From Promicromonospora sp. MEB111 (GTDB taxonomy: Bacteria > Actinomycetota > Actinomycetes > Actinomycetales > Cellulomonadaceae): a stretch of DNA of 64,000 nt. The stretch lies in the NCBI RefSeq assembly GCF_030209445.1, contig NZ_JARVSD010000011.1, positions 186,001 to 250,000 on the forward strand, read 5' to 3'. The position numbers and the translations under genes were made by a program. Each line of letters opens with the position of its first letter. The stretch's first letter is position 1. The notes beneath the pieces were generated by a model, which worked only from the letters and a program-made list of their open reading frames with translations, made no database searches and was not told where the DNA came from. Below are positions 1 through 64,000 of the stretch, piece by piece.

Positions 1-2055
1 GATCAGGCGGCGGCGCTGGACCTTTCCATAGGAGTCCTGCAGGTACGGCGCGAAGTACGCGGCGGCCTGCCGCGAGTCGCTGAAAGCCAGGAGCTTGCGG
101 CCCTCGCCCGGCAGAAAGCCGCCCGCGGCCTGGTCCGTCGCCGGCGGAAGGTTCTGGTAGAGCGAGGTCGCGATGACCGCGCCGCTCGCGTCGGAGCCCG
201 TCTCGAACACCCGGACCGTCCCGGGGCCGCGGGCACCACACACGAGGCACCCCGAGATCTCGTCCCCGCGCTGCTTGAGCTTGCGGATCGTCCGCAGCGA
301 ACCCGACCCGCACCCGGCACAAGTCCGCGCTGCACCCGCGTTGATCGCGCCACAAGTCGTGCAGAGCCTCTCGTCCTCGCCGACTGCGGTTACGGGCGCG
401 TCTGAGCCCTGAGCCGGGGCGTCCGTCTCGTTCCCGTCGGTGGGGACGAGGTCAACAGTCGCGTCCTCGTCCTCGTCGTCGACCGACTCCTGATCCCCGA
501 GGACATACCAGGTGCCGCGCGTCATCGCCTTCCGCGGCCGGAGGTGGAACAGGCCCTCGTGGACCTCGGGGCTGCCCAGAACGTGCACGGAACCGCAACG
601 GCGGCAGGACCCGATCTCGAATACCGGCGCGTCGCAGTCCGCGCACTCCGTGTGCCGGGCGAGCTGGACGTGCGGGCCCGACGGCGAGAGACACGTGAAC
701 GCCCCCTCGGTCGCGCGCAGGAACAGGTGGTACCTCGCCGAGAGCGCCGTCGTCCCGTCTGGGCGGTGCAGGGCGCTCGCGAGCTCGACGAGCGAGGCGA
801 GCCCGCGCTCGCCGTCGGGGTCGTTGCCGAAGAGCGCCCGCTGGACGCGTCCGAAGGTCTCCGGGCCGTCGGCTAGGCGGGTGCGGAGGGTCGCGAGCGT
901 CTTTTCGTGCAGGATCGCGTCGACAGCCGAACCCGTGCCCTGCCAGCCGGCGGACCGGGCCGCGTCGAGCACAGCTTGCTCACGGTCCCAGTCCTCGGCC
1001 AGCCTGACGTAGTCCTTCGCGTCCAGGGGGCCCCAGAACGGGCCTGGGGGCATCGCAACGCGCTGCGCGCCGATCAGGTCCTGCCGGGCGGGGTCGCTCA
1101 CCTGCCATTCGAAGGGTTCCCCGAACAGGTTGGTCGCGAACTTGGTCACCGCCGACGGGTTGGTGTCGGCGCCGACGGTGGCCGACGTCGCAAGACACTG
1201 GATCGGCCGGTCCGGGGCCACCCGGTCCCGCACCCGGCGCAGCAGCATGGCCACCTCAGCGCCCTGGCTGCCGTCGTAGACGTGGGCCTCGTCCACGACG
1301 ATGAAGCGCCACGGGCTGTCCTTGCCGCTGCCGAACAGCTCCAGGTCGAGCGGCCGCAGGAGCAGATATTCCAGCATCGCGTAGTTGGTCAGGAGCAGGT
1401 TCGGTGGCGTCGCCCGCATCTCGGTCCGGCTGAGCAGCTCGTTGTCCAGGATCGGCTCGCCGATGTTGAGGTTTCCGAAGGCCTCGCGAGCACGGGCGGG
1501 ATCAGTCTCCGTGTCGCCGGTGTACCGGCCGAACGTGATATCCGGGTAGCCGGCGAGCAACTGGCGCAGGCGTTTCATCTGGTCGTTGGCCAGCGCGTTC
1601 ATCGGGTAGAGCAGGAGAGCCCGAACGCCGGGCCCCAGCGTGCCGGCCTCCCGCTCACGGACCAGACTGTCCAGGATCGGCAGGAGGAAGGACTCCGTCT
1701 TGCCCGAACCTGTGCCGGTCGCGACGACCACGTTGCGTCCCTCGGCGGCCTTCCGGATCGACCGCTCCTGGTGGACATAGAGCGGACGGTCCAGGGGCAG
1801 GGCAGTGCTGCCCAGCTCGGCGAACCCGCGCGACAAGACGCCGTCGTCAATGAGGGACTGCAGCGTGGCGCCCGGCGCGTATGGCGGCGTGGCCTCCAGG
1901 TACGGCCCCTTGTCCAGCATCGGGGTTCGGTCGATCGTCTCGGCGAGCGCATCGCTGATCTCGGAGTCCCGGACTGCCAGAAGCGTCTGGAGGTAGCGGC
2001 GGTACGTCGAGGTGATCTCGCGGGAGGTGCGGATCGCGTCCAGGCTCTCGGCCAT
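1..2055 (-). CDS. DEAD/DEAH-box helicase with zinc ribbons, DUF1998-helicase-like (3' end outside window)
   Basis: The visible N-terminal 685 residues of a superfamily 2 helicase that runs off the left edge. Walker A ATGTGSGKTES lies near residue 111, a DEAH box (VVDEAHVYDGS) near 250, motif III (ATSAT) near 286 and a motif IV FSDSRQAAA near 655, a combination common in defence helicases of the DrmA/DUF1998 type. Three CxxC zinc-ribbon-like clusters occur near residues 470-490, 564-580 and 602. The ATG overlaps the TGA of the upstream gene (TGATG), so translation is probably coupled. It is the last visible member of the leftward operon that starts with the DUF1156 methylase. Likely role: ATP-driven nucleic-acid translocation in phage or plasmid defence. 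The helicase call is firm; the exact family needs the missing C-terminus. Confidence 0.88.
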   Translation of the reverse strand, partial: MAESLDAIRTSREITSTYRRYLQTLLAVRDSEISDALAETIDRTPMLDKGPYLEATPPYAPGATLQSLIDDGVLSRGFAELGSTALPLDRPLYVHQERSIRKAAEGRNVVVATGTGSGKTESFLLPILDSLVREREAGTLGPGVRALLLYPMNALANDQMKRLRQLLAGYPDITFGRYTGDTETDPARAREAFGNLNIGEPILDNELLSRTEMRATPPNLLLTNYAMLEYLLLRPLDLELFGSGKDSPWRFIVVDEAHVYDGSQGAEVAMLLRRVRDRVAPDRPIQCLATSATVGADTNPSAVTKFATNLFGEPFEWQVSDPARQDLIGAQRVAMPPGPFWGPLDAKDYVRLAEDWDREQAVLDAARSAGWQGTGSAVDAILHEKTLATLRTRLADGPETFGRVQRALFGNDPDGERGLASLVELASALHRPDGTTALSARYHLFLRATEGAFTCLSPSGPHVQLARHTECADCDAPVFEIGSCRRCGSVHVLGSPEVHEGLFHLRPRKAMTRGTWYVLGDQESVDDEDEDATVDLVPTDGNETDAPAQGSDAPVTAVGEDERLCTTCGAINAGAARTCAGCGSGSLRTIRKLKQRGDEISGCLVCGARGPGTVRVFETGSDASGAVIATSLYQNLPPATDQAAGGFLPGEGRKLLAFSDSRQAAAYFAPYLQDSYGKVQRRRLI

Positions 2056-5000
2056 CAGGCCTCCGTTCGGTCGGTGGTTGTGCTGGAGACCAGCAGCTCA
2101 GCAAGGATCAGGTCGACGGTGACCAGCTCCGGGGCGACCTCGGCGATCGCGGTCCAGGTCGACTTCCGGCGACCGCTTAGCCAGGTCACCCCCATCGTGT
2201 GGCCGCGTGCGGCGTGGCGGGCGGCGAACGCATAGGTCAGCGAGATCGCCGGCACCACTCGCCAGCCGCCGTCGGCATCACGGGGTGTTCGGGCGAACAC
2301 GCTTGCCGAGGCGACGGGATCCGCGAGGAGGGTCAGGAACCGGCGGCTCTCCGCCAGCAGGTCGTGGGCGTTCTTCACGAGCCAGGACAAGCGCCCGTCG
2401 CGGCGTCGCTCCACGAACGCCATGCCCGCTGCTACGCGCGAGTCGAGGCTCAGCAGCCCCTTCGGCACCAGACCCATCTGCCGGACCATCGCGTCTCGCG
2501 CGGCGGACGGCAACCCGTCGAAGAGCACCGCAGACTGGTCGAGCAGTCCTGCTTGAGGGGCGGGGTCCGCCCCTGTGAGCAGTGTGGTCACCTCGGAGCT
2601 ACACAACGCGATCGCGGCCTCGACCTCCTCGTCCGACCACCTGCCGTCCGCCGCCGCCAGCAGCGTTGCCGGCACGGCGTTGCGCACATTCCAGACGAGT
2701 GGCTCATCTTCGTGGGCATTGGCGAGATCTGCCCACGCCAAGCCCGACTGGACGATGAACGACGGGACCATCTCGCCCGGCGCCCGAGACTCGGTCACCG
2801 ATAGGAGGGCCTCACGAGGGCGGGACCGCAGGATCCGATCCAGCACCGTGCGAACGGCCGTGGCCCGGGCACCGATCCCGAGCCGTTCGGCCAGTCCGCG
2901 GGTGGTCCAGACGGCTTCGAGGTCGGCGACGTCGTCAGGTTCGGGCCCTTCGTCCGCCAAGTACGCCGACAGCGCGGTCAGGTCTGCCTGGTCGGACGTC
3001 ACGTGGCCGCCGATCTCGACGAGTCTGCTGTCACCAGGTCCCGGCCACTCAGGCACTTCGGCGGGGACCCACGGGTCCTCGATCCGGACCGTGACGAGGA
3101 GCGGTCCCGCGTTCCGCAGTTCCTCCGGGAGCTCCGCCCGGCCGCCCTCCACAGGAAGCGACACAGGTGGCCGCCACGGTGCTGTCGTCGCATAGACGAT
3201 CGCCGTCAAGCCCTCGACGTCGACGGAATCGACCAGTTCTAGTCCCTCGGCCATTGGGCGTATGAGAGAGCACAACCGCTGGGGTCGCACGTGCCCGACG
3301 ACGAGCCCACCCTCCGGATCGAGGGCAAGACGCCCGTGCGGGTGGGTGGCTAGCGTGTCCGTCAACCGCGCCAGATTGAACTGGTACATCCCGTTGCGTC
3401 CCGCGCCGGGCTCCACCACTTGCTGGACTCCGCCCGCAGTCAGGAAGTGCAGCCGCGGCTCGGCCCCTTGCCCCACGTCCAGGACGAGTGTCCCTGGATC
3501 GCTTCTCAGGCCCTCCTGCGAGAGCTGTAGCGGACGGATCGACGGCGCGATGCTTGAGCCCGCGGCCTGGTAGGCGACCGTCATGTGCGGCGGGCCAACG
3601 ACGAGCGTCAGCCACCGGTCCCGGGCGCCCGCCCGGACGTGGGTCACGCGGGCGACTGAGGGCAGATCGAGGGTGTCGCGGGCGAGTGCCACGCCGTCGT
3701 CGGCTCGGAGCATGACCTTCGCGGGCTGGAGCCCACCGGCGTCGAACCACCGCCAGGTCGGCGTGGACGTCGCTCGCAGCCCTTCGACCACGTCGAAGGC
3801 CCGAGACGTCCCGCGCCCCCAGGGCCCGCGAACCTGAAGGGTGAACGAGCCGACCAGCGGCCGGTCGATCCGGTCCCAGATCTCGTCGGGATTGCCACCG
3901 TCGCTGCTCCGCCACCGCGCCACGGCGAGACGGTCGGCCGCAAGCAGAGAGACTTCCCACTCGGCCCCGCGCAGCTCTTCCGGCAGCGTGATCGACGGCA
4001 GGTGAGCATGGACCGGCCGTCCCAGCGTGGTGCGCACCCCGGCCACCGGATCGCTGATCTGGATTCGGGCCGAGGCGTAGTTGCGGACGGCACGCGGCGA
4101 TCCCGTGTCTGCGACGGAGACCGACTGCGCACCCTCAAGATCGACCAGGAGCAGGCACCAGCCGGCCCAGCCGGGTGGCAACGGGCTCTCGGTCCGTACG
4201 TTCCGAGTGCCCGTTACCACCAGGTCGTCGGGCGTGCCCGGAAACAAGAACCAAACGGGTCGACCTGGAAGCGGCACTGCAGTCGACCGCAGCTCACCGT
4301 TCTCGTCGAATGCCAGGAGGGGATCCGCATCGTCCACCACGTCGACCGTGGCGGTCAGGTCCTCATGATCCGTGAGAGCTGCCGAGACCAGGCGGACGGG
4401 GCGAGGCAGCGGGACGTCGGTCGGCGGAGCCTCGTCGAGGCCCGGTGGGACGATATTGGCCTTAACCCGCTGCCTGGTCCCGTCCGCGTCCACGATCCAG
4501 GTTGTCGCCCGATCGCTCACCGACGACGCCGACGGCAGCCGCAGGACCACCCCGAAACCGAAGGGGTCCAGCACCAGGCGCGGCTGCTGGTCCGCTGCGC
4601 TCGCGACCGAGGACGTCGAACCGCGGGCCGCCCGTGCCACCCGGCCCTTGCGCTGCAGGTCCTGGGCCACCGCGGCGAACCGTTCCGGCAGGGCGACGTC
4701 CGTCCCGTCACCGCCACCGGCGACGGCGTCGAGCAAGTCGAAGACGCGACCGGTGACATCGACCGCGAACTCACCGCCATACTGGAGGAACCGGGCGACA
4801 GGCTTGTCGACGTTGTGCAGCGCCCCTCGTCCCGCCTGTGCGGAGGCCCAGGAGACGAAGGCCTCAGGGCTCAGGCCGGCGATCCCGGCTCGGCGCCTGC
4901 TGACCAGCTCAAAGTAGATGGGGAGGCAGGACGTCGGCATGCCGGAGTGCATGAGGATCCGGCCGACGTACCGTGTCCCGGCGTCGTCGCTGTCCTCGAA

Positions 5001-5384
5001 GGCGGGCAGGTCCAGGGTATGCAGGTTGTCGAGGAACGCGGTCCCCCAGGTCTGCTGGAATCCTTGGACTGGGCTGCTCATCCCGACAGACTTCGCCAGG
5101 AACGGCCAGAAGGTGTTCGAGGCGTAGTGGTCGGTCGCCGCCCCCGTCGTCGCGAGAACATGGACCGCCGGCCAGCGCTGGAGGATCCGGCGATGGTCCC
5201 GCGGCGCAGCGCGCAGATAGAGCTTGCCTAGAACGCCGAGGGCCTGCTGCCTGAACTCCGGCTTGATTCTGTCCAGTGCTTCGGCCACCAGCGAGACGTG
5301 CGACAGCCGCTTGCTCCAGCTCTCCTCCCGGATGTCCAGCAGCTCACGGGAGGAGACCGTCTTACGCCCTTCCGCCATCGACAT
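2055..5384 (-). CDS. Large unknown protein of the DUF1156/DUF499/helicase operon (1109 aa)
   Basis: No domain is recognised with confidence. The N-terminal 250 residues look alpha-helical and contain an aromatic-rich stretch near 66-100 (RWPAVHVLATTG, then NTFWPFLA). The middle (about 270-800) looks rich in beta strands, with many short hydrophobic strands and hydrophilic turns, and the last 250 residues are again helical. There is no Walker motif, signal peptide or membrane segment. It lies between the DUF499 ATPase (2 bases between the genes) and the helicase (overlapping stop and start), so it is probably a structural or target-recognition partner in the same complex. That role is inferred from position only. 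Start choice: the ATG at 5384 directly follows the upstream stop codon. Large unknown partners are common in defence operons, but no homology is claimed. Confidence 0.8.
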   Translation of the reverse strand: MSMAEGRKTVSSRELLDIREESWSKRLSHVSLVAEALDRIKPEFRQQALGVLGKLYLRAAPRDHRRILQRWPAVHVLATTGAATDHYASNTFWPFLAKSVGMSSPVQGFQQTWGTAFLDNLHTLDLPAFEDSDDAGTRYVGRILMHSGMPTSCLPIYFELVSRRRAGIAGLSPEAFVSWASAQAGRGALHNVDKPVARFLQYGGEFAVDVTGRVFDLLDAVAGGGDGTDVALPERFAAVAQDLQRKGRVARAARGSTSSVASAADQQPRLVLDPFGFGVVLRLPSASSVSDRATTWIVDADGTRQRVKANIVPPGLDEAPPTDVPLPRPVRLVSAALTDHEDLTATVDVVDDADPLLAFDENGELRSTAVPLPGRPVWFLFPGTPDDLVVTGTRNVRTESPLPPGWAGWCLLLVDLEGAQSVSVADTGSPRAVRNYASARIQISDPVAGVRTTLGRPVHAHLPSITLPEELRGAEWEVSLLAADRLAVARWRSSDGGNPDEIWDRIDRPLVGSFTLQVRGPWGRGTSRAFDVVEGLRATSTPTWRWFDAGGLQPAKVMLRADDGVALARDTLDLPSVARVTHVRAGARDRWLTLVVGPPHMTVAYQAAGSSIAPSIRPLQLSQEGLRSDPGTLVLDVGQGAEPRLHFLTAGGVQQVVEPGAGRNGMYQFNLARLTDTLATHPHGRLALDPEGGLVVGHVRPQRLCSLIRPMAEGLELVDSVDVEGLTAIVYATTAPWRPPVSLPVEGGRAELPEELRNAGPLLVTVRIEDPWVPAEVPEWPGPGDSRLVEIGGHVTSDQADLTALSAYLADEGPEPDDVADLEAVWTTRGLAERLGIGARATAVRTVLDRILRSRPREALLSVTESRAPGEMVPSFIVQSGLAWADLANAHEDEPLVWNVRNAVPATLLAAADGRWSDEEVEAAIALCSSEVTTLLTGADPAPQAGLLDQSAVLFDGLPSAARDAMVRQMGLVPKGLLSLDSRVAAGMAFVERRRDGRLSWLVKNAHDLLAESRRFLTLLADPVASASVFARTPRDADGGWRVVPAISLTYAFAARHAARGHTMGVTWLSGRRKSTWTAIAEVAPELVTVDLILAELLVSSTTTDRTEA

Positions 5385-5386
5385 CG

Positions 5387-8300
5387 CTACCTCTCCTCGA
5401 AGCCCTTCTGCTCAAGCCCGAGCACGTTGGCGTTCTCGCTGACAGTGCGGACGGTGCTCTCCGAGAAGCCGCCGGGGTTCTGCGCTTCGATCTCGACGGT
5501 GATCCGCAGCGACGTTCCTTCCGCAGCAGCCAGCGCGCCCAGGATCTCCTCGCGTAGCACGTTCCAGTCCTTGACGTAGGAGACCGGGTCGAGCGTCTTG
5601 GAACCGAAGAACCGGCGCTTCGGCTGGTCCCGCGGTGCGAGCTGCGCGCCGCCTGGGCCGGTGGTGACCCGGCCGTCGCTGTTGTCGGCCGCGGGTTCGT
5701 TCTCGGGATCGGCGACTGGCTGCCGGTCGCCCGCGCGCTGTGTGATGGCCCGGTCCGGCCGCACGAGCAGCCACGTGTCTGGTACCGACGGAGGCTCCGG
5801 CACGTCGCCGGGGAGCCAGAGGTCGAGGTACCGCCCGCTCGCGTCGTCGTACCCAGAGGCCAGGGCGAAGCCCTCCGCCTGCCAGACCAGGGAGCTGCCG
5901 ACCGCCAGCACTGCCTGCTCCAGAACCTCGCGGCGGGGGAGCCGCTGCAGGTACGGGTACTGGGTGTACCACGTCCACAGAGTCCCGAACGCGACGTGCC
6001 CGTCCGCCCAGGCCGAGGCGAGCGGTCCATCCAGGGCGATCCGGACCAGCGCGGTCCCGTACAGGTCGGCGAGCTTGCCCACGCTCTTGAGCTTGGCGGT
6101 GACCCGCTCGGCCATCGAGGTCGGGCCGTCGGTGAGCCGGTCGAACGACAGCGTGACCTTCGCCCCCGGCTGCCCCACCGGGGTCAGCAGGGCCGTGTAC
6201 GCCGCCCGGAGCCGAGCCTCGACCATGACGTCCAGGTCCGCCGCGCGCTTGATCGCCTGATTCTTCTGCTGCAGGGACAGGCCGAGCTCCTCGGCGCGCT
6301 CGACGACGTACCGCCAGCCCAGCCCTTCGCGCACCGCGTTCTCCAGGTCGCCGTAGCGGCCGCGGTCGGCAGCTAGGAAGACCACCTGGTTCCGCCGCTG
6401 CCGCTGGCCGGATCCGGCCCGCGTGAGGGTCTCCTCGGCGAACTCCGTGGCTTGGGACGCGTCCTTCGCCCAGGTGCGCCGCGGGTGGACGAGGACGAGC
6501 CGGAGTGCGTCACCGTCGGGCACGTCGCCGGCGTCCTCCGGTGCGGCATGCAACGTGCCGAACTGGCCCTTGGCTTTGCTGTTCTCCTGGCGGAGCCGCG
6601 TGACGATCTCCGCGTACACGTCCTCCTCCGAGTATCCGGCGGCCTTCTCCGCCGCCAGACGGGTCGACGACGCCGCGGTGTCGTACCAGGACCGGTCGCC
6701 ATCCTCGTAGAAGTACGTCGCCCGGGTCGACAGGAGTTCCCGGGCGTCGCCCAGGTGGTTCATCACGTCGCCGGGGACGGCCGCACCGAGCCGTAGCCGG
6801 CGGATGTCGACGCCGACGTGCTGCGTGCGCAGTGTTGGCACAGTCGCCATGAACACCGTCCGGGCGATCCGACGGGTCAGGTGCCGGGATCCGAATGCGG
6901 GCCGCTCGCCGTCGATCACCACGGGAGTGGAGCCCGGGCCGTCCACGTCTTTGTCGATGATGGGGCGCCAGTTGTCGTCCAGGTAGTGGGTGATCTCCGA
7001 GTACACGTCCGACGACGAGACTGGCACCACGCCAGGCGTGATCAGCGGCGCGGTGTCCCCGGCGTTCCACAGGGCCGAGATCACCTGGCTCATCAGCCGC
7101 AGCACGCCGCGGGTGCGCTGGAACTTCGGCAAGGCCGACCAGTCCTCGTAGAGCCGGTCGAATAGCTCGGGGTGGATGGGGTAGGCCGCCTTGATCCGGG
7201 CTTCGTAGGCGCCGTTGGTGACCTCCTTGGGGAAGAACCCGTGGTTGTCCTGGTAGAACTTCACGTACTGCTTGGCCACGGCCGCGATGTCCGCGAGGGC
7301 CGCCGCATCGGGCTGCTGGAAGAGGCGCCTGCGGACGATCTCGAAGGACTCCAGGCCAGTCGCGGGGCGCCAGTCGTCGGCGTTGCGGCCGATGACCTGC
7401 TGCAGCATCTCCAAGGCCACACGACCCTTGGGCCCGCCGACCTCCAGCGCGGACCCACCGCCGCCGTTATCGATGGACTCCGAGTCGGGAATCGAGACCA
7501 CGAGCATCACGCCCGGCGTGGACTTTGCGAGCTCGGTGAGGTGCTGGGCGAACGTGAACTGACCCTCGAAGGTACCGCCCGGCAGCGGCGCAGGCGCATC
7601 GACGAGCAGGCGGGCGTAGGCTACCCACTCGTCGACCAGGATCAGGATCCGCTCGCCACCGTCGACGATCTCGCGGACCAGCTCGTCGAGCACTGTGCCG
7701 GGCGGGGTGCCGTTGGCGTCCGCCTCGGCGACGCGTGCATAGGCGGCCTGGCCGCCGCCCGGGGCGCCGGCCTCACCGAGCTGCCAGGCGAGCTCACCCC
7801 ACAGGGTGCGGATCGTCGTCCCGTCCGGCTTGGTCGCCGCCTGACCGGGAGACAGGCGGGTCCCGACTAGAGTCACACGCCGCACACGCAGCGCGGCCAG
7901 CGGGTCCGGCTCGTCGGTCGCAGCTGTCAGCACGTGCCCGACGACGTCCTGGGCGCCGGCGGGCAGGGACCGCGCCTCGATCCCGGAGAACAGGTGGAAC
8001 AGCGCGAGCATTGAGTGCGTCTTGCCGCCACCGAACTGCGTCTGCAGGTTGACGACCGGGGAGGCGCCGCCGTCCCCGGAGAGGCGGCGCAGGGCCCGCT
8101 CGAGCAGGTCCTGCAGGCCGGAGGTGATGAAGGTTCGCGCGAAAAACTCCCGCGGGTCGGCGTACTCCGGCGACGTAGACTGCCCGGTCGCGACCTGGTG
8201 GAGGTCCGCCGCGAACTCTGCGGTGGAGAACTGGCCCTTCATGACGTCGGGGTGCGGGACGACGACGTCACGCCACGGCTTGACCGTGACGCCCGCCAGC

Positions 8301-8788
8301 GTGCCGGCGACGGCGATCGGGGCGACCTTTGAGGCGCGGTTGCGGGCCTGCTTTTCGTACACCTCGCGCTGGTGCTCTGAGCGTAGGGTCGCGACGGCAT
8401 CGGCCTGGTCGGCCGCGCCGATGGCGATCAGGAGGCGTTCGATTGTGTCCAGGGCCCGGTAGGTGTCGTCCGAGGAGAACTTCTCGCCGTGGTGCGCGCG
8501 GTTGGCGGTGTCGCGGAGCTCGGTCGCCAGGGCCGACTGAGGGCGCTCCAGATCGTCCTTAAAGACCTGCCACCGCTCGGTCACGACGCGGAGGAGGACG
8601 CGGACGTCGTCCTTGGTGAAGATTTTGGCGGTGCCAAACTTCGCGTTCTCGGCCGCGGACCACGCCTCCAGCCAGTCCGTCCCGGCTGGCGCGTGCATCG
8701 CCATGCGCATCTCGACCCACGGGAGGATCCCCTCCTGCAGGATGTCGAGGCCGCGCAGTACCTTCTCGTTGTTCGTCAGGGTGACCAT
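5387..8788 (-). CDS. DUF499 P-loop ATPase with Swt1/HEPN-like N-terminal domain (1133 aa)
   Basis: An AAA-like ATPase of the DUF499 family. Residues 1-130 are a helical domain resembling Swt1-type HEPN modules, with a candidate R-x(4-6)-H motif (RDTANRAHH) near 91-99. Walker A (FGGGKTHSML) is near residue 254 and Walker B (ILILVDEWVAYA) near 380. As known family context, DUF499 proteins occur beside DUF1156 methylases and helicases in predicted anti-phage loci, and that is the arrangement here: the methylase ends one base before this ATG. Earlier in-frame ATGs overlap the methylase gene, but MVTLTNNEKV gives the family-like N-terminus, so 8788 was chosen. Likely role: ATP-dependent switch or translocase in modification-dependent defence; RNase activity of the HEPN part is inference only. 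Confidence 0.88.
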   Translation of the reverse strand: MVTLTNNEKVLRGLDILQEGILPWVEMRMAMHAPAGTDWLEAWSAAENAKFGTAKIFTKDDVRVLLRVVTERWQVFKDDLERPQSALATELRDTANRAHHGEKFSSDDTYRALDTIERLLIAIGAADQADAVATLRSEHQREVYEKQARNRASKVAPIAVAGTLAGVTVKPWRDVVVPHPDVMKGQFSTAEFAADLHQVATGQSTSPEYADPREFFARTFITSGLQDLLERALRRLSGDGGASPVVNLQTQFGGGKTHSMLALFHLFSGIEARSLPAGAQDVVGHVLTAATDEPDPLAALRVRRVTLVGTRLSPGQAATKPDGTTIRTLWGELAWQLGEAGAPGGGQAAYARVAEADANGTPPGTVLDELVREIVDGGERILILVDEWVAYARLLVDAPAPLPGGTFEGQFTFAQHLTELAKSTPGVMLVVSIPDSESIDNGGGGSALEVGGPKGRVALEMLQQVIGRNADDWRPATGLESFEIVRRRLFQQPDAAALADIAAVAKQYVKFYQDNHGFFPKEVTNGAYEARIKAAYPIHPELFDRLYEDWSALPKFQRTRGVLRLMSQVISALWNAGDTAPLITPGVVPVSSSDVYSEITHYLDDNWRPIIDKDVDGPGSTPVVIDGERPAFGSRHLTRRIARTVFMATVPTLRTQHVGVDIRRLRLGAAVPGDVMNHLGDARELLSTRATYFYEDGDRSWYDTAASSTRLAAEKAAGYSEEDVYAEIVTRLRQENSKAKGQFGTLHAAPEDAGDVPDGDALRLVLVHPRRTWAKDASQATEFAEETLTRAGSGQRQRRNQVVFLAADRGRYGDLENAVREGLGWRYVVERAEELGLSLQQKNQAIKRAADLDVMVEARLRAAYTALLTPVGQPGAKVTLSFDRLTDGPTSMAERVTAKLKSVGKLADLYGTALVRIALDGPLASAWADGHVAFGTLWTWYTQYPYLQRLPRREVLEQAVLAVGSSLVWQAEGFALASGYDDASGRYLDLWLPGDVPEPPSVPDTWLLVRPDRAITQRAGDRQPVADPENEPAADNSDGRVTTGPGGAQLAPRDQPKRRFFGSKTLDPVSYVKDWNVLREEILGALAAAEGTSLRITVEIEAQNPGGFSESTVRTVSENANVLGLEQKGFEER

Positions 8789-8789
8789 G

Positions 8790-11633
8790 TCAGAAGGTCT
8801 CCTCTGCAACGGTGTCGAAGTCGAAGCCGTCCTGGACGGCGGGCTTCGGGAGGTTCTGGGCGGTGGCGGCGACCTCGGCCCAGGCGCCGCCGAGTCCGTT
8901 GAACAGGCCGGCGGTGGCGGCGTCTTTGGTTTCCATGAGCTCGTAGAGTCGCAGGGCGAGGCGCTGGGCGTCGTCAAGGGAGACCTTGATCCTGCCCGAC
9001 GACGAAGCACCGGTCGCTTCGCCCGTAAGGACTGCCATGAGGCGGGCTGCGGCCTCGCGGCCTTCGGTGGCGTAGGCACGCGCAAGGTGGCAGGTGGCCT
9101 CCCAGACGGAGTTGCGGTCATCGCGGGCCGGGTCCCAGGACGGGTCGAGGTCGAGGGGCTTAATAAGGGCGACCTTGCCGCCGCCAGAGGTCAGGATGCC
9201 GCCTCGGGCGATTCCGTCTACGGACAGGCCGAGGGGGACAGCCAGGGATTCGGCATCGCCATAGGGGCGGGTGGCCCAGCCGTAGGACTTGTACCAGTCG
9301 AGGCAGAAGCGAGTGTCCGGGTCGACGTCGGCGTCCTGTTCGGTCTCGATTGCGTCGAAGGTGGCGTTGATCAGGGCCAGGGCGGTCTTGACGGGCATGC
9401 GCGTGCCGTCGGCCTCCAGAACACGGGAGTAGCGGGAGTAGACGGCCATGCCCGGCCCGAGGACGGTCTGGCGCAGATCGGCCGGGGCGATCGCGCCTTC
9501 ACGGATGCGGGGGAGAGCCTCTTCGAGTTCTTCCCGGAGCGCGACGAGGAAGCCGGTGCGGTCCGCGGCGGCGGCGGTCTCGGGGCGAGGGCGTAGTGCA
9601 AGGACGATGGACGAAGCGAGAGCGTTCGACCCGACGTCGCGCATCCGTCCGGCACGTTCGGAGCGCACAGGCCAGGTGGCGGTGATGGTCCAACCTTCGC
9701 GGATCATGCCATCGAGGAAGGTGGACCAGCCGGTGCTCGCTACGCCCTCGGACTCCAGCTCTTTCTGCTTGAAGGCGTAGAAGACAGTGATCGGGTAGTC
9801 CGGCGTTGCGGACTGACGGGCGCGGCCGAACACGTGCTCGAAGCCCGTCTCAAAGAACTTCTCCGCCTGGTCCTTGCCGCCGTGGCGGTAGGGGTCAGCA
9901 ACGAGCTCCTCGACCTTGGGGACGAGCATCGTGCCGAATAGGTTGGGGTGGATCTGGCGGAGTGATCGGCGGAGCCAGACGTAAAAGAAGTCGCTGAGGT
10001 CGGAGTAGCCGATGTTGTCGTAATAGGGCGGGTCTGTGGCGACAAGTACTCCGGAGAAATCGCGTGCCGCCGCATCTAGCTGATGAACCTGCCCGTGAGT
10101 GGCTGGCGTAATGCGATCAAGTGTCGCGGCGATGCCTGGAATCGTGTTCTCGAAGTCGCCAGCGGTGCCAGAAAGCGGGTTGGCTTCGGCGTAGTCCCAG
10201 ACCATTGGGAGAGCCTGCCGCGCGAAGGTTGACCGCGTTGCGCCGGTGCCATGCGATGAACGCCAAGAGACAAGTGACGAGTGATCGTCGGTTGTGTTGG
10301 ATGCTGCGATACCGAGATAGGTTCCGACTGCGTCGGCGTAGGCTTCAACGCCCGTGCCACCGTCCGGCAGGCGAGCTCCGCTCATGAGGCCTGCGGTAGC
10401 CGCGTCCTTGAGGACCTGCTCGCGCACCTCGGACACCAGGTCGCTGAACGTGGTCAACGCGGTGAGCTGCCGACTTGTAAACAGGTCAGCCCACCTGGTG
10501 AGGCCATAGGCCTGAACGCGGAAGCCGAGAGCGGCCGCAGGCAATGAGCCCGCAGGTATTGCGTCTGGAACGAGGATCTCAGCGGCCTTCACGTGCTCCT
10601 CGGTAGGCTCGACATAAATCCGCTGCCGCTTTCCCTCCGCGACCGTGGCCATTAGTTGAGCCCCAAGGCGAACAGCCTTGCCTTCGGCACGAATCGCCTT
10701 GAGTTCGACCGCTGTATCGCACGACACACAGACCGCACCGCTGCCGTCGACGGTTCCGCCATTCGCTGCCGTGGGCGCCTGCTCGACGTCATGCCCGATC
10801 CGGAAGACGACCCGCCTACCAGCTGGCACCGAGGCGTCGTCGACCACCTCGGGGACGACGTAGGTCTCCTTGCCCTTCTTCTTCGCGAGCCACCACGAGC
10901 GGACCAGCGGCATCTCGATCCCGCACGCCGGGTTGGGGCACGTGACGGTCCGGGCCCAGATCCACGCGATGACCGTTGCCTTCTCCCCCGACGGTAGCGT
11001 CGCCTTCGGGTACAGGTGTCCGATGCGCTCCTCGGCGCGGTCGCGCATCCATGCGCCGTACCGGCGCACGTCCTCGGCAAGGCCTGTCGCGCGCGGCCAG
11101 TCACCGAGTCGAGACTCCGCCGCGCCAGGGAACACCGGCGGGCGTCCCGCGAACTTCGGCGGGATCTCGATCAGTGCCTTGTTGATCAGCACCGCGACCG
11201 GGTTGAGGTCCGAGGCGTGCGCCTCCAGCCCCAGGCGCTGGGCCTCCAGCGGGATCGTGCCGCCTCCGGCGAACGGGTCCAGAATCGCTGGCGGCTTCCC
11301 TCCGGTCGATCTCAGAATCTCTGCGCGCGCCTCGGCGTAGAGCCGCTCGTCGTTGATGTTCTCCCACTTGACCAGACGCCGGATGATCCCGTGCAGCCGT
11401 TCGCGCTCGGCCTTCTGCTCCTCGGGCGACAGGGACTCGTCCGACGACGGGTCGTCTACGAGCTGGGCGAACAGCACCGCCCGTGCCGCCGCGAGCGGCC
11501 GCCGTGCCCACCACAGGTGCAGCGTCGACGGGTGCCCGTATCGGATCGACTTCTCCCTCGCCGACTCGGCGTTGATCTCCTCCAGCGGGAGCGAGACCTC
11601 GATCAGCTTGCGGCGGGGTGGGAGCGTCGTCAC
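8790..11633 (-). CDS. DUF1156-domain DNA adenine methylase (about 947 aa)
   Basis: A large amino-methyltransferase of the DUF1156 family. The N-terminus KLIEVSLPLEEINAESAREK followed by HLWWARRPLAAARAV is the DUF1156 signature. The SAM-binding motif DPFAGGGTIPLE lies near residue 118 and the catalytic DPPYYDN near 532. A zinc ribbon (CPNPAC near 230, CVSC near 300) is inserted between them. Predicted reaction: transfer of a methyl group from SAM to adenine N6 (or cytosine N4) in DNA. The start is GTG at 11633. Longer in-frame readings up to 11915 exist, but that extension is of poor quality and shares sequence with a divergent reading frame. It is the first gene of the leftward operon and probably marks self DNA for the DUF499, unknown and helicase partners. 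Confidence 0.9.
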   Translation of the reverse strand: MTTLPPRRKLIEVSLPLEEINAESAREKSIRYGHPSTLHLWWARRPLAAARAVLFAQLVDDPSSDESLSPEEQKAERERLHGIIRRLVKWENINDERLYAEARAEILRSTGGKPPAILDPFAGGGTIPLEAQRLGLEAHASDLNPVAVLINKALIEIPPKFAGRPPVFPGAAESRLGDWPRATGLAEDVRRYGAWMRDRAEERIGHLYPKATLPSGEKATVIAWIWARTVTCPNPACGIEMPLVRSWWLAKKKGKETYVVPEVVDDASVPAGRRVVFRIGHDVEQAPTAANGGTVDGSGAVCVSCDTAVELKAIRAEGKAVRLGAQLMATVAEGKRQRIYVEPTEEHVKAAEILVPDAIPAGSLPAAALGFRVQAYGLTRWADLFTSRQLTALTTFSDLVSEVREQVLKDAATAGLMSGARLPDGGTGVEAYADAVGTYLGIAASNTTDDHSSLVSWRSSHGTGATRSTFARQALPMVWDYAEANPLSGTAGDFENTIPGIAATLDRITPATHGQVHQLDAAARDFSGVLVATDPPYYDNIGYSDLSDFFYVWLRRSLRQIHPNLFGTMLVPKVEELVADPYRHGGKDQAEKFFETGFEHVFGRARQSATPDYPITVFYAFKQKELESEGVASTGWSTFLDGMIREGWTITATWPVRSERAGRMRDVGSNALASSIVLALRPRPETAAAADRTGFLVALREELEEALPRIREGAIAPADLRQTVLGPGMAVYSRYSRVLEADGTRMPVKTALALINATFDAIETEQDADVDPDTRFCLDWYKSYGWATRPYGDAESLAVPLGLSVDGIARGGILTSGGGKVALIKPLDLDPSWDPARDDRNSVWEATCHLARAYATEGREAAARLMAVLTGEATGASSSGRIKVSLDDAQRLALRLYELMETKDAATAGLFNGLGGAWAEVAATAQNLPKPAVQDGFDFDTVAEETF

Positions 11634-11640
11634 CTGCCCC

Positions 11641-11646
11641 AATATA
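11641..11646 (-). promoter_or_regulatory. Candidate -10 element for a leaderless methylase transcript
   Basis: On the minus strand TATATT sits 7 nt before the GTG of the methylase, in an otherwise very GC-rich stretch, and no Shine-Dalgarno sequence precedes the GTG. Spacing of this kind would start the transcript at or next to the start codon, as in leaderless actinobacterial mRNAs. No good -35 box is seen at 16-18 nt upstream, so a regulator may be needed. Sequence inspection only. Confidence 0.4.
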
Positions 11647-11910
11647 TGGCCGGGGCCACTGGCGGGCCGTTCGCCGTCGGGTGAGGTGCGAGGTGAAACC
11701 TGAGGAGTTCCGGCCCGCCTGCGGGAATCTTGCAGCGCGGCGCCTGACGAGGCAAGGTTGGTGGCTGTGCCTGTCGTCGCTCCGCCTGCTCCAGCAAGCT
11801 CGGCCCCGGGGCGCACCTTGGCCGCCGTCCTGCTCTCGCCGCCAACCACATCGGGGAACCGTACGCGCGCTGCCGTGGGTCGGGCAGCCTCAGCACTGGG
11901 CTTCGGCATG

Positions 11911-12360
11911 GTCATGATCGGGAACCTCCTCTCTCTTCCGACGACGTCGTCTGGCGACGTCCGGCAGGTTGGTCGCGAATCCAGAACCTGGCTCGCATCT
12001 AGGGAACCGTTGGCAACGACGATCGCTGCCGCTGATGAGTTGCTCGTAGCCTGGGGGCGTCTTCACGATCTCGGCCCGGCGCGTGTGCACGCCCAGGTCC
12101 AGATCGCCTGGCTCGCTACGGTCGCGAAGGCTGCAGGAATCGACGAGGTCTGGAGCGTCGGCCCTGACCAACGGCACCCATCCCGCTGGCATCAGTACAC
12201 GGCGGACAAGTACGGCCGTACATCGGGTGGGACGTCCGAGCAACGTCTCCACGAAGTGTTGGTGTCCCTGCCCTGGGAAGACGTGATTGTGAAGGTCTCG
12301 AGCCGGAGACGGGTTGCCCACGAGACCGCAGATAGATCGCCCCGTCCAAGAACTACCTGA
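11911..12360 (+). CDS. Small hypothetical protein divergent from the methylase operon
   Basis: An open frame of about 149 codons from ATG, also open upstream to 11758. Codon use is compatible with coding but less biased than in its neighbours. The protein is soluble, with a helical centre (AWLATVAKAAGIDEVW) and a charged C-terminus, and no family is recognised. It diverges from the methylase operon and lies about 310 bases before the response regulator, so it could be a small regulator or a decayed gene. The opposite strand is also open across this interval, which lowers confidence that either frame is real. Confidence 0.35.
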   Translation, partial: VMIGNLLSLPTTSSGDVRQVGRESRTWLASREPLATTIAAADELLVAWGRLHDLGPARVHAQVQIAWLATVAKAAGIDEVWSVGPDQRHPSRWHQYTADKYGRTSGGTSEQRLHEVLVSLPWEDVIVKVSSRRRVAHETADRSPRPRTT

Positions 12361-12670
12361 CGGCCCAACGCCGATCAGCGTCAACGACCACGAATCTCGG
12401 CCCGGCCGTGGCTGGGAGGGGTGCTGGGACATGGTGGCGCTCCGAGTAACTCTTGGGGAATGGTGCGGCGTCGCGTTGATCATGGCCCGGCACGGCCCGC
12501 GATGTCTGGGGCACCTTGGCCCCAGCGGGCCGCGGACCGTGCCGGTGGTTCAACTCTCGCCCGGTAAGTACTCGCGACACATCGCCTGAACGGGTACCTT
12601 CCCGCGGAAAGATCCCTCGATCGGGTGAGGCAACGGCAGGAGCCGCCGCCGTACGCCTACGCTGGCACCC
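12361..12670. other. Gene-free stretch upstream of the response regulator
   Basis: About 310 bases with no convincing gene. It must contain the promoter for the response-regulator and helicase-kinase genes. No clear -35/-10 pair, long palindrome or terminator was found by eye. Confidence 0.4.
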
Positions 12671-13336
12671 GTGACGAGAGTGCTCATCGTGGACGACGAC
12701 GCCCTGGTCCGGCAGCACATCCGGGGGATCCTGACCGACCATGGCCTCGAGATCGTTGCCGAGGCAGAGGACGGCGACGAGGTCCTGCCCGCGATCGTCA
12801 GGCACCGGCCCGACGTCGTCCTGATGGATCTCGGGATGCAGCGGGTGGGTGGCGTCGAGGCGATCCGCCGGGTCCGGGCCTTGCCGGGAGGGCCGCCGTG
12901 CGTAGCCTTGACGACATTCGAGGACGCGGTCATGATCAAGCGAGCGCTCGAGGCAGGGGCGGCCGGGTACCTCGTGAAGCACGATGCCCCCGAGGCCTGG
13001 GTGAGCTACCTCCACGACGTGCTCGCGGGCGGCGGCGCGCTCAGCCCGACCGCCGCAAAGCGGCTCATCGACGATTACTCGTCGTCAGGTAGCTCCGGGG
13101 CAGACAAAGCCGCCGAGGCTCGCGCCACCCTCGAGACGCTCACCGCCGCGGAACGCGACGTCATCGCGAACATCGCGGGCCGGACCAACGCCGAGATCGG
13201 GGTGGACCTGTTCATCTCCGAGCACACCGTCAAGTCCCATGTGAGCCATGCCCTGGCCAAGCTGGGGCTCCGACGCCGTACCGAGCTCGCGGCGCTTGCG
13301 GAACTGGCCGGGATCAGCATCCCACCACAGCCGTGA
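12671..13336 (+). CDS. NarL/FixJ-family response regulator (LuxR-type HTH), 221 aa
   Basis: Two-domain DNA-binding response regulator. The receiver domain covers residues 1-118, with the acidic pocket DDD at 8-10, the phospho-acceptor Asp53 (LMDLGM) and the conserved Lys in GYLVKHD. A LuxR/NarL helix-turn-helix covers about 150-212, with LTAAERDVIANIAGRTNAEI and the recognition helix in SEHTVKSHVSHAL. The usual Pro after MDxxM is replaced by Gln. The start is GTG, giving MTRVLIVDDD. The helicase-kinase gene begins 21 bases after its stop on the same strand, so that kinase domain is very probably its phosphodonor. Likely targets are promoters of the surrounding island, for example the methylase operon or the pPIWI-RE operon; this is inference. 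Confidence 0.93.
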   Translation: MTRVLIVDDDALVRQHIRGILTDHGLEIVAEAEDGDEVLPAIVRHRPDVVLMDLGMQRVGGVEAIRRVRALPGGPPCVALTTFEDAVMIKRALEAGAAGYLVKHDAPEAWVSYLHDVLAGGGALSPTAAKRLIDDYSSSGSSGADKAAEARATLETLTAAERDVIANIAGRTNAEIGVDLFISEHTVKSHVSHALAKLGLRRRTELAALAELAGISIPPQP

Positions 13337-13357
13337 CCTGCCGGATAACCTTGGTCG

Positions 13358-16264
13358 ATGCCTTACGTCATCATTCCGTCCGACGTCCCGACGCTCGACG
13401 GAGATGTCGCCGGCAAGGCGTGGAAATTCATCGAGAAGCTCCGCCAGGACGACACCGCCCCGGGCTTGCGGATCAAGTCCCTCAAGGGCGCCGCTGATCG
13501 CCGTATCCGGACGGGCCGGGTCAACGACAACTACCGCGCGGTCCTGGTCAAGCTCACGGGGTCCGACGAGGAGCCGCGCTACATCTTCCTCGGCATCTTC
13601 AAGCACGACGTCGCCAACGAGCACGCCGCGAACCTGGTGTTCCGGCGCAACCCGCAGACCAGCGCCGCCGAGGTGGTCCGGGTCGACCTGGGCCAGGCCG
13701 TGCCGCTCGGCGGCGCGGAGGAAGCGATCGAGGAGGCGCCGACGGGGGAGCCGCAGGCCGCTGGCACCGGCGCGACGGCCCTGCCGCTGCTGCAGGCCGC
13801 CGGGGTGACGTTCGACCACATCATCGGCCTGGGGATCGACGCGAGGACCGCCTACGACGCGATCAACGCGGCGGACGAAGAGAGCCTGCTGACCATTGCG
13901 TACGGTACGTCGTCGCCGTACGAGGGGGACGCACTTCTTCTCCTCGCTGGCGGGGCGAGCGTGGACAAGGTTCGGGAGCTCTACGAGCTGAACGCACCGG
14001 AGGCCAGCGCCGGCGAGGACACCGACGACGACCTCATCGCGGCACTCGACCATCCGGTCGCGCGGATGCAGTTCGCCTATCTCACGGACGACGTCGCGCT
14101 CCGGGAGGCGATCGAGCACGAGGACTTCGCTCTCTGGCGGGTCTTCCTCCACCCGGAGCAGCGCGCGTACGTCGCGGCGTCGACGAAGGGGCCCGTTCGG
14201 CTCTCGGGCGGGGCTGGAACGGGCAAGACTGTCGTGCTGCTGCACCGGGCGCGGCACCTGCACCGGCGGAATCCCGCTGCGCGGATCTTCTTGACGACGT
14301 ACACCACGACCCTCGCCACTGCTCTCAGGTCCCAGCTCTTGCTGCTGGATCCGAACATCGTCGTCGCGAAGGAGCCGGGAGACCCGGGGGTCTACGTCGG
14401 TACGCTCGACGCTGCGGCGCGTCGTCTCGTCGTCCGCGCGGAGGATCACGGGCTCGATGTGCGGCGAGCCGCGACAAGTCTTCTCGGCCGGGTGCGAGGG
14501 GAGATTGTCCCGTCCACGGACCCTGGCGTGTGGGAGGCGGTGCTGCGGGGGCGCGGCCAGGACCTGCCCGCACAGTTGCGGACGCCAGCGTTCCTCGACG
14601 CGGAGTACTCGGCCGTCATCGTCCCGCAGCGGATCGCGACGCGTGACGAGTACCTGCGCGTGCGGCGTCCCGGCCGCGGCATCGCGCTTGGGCGGGCACA
14701 GCGAAACGCCGTTTGGGAGGTGATCGAGGCTTACCGGGAGATGGCTGCGGGCGTCGGGACCACGAACTTCGACGAGAAGGCCATGACCGTCGCCATGGCC
14801 CTGGACACCGCTGCGGAGAACGGTGGTTCCCGCGTGGCAGACCACGTCCTCGTCGACGAGGCGCAGGATCTCGGGCCGGCTCACCTGCATCTGCTCCGGG
14901 CCCTGGTAGCTCGCGATGCCGACGACTTGCTGCTCGCTGAGGACTCTCAGCAGCGGATCTACGCTCCCCGGACGGTGCTGTCCCGGTACGGCATCTTCGT
15001 CACCGGCCGGTCCCGACGCCTCCAGCTCAACTACCGGACCACGTCGCAGAATCTCGGCTATGCCACGGCGGTCCTGGCGGGTCATCCGACGGTGGACCTG
15101 GAGGACAGCGTCGTCGACGACTCCGGCCTTCGGTCGGCGCGTTCCGGGCCTCCGCCGACGGTTCTCGGCTGCGAGACGCTGGAGGCGGCGTATGACGCCG
15201 TAGCTCGCGAGATTGACTGTTGGTTGTCCGCAGGGGTCGCCCACGAGACGATCGCCGTGCTTGTCTGGTCCGGCAACGAGGCGGTGACACTCACCAGGCA
15301 GCTGGCTGGGCGCGGCATCCCCGCCCAGCACGTTCGCAACCAGGACACGCCAGGGGCTGACCGGGTCGTCGTCATGACCAGGCACAGGTCCAAGGGCATG
15401 GAGTTCCGGCACGTCGTCGTCTTCGGAGCTACCGCCGAGTCCACGAGGGTTGCCGGCCGGGTCGTCGTCGGTGATCCGGCGGAGGCATTGCAGCGCGAGC
15501 GATCGCTACTGTACGTGGCGACCACTCGGGCGCGCGAGCGTGTGGTGGTCGTGTGGCACGGTACCCCGAGCGAGCTGCTGCCGGAGGCACGACCCAAGAG
15601 GGCCGCCTTCGTCGGGCAGGTCTCGGTCCAGAACCAAGTCATGCACGAGGACCTGGCCCGGGAGATGCACGACGGCGTCGGCTACGCCTTCACCGAGATC
15701 ATCACAGTGATCACCCAGCTCGAGCGCGAGGTCAGGGACAACCCCGCAGTCCAGGAGAAGCTCGCCCGGCTCCGGACGGTCGTCCGGAGGGGCCATGCTG
15801 AGCTCCGGACGGTGCTGGAAGCTCTGCGGACCGGGGCTGAGGGCCTGGCCGACGTCTCGTTCGACGACCTGGGTGGGCTGTTGCAGCGGTTGCGGAACCA
15901 GGGATTCCGGATCACGAGCAGTTTCGACGTCGCGGATGGCGAGACCGCAAGCCGGATCCTGACGCGGACCTGTTACCGCATCGTGCAGGAGTCGGTCTCA
16001 AATGCCTTGGCGCACGCCGAGAGTCAGCCGATCGACATCGTGCTGCGTGGTGCCCCCGGCACCGGGGTCACGATCGTCGTGAACAACCCGCTGCCGGTCG
16101 GAGCCTCAGGTCCGCAGACCGAAGGGCGCCCGCACTCAGGGATCGCCGGGATGAGGGACCGGGCGGAGAGCCTGGGCGGTACCTTCTCCGCGGGGGCGGT
16201 CAGCGGCAGGTTCGTCGTTGACGCCAGGATCCCGTGGGAACGGCGCGAGGGAGGCGCGGGCTGA
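13358..16264 (+). CDS. RelE/ParE-like - UvrD-type helicase - NarL-type histidine kinase fusion (968 aa)
   Basis: One uninterrupted reading frame carries three modules. Residues 1-100 resemble the RelE/ParE fold that precedes some UvrD-like helicases (IKSLKGAADRRIRTGRVND, then YRAVL). Residues 270-740 are a superfamily 1 helicase: Walker A SGGAGTGKT near 283, Walker B LVDEAQD near 498, Q-x-x-R (EDSQQRIY) near 530, LNYRTT near 557, the RSKGMEF motif near 677 and YVATTRAR near 720. Residues 760-962 are a HisKA_3/HATPase kinase: phospho-acceptor His771 in LAREMHDGVG, N-box RIVQESVSNALAHA near 874-887 and the glycine box SGIAGMRDRAESLGG near 927. There is no membrane segment, so the helicase occupies the place of a sensor domain. 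The cognate regulator lies 21 bases upstream. Predicted role: cytosolic detection of unusual or invading DNA coupled to phosphorelay. Each domain call is firm; the signalling role is inferred. Confidence 0.92.
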   Translation: MPYVIIPSDVPTLDGDVAGKAWKFIEKLRQDDTAPGLRIKSLKGAADRRIRTGRVNDNYRAVLVKLTGSDEEPRYIFLGIFKHDVANEHAANLVFRRNPQTSAAEVVRVDLGQAVPLGGAEEAIEEAPTGEPQAAGTGATALPLLQAAGVTFDHIIGLGIDARTAYDAINAADEESLLTIAYGTSSPYEGDALLLLAGGASVDKVRELYELNAPEASAGEDTDDDLIAALDHPVARMQFAYLTDDVALREAIEHEDFALWRVFLHPEQRAYVAASTKGPVRLSGGAGTGKTVVLLHRARHLHRRNPAARIFLTTYTTTLATALRSQLLLLDPNIVVAKEPGDPGVYVGTLDAAARRLVVRAEDHGLDVRRAATSLLGRVRGEIVPSTDPGVWEAVLRGRGQDLPAQLRTPAFLDAEYSAVIVPQRIATRDEYLRVRRPGRGIALGRAQRNAVWEVIEAYREMAAGVGTTNFDEKAMTVAMALDTAAENGGSRVADHVLVDEAQDLGPAHLHLLRALVARDADDLLLAEDSQQRIYAPRTVLSRYGIFVTGRSRRLQLNYRTTSQNLGYATAVLAGHPTVDLEDSVVDDSGLRSARSGPPPTVLGCETLEAAYDAVAREIDCWLSAGVAHETIAVLVWSGNEAVTLTRQLAGRGIPAQHVRNQDTPGADRVVVMTRHRSKGMEFRHVVVFGATAESTRVAGRVVVGDPAEALQRERSLLYVATTRARERVVVVWHGTPSELLPEARPKRAAFVGQVSVQNQVMHEDLAREMHDGVGYAFTEIITVITQLEREVRDNPAVQEKLARLRTVVRRGHAELRTVLEALRTGAEGLADVSFDDLGGLLQRLRNQGFRITSSFDVADGETASRILTRTCYRIVQESVSNALAHAESQPIDIVLRGAPGTGVTIVVNNPLPVGASGPQTEGRPHSGIAGMRDRAESLGGTFSAGAVSGRFVVDARIPWERREGGAG

Positions 16265-16282
16265 GCCGCGACCCGAGACGGG

Positions 16283-16317
16283 GCGGCCGGACCAGCTGAT
16301 CTGCCCGGTCCGGCCGC
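16283..16317. terminator. Hairpin between convergent helicase-kinase and pPIWI-RE genes
   Basis: An 11-bp perfect stem, GCGGCCGGACC pairing with GGTCCGGCCGC, with a 13-nt loop in the 59-base gap between two converging stop codons. There is no T-tract on either side. It probably serves as a bidirectional terminator or transcript stabiliser. Confidence 0.6.
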
Positions 16318-16323
16318 GACGGT

Positions 16324-19143
16324 TCACAGGTCGAGGACACCCTGCTCGGGCTCGGGATCGCCCGGTGCAGGGTCGCCATCTTCCTTGTCCTCCCGGGCGC
16401 TCTCGGGGAAGGCGTAATCCCCCGCGCGCCTGCAGAGATCGAGGGCGTAGGGGAGCTCCCGGCCCTCCGGGTAGTCGGCCGTGAAGCGCTGCTGGTGAAC
16501 GAAGGTCGCCCAGGCCGTAGCCGCGGCGGCGTCGTCGGTCGGGGCGAGACCGGCGACGGTGAGCTCGATCATCCGCGGGACGGGGGCAGCCTTGTCGGGG
16601 GACGGGGCCTTGGTGCCGTCACGTGTGAGCTTGCGCAGCGCCTTGTTGTGGGTGTTCAGCTTGCTGCTCTTCTCGGCCAGGCTGTAGAACACCCGGTTCT
16701 GCTCGCCGGCGCCCTCCGCCTGAAGGACCGTCTTGGTGAAGCCCGCGGGTTCGTCGCCGCGGGGCGTCGCCCACCACATGGGGGTCTCCAACCGGTTCGC
16801 GTCCGTCCGGACCCGGACGACCCGGAGCTGCTTGTTGTGCGTTGCCAGGCGCATCGTGTCGGGCTCGCCAAGTGAGATGCGATCTGCCTCCAGGCCGGAG
16901 TCGGTCAGCCAGGTCCACCGGGACCGGAGGTTTGCGGCCTCGGCCAGGAGCAGGAGCGGGCGGCCCTTGAGCGCGGGGAGCGTGACCCGGAGGAAGCGGG
17001 CCATCTCCTCGGTCTGCCGCTGGGCGTTGGAGAGTTCCTTGAGTCGAGGCTCGGCAGTGGCCAGCTCGCAGAGGAGCTGGTTGTAGGGGATCCAGCCCTG
17101 GCTCTCAGGGGTGCGGGCCAGGACCCGGGCCTGGTCGGGCTTCACCAGGACGGCGATCGGCATCCAAACCGCCTTCGAGACGGTGCCCGTCACATTGCGC
17201 CGGACCTGCCAGAAAGCCACCTGGTCGATCGACTTGGGGAGGCTCGGGTTCTTGGACGACGGCGGGACGAGGCTGATCCCTAGGGACCGGAGACCGTCGG
17301 CCCAAGCGGCCTGGGCACGGAAGGCGAGTTCGCCCTCGCCGCTGGTGGTGATGAACTGCGTGACCCGTCCGGCTCGGGCCGCGCCTTGGCGGACGGCGTC
17401 GTACGGGTCGCTGCGGAGGGTTGCGGTGAACTCCTTGGGCGCGAGGATCTCTGCCAGGACGAGCTCGCTCTTGAACTCCTGCGCCTCCAGGTACTCCTGC
17501 ACGAGAGCGGCGCGGTCGCGGATCGCCTGCTGGTGAGCGTCGCCCCGCGCGGGTTGCGTCCCGTTGCCGAGCGGGCTGGTCAGCCGACCAGCGGAGTGGC
17601 AGACGAGGCGGACCGCAAGCCCACCCTCGCGGAAGACGACGTGCTGCGGCATGTCCATCTCGGTGGGCGCGAGCCCGAGCCAGTCGCCGGCCGCACCGAG
17701 CAGGGCTGCGCGGACGGCATCGGTGTCGGTGACGACGTCGATCCGCAGCTCGGTACCCTGCATTCCCCGCCTGAGCAGCTCGCGGTTGCGCCGGGCGTTC
17801 TCTGCGTCGTCCTCGGCGCGGCGCTCGAGGGCCGTGGGAAGCTCGACCTTCCAGACGGTGTGGTCGCGCTCGTACTTTGCGAAGTCGTCCGCGTACTTCG
17901 CCATGGCCTCCGTGTCCTCGGGGTCGGGCTTCTTCTTCGGGGGCGTGGGCTCCTTGGGGATCGAGGTGCGCTTGACGTACTGGCGCTCGAGCTTCGGCCG
18001 CCCGACGACGGCCTCTAGGTTGACGGCAGGCTCGAAGGCCTCCGGGAGAGCTGCGGCCGCCCAGGTGAGGATCCGGCGGCGCTCGTCGGGCATGATCCCG
18101 GTCTGGACGGCGTGCGGGGTCATTCGGGTGTGGTGGGTCACGGCGGCCTCGAGGCCCGTAGTTGGCGGGAGATAGGCACCGGGATCGGTCGAGATCCGAG
18201 CCGCGTCAGGGAATCGGCCGGCGACCGTAAGGCCAGCCAGGACCCCTGCCGGGCCGTTGCTCTTCCAGGCGTTGGCCCGGGTCGCCTTGTCGTACTGCAG
18301 GTAGGGGACCGCGAAGCGCGTCTGGCCGGGTCCCGCGGCGGGGTCGGTGGGTGGGCGGAGGTAGACCGAGGCGGAGGACCCAGTAGGGATGAAGAGTTTC
18401 CCGGAGGAGACCCACCGGCGGATCTTGACTCCCAGGTGCAGGCGGGGCGCCGGGTCGAACGGTGTGATCATCAGGGCGATCGTGATGACGGCCGAGTAGC
18501 GGCTGACCTTGGTCTCGCGACCCTTGCCCTTCTCGACGTGCTCCAGCGGCGGCCACGACATGAGTTCGGCCCCCTCGTTGGTGGCGACCTGGACGAACGA
18601 AAGCTCGCCGTCGTACTTCCCCTGAGCCAGGATGCGGGCGGCGACGGCCTCCGGGATCAGCCGGTACAGCACCGGGTCGACGGTGGCTGTCCCGGCCGCG
18701 TTCACCCCGACCCACGCCGGGTCGACATTGGCGGGCCGCCAGTCACCGGCGTGCGAGGCGACGTCGAGAGCCATGACCGCCTCCCGCAGCTTCGGGTAGT
18801 CGCTCTTCGTGTCGAGCCAGCCCTGCAGGTAGGTCTGCATCGTTCGCTTCAGCAGACCCGTGTCGACGGGCTCCCGGGCGTAGAGCCAGGTGTCCGCCGA
18901 CGCCAGCCCCAGCTTTCCCGTGTACAGCACGTCGGGTACGAGTGCGCGGAGGGCATGGTTCAGGCGCTTCGCGATCGGCAGGCTCCAGCTCGGGTCGTGC
19001 GGCTTGCCGCCGTGGTCCCAGACCTGACGGACGACGTCCGGCCAGTGCTCGGGCATGTCGAACGAGTGGAAGCTGCCGAGCAAGTCCGGAAGCTCCGCTG
19101 TATGCCGCAGCCGGTAAGCGGCGGTCTCGACGTCGTGGGTCAT
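16324..19143 (-). CDS. pPIWI-RE family Argonaute-like protein (939 aa)
   Basis: Matches the prokaryotic PIWI-RE layout: a long N-terminal X-type region (about 1-400), a MID-like middle and a C-terminal RNase H-like PIWI module. The characteristic strand and helix after the MID region appear near 728-745 as RPLLLLAEAANLRSRWTWL, with the family Arg near 738. The usual Asp of the DAxNxR pattern appears to be Glu here. A second conserved segment, RVRTDANRLETPMWW, near 775-790 may supply the conserved Glu. The family was defined computationally as a three-gene island with a DinG-like helicase and a restriction endonuclease, both of which lie immediately upstream here. Proposed family role: guide-dependent recognition of invading DNA or RNA. 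The ATG is 1 base from the helicase stop with AAAGGGA upstream. Last gene of its operon. Confidence 0.85.
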   Translation of the reverse strand: MTHDVETAAYRLRHTAELPDLLGSFHSFDMPEHWPDVVRQVWDHGGKPHDPSWSLPIAKRLNHALRALVPDVLYTGKLGLASADTWLYAREPVDTGLLKRTMQTYLQGWLDTKSDYPKLREAVMALDVASHAGDWRPANVDPAWVGVNAAGTATVDPVLYRLIPEAVAARILAQGKYDGELSFVQVATNEGAELMSWPPLEHVEKGKGRETKVSRYSAVITIALMITPFDPAPRLHLGVKIRRWVSSGKLFIPTGSSASVYLRPPTDPAAGPGQTRFAVPYLQYDKATRANAWKSNGPAGVLAGLTVAGRFPDAARISTDPGAYLPPTTGLEAAVTHHTRMTPHAVQTGIMPDERRRILTWAAAALPEAFEPAVNLEAVVGRPKLERQYVKRTSIPKEPTPPKKKPDPEDTEAMAKYADDFAKYERDHTVWKVELPTALERRAEDDAENARRNRELLRRGMQGTELRIDVVTDTDAVRAALLGAAGDWLGLAPTEMDMPQHVVFREGGLAVRLVCHSAGRLTSPLGNGTQPARGDAHQQAIRDRAALVQEYLEAQEFKSELVLAEILAPKEFTATLRSDPYDAVRQGAARAGRVTQFITTSGEGELAFRAQAAWADGLRSLGISLVPPSSKNPSLPKSIDQVAFWQVRRNVTGTVSKAVWMPIAVLVKPDQARVLARTPESQGWIPYNQLLCELATAEPRLKELSNAQRQTEEMARFLRVTLPALKGRPLLLLAEAANLRSRWTWLTDSGLEADRISLGEPDTMRLATHNKQLRVVRVRTDANRLETPMWWATPRGDEPAGFTKTVLQAEGAGEQNRVFYSLAEKSSKLNTHNKALRKLTRDGTKAPSPDKAAPVPRMIELTVAGLAPTDDAAAATAWATFVHQQRFTADYPEGRELPYALDLCRRAGDYAFPESAREDKEDGDPAPGDPEPEQGVLDL

Positions 19144-19144
19144 C

Positions 19145-22100
19145 TCAGTCCCTTTCGTTGATCTCAGTCAGGGCGTCCCAAAAGGGCTGGAGCAGGGCGG
19201 CGGCGACGGTCTTGTCGGCCGGTGTCGTCGTGGTGTCCTGGGGGTCGAAGTACGGGGTGAGGATCTGCCGGAAGCGGACCAGGAGGGAGGTCCTGGGGGT
19301 GTCCTGCAGCTGATCCGGCCTGGCACCCACGGGGACGAAGGCCGCGTCGCAGAATCGCACGCGGGCCTCGACGCCGCCGCGGACGAGTCGCCCGATGACC
19401 TGCCACATCACGACGAGCTGGTCCCAGGCGAAGGAGTCCTTCTCGGCATCGCCGAGTCCGCTCCAAGCAACCTTGCGAGTCAAGTAGCGGTACCACTTGC
19501 GGCGTGCCTCCTGTCGGAACTCGCCGGCGGCGGCATCGATGGTCGGGAACCTACCGGGGAGCCAGAAGAATTCGCCGGTGAAGGGCCGGGTGTAGCGCAT
19601 CGCCCAGTCGTTGATGGCATGGATGGCGAGGTTGATGTCGTCGGGCTTGTCGTGCGGGCGCACAAGGAAGTACACGGCGCCGATCGCCGCGGTCCCGTCG
19701 TCGAGGACGATGTTGTGCCCGCGTTCCACGGCGAGAAGCGGGGCGACGAGGATCTCACTGTCCAGGGCCGCGTAGTTCGCGACGTCTCCGCGACGCAAGG
19801 AGTACCAGACGTCGTCCTGGTCGGCGTCGTCGGCGATGAGGAGCGTGACCTTGTCCTTCCACCGCTTCTGGTCGTGAAGGAACTGGGCCACGGTCCGGGC
19901 CTCGTCGTAGGAGCCGGTCAGCAGGAGGAGCCGACGGCGGTCGGCAGGCAGGTCCTCGAGCTCGATCTCCAGCGGGCTCAGAGACCCGGCCAAGGTGGGG
20001 TCGGGGACCGCGAGCCCGGTGAGAAGGGCCCTCATTGCGGCGGGCCGGTCCTGCTGGCGGGTCCCGGAGATCCAGATCGCGTCACCGTTCTGGTCGTACT
20101 GAAGGTTCAGCGAGAACGACGTCCTGCGCACCGCGTCGACATTCTTCTGCGGCGGCCGGAGGATCGCGTTCACGGGGAGGCCCAGGTGGTAGCGGGTAGA
20201 GGTGCCGGCCCAACTGGTCCCCGACATGAGCATGACGTGCGGACCAGGGACGTCCTCGGACAGGCCCAGCTCCGGAAGACGGTTCAGCAGGTCGCGGCCG
20301 ACGCCGTTGCAGTGGAAGAACCGCAGCGACCCGCTGTGGGCGGGTGGGCCAGGCCGCTCCTCGGTGAGCTGGAAACCCAGGATGTTCCCCATCGGGGACT
20401 CCGCCATCACGGCCTCGAAGTCCTTGGGCGGGCGGCGGGTCAGTGTGTTGGCGGCGGACTCGAGGCTGAGCTCGGCCTCGACGCTGGGCCACATGTTCGT
20501 CAAGACGGTGAGCTGGTCAGAGAGGGCGGCCAGGAGCATCGCCAGGGCGAACCGCTTCCGGTCACGCTCCGGGTCCGACGACTGGCGGAACGCCCCCCGG
20601 GTGAGCTCGGTGAGGCAGGCGTCGAGCCGGGCCACGTCCTCGCCGGACGTGAGCAGCATGTTGGTCAGGTCGACGAGCTCGGCGACCAGCCTGCCACTTT
20701 CGGTGGACCGGTCGAGCACGGGCTGGATCGGGTTGTCGCGGAAGGCGTCAAGCACGCTCTCGAAGAACTTGGCGTCGGCTTCCTGCTCGGCAGTCCGGTT
20801 CTCCTCGGGACCCGCCCAACGGCTGTAGAGACGCTGGTGCAGCGTCACGGCGGAGAAGTAGTTCGTGCCGACCCACCGACGCAGGTCGCCGGAGGTGTTA
20901 AGCATCATGTAGATCCGATCGGCCGCGTGGTGCACGACGTCGAGCGAGCCGGTCCAGCGGGAGACGAACGTGTCGGTCAGCCCCTTGCGGCCCTGCGCCG
21001 TGAGCTGGCTGATCGTGTGGCGTTGCAGCCAGTCGATCCAGGATGACTCGTCCCCGTTGCCGCAGAGCGTTTCAGCCGGCGCGAACGCGGTGTCGAGCTG
21101 GGTCTGCACCCGGTCAGCTTCGTCAATGATGATGAGGTCGCTGCGGTCGGCTGCGGCCTCGAGGTAGCGCACGTTCTCGTCGGTCTGGTGACGAGGGACG
21201 CGGGCGTGCAGGAGCCCGGGCATGGTGGCGACCCATACCGGGGCGTCGAGCAGCTCGCGGGCCGCGCGATGGCGCGGGCACACGGACCATAGGGGGCAGC
21301 CGTGCGGCTTCTTCTCCGTGATCTTCTCCCGCGGTTCCCCGGGCTCGTCGGTCGCACTCTCCGGATTCAGCAGGTCGTCGTGAGACGGGGTGTGCACCGG
21401 CTGCAGCCGTTCGCAGGGGGCCTCGGCGATCCGGAGCTGCTCGACTCCCTCGTAATTGCGCAGAGCGTCGATCGGGCAGGCGCTGGACAGGTAGTTGAAG
21501 GCGGGGTCGGAGTGGGCGAGCATCGAGGCGGCTCCGGCAGAATGCTTGCGACGATGGAGCCGCTGGAGGTGACGCTCCCGGGTGGAGCGGCCGACGATGG
21601 GGGCTGCTGTGAGACTGCCGTGCTGCAGATTGTTGAACGTCGTGGTTGTCCTCAGGCTCTCGGCGACATCGCCCACCACGATCGTCACCTTGAGACCGAG
21701 CTCGACGACGCAGTGGTAGGTGAGCAGGTGCATGATCGTGCTCTTGCCGGCGCCCACCATGCCGACCAGGTGGAAGAGGCTGTCGATCGTCAGCTCCCAG
21801 TCGGCGGCGTGGTTGAACCCGTCGTCGCTGAATGCCGCCGGCCCGTCCAGAGAGGCCACGGACATCTCGACCTCGCCGAGGCTCTTCAGCCAGTGGCGCG
21901 GTTTAGCGTCCGGGTTGGCGGCTTCGGCGGCGTCCATAACGCGTGCTGCCTCACGCAGATCGCTCAGGCTCACGGTGATCGGCTCGCCCTTGCCGGCCTT
22001 ACTCAGCCGGAACGGCATCCGGGCAGGCTGGGGAAGGCCGGCCAGGGTGGCAGGGATCGTGACGCCATGCGTGTCACGACCTGTGCTGAACCTGTGCTCC

Positions 22101-22567
22101 CCGGCGCCGGCGATCGGAAGGGCCTTGCCCGGTGCCGGGTCCAGGCCCTCGAGGGCCCGCTCGTAGACATCGAACCGGTCCGGCGCCAGGGAAGGCCGCC
22201 GCGCTCTGGGCACCGCCTCCGCGCTGTCGAGGTCATAGCCACGGAAGTGCTGGTCCACGGCCAGGTACTGCTCGAGACGATGGGTCCACACGTACCTGCG
22301 GCGCAGGCCACTCAGGTAGTGGCGGGCCGTCCCGAGGCGCCGTCGCGTCTCCTCGGTCAGGTCCGGGACGAACGCCTGGGCATAGGGGAAGCCGCTAAGT
22401 AGGGGCCACAGGTCGATCGCCCGGGCTGCCGGGTCGACCTCGGCCAGCAGGTACAGGGCGAGCTCGACCTCGGCCAGCTCGGTTGGGCGGAGCTGGTCCG
22501 GCCGGTTCGTCGGCCAGCCGTGCAGGGCCTGGACTACAGGGCGGCTCCAGCCGCTGGTGCTACGCAT
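19145..22567 (-). CDS. DinG/XPD-type helicase of the pPIWI-RE island (1140 aa)
   Basis: Superfamily 2 helicase partner of the PIWI-RE protein. Residues 1-110 match the small N-terminal domain of this island's helicases (ELALYLLAEVDP, then RHYLSGLRRRYVWTHRL). Walker A (GMVGAGKSTIMH) is near residue 268 and the DEAD-like box (IIIDEADRVQ) near 477. Between them are spaced cysteines near 363, 384, 424 and 430 (including CPLWSVCP), placed like the Fe-S ligands of XPD/DinG helicases. The C-terminal RecA-like half ends with LVVMWQVIGRLVRGG, a typical motif VI. Predicted role: unwinding or R-loop formation for guide-target pairing. Its start overlaps the end of the endonuclease gene by 8 bases, so expression is probably coupled. 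Confidence 0.87.
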   Translation of the reverse strand: MRSTSGWSRPVVQALHGWPTNRPDQLRPTELAEVELALYLLAEVDPAARAIDLWPLLSGFPYAQAFVPDLTEETRRRLGTARHYLSGLRRRYVWTHRLEQYLAVDQHFRGYDLDSAEAVPRARRPSLAPDRFDVYERALEGLDPAPGKALPIAGAGEHRFSTGRDTHGVTIPATLAGLPQPARMPFRLSKAGKGEPITVSLSDLREAARVMDAAEAANPDAKPRHWLKSLGEVEMSVASLDGPAAFSDDGFNHAADWELTIDSLFHLVGMVGAGKSTIMHLLTYHCVVELGLKVTIVVGDVAESLRTTTTFNNLQHGSLTAAPIVGRSTRERHLQRLHRRKHSAGAASMLAHSDPAFNYLSSACPIDALRNYEGVEQLRIAEAPCERLQPVHTPSHDDLLNPESATDEPGEPREKITEKKPHGCPLWSVCPRHRAARELLDAPVWVATMPGLLHARVPRHQTDENVRYLEAAADRSDLIIIDEADRVQTQLDTAFAPAETLCGNGDESSWIDWLQRHTISQLTAQGRKGLTDTFVSRWTGSLDVVHHAADRIYMMLNTSGDLRRWVGTNYFSAVTLHQRLYSRWAGPEENRTAEQEADAKFFESVLDAFRDNPIQPVLDRSTESGRLVAELVDLTNMLLTSGEDVARLDACLTELTRGAFRQSSDPERDRKRFALAMLLAALSDQLTVLTNMWPSVEAELSLESAANTLTRRPPKDFEAVMAESPMGNILGFQLTEERPGPPAHSGSLRFFHCNGVGRDLLNRLPELGLSEDVPGPHVMLMSGTSWAGTSTRYHLGLPVNAILRPPQKNVDAVRRTSFSLNLQYDQNGDAIWISGTRQQDRPAAMRALLTGLAVPDPTLAGSLSPLEIELEDLPADRRRLLLLTGSYDEARTVAQFLHDQKRWKDKVTLLIADDADQDDVWYSLRRGDVANYAALDSEILVAPLLAVERGHNIVLDDGTAAIGAVYFLVRPHDKPDDINLAIHAINDWAMRYTRPFTGEFFWLPGRFPTIDAAAGEFRQEARRKWYRYLTRKVAWSGLGDAEKDSFAWDQLVVMWQVIGRLVRGGVEARVRFCDAAFVPVGARPDQLQDTPRTSLLVRFRQILTPYFDPQDTTTTPADKTVAAALLQPFWDALTEINERD

Positions 22568-23672
22568 TCGGACCCTCCAGGGCGGTCGTCGAGGTGAGCT
22601 TCCGGTCGACCGCCCGGAGGAAGTCTTTCTGGAACGTCACCGAGAGCGAGTCGCTACTCCGTCCCGCGGACTGCCGGGCGTAGCGGAAGCTCTCGGCGTA
22701 CTGCTTGTTGGCGCTGCGGCGGTAGTCAGGAACGACGAGGAAACCGCGGTCGCGGGGCGGGGTAGAGGGAAGGCCGGCGAAGGTACGGCCCAGCACGCCG
22801 GGGTTGGCGTAGTCCTTGACGTCGACGGCCCAGCGGATCTTGTCGGGGAAGGTCACGAGCAGGTCGTAAGCGTCGTATCCGGGCCACATCTCGACCGCAA
22901 GTCCTCGTTTGCCCAGCGCGATCTCCAGGTCGATCTCGAACAGGCCGGGTCCGGTGACGAAGGTGCGCAACGGCAGGCCGAGCTGGAGAATCCCGCCTGG
23001 GACCGTCGCGTCGAGGTATCGACGAACCTTCACCGTCGTGGTCCTGCAACGGTCCAGGTCGCATTGCCAGCTGTCCCTGCCGACCGGTCGCAGGAGGCAG
23101 TGGCACCGTGCGCACTCGGCGTACTGCCTCTCCCGCCGCAGCCGTGGCGAAACCGGCAGATAGCACCGGTCCAGGAGGTCGGCGACGGGCAGCAGATCGA
23201 GCTCACCACGCTGGAGCACCAGCTCTGTCTGCGTCAGGGCTGGCCGAGTAATCAGCAGACGCCGGAACGCCACGTAGGACTCTGGGGAGTCGGCCTCCTG
23301 GCAGGCGCTGAGCGCCAGCTTGAGGATCTCGTTCTCGTACTTCTCACCGAACGGGTCTCGTCTGTTGTCTACGACCAGCTCGATGCACTCTTGGGTCGGG
23401 CTGAACGTGTCACCATGCAGCAGGACCGTCTCCGAGGTCGAGCCCGGAAGCCAGTCCTGGACGGGCCGGTCGGCGATGATCTCGATCATCTCGGGGACGC
23501 TCCCCGGCGTCCGAAAGTCGTCCTCGACGAGGGTGCGCAGTACGAAGTGGTTGTAGGCGCGCTGCACGACGTCGTCGTACGCGACCTTTCCAGGCACCTC
23601 ACGCTGGGCCAGCGTGCTCACAGCGGCCGCGAGGCCGGCGAGGAAGCTCGTCTCCTCCATCGCGTCAGGCAT
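22560..23672 (-). CDS. PD-(D/E)XK restriction-endonuclease-like protein of the pPIWI-RE island (370 aa)
   Basis: Third core gene of the PIWI-RE island. A zinc-ribbon-like segment (CARCHC, then CDLDRC) lies near residues 186-207. The C-terminal nuclease core reads YDLLVTFPDKIRWAVDVKDY near 268-287, a clear D-x(n)-D-x-K catalytic signature, and an upstream acidic residue in FEIDLEIAL probably completes the site. Predicted role: metal-dependent cleavage of DNA chosen by the PIWI-RE and helicase partners. The ATG at 23672 (MPDAMEETSF) overlaps the previous gene's stop; longer in-frame starts run into that gene and are unlikely. The order nuclease, helicase, PIWI-RE with overlaps or one-base gaps supports one transcript. 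Confidence 0.83.
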   Translation of the reverse strand: MPDAMEETSFLAGLAAAVSTLAQREVPGKVAYDDVVQRAYNHFVLRTLVEDDFRTPGSVPEMIEIIADRPVQDWLPGSTSETVLLHGDTFSPTQECIELVVDNRRDPFGEKYENEILKLALSACQEADSPESYVAFRRLLITRPALTQTELVLQRGELDLLPVADLLDRCYLPVSPRLRRERQYAECARCHCLLRPVGRDSWQCDLDRCRTTTVKVRRYLDATVPGGILQLGLPLRTFVTGPGLFEIDLEIALGKRGLAVEMWPGYDAYDLLVTFPDKIRWAVDVKDYANPGVLGRTFAGLPSTPPRDRGFLVVPDYRRSANKQYAESFRYARQSAGRSSDSLSVTFQKDFLRAVDRKLTSTTALEGPNA

Positions 23673-25374
23673 GTTCGGTCCTCTCGTTCGCGGCGGCATC
23701 GGGGCACCACCGGGTGTAGGCACAGGATCCGCAGGCGGGGCCAGGGGCAGGCGCAAAGGCCTCGTCGTGGCGCCAGTTCTGGGCGACAGGGCCGACGACG
23801 GCGTGGGCCTGAGCCAGGAGCAGAGGGTCGGTCACGTCGAGGTAGCGCAGGTCAGGGCCGCGGTCGGTGAGGTACTCGACCTCGAGGCGGGCGACGGGCT
23901 CACCGAGCGCTCCGGCGTGGCACAGCAACACGGCCAGAGCGAGCTGGAGGCGCTTGTGCGTGTCGAACAGGTGCTTCTTGCCGCTGGGAGGGAACAGGCT
24001 TGTCGCCGTCTCACGCCAGACCAGGTCGCCGTCCTCCCGGTACAGCAGGTCAGGTCGCGCGACGACGACGCTCGAAGCTGCTGGGTCGAAGGCGACTACC
24101 GTCGCCTGGACCTGGACCTCCGTGATCTCGCAGCCACTGGCACGCGGGCAGATCTCCGCGTGGTGACCGAGCAGCTTGAGCGCGCGATCGGCGATCGCTG
24201 GAGCCGTGGGTGTTGCCTGGAGCGACGTCACCAGCTGGTCCGCCGTGCAGGCGGCAGGATCGCCTGTGCCGTGGGCTCGGTTCAGGACATCGTCGACCAC
24301 ACGACCGACCTCGATCGGCGCCGACTCCTGCGCGTCGCTCGACAGGTGAATCGCCGACAAACGAGCCTGTCGAGGACAGGCCACGTGGTAACGCAAGGTG
24401 GTGCCCGAGACCTGGCGAAGCGGTGCTCCGGGTGCAGAGACCCCCACTATCCCGGACGATCGAGGCACTCCGTCGCAGCTGTCGAGCGATTTGCAAGAGA
24501 CGCAGTCACGCCCGGGTGAGGCAGGGCCTCCCGTGGCGACCTGGACCGCGACTGGTCGTCCGGCCTCCTGGTACAGGGCCCTCGCCTTGTCCGGCGTCCC
24601 ATCGAAAAGCTCGACCATCGAACCGTCGAGCAGTCCGACCTGTCGGATAGAGACCCTGGTCGGAGAAGGGCCCGGCGAGTCGATAGGCCGGAATCGCTCG
24701 CTCCACGGTGACGGCCAGGACGACAGGGTCCCGAACGCGGTCGTGAACGCGGCGATCGCCACCTTCGACCGCGCAGGCGGACGAGCGGAGACGGTCGACA
24801 TGACGGGAAGTACCAGGACCCGCAGGCTTCCGGTGCTGTCGGTGTACCCGCGGCCCCACGCGTACAACTCTCGGAGATCTGCGGGCGAAGTCCCGCTCTT
24901 GACCCAATGCCCTGACAGTGGGTGCAGGCCCTCGGCCACGAGGTCGGGGTAGGTCGTGACGGCGTTGGTGATCCAAGCGATCTCGGCGGGACCGAATGTG
25001 CCTTGCCCAGCCGCCAGAGCAGGCAGGTCGCCGGGCCACGGACGTTCCTTGCCCTCGATCTGGTCCAGCACCCCGAATACAGCCGGGATGAGGGAGCTGC
25101 TCTGGCGCTCCTTGCGCCGGCGGGGCCGTTGGCCGACTTTCTCGTTCACACGCGTCTTCGCCTGCAGGAAGCGGGCGCACGTCCCGTCGTCGGATCCGTG
25201 GCCCGCGTTCACGCGAACGATCGGGAGCAGTGTGCGTACAGGCCTGGAGCCGGTGCCGTCGGAGCTCCGGCTACTTGGTGACGTACCAGGCATGGAGAGA
25301 AGCTCTGGGCGGCGATGCGGGAAGGCGGTCGGTGGCATGGCCGATCCAGAACGAGCCTCAAATACCTCGGACAT
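23665..25374 (-). CDS. Cas4/AddB-like PD-(D/E)XK family protein with Fe-S-like cysteines (569 aa)
   Basis: First gene of the pPIWI-RE operon. The C-terminal 280 residues look like a RecB/Cas4-family nuclease domain: CVSCKSLDSC near 291-300, the family opening YHVACPRQARL near 327, a core strand pair ARPDLLYREDGDLVWRETAT near 438-457, and a closing CGSCAYTRWCP near 546. The cysteines could bind an Fe-S cluster. In the active-site strand, where relatives usually have (D/E)-x-K, this protein has RETATS with no lysine, so catalysis may be impaired or the lysine may come from elsewhere. The start is the second of two tandem ATGs, about 5 bases after AGGAG; 25377 is possible. It is an extra gene beyond the three described for PIWI-RE islands. 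The nuclease fold is likely; activity is uncertain. Confidence 0.72.
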   Translation of the reverse strand: MSEVFEARSGSAMPPTAFPHRRPELLSMPGTSPSSRSSDGTGSRPVRTLLPIVRVNAGHGSDDGTCARFLQAKTRVNEKVGQRPRRRKERQSSSLIPAVFGVLDQIEGKERPWPGDLPALAAGQGTFGPAEIAWITNAVTTYPDLVAEGLHPLSGHWVKSGTSPADLRELYAWGRGYTDSTGSLRVLVLPVMSTVSARPPARSKVAIAAFTTAFGTLSSWPSPWSERFRPIDSPGPSPTRVSIRQVGLLDGSMVELFDGTPDKARALYQEAGRPVAVQVATGGPASPGRDCVSCKSLDSCDGVPRSSGIVGVSAPGAPLRQVSGTTLRYHVACPRQARLSAIHLSSDAQESAPIEVGRVVDDVLNRAHGTGDPAACTADQLVTSLQATPTAPAIADRALKLLGHHAEICPRASGCEITEVQVQATVVAFDPAASSVVVARPDLLYREDGDLVWRETATSLFPPSGKKHLFDTHKRLQLALAVLLCHAGALGEPVARLEVEYLTDRGPDLRYLDVTDPLLLAQAHAVVGPVAQNWRHDEAFAPAPGPACGSCAYTRWCPDAAANERTEHA

Positions 25375-26296
25375 CATGCTCCTCAGAAGTTGCGGTGCGG
25401 CGTCTGGTCATCGGCGATGATGGATGGGCGCCCGGGTCCTGAGGACTCCGTGTTGCGCCCGGCACGATGACGATCCCCCATTTAGCTCAGGAGCGGCATC
25501 ACCCGAATGGGTAGATCTGCTCGCCCGGTCGGGTGTAGCCCGAGTGTGGACTCACCTGATCGGGTGATGTGGGCTTGGCGGCAGATGGGCGCCAGCGCGG
25601 CTTGCCGGGTGATTCAACGCATTGCATTCCAGCCGGAATACCCTCGTGACGTGCACATGATCCGGCCGAATCGATGGTGATCCCCGACCAGCAACACGAC
25701 GAACGTGCGCGCCGGGATGGTGCCGGCCGGGTTGCGTAGGAAGACCACGAACGCGTAGGACTCGGTCGGGCGCGAGACCCAACATTTGATGTCGTGACCT
25801 GCCGACGCCCACAGGGCATGGTGCGGCGGTGGTGGTGATCTGCTGGATGCGCGAGCCGCGTGCTTCGGTTCCCGCGATCCCGACCAGCGCCCCTCTTCCC
25901 AACCGATCGCCTCAAGCATGCGCGAGCGGGCGCGGGAGTGGCGAGGATCATCTGCTCGTGTGCAGTGCCGGAGGAGGCCCCCCCTCAGGTCCAGGTCCGG
26001 GCACCGCCGCCAGCCGCCTGCAAGACAGTACCGGAGACACCCCCGCACCCTCGTGCATGGCAGCACCGCAAACTGGACCATCGGAGCGTCACGCCCCAGG
26101 CCCTCGCGGCCTGAAGCTCTCCTGGTCGGCGACTAGAGTTGGCCGCACGGAAAGGAGTCACACCAGACATCGTCGCCCAGGTGCACAGAGCTGCGGCAAA
26201 GTGGGTGTGGCCGTTGTGAGTCCGGAAGCCGTTCCTGTCGAACGTTGCGTACTGGAATGGGCTGAGTCGCCTGTCGATTATCCAGGCCTTAGGAGG
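25375..26296. other. Gene-poor, lower-GC stretch upstream of the pPIWI-RE operon
   Basis: About 920 bases without a confident gene. It holds the promoter of the leftward pPIWI-RE operon on its left side. A 16-bp near-palindrome, TCACCTGATCGGGTGA, lies at 25552-25567. Two overlapping leftward open frames (25499-25951 and 25614-26081) have poor codon bias; the second encodes HDIKCWVSRPTESYAFVVFL, which could be a decayed gene. The codon pattern suggests acquired or eroding DNA. Confidence 0.45.
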
Positions 26297-26836
26297 TTGG
26301 TTAGCACGTCTTGGTGGGAACCTCTTATCGCCCCAGTGTCAACCCTGATCGGTGTGGTTGTTACCATGGCGTTCAACGGTCGTGCACAAACGTTGAGATT
26401 GCGAAATGAGTCTGAGGAGTCGGCTCGCGAAAGGGGGGAGGTAGCTGCGCGAGACGATCGGCGGAGATACATCGATGAGCGGCGCTCGATTTATCTGAGG
26501 TTCTCGAGCACGGTAGATGAGTGGATGATCGAATCACAGGCGGCAATACTTCTCGAAGAAGAGGAGGGCCCAGGCTCGGATCTGAGCGAGGTCAGGCAAA
26601 GATGCGAGGAGCTTGGGTCCCATGTCAGGGAACATCTCAATGAAATGACGCTGATTTGCCCGTTGCAAGTCCTTGAGGCGGCCGGTGAGGTGAATTTTGC
26701 GATCAACGCTGATTCGGCGAAAGCTCCACTCGAAGTGCAGCCGCTTCTTCTCAAGTTTCTCTTCGAATGTCGCCGGGATCTGATTGGTGCCGCCTCATGG
26801 CCAATCGTCGAGGGCCCGCGTCCGAACAGTAATTGA
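26297..26836 (+). CDS. Small membrane-anchored protein, unknown function (about 179 aa)
   Basis: One N-terminal hydrophobic segment (LIAPVSTLIGVVVTMAF) is followed at once by a basic and acidic helical region (RNESEESARERGEVAARD, then RRRYIDERRSIYLRF) likely to form a coiled coil in the cytoplasm, and a helical C-terminus. This layout is common for small unknown actinobacterial membrane proteins. The start is unclear: AGGAGG is immediately followed by an in-frame TTG at 26297, and a GTG at 26336 would shorten the membrane segment. Codon use is markedly less GC-biased than in the rest of the window, suggesting recent transfer. Situated between the pPIWI-RE operon and the restriction enzyme, it may be a defence passenger, but no function is claimed. 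Confidence 0.6.
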   Translation: MVSTSWWEPLIAPVSTLIGVVVTMAFNGRAQTLRLRNESEESARERGEVAARDDRRRYIDERRSIYLRFSSTVDEWMIESQAAILLEEEEGPGSDLSEVRQRCEELGSHVREHLNEMTLICPLQVLEAAGEVNFAINADSAKAPLEVQPLLLKFLFECRRDLIGAASWPIVEGPRPNSN

Positions 26837-27297
26837 CCTATCGGTAGCGATGAGACCCCGCCTGCGCTGACACAGTCCGTAGGGCCCGCGTGTCGCTTCG
26901 GTCCACTTCGTACCGGATCATATTCCCCCACCTGTCACCCGGGCGCTGTCCTGGTTCGGGCAGGACCCCTCAAACGGTATTCGCTCCCGCATTGGCGGGC
27001 CGTCCCTAAGCGAGAACTGGTCGCAGCGTGAGCAGCGCTTGCCGCACAGAATCTGGCCGCCTACGAGCGCCTGACATGTCTCATTGGGATCAGCGCTGGT
27101 GTCGCACGGTTCGAAGTGGCACGCAGCAGGCACGCCCCACCCGCGCTAACCTACAAACCGCAGAATTCCAACGATCCACCCCGCCAGAACCACATGATCA
27201 ACTTCTAGTTGCTCCGTGACCGTCGTGAGGTCGGCGCGAGTTTCTGCGAACCAGATTCTCTAAGGTTTGCTCGCGGCGTCACCGGCCATGCACTCCG
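26837..27297. other. Gene-free stretch between the membrane protein and the restriction enzyme
   Basis: About 460 bases. The only notable frame is a leftward 71-codon one at 26918-27133 with nine cysteines (for example CGKRCSRCDQF), which could be a tiny metal-binding protein but lacks support. No terminator, tRNA or repeat was recognised. Confidence 0.35.
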
Positions 27298-28536
27298 TCA
27301 CGCCTTCGGCGCTGGCACTCCTGCTGTCAATCCGTCCTGGAGAGTCGCCTCGACGACGCTTCGCTCGATGGGGTACTCCGCGCTGAGGAATGCCTCCAGG
27401 GCTTCGGGTCGTGTCAGGCTGCGCCGCTTCATGGACTCGACGATGTCCCGCCCGGTGATGAATACGACCGGATGCTGATCCTCACGGATCTCGCTGTACG
27501 CCTGCTGGCTGATGAACGACGTCGTGACGAAGACACCGAACTCCCGGTGCTTGAGCCGTGAGATGAGGCGGCTGACCATCTTCACGCCAACACCGGTATC
27601 AAGCCCGTAACACTTGGCTTCAAGCGCGAACTCGAGCCTGACCGGGTCTGTTGCAGGACCCAGCCGATAAGTCCCGAGCGCGTCACGGCCACCGTCCCGG
27701 CTCGGGCGGGTGACCTCGACTGCTTCGACGTTGTTGTCGGACCTTGCCCAGACACTCGCTGCGAAGTGCTCGAACTGGATCGGGTCGTGGCTGAAGTGCC
27801 GGTAGATGGTTTCGAGGATCCATAGGTCGCCAGCGAGCGGGAGCTGCTCTTCCTTGGTGCGGATCGCGATGGTCCTCGGCGCTTCAAGGGCGCGGTAGGA
27901 CCGGCTCTTCACCCATGCTCGCCACTCCGGTGGACAGGCGTCTCCGAGCGGGTCGCGCGCGAGGATCTGGTCGATCCATGAACGCGTGACGGCTGGCGTG
28001 TCCAGCATCGTGAAGTGGGCGCGGTAGTTCTGGAATCTCCGGTCCCGTGTCGTTCGCCAGACCGCGACGAGTTCCTCGTCGCTCTCCAGGCGAGGGGAGC
28101 CGGGGGCGAGAAGCCCACGGAAGACGACGTCCCTGCCTGACGACTTCTGGAACAGGAGGAGTGGCGGCACTGCTTCTCTGTCGGTGGCGTCGCCACGCGA
28201 CCAGTCAAAGATGTCTCGCAGGAGCAGGTTGCCCTTCCTCTGCGTCTCGTGGAGACCGCTCCCGGGCTTGCGGTTGTCGCCGTAGTACGTGAAGTCGCCG
28301 GTGGTCGGGTCAAGCTGGTCGGGCCAATCAGTCTCTTCGCCCGAGGTGTACAGGACGACGAGGCGTACATCCTGCTTGTCGACGCTGCCCTTATATCGGA
28401 ATCCCCCCTGGTTGCCCACCGGTAGGAGCTTCCCGATGGGATCGTCTCCCATGTTGCCCTTCGACCCACCCTGGTAAACCCTGTCCAGCACGAGGTCAGC
28501 CATGTGGAGATCGGCGAAGAACACGCTCTCTGACAT
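27298..28536 (-). CDS. AspBHI/MspJI-like modification-dependent restriction endonuclease (412 aa)
   Basis: The N-terminal half carries the AspBHI recognition-domain pattern: LVLDRVYQGGSKGNMGDDPI, VGNQGGFRYKG, LVVLYTSG and TYYGDNRKPGSGLH. The C-terminal half is an Mrr-like nuclease: FEHFAASVW, RDGGRDALGTY and the catalytic strand LEFALEAKCYG (E-x-K), then VKMVSRLISRLKHREFGVFV and FITGRDIV. Relatives bind 5-methylcytosine contexts and cut nearby, so the expected role is a type IV-like restriction of modified phage DNA. The start MSESVFFADL at 28536 is chosen over an ATG six codons earlier because it opens the conserved N-terminus; no strong ribosome binding site is visible. It appears to be a single-gene system. 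Coexistence with the adenine methylase operon is compatible if that enzyme does not make 5mC. Confidence 0.88.
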   Translation of the reverse strand: MSESVFFADLHMADLVLDRVYQGGSKGNMGDDPIGKLLPVGNQGGFRYKGSVDKQDVRLVVLYTSGEETDWPDQLDPTTGDFTYYGDNRKPGSGLHETQRKGNLLLRDIFDWSRGDATDREAVPPLLLFQKSSGRDVVFRGLLAPGSPRLESDEELVAVWRTTRDRRFQNYRAHFTMLDTPAVTRSWIDQILARDPLGDACPPEWRAWVKSRSYRALEAPRTIAIRTKEEQLPLAGDLWILETIYRHFSHDPIQFEHFAASVWARSDNNVEAVEVTRPSRDGGRDALGTYRLGPATDPVRLEFALEAKCYGLDTGVGVKMVSRLISRLKHREFGVFVTTSFISQQAYSEIREDQHPVVFITGRDIVESMKRRSLTRPEALEAFLSAEYPIERSVVEATLQDGLTAGVPAPKA

Positions 28537-28650
28537 GCCGTCATGCTGGCACATGTGTCGTGAACAGTGTGGCAGTGCCCGGTCTTGCGACCCGCGAGGC
28601 GCACCTCACCCGCACATTCACCCCGCTCGCCGGCCAACGGCAAGTCCGCG

Positions 28651-29226
28651 ATGGTTACGCTGCGCCGCGTGACACTAGACGACCACACGGCCGGCACCAC
28701 ATTCGCGGCAGCGTACGATTTCGCGCCCGCACAGTCGGATTACGCCGATCTTCTCCGCAGCATGCCCCAGCTGCGGATCTTGAAGGCGTTCGTTTGGTTG
28801 ATGCTCGCGCTGCTCGCAGTTGCCGTCCTGATGAGCTTCTTCCTCGTCCGCGATGATGGCCAACCCGCCATCGACTTGGTAACGCTCCTGCCCCTCACCG
28901 TGGCTGCCGTCGCGGCCACACTGTTTGCCTTCGGGTACGCGCGCTTTGGCGGCATGGCCGTCTGGCGCAAGCCGCAGAACCGCGAACCCGTACACGCGGT
29001 CTTGGACAGCGAAGGCTTCCGTCACGAGGGCCCGAGTGGCAGCCAAGCCTTCACGTGGAGCGTGGCCACGCGCGCACTGGAGACGAACGAGGCGTACTAC
29101 GTCTATGTGCCAAACGGAGTGGCCTCACTCATCTACTGGCTGCCCAAGCGGGCAGTGCCCCTTGATGACCAGGTATCTGTCCGAACTCACATCCAGGCCC
29201 ACGTCCCGCGGTACCTGGTTCGCTGA
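28651..29226 (+). CDS. YcxB-like membrane protein (191 aa)
   Basis: Two adjacent transmembrane segments near residues 50-72 and 80-103 (FVWLMLALLAVAVLMSFF and LVTLLPLTVAAVAATLFAF) are followed by a soluble domain. The C-terminal part (AVLDSEGFRHEGPSGSQAF, then TWSVATRALETNEAYYVYV and YWLPKRAVP) matches YcxB-like proteins, a widespread family of unknown function. The ATG at 28651 (MVTLRRVTLD) is preferred over the longer reading from 28567, whose first 28 residues are low-complexity. Translated away from the restriction enzyme; it appears to mark the return to backbone genes. Role unknown. Confidence 0.78.
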   Translation: MVTLRRVTLDDHTAGTTFAAAYDFAPAQSDYADLLRSMPQLRILKAFVWLMLALLAVAVLMSFFLVRDDGQPAIDLVTLLPLTVAAVAATLFAFGYARFGGMAVWRKPQNREPVHAVLDSEGFRHEGPSGSQAFTWSVATRALETNEAYYVYVPNGVASLIYWLPKRAVPLDDQVSVRTHIQAHVPRYLVR

Positions 29227-29240
29227 GGCGGAGTACGACG

Positions 29241-30329
29241 TCACGAGCCGTGGCGACGGGGCAACCGCCTCGGCGTCCACCCCCGACTCACCACCCCAAC
29301 CAGCTGCGGCGGCACCGACTTCCGCGCCCACGCCCGGAACACCACGTACATCACCACCAGCAGCACCCACCGCAGCACCACCGCACCAGTACTAGCCGCG
29401 GGGTTGTCGCAGAACGCCGTCGCCGAGCTGTCGTTGAGCGAGTGCACCACCATCACCAGCGCGATCCCGCCCAGCGCGCCCCACGTACCGCGCCACCCGT
29501 ACAGATGCCACAGTCGCCACGCGATCGCCACGGCGATACCGGTCCACAGCCAGTGCAAGGGCGACACCGTGAACACCCGGAAGATCTGCTCCTGCACCAC
29601 CGCCGCGGGCGTGCTGTCGAGCGTGCCGGTGCCGCAGAAGTTCGGCCCGGACGCGGCCGCCGTCTCGTAGGCGTACTGGGTGGTCTCGGTGATCGCGAAG
29701 CCGAAACCCGACGCCAGGCCCACCGCGATGCCGGCACGCGGGTCGCGGTACCGGCCCACCGCGAAGAGGAGCAGCGGCACCAGGAGCTTGGTCCCCTCCT
29801 CGACGACCCCGACCCACGCGGTCGCCGTCACGATCCCGGCGCCGTTGATGATCCAGGAGTTGATGTTCGCGGCGACCAACAGCACGGCGCCGCTGGTGCC
29901 CACGGCCACCGCCAGGACCGTGACCGGGCCTACGACGTCGTCCAGCGCGAGCTGGCGGTTCACGAACCGGTAGAAGGCCCAGCAGACGCCGGCCATGCCG
30001 AGCAGGCTTGCCACACCCATCACGTGGATGTTTCCTGACGACTGGTACACGATCGACCCGGCCGCCAGGACGACGACGGCCGCCACGAGGTACCAGACCC
30101 ACGAGCCCCAGAACCGTCCGCGGAAGTGCCGACCCTGTGCCGCAGCCGGGCCGCCGTCGGCCACCTCGCCGGTCCAGGCGCGGCTGTCCCAGAATCGCTG
30201 CCGGGCCAGCCGGGTGCTCGGGTCCGGATACCAGCCGGCCGCGGGAACGCCGTCCCGGGGCCGGGCAGCGACGAAGGCACCCGCCGTGCCCGCCAGGAAC
30301 AGGACCGCGCCCACCACGACGAGTGTCAT
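29241..30329 (-). CDS. PrsW-family intramembrane protease with DUF2510 domain (362 aa)
   Basis: A multi-pass membrane protein. Residues 1-22 form a transmembrane segment, then a short DUF2510-type motif appears (AGWYPDPSTRLARQRFWDS). After five or more further membrane segments, the PrsW motifs follow: VGVVEEGTKLLVPLLL (EExxK), FGFAITET and a late VMVVHSLNDSS histidine. Family role: PrsW proteases cleave membrane proteins such as anti-sigma factors, releasing regulated sigma factors. Full length for the actinobacterial type. It converges on the YcxB-like gene with 14 bases between stops. Its substrate cannot be told from context; the only anti-sigma gene in the window is 32 kb away. Confidence 0.85.
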   Translation of the reverse strand: MTLVVVGAVLFLAGTAGAFVAARPRDGVPAAGWYPDPSTRLARQRFWDSRAWTGEVADGGPAAAQGRHFRGRFWGSWVWYLVAAVVVLAAGSIVYQSSGNIHVMGVASLLGMAGVCWAFYRFVNRQLALDDVVGPVTVLAVAVGTSGAVLLVAANINSWIINGAGIVTATAWVGVVEEGTKLLVPLLLFAVGRYRDPRAGIAVGLASGFGFAITETTQYAYETAAASGPNFCGTGTLDSTPAAVVQEQIFRVFTVSPLHWLWTGIAVAIAWRLWHLYGWRGTWGALGGIALVMVVHSLNDSSATAFCDNPAASTGAVVLRWVLLVVMYVVFRAWARKSVPPQLVGVVSRGWTPRRLPRRHGS

Positions 30330-30508
30330 GACTGGAGAGAATCAGCAGAGATGCTCGTGCGCCATCGGAATGGCCAGTCGGTGCGGTGAGCGGCCGAATT
30401 CTCGTGCGTCCCCCAACCCCACCGACCTACAGTTCATACATGGTGAGCAGCGCGAGCGGGTACCGACCCCGCCCCCTCAGGCGGGAGTTGTCCTGAGACG
30501 AGGTACCC

Positions 30509-30820
30509 ATGGCGTTCCGACGCTTCTACCGCCGCACCTTCCTGAACCGCCGCGGCCACCACGCCGGTGCATACGCGCTGGCCGACATCACCACCGAACC
30601 CGGCTTCACCCCGGACGACCAGTCGACGCGCGTCAGCGCACGCCTGACCATCGCTGATTGCGGCCGCGTCGTCACGCTCGACCTCGACGCCGACACCCCG
30701 GCCGAGGCGCGGAACGCCCTGCACAAGGCCCGCCTGCTGCGCGACATCCTCGACCAGTCCGTCGACGCCCTCGAACGCGCCGTTGAAAACGCCGGCTTGT
30801 CAAAGGGCCAGAAGGGGTGA
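30509..30820 (+). CDS. Hypothetical protein (103 aa)
   Basis: A small soluble protein of mixed composition. The first 15 residues are strongly basic and aromatic (MAFRRFYRRTFLNRR), the middle contains two probable beta strands (ARLTIADCGRVVTLDLD), and the C-terminal 45 residues are a helix (EARNALHKARLLRDILDQSV). No family was recognised. The ATG at 30509 follows GACGAGG about 8 bases upstream. It is followed by a further small gene on the same strand. Codon bias fits the genome, supporting a real gene. Confidence 0.6.
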   Translation: MAFRRFYRRTFLNRRGHHAGAYALADITTEPGFTPDDQSTRVSARLTIADCGRVVTLDLDADTPAEARNALHKARLLRDILDQSVDALERAVENAGLSKGQKG

Positions 30821-30930
30821 ACAACGCACGTCACGCCTTCCTCGCCAAGAACCCGCGCCGTCCCGCTCTTACGATCGAATCAGCCCGCGGCAACAGAAGA
30901 AACCGTGGAAACGCTCGACGAGGAGCGATC

Positions 30931-31557
30931 ATGTCTGATGAGACCCACACGGAGATCGACCCGCTCACCCGGCTGAGGGAGATCACCTCGGTCCGCGCCG
31001 ACGGTGACGTGCTCGACCAGCTCACAGCGGCCGGACTGGTCGACCTGGGAGACGGCCTTCCCGTGCGCGACGTCCTCTACGAGGCCGAACGTGACGGCAC
31101 GAACCTGGCCGCGACCTTCGTCGAGGAGGAGGACGACGACGCCACCGCCCTCGACGCCACACCTATCGGGCAGCTCAACCCCCGCCAGTCCCGCCGAAGG
31201 CTCTCGGCCGGGCGTGTGCTCGGCATGTACGTCCAGGACTGCCTGATCAACACGGAGGCGGAGCCCGCGTACCACCGGCTCCCGAGCTTCTCCTCGCACA
31301 ACCCGTACCACATCGTCTATCTCTTCAAGTTCCCGCCGAACCAGGCGCGCACCGTCAACGTGACCCTCCAGGTCTACTCGGCGGGCACGGTCCGCATCTC
31401 GGGCACGAACAGCCCTGCCGTGCTCACCGTGGGGCAGAGCTCCTTCCCGCTCATGGTTCCGGTCGGCGTCAGGACGACGACCGAGGGCTTCGCGAGCATC
31501 TTCATCCAGCGCAACGGCGAGGTCGGGTTCGACTGGTTCTCGGCCGTCGTCTTCTGA
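30931..31557 (+). CDS. Hypothetical protein (208 aa), possible extracellular-type beta domain
   Basis: The N-terminal half is acidic and helical (LREITSVRADGDVLDQLTAA, later EEEDDDATALD). The C-terminal 110 residues look like a beta sandwich (YHIVYLFKFPPNQARTVNVT, LQVYSAGTVRISGTNSPAVL, FASIFIQRNGEVGFDWF). There is no signal peptide or membrane segment. The ATG at 30931 has GAGGAG 5 bases upstream; an earlier start at 30817 would add a basic 38-residue leader without its own ribosome site. The composition recalls phage or contractile-device accessory proteins, but no such genes are near, so no function is assigned. Confidence 0.65.
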   Translation: MSDETHTEIDPLTRLREITSVRADGDVLDQLTAAGLVDLGDGLPVRDVLYEAERDGTNLAATFVEEEDDDATALDATPIGQLNPRQSRRRLSAGRVLGMYVQDCLINTEAEPAYHRLPSFSSHNPYHIVYLFKFPPNQARTVNVTLQVYSAGTVRISGTNSPAVLTVGQSSFPLMVPVGVRTTTEGFASIFIQRNGEVGFDWFSAVVF

Positions 31558-31618
31558 CGGGAAGCCGTCCAGAAATTCCGTTGGTGCCGTGTCGCCTGCT
31601 CCGGCAGGCTGCACTGGC

Positions 31619-32671
31619 ATGACCCGCCTGCGCCCCACCTGGCCCGACCTGCCCGCCTCGATTCGGACGGCGATCGAGGCTCGCCTGGGCGCGAAGGTCA
31701 CCTCCTGGGTCTCGCACGACGGCGGATACTCGCCCGGCCTGGCCAGCGTGCTCACCACCGAGCGCGGCCCGGTCTTCGTCAAGACCGCCGCCCCCGGCCA
31801 GACCGAGGCGCTGCGACTGCACCGCAAGGAGGCGGCCAAGACCGCCAGCCTGCCCGCGGGCGTGCCGTCGCCCGCGTTCCTGTGGTCGCTCGACGTGCCG
31901 GGCGGCGGTGGGCTCGCCGACGTCGTTGGGTCGGACGGCGGGGACACCGCCGTCGAGCCCGATGCCGCCGTCAGCCCTGAGGCCAGCCCGGACGCGTCCG
32001 CCGAATCCGAGCAGTGGGCCGTCCTCGCCTTCGAGCCCGTGGACGGCCGCGCGGTGCGCACCGCGCCGTGGGACCTGGACGACGTCGACCTGCTGGCCCG
32101 CCTCGCCCTGGAGATCGGTGAGCATCCGGCGCCCGACGGCGACGTGTTTCCCGACTCCGCCGAGCACGTCCGGTCGGAGGCGCAGGCCCTGGCCGACGAG
32201 CGCCCACAGGGGTTGGCGACCTACGACCCTTGGTTCGCCGAGCATCTCGACCTGATCGCGCGGGTCGCCGCCCCGGAGCGGCAGGCCGAGGCAAGCGCCG
32301 GTGATCGGCTGGTGCACGCCGACTTCCGGGCGGACAACGTGCTGATCCTCGGCCCGGACGAGCAGCGGCGAGGCGTGGTGGTCGACTGGCCGCACGCGGC
32401 ACGGGGTGCCGCGTTCCTCGACGTCGTCGGGATGCTGCCGGCCATGCACGCGCTGGGCGGACCCGCGCCGTCGGAGGTGCTGGACCGGACCCCGCTCCCG
32501 GCCGGAACCGACCCTGAGGCCGTGGTGACCCAGGTCGCGGTGCTGGCGGCGTACTTCGTGCACGGTTCGCTCCAGGCGCCGCCGCCCGGCATCCCGCACC
32601 TGCGCCAGTTCCAGCGGGTGCAGGCCGAGGCCAGCATCGCCTGGCTGCGGGAGCTGATGCGGGCAGGCTGA
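31619..32671 (+). CDS. APH-fold (aminoglycoside phosphotransferase family) kinase (350 aa)
   Basis: A kinase-like fold of the aminoglycoside/homoserine phosphotransferase superfamily. The catalytic loop LVHADFRADNVLI lies near residues 231-243 (His233, Asp235, Asn240), followed by the metal-binding VVVDWPHAA near 256. The N-terminal nucleotide-binding lobe includes GPVFVKTAA with the ATP-contacting Lys near residue 60. An insert rich in Ala, Asp, Ser and Pro covers about 105-140. The start MTRLRPTWPD at 31619 is favoured over a GTG ten codons earlier. Substrate unknown; most chromosomal members phosphorylate small metabolites rather than antibiotics, and nothing nearby indicates resistance. 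Confidence 0.82.
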   Translation: MTRLRPTWPDLPASIRTAIEARLGAKVTSWVSHDGGYSPGLASVLTTERGPVFVKTAAPGQTEALRLHRKEAAKTASLPAGVPSPAFLWSLDVPGGGGLADVVGSDGGDTAVEPDAAVSPEASPDASAESEQWAVLAFEPVDGRAVRTAPWDLDDVDLLARLALEIGEHPAPDGDVFPDSAEHVRSEAQALADERPQGLATYDPWFAEHLDLIARVAAPERQAEASAGDRLVHADFRADNVLILGPDEQRRGVVVDWPHAARGAAFLDVVGMLPAMHALGGPAPSEVLDRTPLPAGTDPEAVVTQVAVLAAYFVHGSLQAPPPGIPHLRQFQRVQAEASIAWLRELMRAG

Positions 32672-32701
32672 GTGTCAGTGGCTCCGCGTAGGTTCCCGGC
32701 C

Positions 32702-33136
32702 ATGGGTACATGGAGCACCGAGATCCTCGGCAACGACAGTGCGATGGACACGCTGGGCGACCTCGCGGCCGGCGAGTTCTCGTTCACCGAGCTGGCCGCG
32801 GATCTGCAGGACGACTACATCGACAGCAGCGCCGGGGACGCCGTTCTGGCGCTCATCGAGGTGGCGCTGGCGGTGCGCGGGTTGCGCGAGCTTCCGGAGG
32901 ACGACGTCGCTGACGCGGCCCGCATCGTGCTCGACGACGATCGTGCCGCCTGGCTGCTGACCCAGTCGGACCGAGTGCTCAGCTCCGATTCGGAGGTGTT
33001 CGAGCTCTGGCAGGAAGCCAGCGACCAGTCGTTCCGCGAGTGGCTCGGCAGTGCGGAGGCCGCGGTCGCTGATCTTCGGCGGGCACTGGAGGCTTCGGCG
33101 GGCGTCGAGACCCTGGAGAGCGCTCATGACAACTGA
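32702..33136 (+). CDS. DUF4259 domain protein (144 aa)
   Basis: The opening MGTWSTEILGNDSAMDTLGD is the DUF4259 hallmark (MGTW, then F/L-x-N-D-x-A-x-D), and the rest is helical and acidic, of family-typical length. The function of the family is unknown; in several bacteria such genes sit beside toxin-immunity or stress genes. The ATG at 32702 starts exactly at the motif. The next gene overlaps its last 11 bases, so the pair is probably co-translated and may act together. Confidence 0.83.
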   Translation: MGTWSTEILGNDSAMDTLGDLAAGEFSFTELAADLQDDYIDSSAGDAVLALIEVALAVRGLRELPEDDVADAARIVLDDDRAAWLLTQSDRVLSSDSEVFELWQEASDQSFREWLGSAEAAVADLRRALEASAGVETLESAHDN

Positions 33137-33581
33137 CCGCCTCGACCCCACGGACACGGCAGAACCTGACGACGAAGACCTCGGACCGAAGCACCCTGCG
33201 TTCGCCGCCCACTTTCGCGACCCGATCTACGACGACGAGGGCGACGACTTCGCACCGTTCGGCAACGACGAGGGGTGGGACACGCTCGTCGAGGCCGCCA
33301 AGCGGGTCGACGAGCTGGACGGCAGCACCACCCTGGTGCAGATCGACCCCGAGTGGTTCGAGGACGAGGCTGCCGTCGCGGCGGGCCTCGACGAAGACGA
33401 CATGGACATGGCCGACTTCACCATCGGCGCGGGCTTCGCGCTGCTGCGCCTGACCGGGCAGATCGACGACGTCGGCCGCGGGCTGGTGCTGAGGGCGCTG
33501 GACGCACGGGACCGGCTCCAAGGACCGCAGCCCGAGACCGAGCGGCTGCGTGCCGACCTGCTGTCCTTCGATCCGGACTGA
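33126..33581 (+). CDS. YfeS-like hypothetical protein (151 aa)
   Basis: An acidic soluble protein. The segment FAPFGNDEGWDTLVEA and the later DFTIGAGFALLRLTGQID resemble the YfeS family, small proteins of unknown role (sometimes loosely linked to molybdate regulation in annotation). It overlaps the DUF4259 gene by 11 bases in another frame, which suggests translational coupling. The start MTTDRLDPTD has no independent strong ribosome site. Similarity is from memory of the motif pattern and is moderate. Confidence 0.62.
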   Translation: MTTDRLDPTDTAEPDDEDLGPKHPAFAAHFRDPIYDDEGDDFAPFGNDEGWDTLVEAAKRVDELDGSTTLVQIDPEWFEDEAAVAAGLDEDDMDMADFTIGAGFALLRLTGQIDDVGRGLVLRALDARDRLQGPQPETERLRADLLSFDPD

Positions 33582-33718
33582 GCTGTGAGGCGCTGCCGTG
33601 AGAGGCGGCCCGTCACGGCTGCGCCGCCTCCCTCGGCGGCAGCCGGCCACGGTTCCGCCCCGGGCGCGGCCAGTCCCGCCCGGCACACCGCCGCCCGGGT
33701 TCTGCCAGGATTCCCCTC

Positions 33719-34456
33719 GTGACCAGTTACTTCGCCCGGTACCGGGCCGGGGAGCACGACGACGTGTGGCGCGACCTGCGTGCCCTGGGGCTGACGGCGT
33801 TCGACGAGCAGCACCGCGAGGACGCGCAGGCCGTAGCCCGCGAGATGGCCGTGCGGGCGCGCCGGAACGTGGAGACGATCGTCGACCGGCTCCAGTCCGA
33901 CGGGTTTGTCGCCGCGGAGAACGACGACGAGATGACGCCCCGTCCGGCGCACCTCCCGCCGTCGGCCGGCGCCGCCGACCTCGCCGAGTGGCTGGAGGAG
34001 ACGTTCGCGCCGTTCCCGATGACGGTGTCGGCGTGGATCCGCGAGGTCGGGGACGTGTGGCTCGTGGGCGAGCACCCGCGGTGGGCCGCGAGCGTGCTCG
34101 CGGACCCGCTCGTGGTCGAGTTCGAGCACAGCTTCCACGGCGGCGGCTCGCGCGAGTACTACGAGGGCGAGTGGGAGATGTGGCGTGAGGACGCCGACGA
34201 CGACTCCCAGCCGTTCCAGCTCGACTTCGCCCCGGATGCCCTGCACAAGGCCAACATCAGCGGCGACGGCCCGTACGGGATCCAGCTCCCGGGAGTCGGG
34301 GTGGACGGGCTGGTCGGCCCGACGCTCTGGTTCGTGGACGACCTCAACACCGCGTTCGCGGCCGGCGGGTTCCCCGAGGCCCTGTACGCGGAGGGATACG
34401 TCGACCCGCCTGAGGGTCTGCGCGAGGGCCTGGCCCGGGACCTGCTGCGCCTCTGA
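33719..34456 (+). CDS. Hypothetical protein (245 aa)
   Basis: A soluble acidic protein with a GTG start (MTSYFARYRAGEHDDVWRDL). The first 60 residues form a helical region with a WRDLRALG segment resembling the start of some immunity-like or SMI1-unrelated actinobacterial proteins. The centre has TVSAWIREVGDVWLVGEHPR and VVEFEHSFHGGGSREYYEGE, and the end is a compact mixed domain. No family is assigned. It lies downstream of the DUF4259/YfeS pair on the same strand, separated by 137 bases. Codon bias is typical of the genome. Confidence 0.65.
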   Translation: MTSYFARYRAGEHDDVWRDLRALGLTAFDEQHREDAQAVAREMAVRARRNVETIVDRLQSDGFVAAENDDEMTPRPAHLPPSAGAADLAEWLEETFAPFPMTVSAWIREVGDVWLVGEHPRWAASVLADPLVVEFEHSFHGGGSREYYEGEWEMWREDADDDSQPFQLDFAPDALHKANISGDGPYGIQLPGVGVDGLVGPTLWFVDDLNTAFAAGGFPEALYAEGYVDPPEGLREGLARDLLRL

Positions 34457-34525
34457 CCTGCTCGCACCGCCGGACCCGCCGCGCTCGCGGCAGCGCCGCA
34501 GCCGTCGCCGCGACGCCGCGACCCA

Positions 34526-35473
34526 TCAGAAGAGCGCGTCCTGCTCCACACCAGCACCCGCCCCGCCCGGCGCGCTGACCGGAGACGTGCTCGCCGTCCC
34601 GGGCACCGCCGGATCGGCCCGGGTCAGGTCCCAGCCCTCCAGCAGCCCGGTGTCGACCAGCAGCACACCGCCCGACGTCGTGCGCCCCGGCGTACTCAGG
34701 TACACGTCCCGCCCGATCCGGCAGGTCACCTCGCCCGTGACCGTCGTCCCCGGCCGCAGCGGGTCGAGCTGCCCCGCGGGCGCCAGACCGCCCTCGGGCA
34801 GCCCGTATGTCGGGGTATGGTCCAGCGCCGACGTCGGGTCCCACGCCTGCCCGGGCGGCCAGTCCAGCCCGGCCGCCTGCCCGACGACGGCGGCCAGCTC
34901 GGCCGCGCGGGACGTCGTCGTCCCCGGTGCCCAGCGGGCCGCCCGCTTGCGCGCGGTGTGCACCTGCTGCGGCAGGCCGAGCGCCGCGGTGAGCAGGGAC
35001 TCGCACCGCCGTGCGGAGACCAGCGTGCCCGCCGAGAGGAACAGCGACGACAGCGCGCCCTGCTCCAGGAGCCGGGCCGGCCCGCGGGCCGAGGCTGTGA
35101 TGCCCGCCTTGATCACGCTCCCGTGGTGGGCGAGGTAGACGCGGAACTCCCGTGGGTCGTCCAGTGCGGTGTCGGTCGCGACCGACCGGGTGCGGGCGAT
35201 CGCGGCGCACGACTCGCACTGGCCCGACTTCGCCGCGGCGTCGATCCGCGCCTCCGCCACGCACGGCACGCGGCGCCCGTCCCACCACAGGCCGAGGCAG
35301 CGCCGGTCGGCGCCGACCCGCAGCCCGAGCGGTGCCCCGACCTCCAGCGCGCTGCTCCGCGTCGCCCCGGCGGGGGAGAGCCACTCCAGCGCCGCACCGC
35401 CGTCGGCCCAGGTCAGGCCGGTCGGCCGCCAGGCGGGCGGGGTGGTGCTCGGCGTGGTGCGTTCGTCGGACAC
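34526..35473 (-). CDS. DUF2797 domain protein (315 aa)
   Basis: A full-length member of DUF2797, recognised by CVAEARIDAAAKSGQCESCA (a conserved cysteine trio) and the GIY-like YLAHHGSVIKAGITASARGP segment followed by LLEQGA. Family function is unknown; a nucleic-acid-related role has been suggested from fold resemblance, which is not shown here. The start MSDERTTPST at 35473 has no better in-frame alternative. It converges on the preceding gene with about 70 bases between stops. The C-terminal 100 residues carry a low-complexity tail rich in Pro, Gly and Ala. Confidence 0.83.
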   Translation of the reverse strand: MSDERTTPSTTPPAWRPTGLTWADGGAALEWLSPAGATRSSALEVGAPLGLRVGADRRCLGLWWDGRRVPCVAEARIDAAAKSGQCESCAAIARTRSVATDTALDDPREFRVYLAHHGSVIKAGITASARGPARLLEQGALSSLFLSAGTLVSARRCESLLTAALGLPQQVHTARKRAARWAPGTTTSRAAELAAVVGQAAGLDWPPGQAWDPTSALDHTPTYGLPEGGLAPAGQLDPLRPGTTVTGEVTCRIGRDVYLSTPGRTTSGGVLLVDTGLLEGWDLTRADPAVPGTASTSPVSAPGGAGAGVEQDALF

Positions 35474-35630
35474 GGCACGACTCTAGAGCCAACCGAGGGG
35501 CGAGCCGAGAGGCCCGGAAAGAGGGATGACCGAGCCGATCACCGCCTCCCGGTACACGATGGGTCTCTGGGCGGTCAGCACTGGTCACGCCGCAGCGCCG
35601 CGGCATACCGGCCGGAGGGGAGAGTCGAGG

Positions 35631-36413
35631 ATGACGACGATCGTTGTGCTGGGCGGCACCGGCACCATCGGCACCCAGGTGGTCCAGCTCCTGCGAGAGC
35701 GGGGCGACGACGTCCGGGTCGCGTCGCGCGCCACCGGCGTCGACCTGGTCACGGGGCAGGGCCTGCGCGAGGTGCTGGACGGCGCCCGGGTGGTGGTCGA
35801 CACCGCCAAGCCCGGCTCGCTGGACCCGGCCCGCATCGACGAGTTCTTCGCCCGTGCCGGGGAGAACGTCACGCGGTCGGAGCGCGAGGCGGGCGTGGGA
35901 CACCACGTCATGCTGTCCATCGTCGGGTCGGACCGGGCGCCCGACGTCCCGTTCTACGCGGCGAAGGTGCGGCTCGAGGATGCCGTCCGCGGCGGCGACG
36001 CGCACTGCACCATCCTCCACGCGACCCAGTTCTTCGAGTTCGCCCCGGCCATCGCCCGGGCCTCGACGGCGCCGGAGGGCGGGCCCGCCCGGATCGCCCC
36101 GCTGCTGGTGCAGCCGGTCGCGGGGGCGGACGTCGCCGCGGAGCTCGTCCGGCTCGTGAGCTCGCCGCCGGGCATGACCGACCTCGACCTGGCGGGACCC
36201 GACCAGTACGAGCTCGACACCTTCGTGCGCGAGGCGCTCTCCCGGCTGGGCGCGGCCCACGCCGTCGTCCGCGACCCGAGCGCGACGTACTTCGGCGGCG
36301 TGGTCGACCGCCGCGCGCTCCTGCCCGAGCCCGGCGCCCGGATCGCGCCGACGGCGCTGCGGGACTGGCCGGCCGGGGCCGAGCACCGCGCCGGCGTGTC
36401 CGCCCACGGATGA
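35631..36413 (+). CDS. NAD(P)-binding atypical SDR, NmrA/YwnB-like (260 aa)
   Basis: A Rossmann-fold protein with the dinucleotide motif VLGGTGTIGTQV at residues 5-16. Further conserved strands include ASRATGVDL, VVDTAKPGS and HHVMLSIVGSDR, with FYAAKVRLEDAV carrying the active-site-like Tyr-x-x-Lys in atypical form. Such proteins are NAD(P)H-dependent reductases or redox sensors. The ATG at 35631 follows GGGGAGAGTCGAGG; a longer reading starting at 35526 adds a leader lacking homology. The gene converges on the next one with only 10 bases between stops. Substrate unknown. Confidence 0.83.
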   Translation: MTTIVVLGGTGTIGTQVVQLLRERGDDVRVASRATGVDLVTGQGLREVLDGARVVVDTAKPGSLDPARIDEFFARAGENVTRSEREAGVGHHVMLSIVGSDRAPDVPFYAAKVRLEDAVRGGDAHCTILHATQFFEFAPAIARASTAPEGGPARIAPLLVQPVAGADVAAELVRLVSSPPGMTDLDLAGPDQYELDTFVREALSRLGAAHAVVRDPSATYFGGVVDRRALLPEPGARIAPTALRDWPAGAEHRAGVSAHG

Positions 36414-36423
36414 GCTCAGGCGG

Positions 36424-37236
36424 TCACCACTCGCCGCCCAGCGGGTGGTCGTCGTCCGCGAAGATGCCCGCGAGCGCCCCGTCGCGTTCCGGGATCGGCG
36501 GTGCGACGCCGTCGCGCTCGGTCGCGCGGCGCACCCCGTCGTCCTGCGGGTGGAAGCCGATCGCGTGACCGGGGCCGAGCGGGAACCAGCCCGGAGCGTT
36601 GTCCGAGACGCCCCAGACGATGTGGTGCCCGGGCCGGTCCAGGGCGGCGACGGCCTCGACCAACCGGGCGGCGTCGGCGGGGGACAGCCACTCCGCGACC
36701 GACCGGCCCTCGCGGACGTCGTCGCTGAAGGCGCAGATCCGCGCGCTCACCACGGTCATGCCGAACCGGTCGGCGTAGACACTGCCCAGCGCCTCGCCGG
36801 CCGCCTTGCTCACGCCGTAGAACGTGTCGGGGCGCGGGACGAGCACGTCGGTCGCCCCGGCCTCGTCGGGCGTCGCGTAACCCACCGCGTGGATGGTGCT
36901 CGCCATCAGCACGCGCGGGACGCCGCCGCGGTGCGCGGCGTCGAGCACCTTCTGGGTGCCGTCGATGTTCACGGCGAGGATCTCGGGCCACGGGCGCTCC
37001 CAGGGGTGGGCCGCGAGATGCACCACCAGGTCGGCGCCCCGGACGGCGTCGTCCAGGGTGGTGGGGTCGGTGATGTCGCCCGTGAACCACCGGTCACGGG
37101 CGTCGCGCTCGGCGGGCAGCGCCCGGTCCAGCAGGCGCAGCTCCCGTCCGGGACGCCGCAGCAGCGGCGTGATCGCGCGGCCGATCCGGCCGGCCGCTCC
37201 GGTGATCGCGACCACCTGTGGTGCGTCGTTCGACAT
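36424..37236 (-). CDS. NAD-dependent epimerase/dehydratase, uronate-dehydrogenase-like (270 aa)
   Basis: An extended SDR with the glycine motif ITGAAGRIGRAI at residues 10-21, Asp in LLDRALP for NAD preference, a catalytic Ser in VLMASTIHAVG and the active Tyr-x-x-x-Lys in TFYGVSKAAGEALG. The TGAAGxIG form and the length near 270 resemble uronate dehydrogenases, which oxidise galacturonate or glucuronate to the lactone. The start MSNDAPQVVA has GGGAG 8 bases upstream; longer in-frame readings lack family character. A role in uronic acid catabolism would suit a plant-polymer degrader, but no other uronate genes are nearby. Confidence 0.8.
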   Translation of the reverse strand: MSNDAPQVVAITGAAGRIGRAITPLLRRPGRELRLLDRALPAERDARDRWFTGDITDPTTLDDAVRGADLVVHLAAHPWERPWPEILAVNIDGTQKVLDAAHRGGVPRVLMASTIHAVGYATPDEAGATDVLVPRPDTFYGVSKAAGEALGSVYADRFGMTVVSARICAFSDDVREGRSVAEWLSPADAARLVEAVAALDRPGHHIVWGVSDNAPGWFPLGPGHAIGFHPQDDGVRRATERDGVAPPIPERDGALAGIFADDDHPLGGEW

Positions 37237-37370
37237 GCTCGGGCTCCCTCGTCCGGTCGGCGTTCTGACGAGAGGGTAGGGGATCGGGCGGCGGACGCCC
37301 GCGACGACCTGCGGTGACACGGGAGGGCGGCACGAGAGCCGCACGATGGCGCCACGAGAGAATGACCCGC

Positions 37371-37910
37371 ATGAGCACCCCGCGCCGCGCCCCGCACCCG
37401 GATCTCGAGACGATCACCCCCGAGGAGCGGGAGAGCTTCGCCGAGCGCCTGCGTGAGCGCGTCTACGTCACGTTCGCCTCGCTCGCCGTCATCCTCACGC
37501 TGCTGGCCCACGCTCACGGGCTCGGCGCCGGGACCGCGGCGGCGTCGCTGACCATCACCGCCGTCGGCACCGTGGCCGCCGCCTGGCTCGCCGAGCTCAT
37601 CTCCCACCTCGCCGCGCACGGCGGGTTCCCCGACCGGCACCACCTCGCGGCGATGACCCGGACCAGCGGCGGCGCCCTCCTGACGCTCGTCATCCCGCTG
37701 CTCGCCCTGGCCGCCGCCGGCCTCGGCTGGTGGGAGGTGACCACCGCCCTGCGCGTGGGCGTCGGCGTGCTCATCGCCACCCTGGTGCTCATCGCCTGGC
37801 TCGGCATCCGCCGCACCAAGCTGCCCTGGCTCGCGCGCATCCTGGCGCTCGGCGTGCTCGCGGCGCTCGCGGTCGGCGTGGTGGGGCTCAAGCTGCTCGC
37901 GCACGGCTGA
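37371..37910 (+). CDS. Hypothetical integral membrane protein (179 aa)
   Basis: A charged N-terminal 25 residues precede four or five hydrophobic segments: VTFASLAVILTLLAHA, AAASLTITAVGTVAAAWLA, TLVIPLLALAAAGLGWWE, LRVGVGVLIATLVLIAWLG and ILALGVLAALAVGVVGL. A conserved-looking ELISHLAAHG links segments two and three. It is an actinobacterial membrane protein of unknown function. Two starts are close together (37362 and 37371); MSTPRRAPHP is used. It diverges from the epimerase gene by 134 bases, where both promoters must lie. Confidence 0.72.
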   Translation: MSTPRRAPHPDLETITPEERESFAERLRERVYVTFASLAVILTLLAHAHGLGAGTAAASLTITAVGTVAAAWLAELISHLAAHGGFPDRHHLAAMTRTSGGALLTLVIPLLALAAAGLGWWEVTTALRVGVGVLIATLVLIAWLGIRRTKLPWLARILALGVLAALAVGVVGLKLLAHG

Positions 37911-38136
37911 GCGCGGAGCGGCGGGGACGACGGCGTCCCGCGGCGTCGGCCCGTGGCGTCGGAACCGGTGCCCGAGTCGATCACTTTCGGACATCTTGTT
38001 GACGTGAACATTTCGCGGGTGCCAGCCTGTTGCGCGGCGGTCCCGCAGGGCCCGCCGGAACGCAGGGTCGCGTTCCGCGAGGCCGGCGCCGTCCGTCCTC
38101 GCACGTCCACAGACTTCGAGGATGAAGGAGACGGAC

Positions 38137-41106
38137 ATGGGACTTCGCCGCGCTCGGCGCACCAGCCCCTCCGCACCACCCGCTCGCCCGGCCCCGGATC
38201 GCTCGGCACCCGTTCGCCCGGCGCTCGCCGTCGCACTGGCCGCGACGCTCGCTGTCCCGGCACTGCCCGCCGTCGGGCACGCGGCCGTGCGCGACGCCGC
38301 GCCCGCGGCAGCCCCGGCCGCCTCCGCCGCGGCGACCGACGACGCACCCCTCGCGGCGACCGCTGACTCCGCCGCCTACTCCGCCTACTCGCCCATCCTC
38401 GACCCCGGCGCCGGTGCCGCCGACTACTTCACGCCGTCCTGGCTCGACGACGCCGGCAACCACATCCAGGCCCACGGCGGCCAGGTCGTGTCCGTCTCGG
38501 CCGAGGCGCTCGGCGTCGACGCCGGGTCCGTGGTCCAGGGCGAGGAGGCCGGGCAGACCGTCTACTACTGGTACGGCGAGGACCGCAGCAACGGCTACTA
38601 CGGCAGCCCGGGCGTCCACGCCTACAAGTCGTACGACACGAGGAACTGGACCGACGAGGGCGTCGTCCTGCGCTCGGTGTCCGACGCCGCGGAGCTGGAG
38701 TCGGACTACTTCGACGCCCTCTACGACACGGTGGACGACGCCGGCGAACCGCGCGCGGACCGCATCGCGGAGCTGGACTACCACCTGAACACCGATGAGG
38801 CCGCCGACTACACGACGATCTTCGAGCGTCCCAAGGTGCTGTTCAACGAGCAGACGAACCAGTGGGTGCTGTGGTGGCACTCCGACGGGCAGCGCACCGT
38901 GGGCGGCAGCATGTACGCGCGCTCGATGGCGGGCGTCGCGGTCTCGGACAGCCCCACCGGGCCGTTCAGGATGACGGGCGTCTACCGGATGCCGAACCGG
39001 ACCAACTACCAGGCGTGCATCTCCGCCGCGGTGCCCGGACAGGCGCGGGACATGACGGTGTTCCAGGACGACGACGGCACGGCGTACATCGTCTACTCCT
39101 CCGAGGAGAACCGTTCCCTCTACATCGCCGAGCTCGACGCCGACTACACGAACGTCACGCACACCACCGACGTCGACATGGCGGACGCCGGGCAGTACTC
39201 GGAGGACGGCCGCTTCCCGTACCTGTTCGCGGACGGCACCGCCGCCGCTCCGGTGCGCGGCGAGGACTTCCAGATCGTCAAGGAGTGCGGCGTGCTGGAG
39301 GCGCCCGCGCTGTTCCAGCACGGCGGCAGGTACTACACGGTGGCGTCGGGCGCGACGGGCTGGGCCCCCAACCCGCAGACCTATTACACGGCCGACAGCG
39401 TCCTGGGGCCGTGGATCCGCGGCGTCGAGGCGGGCGACCAGCACGAGAACGTCGCGTACAACGCGATCCCCGAGGGCGGCGACGGGCTCCTGTCGGTCGG
39501 CGATACCCGGCGGACGAGCTTCGGCTCGCAGTCGACCAACGTGCTCGACCTGGGCGGCGGCCGGTTCGTCTACATGGGGGACCGGTGGAACGCCGGGGCC
39601 GCGAACTCGAACTACGTCTGGCTCCCGATCACGATCGGCGAGAACGGCCGGGCCGAGATGCGTAACCCCGCCACCGAGGACCCGGCACGCTGGGGCGCCG
39701 GCTGGGACGAGAGCTACTGGGACGACAAGGGCGCCGGCACCAAGATCTGGCGCGTGGTCGAGGACGGCGTGCCCGACCAGGTGGCGCCCGGCGAGGACTT
39801 CGGTGCCGCCCTGCCCGACGCCGTCCCGGTCGAGGTCGACGGCGTCACGACGGACGTCGCGGTGACCTGGAGCGCCACGTCGTTCGACGAGCGCGGCACC
39901 CAGACCCTCACGGGCACGCTCGCCGCCGGCGACGGCTTCACGGCGGGCCGCACCTTCACACGCACCGTCGAGGTGCACGAGGACGGCATCGCCAACCTCG
40001 CGCCCGGCGCGTCCGTGGCGGCCTCCAGCCGGGCGAACCTCGCCCCGACCGTGGTCGACGGCAACGTCAAGGGCAAGGGCTGGGACGACTGGACGTCGTC
40101 GGGCTACCCCCGCAACAGCTGGCTGTCCTTCACCTGGCCGCTCACGCAGGACCTGACGGAGGTGGTGGTGCACACGTACAAGGACGGTGCGGGCGCGAGC
40201 TGGCCGTCCACCGTCGCGGCGGAGTACCTCGACGCGTCAGGAGCCTGGACGACGACGGACATCAGCGTCGACCTGGCCCAGGACGCCGCGTCGTCCGCGC
40301 CCGTCGCCGTGCTCGACGTCTCCGGCCTGCCGCGCACGAACGGCCTGCGCCTGCGCCTGACGACGGCGACGAACACGTGGCAGTCCGTCTCGGAGGTGCA
40401 GGTCTGGGGCGCGGACGACGTCGAGGACCTCTGCCGTGCCGACGGCACCACCGTCTCGGCGAGCTTCCACCAGACGGAGTGGGAGACCCTGCCGGCGGCC
40501 AACGCGTGCGACGGGAACGCATCGACGTCCTGGTCCACGTGGTCCGGGAGCGCCGGCCGGGACGAGGTGACGTTCACGGTGGAGCCGGCCGAGCCGCGCG
40601 CCGTCGACCGGGTCGGCTTCACCACCACCGAGGGCACGATCGCGCACGTGGGCGTCGAGTACCGCGACGCCGCGGGCACCTGGCACCCGACCACGGCCCA
40701 GGACGTGGTGCCCGGTGCCACCGGCACGCCGGTGTTGGTCGAGTTCGAGCCGGTCTGGGCGTCGGCCGTGCGCCTGACGTTCGCGACTCCCGGCTCGTAC
40801 CTCAAGATCCCCGCGCTCGGGGTCGGGGCGCGCACCACCGCCGTCGTGCCCGAGGTGGCGGCGCGGTGCGTGGGGCGCGACCAGGCCCAGCTCGTGACCA
40901 CGGTGCGCAACACCGGGGACCGGAGGGCGGACGTCGAGATCCGGACGCCGTTCGGCACGCGCGTGGTGCGGGACGTCGCGCCGGGCCGCACGGGATCGGC
41001 CGTGGTCAGCACGAAGTCCACGGCGCTGGAGGCCGGGAGCGTCACCGTCGCGAAGCGGGGCGAGCCCGGCCTGACGGCAGGCTACCCGGCGGCGGACTGC
41101 GCCTGA
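38137..41106 (+). CDS. Secreted GH43-family glycosidase with Ig-like and two F5/8C (CBM32-like) domains (989 aa)
   Basis: A signal peptide covers about 1-50 (basic start, then LAVALAATLAVPALPAVGHA). Residues 95-540 form a five-bladed GH43 beta-propeller of the exo-galactanase-like type: YWYGEDRSNGYYGSPG, YKSYDTRNWTDEG, ERPKVLFNEQTNQWVLWWH, RDMTVFQDDDGTAYIVYSS and EAPALFQHGGRYYTVASGAT carry the expected acidic residues. A Big_4-type Ig-like domain follows (about 545-615, VAVTWSATSFDERGTQTL), then two discoidin/F5-8C carbohydrate-binding domains (about 618-760 and 765-905) and a short beta domain of unknown type. Predicted role: extracellular hydrolysis of galactan side chains or a similar plant glycan. 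ATG 38137 is 6 bases after AAGGAG; an ATG at 38122 lies upstream. Single gene, followed by a strong hairpin. Confidence 0.87.
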   Translation: MGLRRARRTSPSAPPARPAPDRSAPVRPALAVALAATLAVPALPAVGHAAVRDAAPAAAPAASAAATDDAPLAATADSAAYSAYSPILDPGAGAADYFTPSWLDDAGNHIQAHGGQVVSVSAEALGVDAGSVVQGEEAGQTVYYWYGEDRSNGYYGSPGVHAYKSYDTRNWTDEGVVLRSVSDAAELESDYFDALYDTVDDAGEPRADRIAELDYHLNTDEAADYTTIFERPKVLFNEQTNQWVLWWHSDGQRTVGGSMYARSMAGVAVSDSPTGPFRMTGVYRMPNRTNYQACISAAVPGQARDMTVFQDDDGTAYIVYSSEENRSLYIAELDADYTNVTHTTDVDMADAGQYSEDGRFPYLFADGTAAAPVRGEDFQIVKECGVLEAPALFQHGGRYYTVASGATGWAPNPQTYYTADSVLGPWIRGVEAGDQHENVAYNAIPEGGDGLLSVGDTRRTSFGSQSTNVLDLGGGRFVYMGDRWNAGAANSNYVWLPITIGENGRAEMRNPATEDPARWGAGWDESYWDDKGAGTKIWRVVEDGVPDQVAPGEDFGAALPDAVPVEVDGVTTDVAVTWSATSFDERGTQTLTGTLAAGDGFTAGRTFTRTVEVHEDGIANLAPGASVAASSRANLAPTVVDGNVKGKGWDDWTSSGYPRNSWLSFTWPLTQDLTEVVVHTYKDGAGASWPSTVAAEYLDASGAWTTTDISVDLAQDAASSAPVAVLDVSGLPRTNGLRLRLTTATNTWQSVSEVQVWGADDVEDLCRADGTTVSASFHQTEWETLPAANACDGNASTSWSTWSGSAGRDEVTFTVEPAEPRAVDRVGFTTTEGTIAHVGVEYRDAAGTWHPTTAQDVVPGATGTPVLVEFEPVWASAVRLTFATPGSYLKIPALGVGARTTAVVPEVAARCVGRDQAQLVTTVRNTGDRRADVEIRTPFGTRVVRDVAPGRTGSAVVSTKSTALEAGSVTVAKRGEPGLTAGYPAADCA

Positions 41107-41112
41107 CACTCC

Positions 41113-41176
41113 CCTTTGAGGCCCGGGTTTCTCCGCTTTCGACGGTTCGAAAGTGGAGAAACCCGGGCCTCAAAGG
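41113..41176. terminator. Very long hairpin between convergent genes (30-bp stem)
   Basis: Two 30-base arms (41113-41142 and 41147-41176) are complementary except for one G-T-type position and enclose a 4-base loop, CGGT. It starts 7 bases after the GH43 stop and lies before the stop of the leftward small secreted gene, so it can serve both transcripts. There is no T-tract. The stem core is GAGGCCCGGGTTTCTCC. Confidence 0.75.
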
Positions 41177-41217
41177 TGATGGCGGTCGCCGGGCAAGACG
41201 CCGGCCGTGTGTCGACG

Positions 41218-41526
41218 TCAGCCCTCGAAGTCGACGTTGCCGCGGCACGCCTGGCCGGGACTGGGCACGGCGGCCTTCAGCCCGTGGCTCACGTACTTGC
41301 CGTAGCTCTGGACCCGTCCGTCCGTGACGAAGTCGTCGTTGAACTCGGGCGGCTGGTTCTCCTCCGCGTCGGGCAGGTCCCGACCCGAGAACGCGCAGGC
41401 CGAGCTGGCCTGGTGGGCGCCCGGGATCGGGTCACCGTTGCCGTTGGTCTCGCCCGCCATGGCCGACATGGCACCGCCGAGGGTCAGCCCCGCTGTGACG
41501 ACGCACGTCAGGATGACACGCCTCAT
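41218..41526 (-). CDS. Small secreted protein (102 aa)
   Basis: A classical signal peptide (MRRVILTCVVTAGLTLGGAM, cleavage near SAMA|GE) is followed by a short hydrophilic domain of about 75 residues with two cysteines (SACAFSG and GQACRGN) that could form a disulfide. Start ATG 41526 has a near-perfect AAGGAGGTG 6 bases upstream, which clearly decides against longer readings. The motif SACAFSGRDLPDAEENQPPE resembles small actinobacterial exported proteins of unknown function. It converges on the GH43 gene across the long hairpin. No function is assigned. Confidence 0.75.
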   Translation of the reverse strand: MRRVILTCVVTAGLTLGGAMSAMAGETNGNGDPIPGAHQASSACAFSGRDLPDAEENQPPEFNDDFVTDGRVQSYGKYVSHGLKAAVPSPGQACRGNVDFEG

Positions 41527-41672
41527 GTTCACCACCTCCTTGTGGTGAAGGGCGTCCGGGTAGGTCGGTCGGACCCGGTCCGCCCTCCGGACCTTCAACG
41601 TACGTCCGGGCCGTGGGCGCCACCGCCCGGCGCCGAGAGATCACCCGGACCCGCGGACGTCGGCCCTGCCGC

Positions 41673-42365
41673 TCAGGTCACCAGGCCCGTGCGGTACGCG
41701 TACACGACGGCCTGCACGCGGTCGCGCAGGTTGAGCTTGGCCAGCAGCCGCGACACGTAGGTCTTGACGGTCTCCTGGCTGATCACCAGGGTCGCGGCGA
41801 TCTCGCTGTTGGACCGGCCGTCGGCGATCAGGCGCAGCACCTCCAGCTCGCGCGGCGTCAGGGTCGTGTGGGCGGGGGCGTTCTCGGCGGGCCGGATCCG
41901 GGCGGCGTACCGGCCCACGAGCTGCCGGGTCACCTCGGGGGCCAGCAGCGCGGCGCCGCTCGCGACCGTCCGGATGCCCTGCAGGAGCTGGCCCGCCGGG
42001 GCGTCCTTGAGCAGGAACCCGCTGGCCCCCGCGCGCAGCGCCTCGTAGACGTACTCGTCGAGGTTGAACGTGGTCACCACGAGCACCTTCACCGGGCGCT
42101 CCACCCCCGCGCCCGCGAGCAGGCGGGTCGCCTCGATGCCGTCGAGCACCGGCATCCGCACGTCCATCACCACGACGTCCGGCTCCAGGCGGCGGGCGAG
42201 GTCGACGGCGGCGCGCCCGTCCGCGCACTCGCCCACCACCTCCAGGTCGGGCTGGGCGTCGATGATCGTCGCGAAGCCGGTGCGGATCAGCGCCTGGTCG
42301 TCGCACACCAGGACGCGGACCGGAGCGTTCGCGGCGTCGCCCGTGAGGACCGCGCCCGCGCTCAC
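41673..42365 (-). CDS. NarL/FixJ-family response regulator (230 aa)
   Basis: The receiver domain shows RVLVCDDQALIRTGFATII, phospho-acceptor Asp in VVVMDVRMPVLDG and the conserved Lys in GFLLKDAP. The LuxR-type DNA-binding domain is LTPRELEVLRLIADGRSNSE followed by ETVKTYVSRLLAKL. The GTG start at 42365 overlaps the kinase TGA (GTGA), so translation is coupled to the kinase upstream. Together with the CPBP protease gene it forms a three-gene leftward operon. It probably senses envelope or metabolic state through the membrane kinase; the target is unknown, but autoregulation of the protease is likely in such operons. Confidence 0.92.
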   Translation of the reverse strand: MSAGAVLTGDAANAPVRVLVCDDQALIRTGFATIIDAQPDLEVVGECADGRAAVDLARRLEPDVVVMDVRMPVLDGIEATRLLAGAGVERPVKVLVVTTFNLDEYVYEALRAGASGFLLKDAPAGQLLQGIRTVASGAALLAPEVTRQLVGRYAARIRPAENAPAHTTLTPRELEVLRLIADGRSNSEIAATLVISQETVKTYVSRLLAKLNLRDRVQAVVYAYRTGLVT

Positions 42366-43567
42366 GACCGGCTCCCCGCCGCCGAGTACGTGCGGGGCAC
42401 GCGCGCCCGGACGACGAAGCCGCCGTCGTCCAGCCGCTGGGTGCCGAACTCGCCGCCCAGGGCCTCGACGCGCTCGCGGAGGCCGGCCAGTCCCCGGCCG
42501 CTGCCACCGGGAACGGCGGCCGGGGCCACGACCCCCGGGGATCCGCCGGATACCGCCCCGGCACCCTGCCCCGCCGTGCTGACCTCCACGACGACCTCCT
42601 GTTCGGCATGTCGCACCGCGACCGTCGTCGGGGCGCCGTGCGCGTGCTTGAGCGCGTTCGTCAGGGCCTCCTGCACCACCCGGTAGGCGGTCAGCCCGGC
42701 GCTGTCCGCCGACCCGGCCGGCTCGCCTACCTCGGTCAGGTCCACGGGCTGCCCGGCCCGGCGCGTCTGCTCCACGAGCACGCGCACCTCGGCGGCGGAC
42801 GGCGTCCGGGCGGCGCCGTCGTGCCCCGGATCGAGCAGGTCGAGCAGGTGCCGCAGGTCGGCGATGGCGCGCCGGCCCGTGTCGGTGACGGCGTCCAGCG
42901 TCTGCTCCAGCCGGTCGGGCGCCGCCGTCAGGTAGCGTGCCGCCTCGGTCTGCACCACCATCGCCGTGACGTGGTGCGTCACCACGTCGTGCAGCTCGCG
43001 GGCGATGCGGGTGCGCTCGGCGGTCAGCGTGTCCTCGGCGACGCGGTGTCGGCGCTCGGCCTCGGCCGCCCGCGTGGAGCGCAGCCAGGCGCCGATGCCC
43101 CAGGCGAGGGCCATCGCCAGGTAGAACGTCACGAACTCGTCCACGCGCTCGGCGCCGGTCAGCTGGTCGAGGGTGACCGCGAGCGCCACGTAGCCGACGG
43201 TCAGGACGGCGGCGACCACGCGCCGCCGTCGGCCCAGGTGGGCGCCCGTGCTGACGAGCGCGATGCCGACCGCGTTGCCCGCGAACGAGTGGTAGCCGAA
43301 CACCTGGCCGGCGGCGAAGCCGGCCGCGACGAGCAGCATGGTGAGGGCCGGCCACCGCCGTCGGACGGCGAGGGGGAGGCACTCCAGGGCGATGACCAGC
43401 ACGGCCCACCCGTCCAGGGGTCGCGCGGGCAGCTCGCCCACCTGGGTGCCGTAGTCGCGCAGCGCGGGCAGGAATGCCGCGCAGGCGAGGCCGAGGGCGA
43501 GCGGCAGGTCCCGGACCGTGACGTCGAGACGGCGCCACCGGCCCGGGACCTGCCTCAGCTCGATCAC
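42362..43567 (-). CDS. NarL-type membrane sensor histidine kinase (401 aa)
   Basis: Five or so N-terminal membrane segments (residues about 20-160, for example WAVLVIALECLPLAV and ALTMLLVAAGFAAGQVFG) precede a HisKA_3 domain with phospho-acceptor His193 in RIARELHDVVTHHVTAMVVQ, a HATPase domain with the N-box YRVVQEALTNALKHAHG and the glycine box GSGRGLAGLRERVEALGG. It contains no extracellular sensor domain, as in the intramembrane-sensing class. The GTG start overlaps the stop of the CPBP gene (GTGA) and its own stop overlaps the regulator start, giving tight coupling. Confidence 0.91.
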   Translation of the reverse strand: MIELRQVPGRWRRLDVTVRDLPLALGLACAAFLPALRDYGTQVGELPARPLDGWAVLVIALECLPLAVRRRWPALTMLLVAAGFAAGQVFGYHSFAGNAVGIALVSTGAHLGRRRRVVAAVLTVGYVALAVTLDQLTGAERVDEFVTFYLAMALAWGIGAWLRSTRAAEAERRHRVAEDTLTAERTRIARELHDVVTHHVTAMVVQTEAARYLTAAPDRLEQTLDAVTDTGRRAIADLRHLLDLLDPGHDGAARTPSAAEVRVLVEQTRRAGQPVDLTEVGEPAGSADSAGLTAYRVVQEALTNALKHAHGAPTTVAVRHAEQEVVVEVSTAGQGAGAVSGGSPGVVAPAAVPGGSGRGLAGLRERVEALGGEFGTQRLDDGGFVVRARVPRTYSAAGSRS

Positions 43568-44397
43568 CGGGGGAGCCTAGCGGCCACCTCGGCGCGGGCG
43601 GCGCGGCGGACCGGCACGATGTGGCCGCGCCGGTGGGCGATCACGAGGAAGATCGCGGCGGTGATCGCGCAGAACACCACGGAGTAGAGGCTGCCCTCGG
43701 GGCCGAAGGTGCCGCCGGTGACCAGCACGTGGCCCTGCGTGGTGGCGTCGAGCAGGCCCTGCGGGGTGTCGTTGCCGGAGACCTCGGTGCTGAAGATCGC
43801 GCTGCCGGCGATGTTCCAGCCGAGGTGCAGGCCGATCGGCACCCAGAGCTTGCGGGTGGCGACGTACGCGGCGGTGAGCATGCCGCCGGCCTCGATGGCG
43901 ATGGCGATGGCGCCCCACAGGGTGGCGTTGGCGTTGAGCAGGTGCGCCAGGCCGAACAGCAGGCCGGTGATCGTCAGCGCGATCCAGGTGCCGGTCCAGC
44001 CCTCGACGATCCGGAACAGGACGCCGCGCCACATGAGCTCCTCGGTCACGGCAGCGGCGGCCATGAAGCCGACCAGCCCCAGGGCGCCGAGCGGCGAGCC
44101 GAGGCCGTGCACGGTGTAGCTGCCGAGAAGGGCGAGGTTCACGATGACCAGGCCGAACAGCCCGAGGCCGAGCAGAGTGCCCCAGGTCAGCGCGGGCGCC
44201 GCACCCTTCAGGGCCACCTCGATGACGGGACGGCGCTCGGTCAGCCGCACCACCCACGTGTAGACGACGACGCCGACCACGGCCGTGGCGAGGCCGACGG
44301 CGAGCGTCAGCCAGGGGCTGTCCTGGACCGCCACGAGGCCTTGGCCGCCGAGGAACGAGACCGCGAGGATCGCGATGAGCTGCCACACCAGACGCAC
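43564..44397 (-). CDS. CPBP-family intramembrane glutamic protease (277 aa)
   Basis: Eight or so membrane segments and the CPBP/ABI motifs: AAVTEELMWRGVLFR (EExxxR), FGLAHLLNAN (FxxxH) and the late IGLHLGWNIAGS (HxxxN). Family members are membrane proteases related to CAAX prenyl protease Rce1, used in bacteriocin self-immunity and regulation. The start is GTG 44397, because AAGGAG lies 5 bases upstream; the longer in-frame reading to 44580 is proline-rich and lacks this site. It heads the operon with the kinase and response regulator, a common actinobacterial arrangement. Confidence 0.85.
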   Translation of the reverse strand: MRLVWQLIAILAVSFLGGQGLVAVQDSPWLTLAVGLATAVVGVVVYTWVVRLTERRPVIEVALKGAAPALTWGTLLGLGLFGLVIVNLALLGSYTVHGLGSPLGALGLVGFMAAAAVTEELMWRGVLFRIVEGWTGTWIALTITGLLFGLAHLLNANATLWGAIAIAIEAGGMLTAAYVATRKLWVPIGLHLGWNIAGSAIFSTEVSGNDTPQGLLDATTQGHVLVTGGTFGPEGSLYSVVFCAITAAIFLVIAHRRGHIVPVRRAARAEVAARLPR

Positions 44398-44527
44398 GAT
44401 GACTCCTTGGGAAGGGGCCGCGGCCGGGCGCCGCGGGGTACCCCGAACGCTATGAATTCCCAGGTCCGCGGTCGTCACCGCAGGGTGGACACTCGCGGGT
44501 AGCTCGCACGGGGGACAGACTGGGCCG

Positions 44528-45118
44528 GTGGCCAGCACCCTCGACCTGATCCGCGCGGAGATCGTCGCCGACCCGTCCAACGCGTGGGCGGCCGAGCTCG
44601 GCTACGAGCCGCTCTACTCGGTGGCATCTGGTGCGCGGATCGTGCTCGTCGGGCAGGCTCCCGGCCGCAAGGCCCAGGAGAGCGGCACACCGTGGAACGA
44701 CGCCAGCGGCGTGAAGCTGCGGTCCTGGCTCGGGGTGACCGACGAGCAGTTCTACGACCCTGACCTGTTCGCGATCCTCCCGATGGACTTCTACTACCCG
44801 GGCAAGGGGGCGTCCGGCGACCTGCCGCCGCGCAAAGATTTCGCGGAGCGGTGGCATCCGCGGATCCTCGCCGAGCTGCCGCGCCGCAGTCTCACGGTCC
44901 TGGTGGGCAGCTACGCCCAGAAGCACTACTTGGGCGGCCGGGCGAAGAAGAGCCTGACGGAGACCGTGCGGGCCTACCAGGAGTACCTGCCGGAGACCGT
45001 GCCGCTGGTGCATCCGTCGCCGCTGAACTTCCGCTGGCAGGCGAAGAACCCCTGGTTCGAGGAGGACGTGGTGCCGGCGCTGCGGACGCTGGTGGCGGGG
45101 GCGCTCGCGGGGACGTGA
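44528..45118 (+). CDS. Uracil-DNA glycosylase family protein (196 aa)
   Basis: Single-domain UDG-superfamily protein. Motif A appears as IVLVGQAPGRKAQESGTPWN near residues 38-57 and motif B as HPSPLNFRWQ near 161-170; ILPMDFYYPGKG and VGSYAQKHYLGG fit the intervening core. Such enzymes of the family found in actinobacteria and firmicutes remove uracil or related lesions from DNA, although the exact substrate class is uncertain because catalytic residues vary. The start is GTG (MASTLDLIRA). Monocistronic, divergent from the CPBP operon. Confidence 0.85.
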   Translation: MASTLDLIRAEIVADPSNAWAAELGYEPLYSVASGARIVLVGQAPGRKAQESGTPWNDASGVKLRSWLGVTDEQFYDPDLFAILPMDFYYPGKGASGDLPPRKDFAERWHPRILAELPRRSLTVLVGSYAQKHYLGGRAKKSLTETVRAYQEYLPETVPLVHPSPLNFRWQAKNPWFEEDVVPALRTLVAGALAGT

Positions 45119-45164
45119 CGCCATTTAGCCTGCGCCTGCTTCGCGCCGACGGTACATTTCGTCG

Positions 45165-46658
45165 GTGCTGACCCAGACCCCCCTCTGGCCCGAGCCGCCG
45201 GCGCCTCCCACGTCGCCGCGGCCTCGGCGGGGCACGCGCGCCTCGGAGCGGAGGCGCAAGCGGTGGACGATCGGCATCGTCGCGGCCGTGACGAGCCTGG
45301 TCGTCGCCGCCGGAAGCGCCTACGCGTTCGACGTGTTCGAACCGGAGGCGACCAACCCGCCGTCCGCAGTGGCCGGGGCGCAGGCGGCGATCGCCGAGAG
45401 CGTGTCGCTCCAGACCGCCCTCACCACCGACCTGGACGACGCCCGGGCCGTGCTGAAGAGCCCGGACGGCAAGGCCGCGGACAAGTCCACGCGGAGTGCG
45501 CTCAACACGGCGATCGAGGACGCCGAGCGGGCGGTGACCTCCCTGAAGTCGGTGACCACGTCGCCGTCGGGCACGGAGGCCGAGGCCACCGCGCTGCTGA
45601 AGGCGAGCGCCGCGCTCGACGTCGACGTGCCCGCCGTGACCGCCGCGCTGCGCGAGGCGACCGCTGCGGTCGCCGCCTCGGGGCGGCAGGCCCGGTTGGC
45701 CCGAGCCGTATCCGGGCTGGAGACGGCCCGGGATGCTCTGAAGACGGCGATGGTCGACGGCGAGCAGGTGCACGCGGAGTCGACCGCGGACGCAGCCGGG
45801 CGGGATGCCCTACGCGCCGCGCTGGACGACGGGGGCGATCTGACCGCCCAGGCGGACAAGCTGCTCGCGCGGGCGGCGGAGGCCCAGGCCGCGACAGATG
45901 CCCAGACTGCGGCGGACATCCAGGCGGACGCATCTCCCGCTGCGACGGCGCAGGCCGGCACCGTTCAGGCCGCCGGCGCCGAGGCCGGCGCGGCATCGGA
46001 GGCGAGCGCCGACGTGCTTGGCGACGCCAGCCGGCTGACCAAGGCCCTGACCGAGGCGACGGCCGGTATCGAGGAGGCCGCTGCTGCGGTGTCGGCGGAG
46101 ACCGCGGATGACGCACCCGAGGCCGAGACTGACGCCACCGACCCCGGTGCGGACGACACCGACACCGACCCGGGCGACGACGCGGGCACGACCGACGACA
46201 CCGACACCGCTCCGGCCGGCTCGTGCCCCGAGCCCGACCAGGTGTGGTCCGCCGAGAACGGGCACCTGTCGTCGTCCGAGCTGGCCCAGATCCCGTTCGC
46301 CTCGGGGCACTACGTGCGCTCCGACGTCGTCGGGGCCCTGGCCGAGCTGAACGCCGCCTACGCGGCGGAGTTCGGCGTGAACATGACCATCAACTCCTCC
46401 TACCGCACCTACGCGGAGCAGGAGGCGCTGTACGACCCGTCGTCCAAGACCGCCGCGCCGCCGGGCTGCTCCAACCACGGCACGGGCCTGGCGATCGACA
46501 TTGGCGGTGGTGTGGCCGCGTTCGGGTCGGCGCAGTACGACTGGCTGAAGGCCAACGCGGAGGCCTACGGCTGGGTGCACCCGCCGTTCGCCGAGCCGTC
46601 CGGGCGCAACCCGGAGCCGTGGCACTGGCAGTCGGTCAAGGCGCCGAACAGCTACTGA
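45165..46658 (+). CDS. VanY-type D-alanyl-D-alanine carboxypeptidase, membrane anchored (497 aa)
   Basis: A short basic cytoplasmic tail precedes one transmembrane segment at about 34-54 (WTIGIVAAVTSLVVAAGSAY). Residues 60-315 are a long Ala-rich helical, coiled-coil-like stalk, then an Asp/Thr/Pro-rich linker (about 315-345). The C-terminal 150 residues are an M15/VanY peptidase: INSSYRTYAEQEALY, zinc ligands in SNHGTGLAIDIGG and the final EPWHWQS. Predicted role: trimming of peptidoglycan stem peptides outside the cell, held away from the membrane by the stalk. The GTG at 45165 is the only good start. Followed by a hairpin. Confidence 0.88.
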   Translation: MLTQTPLWPEPPAPPTSPRPRRGTRASERRRKRWTIGIVAAVTSLVVAAGSAYAFDVFEPEATNPPSAVAGAQAAIAESVSLQTALTTDLDDARAVLKSPDGKAADKSTRSALNTAIEDAERAVTSLKSVTTSPSGTEAEATALLKASAALDVDVPAVTAALREATAAVAASGRQARLARAVSGLETARDALKTAMVDGEQVHAESTADAAGRDALRAALDDGGDLTAQADKLLARAAEAQAATDAQTAADIQADASPAATAQAGTVQAAGAEAGAASEASADVLGDASRLTKALTEATAGIEEAAAAVSAETADDAPEAETDATDPGADDTDTDPGDDAGTTDDTDTAPAGSCPEPDQVWSAENGHLSSSELAQIPFASGHYVRSDVVGALAELNAAYAAEFGVNMTINSSYRTYAEQEALYDPSSKTAAPPGCSNHGTGLAIDIGGGVAAFGSAQYDWLKANAEAYGWVHPPFAEPSGRNPEPWHWQSVKAPNSY

Positions 46659-46691
46659 CCGGTCGGGTCCGCCTACGACGGGCCCGACCGG
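46659..46691. terminator. Hairpin between convergent VanY and VOC genes
   Basis: A 12-bp stem (CCGGTCGGGTCC pairing with GGGCCCGACCGG, with one G-T pair) and a 9-base loop begin right after the VanY stop and end about 25 bases before the stop of the converging VOC gene. It is probably a shared terminator, without a T-tract. Confidence 0.6.
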
Positions 46692-46716
46692 CGCGCCCTC
46701 ACCGACGAAGCCGGGC

Positions 46717-47319
46717 TCACGCCCACGCGAACCCGTCCGGGTCCGTGACCTCACCGAGGTCGCCACCCACCGTGAGCCGGTGCGAGCCCGTGCCCTCCGG
46801 CGGCACCCCGGCGTCCTTGGCCAGCGCGGCGCGCTTGTAGAGGCCGAAACCGATGGGGCTGGAGCCCATCTTGAAGTCGACGTAGGAACCGAAGCTCTTG
46901 CCGACCGTCAGGCCGTGACCTACGTAGAACTTCTTGCTCGCCGAGACGTCCTCGGCGCCGATCAGGAGCACGATCTCGTCGAACCGCCGCTCGGCCGGGC
47001 GCGTGTCCTTCTTGGCGGACGTCGCCATCTTCCAGATGGTGCCGTCCGGCGCCTGGACCACGCCGCCGTGGCCCCACATGGACTTGGCCATGGGCTTGAG
47101 CACGGTGGCTCCGGCGCCGACGGCGGCGTCGAACAGGGCGTGGACGTCACCGGGCTGGTCGGAGACGAGGGAGATGTGGAAGCCGCGGAACCCGGTGCTG
47201 GGCGTCTCGCCGGCGCGCAGGTCGAGGCGGTCCTCGCCCAGGCCGAAGGCGGCGTCGTAGAAGGAACGGGCGGTGCTGGGGTCGGCCACCTCGAGGGTGA
47301 CGGAGTCGATGTTTGCCAT
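46717..47319 (-). CDS. VOC (glyoxalase/bleomycin-resistance) superfamily protein (200 aa)
   Basis: Two glyoxalase-like repeats: residues 1-110 (ANIDSVTLEVADPSTARSFY, then GFRGFHISLVSDQPG) and 120-200 (FDEIVLLIGAEDVSASKKFY, then DFKMGSSPIGFGLYKRAAL). The motif GAGATVLKPMAKSMWGHGGV and APDGTIWKMAT are typical for this subgroup. Metal-dependent small-molecule chemistry is expected, but the substrate is unknown. Start MANIDSVTLE at 47319 is used rather than an ATG three codons upstream. Ten bases separate it from the upstream channel gene, so they may share a transcript. Confidence 0.82.
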   Translation of the reverse strand: MANIDSVTLEVADPSTARSFYDAAFGLGEDRLDLRAGETPSTGFRGFHISLVSDQPGDVHALFDAAVGAGATVLKPMAKSMWGHGGVVQAPDGTIWKMATSAKKDTRPAERRFDEIVLLIGAEDVSASKKFYVGHGLTVGKSFGSYVDFKMGSSPIGFGLYKRAALAKDAGVPPEGTGSHRLTVGGDLGEVTDPDGFAWA

Positions 47320-47329
47320 GCCCACCACG

Positions 47330-48037
47330 TTAGGGAGCGGACGGCGGGGTGTGCTTCTCGATTCCTGACGAGTGCCCGACGACGCCGCCGGCCGGGTTGC
47401 CGGCGCCGCCGTCGGCCGCCCGGTCCCGCCCCACGACGCTGAACCGCACCAGCATGGCCCGGACCAGACCCGACAGCGCCATGAGGAACAGCCACGTGTA
47501 CGACGGGACGATCAGCGCCAGCACCAGGGTCAGCGTGAACAGCAGCGCGACGGCCAGCGGCGTCGCCGGGAGCGTGGCGGCCACGGGCAGCCCGGCCGCC
47601 GTCCGGTCGCGGCGCTCGACGACGGCGATCACGAACAGCAGCCACGCGCTCACCGCCAGGTTGCCGATGTACGACGCCACCAGCGCCCGGTCCGTGTCCA
47701 GACCGCCCGTCAGCGCCGTGACCACGGGCATCACCGTGATGGTGAACAGCCACGCGAGCTGCAGCGTCAGGTGCGGCTGGGTCAGCGGCGTGTCGGGCGC
47801 CTGGATCCCGTGGTGCATGCGCCAGAACATCGCGATGATCACGAAGCTGAGCGTGAACGCCACCAGCTGCCAGCTGTGCTCGGCGGCGTAGTCGCCCAGG
47901 GTCTGCTCCTCGCCCACCGCCTCGGACACGCTCTCCATCAGCGGCAGGATCAACAGGGTCAGCGCGATGGCGATCGCGGCGTCGAGGAACGCGATGAGGC
48001 GCTCGCTGGTGCGCACGGGCGGTGGCGCGGTATTCAT
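47330..48037 (-). CDS. TMEM175-family (DUF1211) potassium channel-like membrane protein (235 aa)
   Basis: Six membrane segments; the first is the TMEM175 signature RLIAFLDAAIAIALTLLILP (consensus FSDGVxAIAxTLLxL, here with LDAA in place of FSDG). Later segments include FTLSFVIIAMFWRMHHGI and LAWLFTITVMPVVTALTG. Bacterial members form tetrameric K+ leak channels. Start ATG 48037 has GGGAGG 6 bases upstream. It diverges from the sugar ABC operon, whose palindromic operator lies 75 bases away. The C-terminal 30 residues are flexible and glycine-rich. Confidence 0.83.
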   Translation of the reverse strand: MNTAPPPVRTSERLIAFLDAAIAIALTLLILPLMESVSEAVGEEQTLGDYAAEHSWQLVAFTLSFVIIAMFWRMHHGIQAPDTPLTQPHLTLQLAWLFTITVMPVVTALTGGLDTDRALVASYIGNLAVSAWLLFVIAVVERRDRTAAGLPVAATLPATPLAVALLFTLTLVLALIVPSYTWLFLMALSGLVRAMLVRFSVVGRDRAADGGAGNPAGGVVGHSSGIEKHTPPSAP

Positions 48038-48111
48038 CTGGACCTCCCTGGACCCTCGCCGGTGATCCTGCCACGTCAGGCCGAATCGAACCCCCGGACG
48101 TTTGACGGATC

Positions 48112-48129
48112 ATTTACAGCGCTGTAAAT
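48112..48129. promoter_or_regulatory. Perfect 18-bp LacI-type operator upstream of sugar ABC operon 1
   Basis: ATTTACAGCGCTGTAAAT is a perfect palindrome with a central CG, the usual form of LacI/GalR-family operators, about 48 bases before the start codon of the solute-binding protein. It is conspicuously AT-rich for the region. The cognate regulator is not certain; two LacI genes lie within 14 kb. Confidence 0.75.
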
Positions 48130-48176
48130 TCCGACGGTCGCAGCGAGCAACGGAGTTCGAGCATGGGAGATGCAGC

Positions 48177-49469
48177 GTGAGTCCAGGTTCAGGTCGTCCC
48201 TCATCGCTGAGCCGACGGTCCTTTCTCACCGGCTCGGCCGCACTGGTCGCGCTCGGCGTGGCGGGGTGCGCGTCGGCCTCGGCGGGGTCCGGCGGGGGCA
48301 CCACCCTGCGCTTCTACGAGCAGAAGCAGGAGGTCATCGCCTACTTCGACGAGCTGCTCCGCCGGTTCGAGAAGGAGCGCCCGGGCATCGCCGTGGTGCA
48401 CGACAGCACCGTCGCCATCGCCCCGCAGTTCGTGCGCAACGAACCCGCCGACGTCGGCTGCTTCAACGACAACCTGGAGCTGGCCCGCTACATCAAGCGC
48501 GGCGTGCTCGGGGACCTCTCCGACCTGCCGTCGGCGCAGGCGGTCCGCACGGACATCGGCGAGCTCACCGATCAGTACGCCACGTACCCCGGCCGCACCA
48601 GCGTGCTGCCGTACTCGCTCGCCGCTGCCGGCGTCATCTACAACAAGAAGATCTTCGCGGAGCACGAGCTGCCCGTCCCGGAGACGTGGACGCAGTTCGT
48701 CGACGTCTGCGAGGAGCTGACCCGCGCCGGGATCACGCCGGTCTACGCGACCGACCGGGACACCTGGACGCTCTGGCAGGGCCTGTTCGACTACTCCGTG
48801 GGCAGCCTCGTGGCGCCGGGCGAGTTCTTCCGCCGGCTCAAGGAGCTGGGCACCGACGTCGGGCCGGACTCGGAGGTCTCCTTCGAGAAGGACTTCGCCC
48901 TGCCGATGGAGCGCGCCAAGACGATCTCGTCGTACTTCAACAAGGACCACGCGGTGCGGGCCTACGCCGACGGCAACCTCGCGTTCGGCAAGGGCGAGGC
49001 CGCCATGTACCTCCAGGGTCCGTGGGCGCTCAGCCAGATCGCGCTGGTCGACCCCGACCTGGAGATCGGCACCTTCGCGCTGCCGGTCTCCGAGAACCCC
49101 GAGGAGCGACAGGCGCGGGTCAACATCGACCTGGGCCTGTGGATCCCGACGGCGTCGGCCCACCAGGAGGAGGCGCGCGAGCTGGTCGAGTTCCTCATGC
49201 GGCCCGACATCATCAACGCCTACAACAGCGACAACCTCGCGTACTCGACGCTCAAGGACGCCCCGCCGCAGCAGGACGAGCGTCTGGCCGGGCTCCAGGA
49301 CTACGTGGACCGCGCCGCCTTCTACCAGGGGGCCGGGACGTTCGTGCCGACGTCGATCCCGCTCGGCAACTACCTGCAGTCCGCGATCCGCTCCGGCAAC
49401 TTCGAGGGCATGCTCCGCCAGCTCGACGCCGACTGGCGCCGGCTCGCCGGACGGGAGGCCACGGTATGA
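48177..49469 (+). CDS. Carbohydrate ABC transporter solute-binding lipoprotein (430 aa)
   Basis: The N-terminus has twin arginine (SRRSFLTGSAALVALGVAGC) and a lipobox with Cys near residue 30, so the protein is probably exported by Tat and lipidated. The mature part is a family 1 sugar-binding fold (LRFYEQKQEVIAYFDELLRR, NKKIFAEHELPVPETWTQF, FGKGEAAMYLQGPWALSQ). GTG 48177 follows GGGAGA; a longer reading from 48102 crosses the operator and is rejected. First gene of the operon, overlapping permease 1 by ATGA. Substrate is likely an oligosaccharide matched to the GH31 enzyme at the end of the operon. Confidence 0.9.
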   Translation: MSPGSGRPSSLSRRSFLTGSAALVALGVAGCASASAGSGGGTTLRFYEQKQEVIAYFDELLRRFEKERPGIAVVHDSTVAIAPQFVRNEPADVGCFNDNLELARYIKRGVLGDLSDLPSAQAVRTDIGELTDQYATYPGRTSVLPYSLAAAGVIYNKKIFAEHELPVPETWTQFVDVCEELTRAGITPVYATDRDTWTLWQGLFDYSVGSLVAPGEFFRRLKELGTDVGPDSEVSFEKDFALPMERAKTISSYFNKDHAVRAYADGNLAFGKGEAAMYLQGPWALSQIALVDPDLEIGTFALPVSENPEERQARVNIDLGLWIPTASAHQEEARELVEFLMRPDIINAYNSDNLAYSTLKDAPPQQDERLAGLQDYVDRAAFYQGAGTFVPTSIPLGNYLQSAIRSGNFEGMLRQLDADWRRLAGREATV

Positions 49470-50407
49470 CTGACACAACGATGTACCAGAGCTCGACGAC
49501 GGCCGGACGCCCGACGACGGCCCGGCGCACGGGCCGTCGCGCGACCGGACGGCGGGTCGAGCCGCTGTACTACGTATTCCTGGTCCCGACGCTGCTGATC
49601 TTCACGGCCTTCGTGATCGTCCCCGCGCTGATCGGCATCTTCTACAGCCTCACCGACTACGTCGGCTTCGGGGACTGGTCGTTCCTGGGCCTGCGCAACT
49701 ACGCCGCGCTGTTCAGCGACCCGCGCATCCTGGAGTCGTACGGGTTCACGCTCGGGTTCGCGCTGGTCACCGTCGTCGTCGCGCAGGTGATCGCGCTCGC
49801 GCTCGCCGTCGCCCTGACCCGGCGCATCCGGTTCGCGACCACGCTGCGCACGGTGTTCGTCATCCCGATGGTGGTCTCCGGGATCGTCGTCGCGTACGTG
49901 TTCAACTTCCTGTTCTCCAACTCGCTGCCCGCGATCGCGACGGCGGTCGGCTTCGGGCCGCTGGAGGAGAGCATCCTCGGCAACCCCGACCTGGCCTGGC
50001 TGTCCATCGTGATCGTCTCCGCGTGGCAGACGATCCCGGGCGCGCTCCTGGTCTACACGGCCGGGCTGACGTCCATCCCGAGCGATCTGTACGAGGCGAG
50101 CGCCCTGGACGGCGCCACGCCCTGGCGGCAGTTCCGGTCCATCACCGTGCCGCTCATCGCGGGCTTCATCCTGATCAACACGATCCTCGGCGTGAAGGGC
50201 TACCTCGGCGTGTACGACGTCATCGTCGGCCTGACCGGCGGCGGGCCCGGAACGGCCACGAGCAGCGTCGCCATGACGATCTTCGGCGGCTTCACCGGCG
50301 GCGACTACGCCTACCAGATGGCCAACGCCACGGTGTTCCTGATCGTCACCGCGCTCATCTCCGTCGCCCAGATCATCGCCACCCGTGGAAGGGCGGTCCA
50401 GCTGTGA
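49466..50407 (+). CDS. Sugar ABC transporter permease 1, MalF/UgpA type (313 aa)
   Basis: Six membrane segments following a basic cytoplasmic N-terminus (TARRTGRRATGRRVEPLYYV). The EAA loop is YEASALDGATPWRQFRSITV, the site that contacts the ATPase. ATG 49466 overlaps the TGA of the binding protein (ATGA), and the gene ends with GTGA shared with permease 2. Pairs with permease 2 to form the transmembrane channel. Confidence 0.92.
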   Translation: MTDTTMYQSSTTAGRPTTARRTGRRATGRRVEPLYYVFLVPTLLIFTAFVIVPALIGIFYSLTDYVGFGDWSFLGLRNYAALFSDPRILESYGFTLGFALVTVVVAQVIALALAVALTRRIRFATTLRTVFVIPMVVSGIVVAYVFNFLFSNSLPAIATAVGFGPLEESILGNPDLAWLSIVIVSAWQTIPGALLVYTAGLTSIPSDLYEASALDGATPWRQFRSITVPLIAGFILINTILGVKGYLGVYDVIVGLTGGGPGTATSSVAMTIFGGFTGGDYAYQMANATVFLIVTALISVAQIIATRGRAVQL

Positions 50408-51303
50408 CCACCGTCGAAGCACCCCGCGCGGCCGGACCGCGCCCGTCCGTCCGATCCCCGCGCCCGGCCCACGCCGGCCGCGTGCACCGCACGAACTGGC
50501 CGCTGACGATCCTGCTCGGCCTGGCCACGCTCACGGTGTTCGTGCCGCTGTACGTGACGCTGTCGATGGCGTTCAAGACCAGCGCGCAGTCCGCCGACGG
50601 CAACGCGTTCTCGCTGCCGGCCCCGTTCCACCCGGCGAGCTTCGCCGAGGCGTGGTCGCTCACGCGGTTCCCGGTCTCGTTCGGCATCTCGCTGGCCGTG
50701 GCGGCGATCGCCGTGCTGCTCACGCTGTTCCTCAGCTCGCTGGCGGCCTATGCCATCGCCCGGAACTGGTCGCACCGGTTCTTCCGGTGGTCGATGGTCT
50801 ACCTGCTCGCGGCGCTGTTCCTGCCGTTCCCCGTCGTCGCGCTGCCGCAGATCCAGCTCACGGCGCTCACCGGCCTGGACAACCCGCTGGGTGTGGGGAT
50901 CCTGCACGCGATGTTCCAGCTCTCGTTCAGCGTGCTGCTCTACACCGCCTATCTGCGCTCCATCCCGATCGAGCTGGAGGAGAGCGCGCGGATCGACGGC
51001 GCGAGCACGTGGCAGATCTTCTGGCGGATAATCCTGCCGCTGCTCGGGCCCATGAACGCTACGGTCGGAATCTTCGCGTTCCTGGCGTCCTGGAACGACT
51101 TCATGATGCCGTCGCTCATCATGTCCGACCCCACGTTGCAGACCCTGCCCGTGGTGCAGAACATCTTTCAGAGCCAGTTCGGCACCAACTACAACGTCGC
51201 CTTCGCGTCGTACCTCATGGCGATGGCGCCGACGATCGTCGCCTACCTGTTCGCGCAGCGCTGGGTGATCAGCGGCGTGACGCAGGGCGCCGTCAAGAGC
51301 TGA
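50404..51303 (+). CDS. Sugar ABC transporter permease 2, MalG/UgpE type (299 aa)
   Basis: Six membrane segments (for example WPLTILLGLATLTVFVPLYV and FLSSLAAYAIARN), with the EAA loop ELEESARIDGASTWQIFWRI. The GTG start overlaps the stop of permease 1. No ATPase gene follows, so the complex probably uses a shared MsiK-like ATPase encoded elsewhere, as is usual in actinobacteria. The GH31 gene starts 26 bases after the stop. Confidence 0.92.
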   Translation: MTTVEAPRAAGPRPSVRSPRPAHAGRVHRTNWPLTILLGLATLTVFVPLYVTLSMAFKTSAQSADGNAFSLPAPFHPASFAEAWSLTRFPVSFGISLAVAAIAVLLTLFLSSLAAYAIARNWSHRFFRWSMVYLLAALFLPFPVVALPQIQLTALTGLDNPLGVGILHAMFQLSFSVLLYTAYLRSIPIELEESARIDGASTWQIFWRIILPLLGPMNATVGIFAFLASWNDFMMPSLIMSDPTLQTLPVVQNIFQSQFGTNYNVAFASYLMAMAPTIVAYLFAQRWVISGVTQGAVKS

Positions 51304-51328
51304 GTTGAGACAAGCACCGAGGAGTTCC

Positions 51329-53878
51329 ATGTCAGAGATCGTCGACAGCCTGTCCGTCGTCCGGCCCCTGCCGGAGGCGGCGCCCCGCGCACGCAGCGAG
51401 CAGCAGGTGCACGGCGCCGGCTGGCGCATCACCGTGCTGAGCGACGGCGTCTTCCGGGTCGAGCGCTCGGCGGACGGCGGGTTCGAGGACCGCGCCTCCA
51501 CGTTCGCGATCCGGCGCGACCTGCCGCCCGCCGACTTCGCCGTCGAGCGGGTCGGCGAGGGCGTGGTGCTCACGACGGCGCGCGCCCGGCTGCGGTACGA
51601 CGGCGGGGAGTTCTCGGCGAGCGGCCTCGTGGTCGAGATCCTCGGGCGCGACTCGGGGCGCTGGCGGTACGGCGAGCCCACGTGGGACCTGGGCGGCACG
51701 GCCCGCACGCTGGACGACGTCGACGGCCGCGCCGACCTGGAGCCCGGCGTCGTGTCGCGCGACGGCATCGGCGTGGTCGACGACTCGGCGTCGTTCCTGT
51801 TCGAGGACGACGGCTGGGTGGGCTCCCGCGTGCCCGGCCGCCAGGACCTGTACGTGTTCGCGTTCGGCCGCGAGTACGGCGACGCCGTCCGCGACCTGTA
51901 CCGGGTCTCCGGGCACCCGATGCGGCTGCCGCGCTGGGCGCTCGGCAACTGGTGGAGCCGGTACCACCCCTACAGCGACGAGTCGTACCTGGCGCTCATG
52001 GACCGGTTCGCGGCCGAGCGGATCCCGTTCTCCGTCGCCGTGATCGACATGGACTGGCACCGCGTGGACTCCGTGCCGGAGCGCTTCGGCAGCAGCTGGA
52101 CCGGCTACTCGTGGGAGCCCACGCTGTTCCCCGACCCCGCGGCCTTCCTCGGCGCCCTGCACGAGCGCGGGCTGCGCACCACGCTCAACCTGCACCCGGC
52201 CGACGGCGTCCGCGCCTTCGAGGACGCCTACCCCGCCATGGCCCGCGCCCTGGGCGTGGACCCGGACACCGAGCGGCCCATCCCGTTCGACCCGACCGAT
52301 CCGGCGTTCCTCCAGGCGTACTTCCGGGAGCTGCACCACCCGCTGGAGGAGCAGGGGGTCGACTTCTGGTGGATCGACTGGCAGCAGGGCCGAACCTCGG
52401 GGACGGCGGGCGTGGACCCGCTGTGGGTGCTGAACCACTTCCACCACCTCGACGCCGCCCGCGACGGCAAGCCCGGCATGACGTTCTCCCGCTACGCCGG
52501 ACCCGGCAGCCACCGGTACGCGGTCGGCTTCTCCGGCGACGCCGTGGTCTCGTGGGAGTCGCTGGCGTTCCAGCCGGAGTTCACCGCCACCGCCGCCAAC
52601 ATCGGCTACGGCTGGTGGAGCCACGACATCGGCGGGCACACCCGCGGCGTGCGCGACGACGAGCTCGCGACCCGCTGGGTGCAGTTCGGCGTGTTCTCGC
52701 CGATCATGCGGCTGCACTCGGCGAACAACCCGTTCATCCGCAAGGAGCCGTGGGTGTTCCCGCCGGAGCACCGGTCCGCGATGGAGGACGCGCTGCGGTT
52801 CCGCCACCGCATGGTGCCCTACCTGCACACCATGAACCACCGCGCAGCCGCCGGTGTGCCGCTCGTGCGGCCGATGTACCACCTGGAGCCGCGGCGCGCC
52901 GAGGCCTACCGCGTGCCCAACCAGTACGCCTTCGGCAGCGAGCTCGTGGTCGCGCCGATCACCTCGCCCCGGGACGCCGCGTCGCTGCGGGGGAGCGTGC
53001 GGGTCTGGCTCCCCGAGGGGCTGTGGACCGACATCTTCACCGACGCCGTCTACCAGGGCGGACGCACCGTCGAGATGCACCGGACCCTCGGGTCCGTCCC
53101 GGCGCTGCTGCGCGAGGGCGGCATCCTGCCGCTCGACGCCGGCCCCGACCTCGACGCGACCCGCAACCCCGAGGCCCTGGAGGTGCTCGTGGCGCCGGGG
53201 GCGTCGGGGGAGTTCGTGCTGGTGGAGGACGCCGAGGACGGCGGGGCTGGTTCCGTGGACGGAGCGGCCGGCCTGGACGGAGCGGCTGGTGCTGCGCTGG
53301 ATGACGACGCCGCGTCGGTGGACGGCGTTGCCTCTGTTGGCGGTGCCGCGTTGCCGGACGGGGCGTCGGTGGACGGTGCTGCCTCGATCGGCGGTGCCTC
53401 GGCGGCCGGTGCCGGACCTGCCACGACGGCCACGCTGCGCTGGGACCGCGAGCGCGGGGAGTTCCGCGTGGGGCCCGTGCGCGGCGACGTGACGGCGGTG
53501 CCCGCACACCGGGACTGGACGGTGACGTTCCTCGCCGGACTGCCCGAGGGGCCCGTGACGGTGAACGGTGCCGTGGTCGCGGTGGACGGCGTCGACGGGC
53601 GGTGGAGCGTCCAGGTCTCCGCGCCGCCGACGGCGGAGATCGTGGTCCGGGTCGAGGGCGGGCCGCTGCGCATCGGCTCGGACCGGACCGAGGCGGCCCG
53701 CGTCATCCTGGAGAGCGCGCAGTCGAGCAACCCGGAGAAGCTCGAGGCCTGGGACATCGTCAGCAGCACGCGGACGGTGGGAGAGAAGCTCGCGGAGCTC
53801 TCCGCCGTCGACCTGCCGGATTCGGTGCGCGCGGCGCTGGTCGAGCAACTCGCGGCCGTCGACCCGACACACGCGTGA
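51329..53878 (+). CDS. GH31 family glycosidase (849 aa)
   Basis: Cytosolic alpha-glycosidase with an N-terminal beta domain (about 1-230), a TIM barrel and C-terminal beta domains. WALGNWWSRYHPYSDESYLA opens the barrel. The nucleophile Asp is in VDFWWIDWQQG near residue 350 and the acid/base Asp in FSGDAVVSWESL near 404. The WWIDWQQG form differs from the common WxDMNE of alpha-glucosidases, so the specificity may be unusual. A low-complexity Val-Asp-Gly-Ala-Ala repeat interrupts the C-terminal domain near residues 639-696. ATG 51329 has GAGGAG 4 bases upstream. Last gene of the operon: probably cleaves the sugar imported by the transporter. Confidence 0.88.
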   Translation: MSEIVDSLSVVRPLPEAAPRARSEQQVHGAGWRITVLSDGVFRVERSADGGFEDRASTFAIRRDLPPADFAVERVGEGVVLTTARARLRYDGGEFSASGLVVEILGRDSGRWRYGEPTWDLGGTARTLDDVDGRADLEPGVVSRDGIGVVDDSASFLFEDDGWVGSRVPGRQDLYVFAFGREYGDAVRDLYRVSGHPMRLPRWALGNWWSRYHPYSDESYLALMDRFAAERIPFSVAVIDMDWHRVDSVPERFGSSWTGYSWEPTLFPDPAAFLGALHERGLRTTLNLHPADGVRAFEDAYPAMARALGVDPDTERPIPFDPTDPAFLQAYFRELHHPLEEQGVDFWWIDWQQGRTSGTAGVDPLWVLNHFHHLDAARDGKPGMTFSRYAGPGSHRYAVGFSGDAVVSWESLAFQPEFTATAANIGYGWWSHDIGGHTRGVRDDELATRWVQFGVFSPIMRLHSANNPFIRKEPWVFPPEHRSAMEDALRFRHRMVPYLHTMNHRAAAGVPLVRPMYHLEPRRAEAYRVPNQYAFGSELVVAPITSPRDAASLRGSVRVWLPEGLWTDIFTDAVYQGGRTVEMHRTLGSVPALLREGGILPLDAGPDLDATRNPEALEVLVAPGASGEFVLVEDAEDGGAGSVDGAAGLDGAAGAALDDDAASVDGVASVGGAALPDGASVDGAASIGGASAAGAGPATTATLRWDRERGEFRVGPVRGDVTAVPAHRDWTVTFLAGLPEGPVTVNGAVVAVDGVDGRWSVQVSAPPTAEIVVRVEGGPLRIGSDRTEAARVILESAQSSNPEKLEAWDIVSSTRTVGEKLAELSAVDLPDSVRAALVEQLAAVDPTHA
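53245..53415 (+). repeat. In-frame low-complexity insert in the GH31 gene
   Basis: About 57 codons consisting of degenerate copies of Val-Asp-Gly-Ala-(Ala/Ser) units (for example SVDGAAGLDGAAG, ASVDGVASVGG, GASVDGAASIGG). The underlying DNA is a degenerate 15-30-base repeat. It is inserted between two beta strands of the C-terminal domain, and the frame is kept, so the protein tolerates it as a loop. Confidence 0.7.
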
Positions 53879-54186
53879 GCGAAGCGGTCCTGTGCTGGCG
53901 TCCCGGTGCGGGTCTCTCGGGCGGGCGTCCCGGGCGAGACTGCCTCGCACCGGCAGACTGGTGTGGGCCGGTGAGTACGGGCTGACTGGTGTGGGGGATT
54001 TGTCGAAGCCGCCGGGGGTAACGTGAGGACAATCGAGGGGTGTCGCCTGGGCTGAACTTCGTCCGGCTGCGCCCTGGGTGTTCTGGCTGAGCCGAACTGT
54101 CCAGCCACGGTGAACGCCGACCGACTGCGCTGAACGCAGCTGAGTCCAACCGGCACTCAACAGAGATCCACGCCTACGGTCTGCGG

Positions 54187-54251
54187 ACGCCGGCACCGGA
54201 CGCCGGCACCGGATGCCAGCACCGGACGTCTGCACCAGACATCAGCACCGG
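54187..54251 (+). repeat. Five tandem 13-bp repeats
   Basis: Five consecutive 13-base units; the first two are identical (ACGCCGGCACCGG), the others carry two to five changes. A sixth partial unit (ACGCTGG) follows. Non-coding. Confidence 0.85.
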
Positions 54252-54281
54252 ACGCTGGATGCCGTCGTCGGACGCCGCGGC

Positions 54282-54340
54282 GCCTACCCAGTCAATGGGC
54301 CCGAAATGAGGGCTGTTTCGGGCCCAATGACTGGGTAGGC
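54282..54340. terminator. 25-bp inverted repeat, probable shared terminator
   Basis: Arms 54282-54306 and 54316-54340 match at 24 of 25 positions around a 9-base loop. The arm contains TGGGCCCGAAA. It lies between the converging GH31 and lacI genes and has no T-tract. It may be a terminator or a repetitive extragenic palindrome. Confidence 0.6.
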
Positions 54341-54402
54341 GGCTGTGCGGCCACGCGCACTGCGCCGGTGCCGTGCGCGCAAGGTCGGCAGTCCGCATCG
54401 AC

Positions 54403-54462
54403 GTCGGCAGTTGGCACCGAGATCGGCACAGGCCTGTGCCGATCTCGATGCGACCTGCCGAC
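54403..54462. repeat. Imperfect 60-bp palindrome, copy 1 of the GGTCGGCAG element
   Basis: Two 30-base halves meet without a loop and differ at three positions. The centre is GGCACAGGCCTGTGCC. Together with flanking sequence (about 54374-54467) it forms a unit of about 93 bases that is repeated in the same direction at about 54594-54686. Confidence 0.8.
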
Positions 54463-54621
54463 CTCGGTGAGGAATCTGCCGACCGCGCGGTGCGGATCGC
54501 CGATCTCGCCGAGCAACCTGCCGACCTCGGCGAGCTACCTGCCGATCTGGGCGCCCGTCGGCGGCGTCCTGTGAGCGGGTGACGGGCCGTTGAGTGCGCG
54601 AGGTCGGCAGTTCGCATTGGC

Positions 54622-54681
54622 GTCGGCAGTTTGCATCGAGGTCGGCACAGGCCTGTGCCGACCTCGATGCAAACTGCCGAC
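54622..54681. repeat. Perfect 60-bp palindrome, copy 2 of the GGTCGGCAG element
   Basis: Bases 54622-54651 are the exact reverse complement of 54652-54681, with no spacer. The centre is again GGCACAGGCCTGTGCC. Flanks share AGGTCGGCAGTTCGCAT-type sequence with copy 1. A perfect palindrome of this length with no loop can extrude as a cruciform. Confidence 0.92.
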
Positions 54682-54773
54682 CTGGGCAGGAGAGTGCCGA
54701 CCTGGACGAGAGCCGCCGAACTCACCGGGCGGCCGCCGGGCTCACCGGGCGGCCGCCGGGCGAGGGGCTCCCG

Positions 54774-55793
54774 CTACGCCGGCAGCTCCGGGGCGCTCTC
54801 GCGGAACTGGATCGTGTGGCCCACCGTGACGTGGCGGCCCGGGCCCGCGTAGCCCTCCAGGCGCTCCAGCAGCAGGTCGAGGGCCCGCTCCGCGAGCGCC
54901 CGGGTGTCGGGCGCGACCGACGTCAGGCTCGGTGCGGTGCTCGCACCCAGCTCGATGGCGTCCCAGCCGATCACGGCGACGTCGCCCGGGACGTCCAGGC
55001 CGTGCCGCCGCAGCGCGCGCAGGGCGCCGATCGCCGCGAGGTCGTCGCGGCACAGCAGGCCGTCCAGCTGCAGCCCGGCGTCCAGCGCGGCGCTGAGGGC
55101 CTCCTCGGCGTCGCGGGCGTCGCCGTCCTGCCGCCGGGTCACGAGCAGGGCCGGGTCCACGGGGAGGCCCGCGTCGACAAGTGCCGCGCGGTAGCCCTCG
55201 ATCCGCAGCGTGGAGGTCCACGAGATCCGGTCGGTCTCGTGGCCGAGGAACCCGATGCGGCGTCGTCCCGCGCGCACCAGGTGCCCGACGGCGTCGCGGG
55301 CCGCGGCGACGTTGTCGATCGCCACCTGGTCCGCGCCGTCGGGCTGCGGGTCCTCGCCCAGGAAGACGATGGGCAGGCCGTGGCGCTGGTCGTCCAGGTC
55401 CCGGGCTGTCAGGACCTGCGGCTGGAGCACCATCCCGTCCATGATTCCGGCCTCGGGGTCGCGCAGCACGGAGCGCTCGCCGTCCGCGGTCGCGCCCGTC
55501 TCCGCGAGCAGGAGCCGGTAGCCGCGCGACTCGGCGACCCGGGCGAAGACGTGCGCGAGCTCCGCGAAGTACGGCCGCCGCAGGTCGGGGAAGGCGAGCC
55601 CGAGCATGCTCGACCGGCCCGTGGCGAGGCTGCGGCCGGTCCGGTTGGGGCGATAGCCCAGCTCGTCGATCGCGGCCTGCACGCGCTCGCGCATCCGCGG
55701 GCTCACGTGCTGGTAGCCGCGCACCACGTTGGACACGGTCTTCATCGAGACCCCGGCGTGATCCGCCACGTCCTGCAGGGTCACCCGGTTCAT
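54774..55793 (-). CDS. LacI/GalR-family transcriptional regulator (339 aa)
   Basis: The N-terminal helix-turn-helix and hinge read VTLQDVADHAGVSMKTVSNV, then RVQAAIDELGYRPNRTGRSL; residues 60-339 form the periplasmic-binding-like effector domain (MLGLAFPDLRRPYFAELAHV, FLGHETDRISWTS, GDVAVIGWDAIELGA). The ATG at 55793 is followed directly by the HTH. It reads in the same direction as transport locus 2 and starts 82 bases after the debranching-enzyme stop, beyond a hairpin, so it may have its own promoter. It probably represses locus 2, or locus 1 on the other side. Confidence 0.92.
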   Translation of the reverse strand: MNRVTLQDVADHAGVSMKTVSNVVRGYQHVSPRMRERVQAAIDELGYRPNRTGRSLATGRSSMLGLAFPDLRRPYFAELAHVFARVAESRGYRLLLAETGATADGERSVLRDPEAGIMDGMVLQPQVLTARDLDDQRHGLPIVFLGEDPQPDGADQVAIDNVAAARDAVGHLVRAGRRRIGFLGHETDRISWTSTLRIEGYRAALVDAGLPVDPALLVTRRQDGDARDAEEALSAALDAGLQLDGLLCRDDLAAIGALRALRRHGLDVPGDVAVIGWDAIELGASTAPSLTSVAPDTRALAERALDLLLERLEGYAGPGRHVTVGHTIQFRESAPELPA

Positions 55794-55828
55794 GACGAAA
55801 GATTACCTTTGGCGTCCCGGACCACGGG

Positions 55829-55863
55829 AAAGGTCCGCCGCGAGACCTCCGCGGCGGACCTTT
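55829..55863 (-). terminator. Hairpin after the amylo-alpha-1,6-glucosidase gene
   Basis: A perfect 14-bp stem (AAAGGTCCGCCGCG pairing with CGCGGCGGACCTTT) with a 7-base loop begins 12 bases after the debranching-enzyme stop. It probably ends or attenuates the leftward operon before the lacI gene. Confidence 0.7.
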
Positions 55864-55875
55864 CAGAGATCCGGG

Positions 55876-57879
55876 TCAGACGGCGACAGCGCCCGCCCGC
55901 GCGCCCGACACCGCCAGGCAGGTGATCGCCGCGGCCGCCGACCAGGCCTGCGGGCGGCAGGCCGCCGGGTACGGCGTGGGCACGCCGGAGCGGGTCGCGG
56001 GGTCGCCCCCGTGCAGCTCCGGGACGCGGTACGCGAATCCCTCGGCCGCGGCCAGCAGTCCGACCACGGCGCGCTCCGCCTGGTCGGCGAGGCCCGCGCG
56101 GTGCATGCCGTGCACCGCGATGGCGGTGTCGTGCGTCCAGACGCTGCCCCCGTGGTACGACAGCGGCCAGTACCCCGCCGCGCCGCTCGACATGGTGCGG
56201 ATGCCGAACCCGGTCGACATCGTCGGACCGAGCAGCAGGGCCGCCACGTGCTCCTCCTCGACCGGGTCGAGGATGCCGGTGCCGAGCAGGTGCCCGATGT
56301 TGCTGGTCAGCGTGTCGACCGGACGCTTGTCCCGGTCCAGCGCGACCGCCGGGTACCGGCCCTCCGGGGTCTCGACCCAGTACGACGCCGCGAACCGGGC
56401 GCGCAGGTCCGCGGCCCAGGCGCGCAGCCCGGTCGGGCTCAGGCCGCCCGACGGCGAGGTGCCCGCCGCCTCAGGGCCCGACGCCGCGTCTCCCGCCGGA
56501 CCGAACGCCTCCAGCAGCTCGGCCCCCGCGAGCGCCGCCTCGTACGCGTACCCCTGGACCTCGCAGAGCGCGATCGGGCCGTCGGCGAGGGCGCCGTCGC
56601 GCCACTGGATGGAGTCGCCGGAGTCCTTCCAGCCCTGGTTGGCCAGCCCGCGCCCGGACCGGTCGATGTAGTCGATGAACCCGTCGCCGTCGCTGTCGCC
56701 GTGCTCCAGCAGCCAGGTCAGGGCCCCGCGGAGCGTGGGCAGCAGGGCGGCGACCTCGTCGTCGGGCATGCCGGCGCGCCAGGCGTCGGCGAGCAGGCAC
56801 ACCCAGAGCGGCGTCGAGTCGACGCTGCCGTAGTAGAGCGGCGGCAGGACGACGCCCTCGCCGGGGATCTCGAGCGGCGCGGCGCGCAGCTCGTGCAGGA
56901 TCTTGCCGGGCTCCTGGGCGGTCTCGACGTCGTGGGCGGTGCCCTGCAGGCGGGCCAGGACGCGCAGCGTGGAGGCCGCGACGCGGACGTCGAGCGGGAG
57001 CGCGAGCCGGGCGGCCCAGATCGCGTCCCGGCCGAACAGCGTGAAGAACCAGGGCGCGCCGGCGGCGAAGAACTCGTCGTCGGGGTGACCGGGCAGGGCC
57101 AGCCGCAGGGCGTCGAGGTCGTCGAGGGCGGTGTCGAGCCAGCGGCCGAGGCGAGGGTCGGCGCCGTCGGGGACGGCGATCCGGGCCGCGCCGGGCCAGG
57201 CGCCGTCCGCCCCCCGGACCACCATCGTGTCGTCGTGCAGGGCGAGCGACCAGACCGCCGCCGCCTCGCCGTGGGCCGGGACGTCCAGGGCCCAGACGGC
57301 CTCGATCGCGCCGCCCGGACCCGAGGTCACCGTGGCGCCCTCGGCGGTCAGGGTGGAGGAGGCGCTGCCGGAGCGCGCCGTTGCCGAGCCCGGCGCCACC
57401 GTGACGACCGGGGCGTCGCCGCCCCCGCCGCCGTCCGAACCCGCCGCGCCCGCGATCCCCGCCTTGACCTCGTGCAGGGTCGCGAAGTCCGGACGCAGCC
57501 GCAGCCGCAGCGTCACGCGCGTCGCGGACGGCAGGTGTGACGCGACCGTCCAGGTCTCGGCGAGCACACCGTCGGCGACCCGCCGGTCGCGCACGAGGCG
57601 CACCTTGGGGTCGGGCGTGGCGTCGTCCGCCCCGCGCAGGAGGCCGCCGAACACGACGTGCGAGGCGCTGTCCGGGGCGACCGAGATGTATTCGACGTCC
57701 GACTCGGCGCACTCCAGCACCAGCTCGCGCACGTGCCGGACGTCGCCGTGGTAGACGCCGTCGATCGGCGCGGCGCCCAGGTCGCCGTCCCGGCCGGACC
57801 AGACCTGGGTCGGGGCGCGCAGGGCGATGACGGCGTCGCTGAGCAGCGGCTGCAGGGGTGGGGTGGTGGACGGCGTCAT
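55876..57879 (-). CDS. Amylo-alpha-1,6-glucosidase / glycogen-debranching-like glycosidase (667 aa)
   Basis: An N-terminal beta domain typical of GDE_N_bis proteins (VWSGRDGDLGAAPIDGVYHG, then VRHVRELVLECAE) precedes an (alpha/alpha)6 barrel: FFAAGAPWFFTLFGRDAIWA, YYGSVDSTPLWVCLLADA, RGLANQGWKDSGDSIQWRDG and LTSNIGHLLGTGILDP are the family landmarks with catalytic Asp/Glu positions. Predicted role: intracellular hydrolysis of an imported alpha-glucan or related oligosaccharide. A Gly-rich loop (GSDGGGGGDA) lies near residue 150. The ATG at 57879 overlaps the permease stop (ATGA). Longer in-frame readings continue into the permease gene and are rejected. Confidence 0.87.
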   Translation of the reverse strand: MTPSTTPPLQPLLSDAVIALRAPTQVWSGRDGDLGAAPIDGVYHGDVRHVRELVLECAESDVEYISVAPDSASHVVFGGLLRGADDATPDPKVRLVRDRRVADGVLAETWTVASHLPSATRVTLRLRLRPDFATLHEVKAGIAGAAGSDGGGGGDAPVVTVAPGSATARSGSASSTLTAEGATVTSGPGGAIEAVWALDVPAHGEAAAVWSLALHDDTMVVRGADGAWPGAARIAVPDGADPRLGRWLDTALDDLDALRLALPGHPDDEFFAAGAPWFFTLFGRDAIWAARLALPLDVRVAASTLRVLARLQGTAHDVETAQEPGKILHELRAAPLEIPGEGVVLPPLYYGSVDSTPLWVCLLADAWRAGMPDDEVAALLPTLRGALTWLLEHGDSDGDGFIDYIDRSGRGLANQGWKDSGDSIQWRDGALADGPIALCEVQGYAYEAALAGAELLEAFGPAGDAASGPEAAGTSPSGGLSPTGLRAWAADLRARFAASYWVETPEGRYPAVALDRDKRPVDTLTSNIGHLLGTGILDPVEEEHVAALLLGPTMSTGFGIRTMSSGAAGYWPLSYHGGSVWTHDTAIAVHGMHRAGLADQAERAVVGLLAAAEGFAYRVPELHGGDPATRSGVPTPYPAACRPQAWSAAAAITCLAVSGARAGAVAV

Positions 57880-58754
57880 TCCTTGACGGCTCCTTCGCTG
57901 GTGTTCATGATGCGTCGCTGGAACACGAAGAACACGACCGCCACGGGGATGGTCATGATCGCCGCGGCGGCGAGCTTGATCGGGTACTGGCTGCCCTGGC
58001 TGAGCTGGCCGCTCGCCAGCGACGCGACGCCCTTGGTGAGGGTCGTCAGCTCGGGGGACTGTGCGGCGACGATGAAGTGGCTCAGCTCGTTCCAGGAGCC
58101 CTGGAACGACAGGATCACGATGGTCACCAGCGCGGGCCGGGCCATGGGCAGCACCACGGACCAGAAGATCCGGAACGTGCCGGCCCCGTCGATGCGTGCC
58201 TGCTCCTCGACCGACCGGGGGACGGACTCGAAGAAGTTCTTCATGATGAACACGCCCGCGGCGTCGACCAGCAGCGGCAGCACCATGCCCGCGTACGAGT
58301 CGTAGATGCCGAGCTGGTTGATGACCAGGAACTTGGGGATCAGCAGCACGACGGTGGGCACCGCCATGACCGCGACCAGCGCCGCGTAGACCACGCCGCG
58401 TCCGCGGAAGGTCAGGCGAGCCAGCGCGTAGCCCGCCAGGGAGTCGAAGAACACGCGCCCCGCGGTCACGAGGATCGTGACGACGGCGGAGTTGGCGAAC
58501 CACACCGGGAAGTCGGAGCGCAGGAACAGGCGCCCGTACGCGGCCCAGGTCAGGGGGTCGGGGACCAGCGAGACCGGGTCGGCCGCGGCGTCCGCCTCGG
58601 TCTTGACCGACGTCGCGAGCTGGACCAGGAACGGGTAGACGTAGACCAGCGCCAGCAGGACCAGCAGCGCGTAGAGGCCGAGCTGCCAGGCGAACGCCTT
58701 GCGCGGCATGCGGTGGCGCGTGGGCGGCGGCGGACGGCGCGTGATGCGGCTCAT
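57876..58754 (-). CDS. Sugar ABC transporter permease, MalG type (292 aa)
   Basis: Six membrane segments (for example LGLYALLVLLALVYVYPFLV and VYAALVAVMAVPTVVLLIP) and an EAA loop SVEEQARIDGAGTFRIFWSV. A basic N-terminus (ITRRPPPPTRHRMPRKAF) fits a cytoplasmic start. ATG 58754 overlaps the previous stop, and its own stop overlaps the glycosidase start. Partner of the next permease in locus 2. Confidence 0.92.
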   Translation of the reverse strand: MSRITRRPPPPTRHRMPRKAFAWQLGLYALLVLLALVYVYPFLVQLATSVKTEADAAADPVSLVPDPLTWAAYGRLFLRSDFPVWFANSAVVTILVTAGRVFFDSLAGYALARLTFRGRGVVYAALVAVMAVPTVVLLIPKFLVINQLGIYDSYAGMVLPLLVDAAGVFIMKNFFESVPRSVEEQARIDGAGTFRIFWSVVLPMARPALVTIVILSFQGSWNELSHFIVAAQSPELTTLTKGVASLASGQLSQGSQYPIKLAAAAIMTIPVAVVFFVFQRRIMNTSEGAVKE

Positions 58755-59887
58755 CGGGCGTCCTCCGTCGTCGAGGTGACAGTGGCAGAAGGCGCACGGC
58801 CGCGTCGTCGGACCCGCCGCGGCACGTCGGGGCGGTCGCGCAGGACCCAGCGCTGCAGGATGGTCAGCAGCACGATGATGACGAACAGGATGAACGCGAT
58901 CGCCGCGCCCTGGCCCCACTCCTGGGACAGGAACGCCGACTGGTAGCTGAGGTACGCGGGCGTCAGCGTGGTCTTGCCGGGGCCGCCCTGCGTGCCGGTG
59001 TAGATCTGGTCGAACACCTGCCAGCAGCCGATCAGGCCGAGGGTCAGCACGGTGAAGAGGGTCGGCTTGAGCTGGGGGAGCGTGATGCGCCAGAACCGCT
59101 GCCAGGCGTTCGCGCCGTCGACCATCGCGGCCTCCTCGACCTCGGGGGTGATGTTCTGCAGGCCGGCGATGAACAGCAGCATGAACGTGCCGCTGGTCGT
59201 GAAGATCGCCATGAGCACGAACGCCGACATGGCCACCGAGGGCCCGGCCAGCCAGTCCCACCAGGTCACGCCGAGAAAACCGTGCTGGGTCAGCACGTCG
59301 GGTCCGGTCCGCACGCCGAGCGCGCCCAGCAGGTTGTGCAGCACGCCGCTCGGCTCGTTGAACCAGTTGGGCCCGGCGATACCGACCCGGGCGAGGATCG
59401 TGTTGACCACGCCCGACGTCGAGAACAGGAACAGCCACAGCACCGTGATGGCCACCGAGCTGGTCACGGACGGGAAGTAGAAGGCCGTGCGGAACACGCC
59501 ACGGCCCCGCAGCACCGCGCGGTTGACCAGGACCGCCAGGAACAGGGCCAGGCCGGTCTGCAGCGGCACGACCAGCAGCACGTACCAGGCGTTGTTGCGC
59601 AGCGCGACGCCGAAGTCGCGCTCGGCGAGGCCGCCGCCCGTGGTGACGGCGGCGTAGTTGTCCAGCCCCACGAAGCCGACGCCGGAGGAGAGCGGGCTGC
59701 CGCGCCCGGACCAGTCCGAGAAGCTCACCCAGAGCGCCATCAGGACCGGGACGAGCAGGAACACGCCGAGGATCACCAGGACGGGCAGCGTGAAGAGCCA
59801 GCCGGCCACGGCCTCGCCGTGCCGGATCCCGCGAGGGGACCCGGCACGGCGTGGCGCGGCGTCACGCGGCGACGCGAGGACGGACAT
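58751..59887 (-). CDS. Sugar ABC transporter permease, MalF type (378 aa)
   Basis: A MalF-like membrane protein, longer than usual because of a periplasmic insertion after the third segment (about residues 150-205, including NTILARVGIAGPNWFNEPSG). The EAA loop is EVEEAAMVDGANAWQRFWRI. The C-terminal 40 residues are basic and cytoplasmic. Starts 7 bases after the binding-protein stop and overlaps the next permease. The insertion may shape binding-protein docking. Confidence 0.91.
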   Translation of the reverse strand: MSVLASPRDAAPRRAGSPRGIRHGEAVAGWLFTLPVLVILGVFLLVPVLMALWVSFSDWSGRGSPLSSGVGFVGLDNYAAVTTGGGLAERDFGVALRNNAWYVLLVVPLQTGLALFLAVLVNRAVLRGRGVFRTAFYFPSVTSSVAITVLWLFLFSTSGVVNTILARVGIAGPNWFNEPSGVLHNLLGALGVRTGPDVLTQHGFLGVTWWDWLAGPSVAMSAFVLMAIFTTSGTFMLLFIAGLQNITPEVEEAAMVDGANAWQRFWRITLPQLKPTLFTVLTLGLIGCWQVFDQIYTGTQGGPGKTTLTPAYLSYQSAFLSQEWGQGAAIAFILFVIIVLLTILQRWVLRDRPDVPRRVRRRGRAPSATVTSTTEDAR

Positions 59888-59893
59888 CCGTGC

Positions 59894-61153
59894 CTACTCG
59901 GCGATCGCTTCGAGGTTCGACTGCGCCGTGTCGAGGATCGCCTGCGGGTCACCGGACTCCAGCGACTCGAGCTGCGCGTTGAGGTCGGTGATGACGTCGG
60001 TCGCGCCGGCCCAGTTCGGCGGGAACTGCGCGTAGGCGGCCCCGTCCAGGAACGCGCTGAGGTCGGGGTTGGCGCTGGTCCAGTCGGCGGCAGCCGACTC
60101 GATGGACGGCATCGGGCCGAACGCCTCCGAGAACGCGAGCTGCTGCTCGGTGCTCGTCAGGTGCTCCACCAGGCTAAGCGCCGCCTCCTGGTTGGGGCTG
60201 TCGGCGGCCATGCCCCAGCAGTTCGTGAACTGCAGCGTGCCCTGGCCGGCAGGGCCGGCGGGCAGCTCGGCGACGGTGTACTCGACGTCGGGGAAGTCGT
60301 TCGTGAGAGCGCCGGTGACCCAGTTGCCCTCGATGACCATGGCGGCCAGCCCCTTGCCGAGGGCCTCGCCGCCCCAGCCGGCGCCGAGGTCGGCCGCGTA
60401 CGCGAAGGTGCCGTCCTTCAGGTGGGACTGCACGTAGGTCAGGCCCTCGACGCTGCCCTCGCTGTTGGCGACCGGCTCGCCGTCGACCACGAGGCCGCCG
60501 CCGGCCTCGGCCATGAAGGTGCCCACGCGCTGGTACTCCGCGCCGAACGAGAGGCCCACCTGGTCGTCGGTGGTCAGCTTCTCGGCAACCGTGGCCAGCT
60601 CGTCCCAGGTGGTGGGGAGGTCGGCGTCGGTCAGGCCGGCGTCCGCCCAGAGCTGGGTGTTGATGACCAGGCCGAGCGTCGAGAAGTCCTTGGGCGCGCA
60701 GTAGAACGTGTCGTCGACGGTGAAGTTCTCCACGAGCGACGGGTAGAAGTCGTCCTTGTTCGCCAGCAGGTCGCCGTACGCCTGGAGCGAGCCGTTGTCG
60801 GCGTAGCCGGCGATCGCCTCGGGCGCCAGGTAGAACAGGTCCGGCGGTGAGCCGGCCGCGAAGCCCTGCGAGAGCTGCTGGGGCAGGTCGCTGGCGACCT
60901 GGACCTCGGCCTCGACGCCGGACTCCTCGGACCACGCCGCGACGGCTTCGGTGACCGCGTCGGTCTCGGCGTCGCCGGACGAGCCGATGAGGATCGACAG
61001 CGGGTCGTCGGAGCTGGTGAGCTCCGCGGCGCCCGCCGCGGGCTCCTCGGCGGTGTCCTCGAAGCCGGAGCCGCCGCAGGCGGTGAGCGTGAGCGCGCCG
61101 GCGACGAGCAGGGCGCCCGCTCCGACGAGCTTCCGCGAGATGGGCCGTGTCAT
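59894..61153 (-). CDS. Sugar ABC transporter solute-binding lipoprotein (419 aa)
   Basis: Signal peptide with lipobox (VAGALTLTACGG, Cys near 25), then the extracellular binding fold: PLSILIGSSGDAETDAVTEA, PDLFYLAPEAIAGYADNGSL, FSTLGLVINTQLWADAGL and MVIEGNWVTGALTNDFPD are typical family 1 landmarks. ATG 61153 follows AAGGGAGAAG. First gene of locus 2, transcribed from the interval that it shares with the divergent LacI gene, where an operator-like site is found. Confidence 0.91.
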   Translation of the reverse strand: MTRPISRKLVGAGALLVAGALTLTACGGSGFEDTAEEPAAGAAELTSSDDPLSILIGSSGDAETDAVTEAVAAWSEESGVEAEVQVASDLPQQLSQGFAAGSPPDLFYLAPEAIAGYADNGSLQAYGDLLANKDDFYPSLVENFTVDDTFYCAPKDFSTLGLVINTQLWADAGLTDADLPTTWDELATVAEKLTTDDQVGLSFGAEYQRVGTFMAEAGGGLVVDGEPVANSEGSVEGLTYVQSHLKDGTFAYAADLGAGWGGEALGKGLAAMVIEGNWVTGALTNDFPDVEYTVAELPAGPAGQGTLQFTNCWGMAADSPNQEAALSLVEHLTSTEQQLAFSEAFGPMPSIESAAADWTSANPDLSAFLDGAAYAQFPPNWAGATDVITDLNAQLESLESGDPQAILDTAQSNLEAIAE

Positions 61154-61198
61154 GTCTCTTCTCCCTTGATGAGGCACGTGGTTCATGATGTGGTGGAG

Positions 61199-61212
61199 TT
61201 TGAACGATCAAA
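61199..61212. promoter_or_regulatory. LacI-type operator candidate upstream of transport locus 2
   Basis: TTTGAACGATCAAA, a 14-bp near-palindrome (TTTGA/TCAAA arms), lies 46 bases before the start of the binding-protein gene in the divergent interval with the lacI gene at 61389. It is AT-rich for the genome. Probably bound by that regulator, which would give autoregulation and substrate induction of the operon. Confidence 0.55.
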
Positions 61213-61388
61213 TTATGCTGTGCAGGAGGCTATGGAGCGCTCGGGTGCGGTGTCAAGGTGGACCGTGGTACTGACGACGCACCTAAGATGACGTTCCGAA
61301 CATTCACGACAGTGCCGGGCAGGACGGGCCGGTCATGACAGCGCAAGCACTTCGGCAGAGCTCACGACGGCACAGGGGAGGGGGCACG

Positions 61389-62423
61389 ATGACCAAGGCC
61401 CCCACCGTGGAGGACGTCGCCCGCGCCGCCGGCGTCTCCCGCCAGACGGTGTCCAACGTCCTGAACTCGCCGGACATCGTGCGCGGCCCCACGCGCGAGC
61501 GCGTGCAGCGCGCCATCGCCGAGCTCGGCTACCGCCCGCACGCCGCCGCACGCCGCCTGCGCACCCGGCGCAGCTCGACCATCGGGGTGCGGCTCGACCC
61601 GTACGCGGGCGGCATCTCCGGCGTGGTGCTCGACCGCTTCGTCCACGCCCTGACCGAGCGCGCCAGCGAGCGCGGCATGCGCATCCTGCTCTACGCCGCG
61701 CGCACGCCCGCCGAGGAGATCGAGCGCATCGGTGACCTCGTCGACGGCGGTGAGATCGACGCCGTCGTGCTGACCGGCACGTCCCACGAGGACACACGCA
61801 CTACCTGGCTCCACGAGCGCGGCGTCCCGTTCGTCTCGTTCGGCCGCCCCTGGCGGTCCGACGGCGACGGCGCCGGCGAACACTCCTGGGCCGACGTCGA
61901 CGGCGCCGCCGGCACCCACGCCGCCACGCGCCACCTGCTCGACCAGGCGGGTCCCAAGATCGCGTTCCTCGGCTGGCCCGAGGGGTCCGGGACCGGCGAC
62001 GACCGCGCCCGCGGCTGGAGCGAGGCGATGGCCGACGCCGGGTCCGCCGGCCCTCGCTGGCACACCGAGGAGAGCGTCGGCCTCGCCCGCGAGCTGACCG
62101 GGGCGGCGCTCGCGGCCGACCCCGCGGTGGACGCCGTCGTGTGCGTCAGCGACTCCCTGGCGATCGGCGCGCACCTGGCGGCCACGGCGCTCGGCCGGCC
62201 GGACCTGCCCGTCGTCGGGTTCGACAACACGCCGGCCGCCGAAGCGCTGGGCATCAGCAGCGTGGAGCAGCTCCCGGAGCAGGTCGCGGCCGGGGTGCTG
62301 GACCTGCTGATGGGGCCCACGGGCGGCGTCGTCCTGCGGAGCGACCAGCGCGACTCGGCCGAGGAGGCCGCGTACGTGCTGGTCGAGCCGCGCCTGGTGG
62401 TCCGCGGAGGCCTCACCGCATAG
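61389..62423 (+). CDS. LacI/GalR-family transcriptional regulator (344 aa)
   Basis: The HTH reads PTVEDVARAAGVSRQTVSNV, then the hinge helix (GYRPHAAARRLRTRRSSTIG), then the effector-binding domain (VSFGRPWRSDG, DQAGPKIAFLGWPEG, DAVVCVSDSLAIGAHLA, LPVVGFDNTPAAEALG). ATG 61389 has a GGGAGGGGGG site upstream; the longer reading from 61335 lacks one. It diverges from the binding-protein gene of locus 2 and is therefore the best candidate regulator of that operon. Confidence 0.92.
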   Translation: MTKAPTVEDVARAAGVSRQTVSNVLNSPDIVRGPTRERVQRAIAELGYRPHAAARRLRTRRSSTIGVRLDPYAGGISGVVLDRFVHALTERASERGMRILLYAARTPAEEIERIGDLVDGGEIDAVVLTGTSHEDTRTTWLHERGVPFVSFGRPWRSDGDGAGEHSWADVDGAAGTHAATRHLLDQAGPKIAFLGWPEGSGTGDDRARGWSEAMADAGSAGPRWHTEESVGLARELTGAALAADPAVDAVVCVSDSLAIGAHLAATALGRPDLPVVGFDNTPAAEALGISSVEQLPEQVAAGVLDLLMGPTGGVVLRSDQRDSAEEAAYVLVEPRLVVRGGLTA

Positions 62424-62438
62424 TTCCGCCGTCGGGCG

Positions 62439-63434
62439 TCAGGGCATCGCCGTGGCCCACGTCTCGCCGTCCGGGGTCGTCAGGCGCACCGCGACGACGT
62501 CGCGCACGGGGACGTCGAGGATCCCGCCCGTCGAGCAGGTGCCCGTCGTGACGACGCACGAGCCGAGGTCGATCTCGCGGGTGTCCTCGTTGGCGGGGCG
62601 GACGGCGCCGGTGCTGCCTGGGTTGCCTGCGCCGGGTGGGGTGCCGGCCTCCGAGGCCCTGCGGTCGAAGGTCGTGTGGCCCGGCTCTGTCGCGTGGATG
62701 CCCCTGCCGTACGGGGTGGGGGCGACGGCGTCCGGATCGTCCGTGCCGCTCGCGACCACCACGGTGACGTCGTAGCGGGGCGCCGGCCCGGCGTCGCGCA
62801 CCACCACGGAGGCCCAGGAGGGGTCGCCCTCGTAGAGGAAGACGGTGCCGACCGACTGCGCCGAGCCGTCCGCCGAACCGTCCGTCGTGTCGGTCGCGAC
62901 CAGGTCGGCGGCGGTGAGGTAGCGGCCGTGCGCCGTGTCGAGCGTCGTGCGGTACGACGCGGCCAGCTCCCGGTCCGGCGCCGTCACGACCCACACGCCC
63001 GCGCCGCCCGCCACGAGCAGCCCCGCCCCGAGGGCGGCGGCCAGGACGGCGCGCCGGGCGCCGTGCCGCCGGACGGTCGCGGGGCCGGGTGTCGCCGGGC
63101 CGTCCTGGGCGCCCGGATCGGACGGAGCACCGGGAACGTGGCTCGTCGGTTCGGTGTCGTGCCGTGCCGGACCGGCCGCGAGCCGGGCCAGCACGCGCCC
63201 CTCGAAGTCGGCCGGGGGCTCGCGCTCCGGGACCAGGAGCAGCAGCTCGTCGGCCGCGTCGGCCAGCGACGACAGCTCGTCGCGGCAACGGTCGCACGTC
63301 GCCAGGTGCGCCATGACGGCGGCCCGGGTGGCGCCGTCGGCGACCCCCAGCGCCACCTCGGTGAGTGCGTCGCGCAGCTCCGCGCAGCGGCCGCTCCCGC
63401 TCGTGTCCGCCCCGTTCCCGTTCGCCCCGTTCAT
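62439..63434 (-). CDS. RskA-like anti-sigma factor with zinc-finger-type N-terminus (331 aa)
   Basis: The N-terminal anti-sigma domain shows HLATCDRCRDELSSLADAAD, with the H-x3-C-x2-C zinc motif near residues 43-50. One membrane segment (AVLAAALGAGLLVAGGAGVW) follows a proline-rich cytoplasmic linker, then an extracytoplasmic RskA-like domain (SVGTVFLYEGDPSWASVVVR, FDRRASEAGTPPGAG). Predicted role: holds the adjacent ECF sigma factor at the membrane until proteolysis. The ATG overlaps the sigma stop, so both are co-translated. Its stop is 16 bases from the converging lacI stop. Confidence 0.88.
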   Translation of the reverse strand: MNGANGNGADTSGSGRCAELRDALTEVALGVADGATRAAVMAHLATCDRCRDELSSLADAADELLLLVPEREPPADFEGRVLARLAAGPARHDTEPTSHVPGAPSDPGAQDGPATPGPATVRRHGARRAVLAAALGAGLLVAGGAGVWVVTAPDRELAASYRTTLDTAHGRYLTAADLVATDTTDGSADGSAQSVGTVFLYEGDPSWASVVVRDAGPAPRYDVTVVVASGTDDPDAVAPTPYGRGIHATEPGHTTFDRRASEAGTPPGAGNPGSTGAVRPANEDTREIDLGSCVVTTGTCSTGGILDVPVRDVVAVRLTTPDGETWATAMP

Positions 63435-63994
63435 GGCCGCTCCTCCTCCCGGCTGCTCGCCAGCTCGTCGCGCAGGTGCCGCAGCCCCAGCCGGATACGC
63501 GTCTTGGCCGTCCCCAGCGGCACGCCGGTCCGCCGCGCGATCTCCGCGCCGCTGAGCCCGAAGACCGCCGCGAGCACCACCGCCGTCGCCTGCTCCCGCG
63601 GCACGTGGGCCAGTGCGGCGTCCACCGTGGTGCCGGTCGCCACCCGGTCCGCGAGCAGGTCCGGGTCGGCGACGGTCTCGGCCGTGATCCGCTCCGCCAT
63701 GACCACGGGGTCGACGGGCACATCGCGCCGCACCCGGAGCACGTCGATCGCGGCGTGCCGGGCGATCGCGAGCAGCCACGTCGTCGCGCGGCCCCGCCGG
63801 GGGTCGAACCCGTCGGCGTGCCGCCACGCGCGGACGAACGTCTCCTGCGCCACCTCCTCGGCGACCGCGGGGATGCCGACCACGAAGAGCGCCAGCCCGT
63901 ACACCCGTGCCTGGTGCCGGCGCACGAAGACGGCCGCCGCGTCCGGGTCGTCCGCGGCCATCCCGGCGAGGAGCGCCTCGTCCGATGCCGTCAT
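63431..63994 (-). CDS. ECF-family RNA polymerase sigma factor, SigK-like (187 aa)
   Basis: Region 2 includes FVRRHQARVYGLALFVVGIP, VAEEVAQETFVRAWRHADGF and RATTWLLAIARHAAIDVLR, and region 4 includes LSGAEIARRTGVPLGTAKTR for -35 recognition. Full length for the group. ATG 63994 lies 7 bases from the window end, so its promoter is outside. The gene overlaps the anti-sigma gene by ATGA, the usual arrangement. The stimulus is unknown. Confidence 0.92.
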   Translation of the reverse strand: MTASDEALLAGMAADDPDAAAVFVRRHQARVYGLALFVVGIPAVAEEVAQETFVRAWRHADGFDPRRGRATTWLLAIARHAAIDVLRVRRDVPVDPVVMAERITAETVADPDLLADRVATGTTVDAALAHVPREQATAVVLAAVFGLSGAEIARRTGVPLGTAKTRIRLGLRHLRDELASSREEERP

Positions 63995-64000
63995 GTCCTT

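What the first reader, a model, noticed from the sequence alone, without database searches (positions are those of the whole stretch)
12671..16264. A helicase fused to a histidine kinase, paired with its own response regulator
One 968-residue frame holds a RelE/ParE-like N-terminus, all main UvrD/Rep helicase motifs and a complete NarL-type kinase core (His771, N-box, glycine box). Histidine kinases normally have membrane or small-molecule sensor domains; here a DNA helicase takes that position. The response regulator gene is 21 bases upstream. Sitting between two defence operons, this looks like a DNA-damage- or invader-sensing phosphorelay, a signalling design I do not know from described defence systems.
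Basis: partly seen in the sequence, partly recalled or inferred. Interest (0 to 1): 0.9.

Follow-up and report, generated by a model that had tools for sequence, protein, structure and literature searches.

The report
Defence helicase fused to signalling kinase
A helicase of the kind used in bacterial anti-phage systems has been fused to the core of a signalling kinase, and its partner gene switch has candidate DNA sites at its own promoter and in front of a neighbouring defence operon, so bacteria may use a DNA motor as a sensor to control their immune genes.

Summary
ORF 13358-16264 is one 968-residue frame: RelE/YoeB-fold domain, UvrD-type helicase, NarL-type (HisKA_3) kinase core; a NarL-type response regulator (RR) gene ends 21 bp upstream. 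The full fusion occurs in 6 of 221 family genomes, forms one clade in helicase and kinase trees, keeps its motor and kinase residues, and its kinase part is under purifying selection. Unfused relatives look like ArmD of ARMADA Type II (2025 preprint). The kinase core comes from membrane NarL-type HK-RR pairs whose upstream regions carry tandem palindromes (core CCCGATCGGG). A matrix trained on those finds exactly two paired arrays in the 64-kb window: at the RR-fusion promoter and in front of the pPIWI-RE operon (background 2 in 1.52 Mb); a pattern fitted to both has no third match in the 6.23-Mb genome. In three other fusion genomes such pairs lie near DISARM or ARMADA genes, and a 3.8-kb operator+RR+fusion cassette (90% identical) sits beside Hma in one genome and DISARM in another. 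Best reading: a portable two-component system with a nucleic-acid motor as input, controlling defence operons beside it. Ligand, sign of control and phosphotransfer are untested. Ten literature searches listed no description of it.

The parts
12582..12628 (.). Operator-like array: two 16-bp palindromes (12582-12597, 12613-12628), spacing 31 bp; ends 42 bp before the RR start codon
   Evidence: PWM from standalone HK/RR loci, scores 12.5 and 12.0; one of only two such pairs in own genome by fitted pattern
12671..13336 (+). NarL/LuxR-type response regulator, 221 aa, phospho-acceptor Asp53
   Evidence: Pfam Response_reg 1.5e-25, GerE 1.1e-12
13358..16264 (+). ArmD-like helicase / histidine kinase fusion, 968 aa
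13358..13687 (+). RelE/YoeB-fold domain (residues 1-110)
14141..15592 (+). UvrD-type SF1 helicase (residues 262-745)
15650..16243 (+). HisKA_3/HATPase kinase core (residues 765-962); H-box His771 codon 15668
25499..25567 (.). Operator-like array of three palindromes (25499, 25521, 25552) about 120-190 bp upstream of the pPIWI-RE operon's first start codon (25377, - strand)
23665..25377 (-). PD-(D/E)XK (Cas4/RecB-like) nuclease gene, apparent first gene of the pPIWI-RE operon
   Evidence: PDDEXK_1 6.3e-16; stop overlaps a candidate start of the next gene
22560..23756 (-). pPIWI-RE REase (PprRE); ORF from first possible start
19145..22567 (-). DinG-type helicase (PprDinG)
16324..19143 (-). pPIWI-RE protein (PprPIWI)
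1..11915 (-). Hma-type operon: HmaB 8790-11915, HmaC 5387-9121 (HEPN_Swt1 + DUF499), unknown 2055-5384, YprA/DruE-like helicase from 2055 leftwards out of the window, then HmaA

Best explanation
It is a soluble two-component system whose input module is an ArmD-like RelE-UvrD helicase of anti-phage origin. The helicase domain loads on DNA (or RNA) that marks an invader or damage; its ATP-driven change of state on that substrate switches the fused HisKA_3 kinase dimer; phosphate passes from His771 to Asp53 of the RR; the RR binds tandem palindromes at its own promoter and at the pPIWI-RE operon promoter and so adjusts, most likely raises, defence expression. The RR-fusion cassette is portable and has been recruited beside Hma, DISARM, ARMADA II and pPIWI-RE operons. 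Shown here: the fusion, its single origin and conservation, kinase origin, RR linkage, cassette mobility, position of the arrays. Inferred: that the RR binds the arrays, phosphotransfer, helicase as sensor, the ligand, activation rather than repression.
For: Six full fusions in 221 family genomes, the other five 54-59% identical to the window's; fused rows one clade in the kinase tree (UFBoot/aLRT 99/97, 43 rows) and helicase tree (aLRT 100, quick method, 62 rows). Kinase dN/dS 0.26 and 0.14 in two pairs against 0.83 and 0.67 in the linker. Closest kinases are membrane HK-RR pairs; island RRs fall in one clade with the RRs of the nearest membrane pairs (90/99). An RR of this subfamily lies within 30 kb of every fusion. 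Palindrome in 20 of 24 standalone upstream regions against 3 of 24 coding controls; matrix from these gives exactly 2 paired arrays in the window, both at relevant promoters, background 2 in 1.516 Mb; fitted pair pattern 2 matches in 6.23 Mb, both these; none of 39 other near sites is a strict pair. Cassette exchange: a 3,779-bp block at 90% between G510 (Hma) and G564 (DISARM), neighbouring operons unrelated. ArmD is required for ARMADA defence and its Walker A is essential (PMC12458937, section 6 read).
Against: No biochemical data. Single sites are not specific: 11 window sites reach PWM 11 where background gives about 6; only the pair rule separates. No array within about 900 bp of HmaB, so Hma control rests on proximity. 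G510 has no strict array (three sites, middle one weak) and G556 falls just short (19.9 against 20). Among stretches without a fusion, the unfused ARMADA region of G515 passes the strict rule, about 1.7 kb from ArmC, and unfused G602 has a sub-threshold pair (10.9 and 6.5). In P. citrea (G576) the RR sits with a standalone membrane kinase, so cross-talk is possible. Island RRs are not a clade of their own. pPIWI-RE was found in 1 of 220 family genomes (E <= 1e-40), so its control cannot be checked comparatively. The palindrome was first seen in the fusion islands; thresholds and spacings were set after looking.
Confidence: 0.6

Rival explanations
1. The fusion is mainly a defence effector subunit (as ArmD is in ARMADA): the helicase works inside DISARM/Hma complexes and the kinase core regulates it or is regulated by the RR; transcription control is secondary.
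For: The nearest unfused ArmD-like helicases lie beside DISARM genes without a fused kinase in the three genomes scanned; in G558 the fusion follows ArmC-ArmD as the next gene.
Against: Kinase residues and an HTH regulator are kept together, arrays lie at defence promoters, and the cassette is found beside unrelated operons.
Confidence: 0.2
2. A general DNA-damage or stress regulator that merely sits in a defence island.
For: UvrD-type helicases often act in repair (established knowledge, recalled); NarL-type systems are commonly stress sensors (recalled).
Against: All six copies lie beside Hma, DISARM or ARMADA genes; the own genome has no other array by the fitted pattern.
Confidence: 0.12
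3. The RelE domain is the input: it senses ribosomes or RNA (translation shut-off by phage) and the helicase is only a spacer or ATPase clock.
For: RelE/YoeB fold with 13 invariant residues in 46 sequences.
Against: Helicase motifs are invariant too in 51 sequences and Walker A of ArmD is essential for ARMADA defence.
Confidence: 0.06
4. Chance fusion, assembly error or pseudogene.
For: Rare: in 394 genomes of the class no listed match but the own one reaches the kinase.
Against: Six genomes, one frame each, purifying selection.
Confidence: 0.01

Closest known systems
ArmD of ARMADA Type II (Bell et al. 2025 preprint, PMC12458937)
   Same: RelE-like N-terminus plus GajB/UvrD-like helicase; unfused relatives here sit after an ArmC-like gene, in G511 in the order ArmA-ArmB-(GmrSD)-ArmC-ArmD
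   Different: C-terminal histidine kinase; own RR; in the window no ArmA/B/C cluster. The preprint's text has 0 hits for 'histidine kinase' and 'two-component'
Membrane NarL-type HK-RR pairs of the same family (such as G586, G557, G582)
   Same: Kinase core up to 52% identical, RR 46-53%, same kind of palindromes upstream
   Different: Input is 3-5 membrane helices by a crude hydropathy count, not a helicase
Two-component genes reported with NxD-type McrBC systems (PMC11090510)
   Same: Two-component genes in defence operons (passage seen)
   Different: The passage mentions no helicase-kinase fusion
Schlafen RNase fused to a minimal histidine kinase and wHTH in BREX/BR loci (PMC12839542)
   Same: Kinase-like domain fused to a defence protein (passage seen)
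   Different: Schlafen, not helicase; no RR or operator described in the passage
Hachiman HamAB (PMC12278908)
   Same: Helicase as DNA-damage sensor (start of abstract seen in listing)
   Different: Output is a nuclease, not a phosphorelay

Membership tests
Two-component system (HisKA_3 / NarL type) | Phospho-acceptor His in H-box, N-box Asn, G2 box | tested here: met
   H771, N882, SG..GM invariant in 6 fusions; HisKA_3 5.6e-9
Two-component system (HisKA_3 / NarL type) | G1-box Asp of HATPase_c | tested here: not met
   N-P at 910-911; Asn also in all 24 standalone relatives; HATPase_c below cut-off
Two-component system (HisKA_3 / NarL type) | Cognate RR with receiver Asp and HTH encoded nearby | tested here: met
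   RR 12671-13336; within 30 kb in all six, adjacent in three
Two-component system (HisKA_3 / NarL type) | Autophosphorylation and phosphotransfer | not testable with these tools
   needs protein assay
ArmD family | RelE-like domain fused to UvrD/GajB-like helicase | tested here: met
ArmD family | Groups with helicases that follow an ArmC-like gene | tested here: met
ArmD family | Sequence relation to the published E. coli ArmD | not tested
   that sequence was not fetched
ARMADA Type II system | ArmA-ArmB-ArmC-ArmD gene order at the locus | tested here: not met
   window has Hma and pPIWI-RE genes instead; present in G558 for its unfused copy, ArmA/ArmB there judged by sequence start only
UvrD/Rep SF1A helicase | Walker A, DEAQD, C-terminal motifs, UvrD fold | tested here: met
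RelE/ParE toxin | RelE fold | tested here: met
RelE/ParE toxin | mRNA cleavage or gyrase poisoning | not testable with these tools
   needs assay
pPIWI-RE three-gene island (right flank) | pPIWI-RE, DinG-type helicase, REase in one operon | tested here: met
Hma system (left flank) | HmaA, HmaB, HmaC | tested here: met
   plus two extra genes

The most novel reading that the evidence does not exclude
A nucleic-acid motor serves as the sensory domain of a histidine kinase: ArmD-like helicase surveillance of invader DNA or RNA is converted into phospho-signalling that induces defence operons, and the operator-RR-kinase cassette is traded between unrelated immune systems as an immune induction module.
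Probability: 0.45. Interest if true: 0.92.

Novelty: new variant of a known kind. Interest (0 to 1): 0.82.

Why it matters
How large bacterial defence operons are kept quiet and switched on is mostly open. This gives a concrete design: a defence helicase as sensor, a two-domain regulator, and mapped candidate operators at a pPIWI-RE operon (and near DISARM and ARMADA genes elsewhere). It makes 'is restriction induced by detection of invader nucleic acid?' directly testable in culturable actinomycetes, and offers an ATPase/helicase-gated kinase as a new kind of sensor.

Tried and rejected
Rejected: pseudogene or assembly error (six intact copies). Rejected: loss of kinase function from the missing G1 Asp (Asn in all 24 standalone relatives). 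Checked and rejected: G623, whose match ran to residue 832, and G685 (to 763); both are unfused ArmD-like genes. First genome-contig scan with the single protein found nothing; the second, with the 6-row alignment, kept 80 of 122 relatives, 3 fused. Plasmids: 27 records match, 0 cover 80% of the query; phages: none at E 1e-20; viral contigs: 1 weak helicase piece. Of six dyad enumerations only the inverted 5-mer exceeded shuffles; the inverted 4- and 6-mers and direct 4-6-mers did not (single-base shuffles). The third own-genome site with 2 mismatches (C11:198058) is single. pPIWI-RE: no match in the other 219 family genomes, so no comparative test. Rows dropped: standalone kinase of G576 (fragment under the length limit) and own paralogue L191 in the kinase tree; RRs covering under 170 residues in the RR tree. 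VIA searches do not exclude families that are not listed; the kinase part and residues 143-255 were not folded alone.
Full report

Who has it. The window lies in a 6.23-Mb genome. Its genus is Promicromonospora, inferred because G576, placed in the same genus, carries its match on a contig of the same length (55,789) as Promicromonospora citrea's. In 221 genomes of the family, 6 (own included) carry the full fusion: own, G510, G564, G556, G576, G558; 20 further listed full-length loci are unfused, ending at residues 732-752. In 394 genomes of the class, 330 have some match, and no listed match other than the own one goes beyond residue 756; the list is cut. In 396 genomes of the order the only listed fusions are the own one and G558; two matches that ran to 763 and 832 proved unfused.

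Origin of the two halves. The unfused relatives are ArmD-like. The ARMADA preprint (PMC12458937; abstract, outline, section 6 and matched passages seen) describes ArmD as a GajB-like UvrD helicase with a RelE-like N-terminus, last of four genes ArmA-D, all four needed for defence; ArmD K266A abolishes protection. Here 70 of 80 genome-contig loci hold a DruE/ArmC-like match beside the gene (two of them, L099 and L134, only weak pieces), and in G511 ArmA- and ArmB-like genes precede it. The published ArmD sequence itself was not compared. In the helicase tree (quick method, aLRT only) the six fusions form one clade (100, 62 rows) inside a group (99) with unfused helicases of G602, G555, G562, G582 and G585, whose order is not resolved; G554 comes next (85). 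Next to those helicases PADLOC finds DISARM genes in the three genomes scanned: DrmD, DrmMI and DrmA in G562, DrmD in G555, DrmA and DrmB in G585; G602 and G582 show similar gene starts but were not scanned. The kinase core is nested in membrane NarL-type kinases with 3-5 membrane helices by a crude hydropathy count; fused rows are one clade (99/97, 43 rows). In the RR tree the five island RRs (own, G510, G564, G556, G558) fall in one clade (90/99, bootstrap not settled) with the RRs of the membrane pairs of G586, G576, G557 and G556; they are not a clade of their own. So a defence helicase took the place of a membrane sensor once, and the copies have stayed under purifying selection (kinase dN/dS 0.26 and 0.14; linker 0.83 and 0.67).

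Genomic setting. Every fusion lies beside a large defence operon: Hma genes in the window and G510; DISARM in G564 (DrmA and DrmB by PADLOC, a TmtA-like/ResIII helicase gene first) and, by similarity to it, in G556 and G576; ARMADA II in G558 (ArmC and the unfused ArmD by search, ArmA and ArmB by sequence start), with ZorA on the other side. The RR is adjacent in the window, G510 and G564; in G556 and G558 RR and fusion bracket the defence operon (12 and 29 kb apart); in G576 the RR stands with a standalone membrane kinase 10 kb away. In 4 of the 5 other genomes the best RR match is this one; in G556 it is second. G510 and G564 share a 3,779-bp block at 90.3% identity covering operator sites, RR and fusion; apart from a 228-bp piece elsewhere nothing else of the two 40-kb regions aligns at E 1e-10, so the neighbouring operons (Hma against DISARM) are unrelated: a portable cassette.

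Operators. Enumerating dyads in the six islands' intergenic regions gave CCCGA/TCGGG in 3 regions against at most 2 in 20 shuffles, in one of six enumerations. Matches to TCACCCGATCGGGTGA with 3 or fewer mismatches occur in all six islands; background 17 in 1.58 Mb. As a cleaner test I used 24 standalone HK/RR loci (some near copies): CCCGATCGGG-like palindromes occur in 20 of 24 upstream regions and in 3 of 24 coding controls; two other palindromes also reach 20, with controls 9 and 14; the commonest spacings are 22-23 and 32 bp. A matrix was trained on these loci alone (48 instances, picked with the 10-mer found before). Single sites are not specific (11 window sites at score 11 or more, background 89 per Mb), but a paired-site rule gives exactly two arrays in the window: 12582+12613, just upstream of the RR, and 25521+25552 (a weaker third site at 25499), about 120-190 bp upstream of the nuclease gene that heads the pPIWI-RE operon. 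Background: 2 arrays in 1.516 Mb (77 loci). In the whole genome only 3 sites have 2 or fewer mismatches, two of them these (42 sites with 3 or fewer, 6 for the reversed control); none of the 39 sites outside the window forms a strict pair; a pair pattern fitted to the two arrays has no other match in 6.23 Mb. Elsewhere strict arrays lie upstream of the first DISARM gene (G564), between DISARM and the fusion (G576), about 100 bp upstream of ArmA and in front of the gene before ArmC in G558. G556 just misses the threshold and G510 has a three-site array with a weak middle site. Of seven unfused ARMADA/DISARM stretches six have no site above 8.5; G602 has one of 10.9 with a 6.5 site 21 bp away, below the rule. 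Of 14 unfused ArmD regions two hold a strict array: G582, at its standalone kinase, and G515, about 1.7 kb from ArmC, unexplained. HmaB has no array within about 900 bp of its start.

Mechanism. Most likely the helicase part engages nucleic acid that marks an invader and its ATP cycle sets the kinase; the RR then acts at the arrays. Shown: anatomy, conservation, linkage, array positions. Inferred: binding, phosphotransfer, ligand, and that the effect is induction. My confidence: real conserved fusion 0.98; RR as partner 0.9; RR acting at the pPIWI-RE promoter 0.75; helicase as sensor 0.65; induction by invader nucleic acid 0.45.

Known or new. Two-component genes beside McrBC variants (PMC11090510, passages) and a Schlafen-kinase fusion in BREX loci (PMC12839542, passages) are the nearest reports found. 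The pPIWI-RE discovery paper (PMC3702460, passages) has 0 hits for 'two-component' and 'receiver'. Ten searches of the open-access library, of which I saw the listings and opened four papers, showed no helicase-histidine kinase fusion and no two-component control of pPIWI-RE, DISARM or ARMADA; most subscription papers are not covered. I file it as a new variant of two-component systems with an ArmD-like input, not as an ARMADA system.

Noticed in passing
window 1-11915 and L174 (own contig C31:168001-186100): The Hma operon holds, besides HmaA, HmaB and HmaC, a YprA/DruE-like helicase (about 1,660 aa across the window edge) and an 1,109-aa protein without Pfam or PADLOC match at the limits used; both are conserved in G510 (85% and 71% identity). 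A possible Hma/Druantia hybrid.
   Followed up: partly
window 23665-25377 (-): A Cas4/RecB-like PD-(D/E)XK nuclease gene precedes the pPIWI-RE trio, its stop overlapping a candidate start of the REase gene; a possible fourth component.
   Followed up: partly
window 27298-28554 (-): AspBHI-N plus Mrr_cat protein: a likely modification-dependent restriction enzyme next to the pPIWI-RE operon.
   Followed up: no
L080, L077, L083 (G562, G555, G585): Unfused ArmD-like helicases beside DISARM genes (divergent from DrmD in G562 and G555): an apparent accessory to DISARM not described in the passages I read.
   Followed up: partly
L061 (G564), L063 (G556), L064 (G576): DISARM operon headed by a 1,600-aa protein with TmtA-like N-terminal part and ResIII helicase, and a 590-aa UvrD helicase; a C5-methylase gene near in G564.
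   Followed up: partly
own genome, e.g. C6:64691, C9:147924: TCACCCGTTCGCGTCA recurs exactly at 8 of the 42 listed sites; a repeat or another regulator's site.
   Followed up: no
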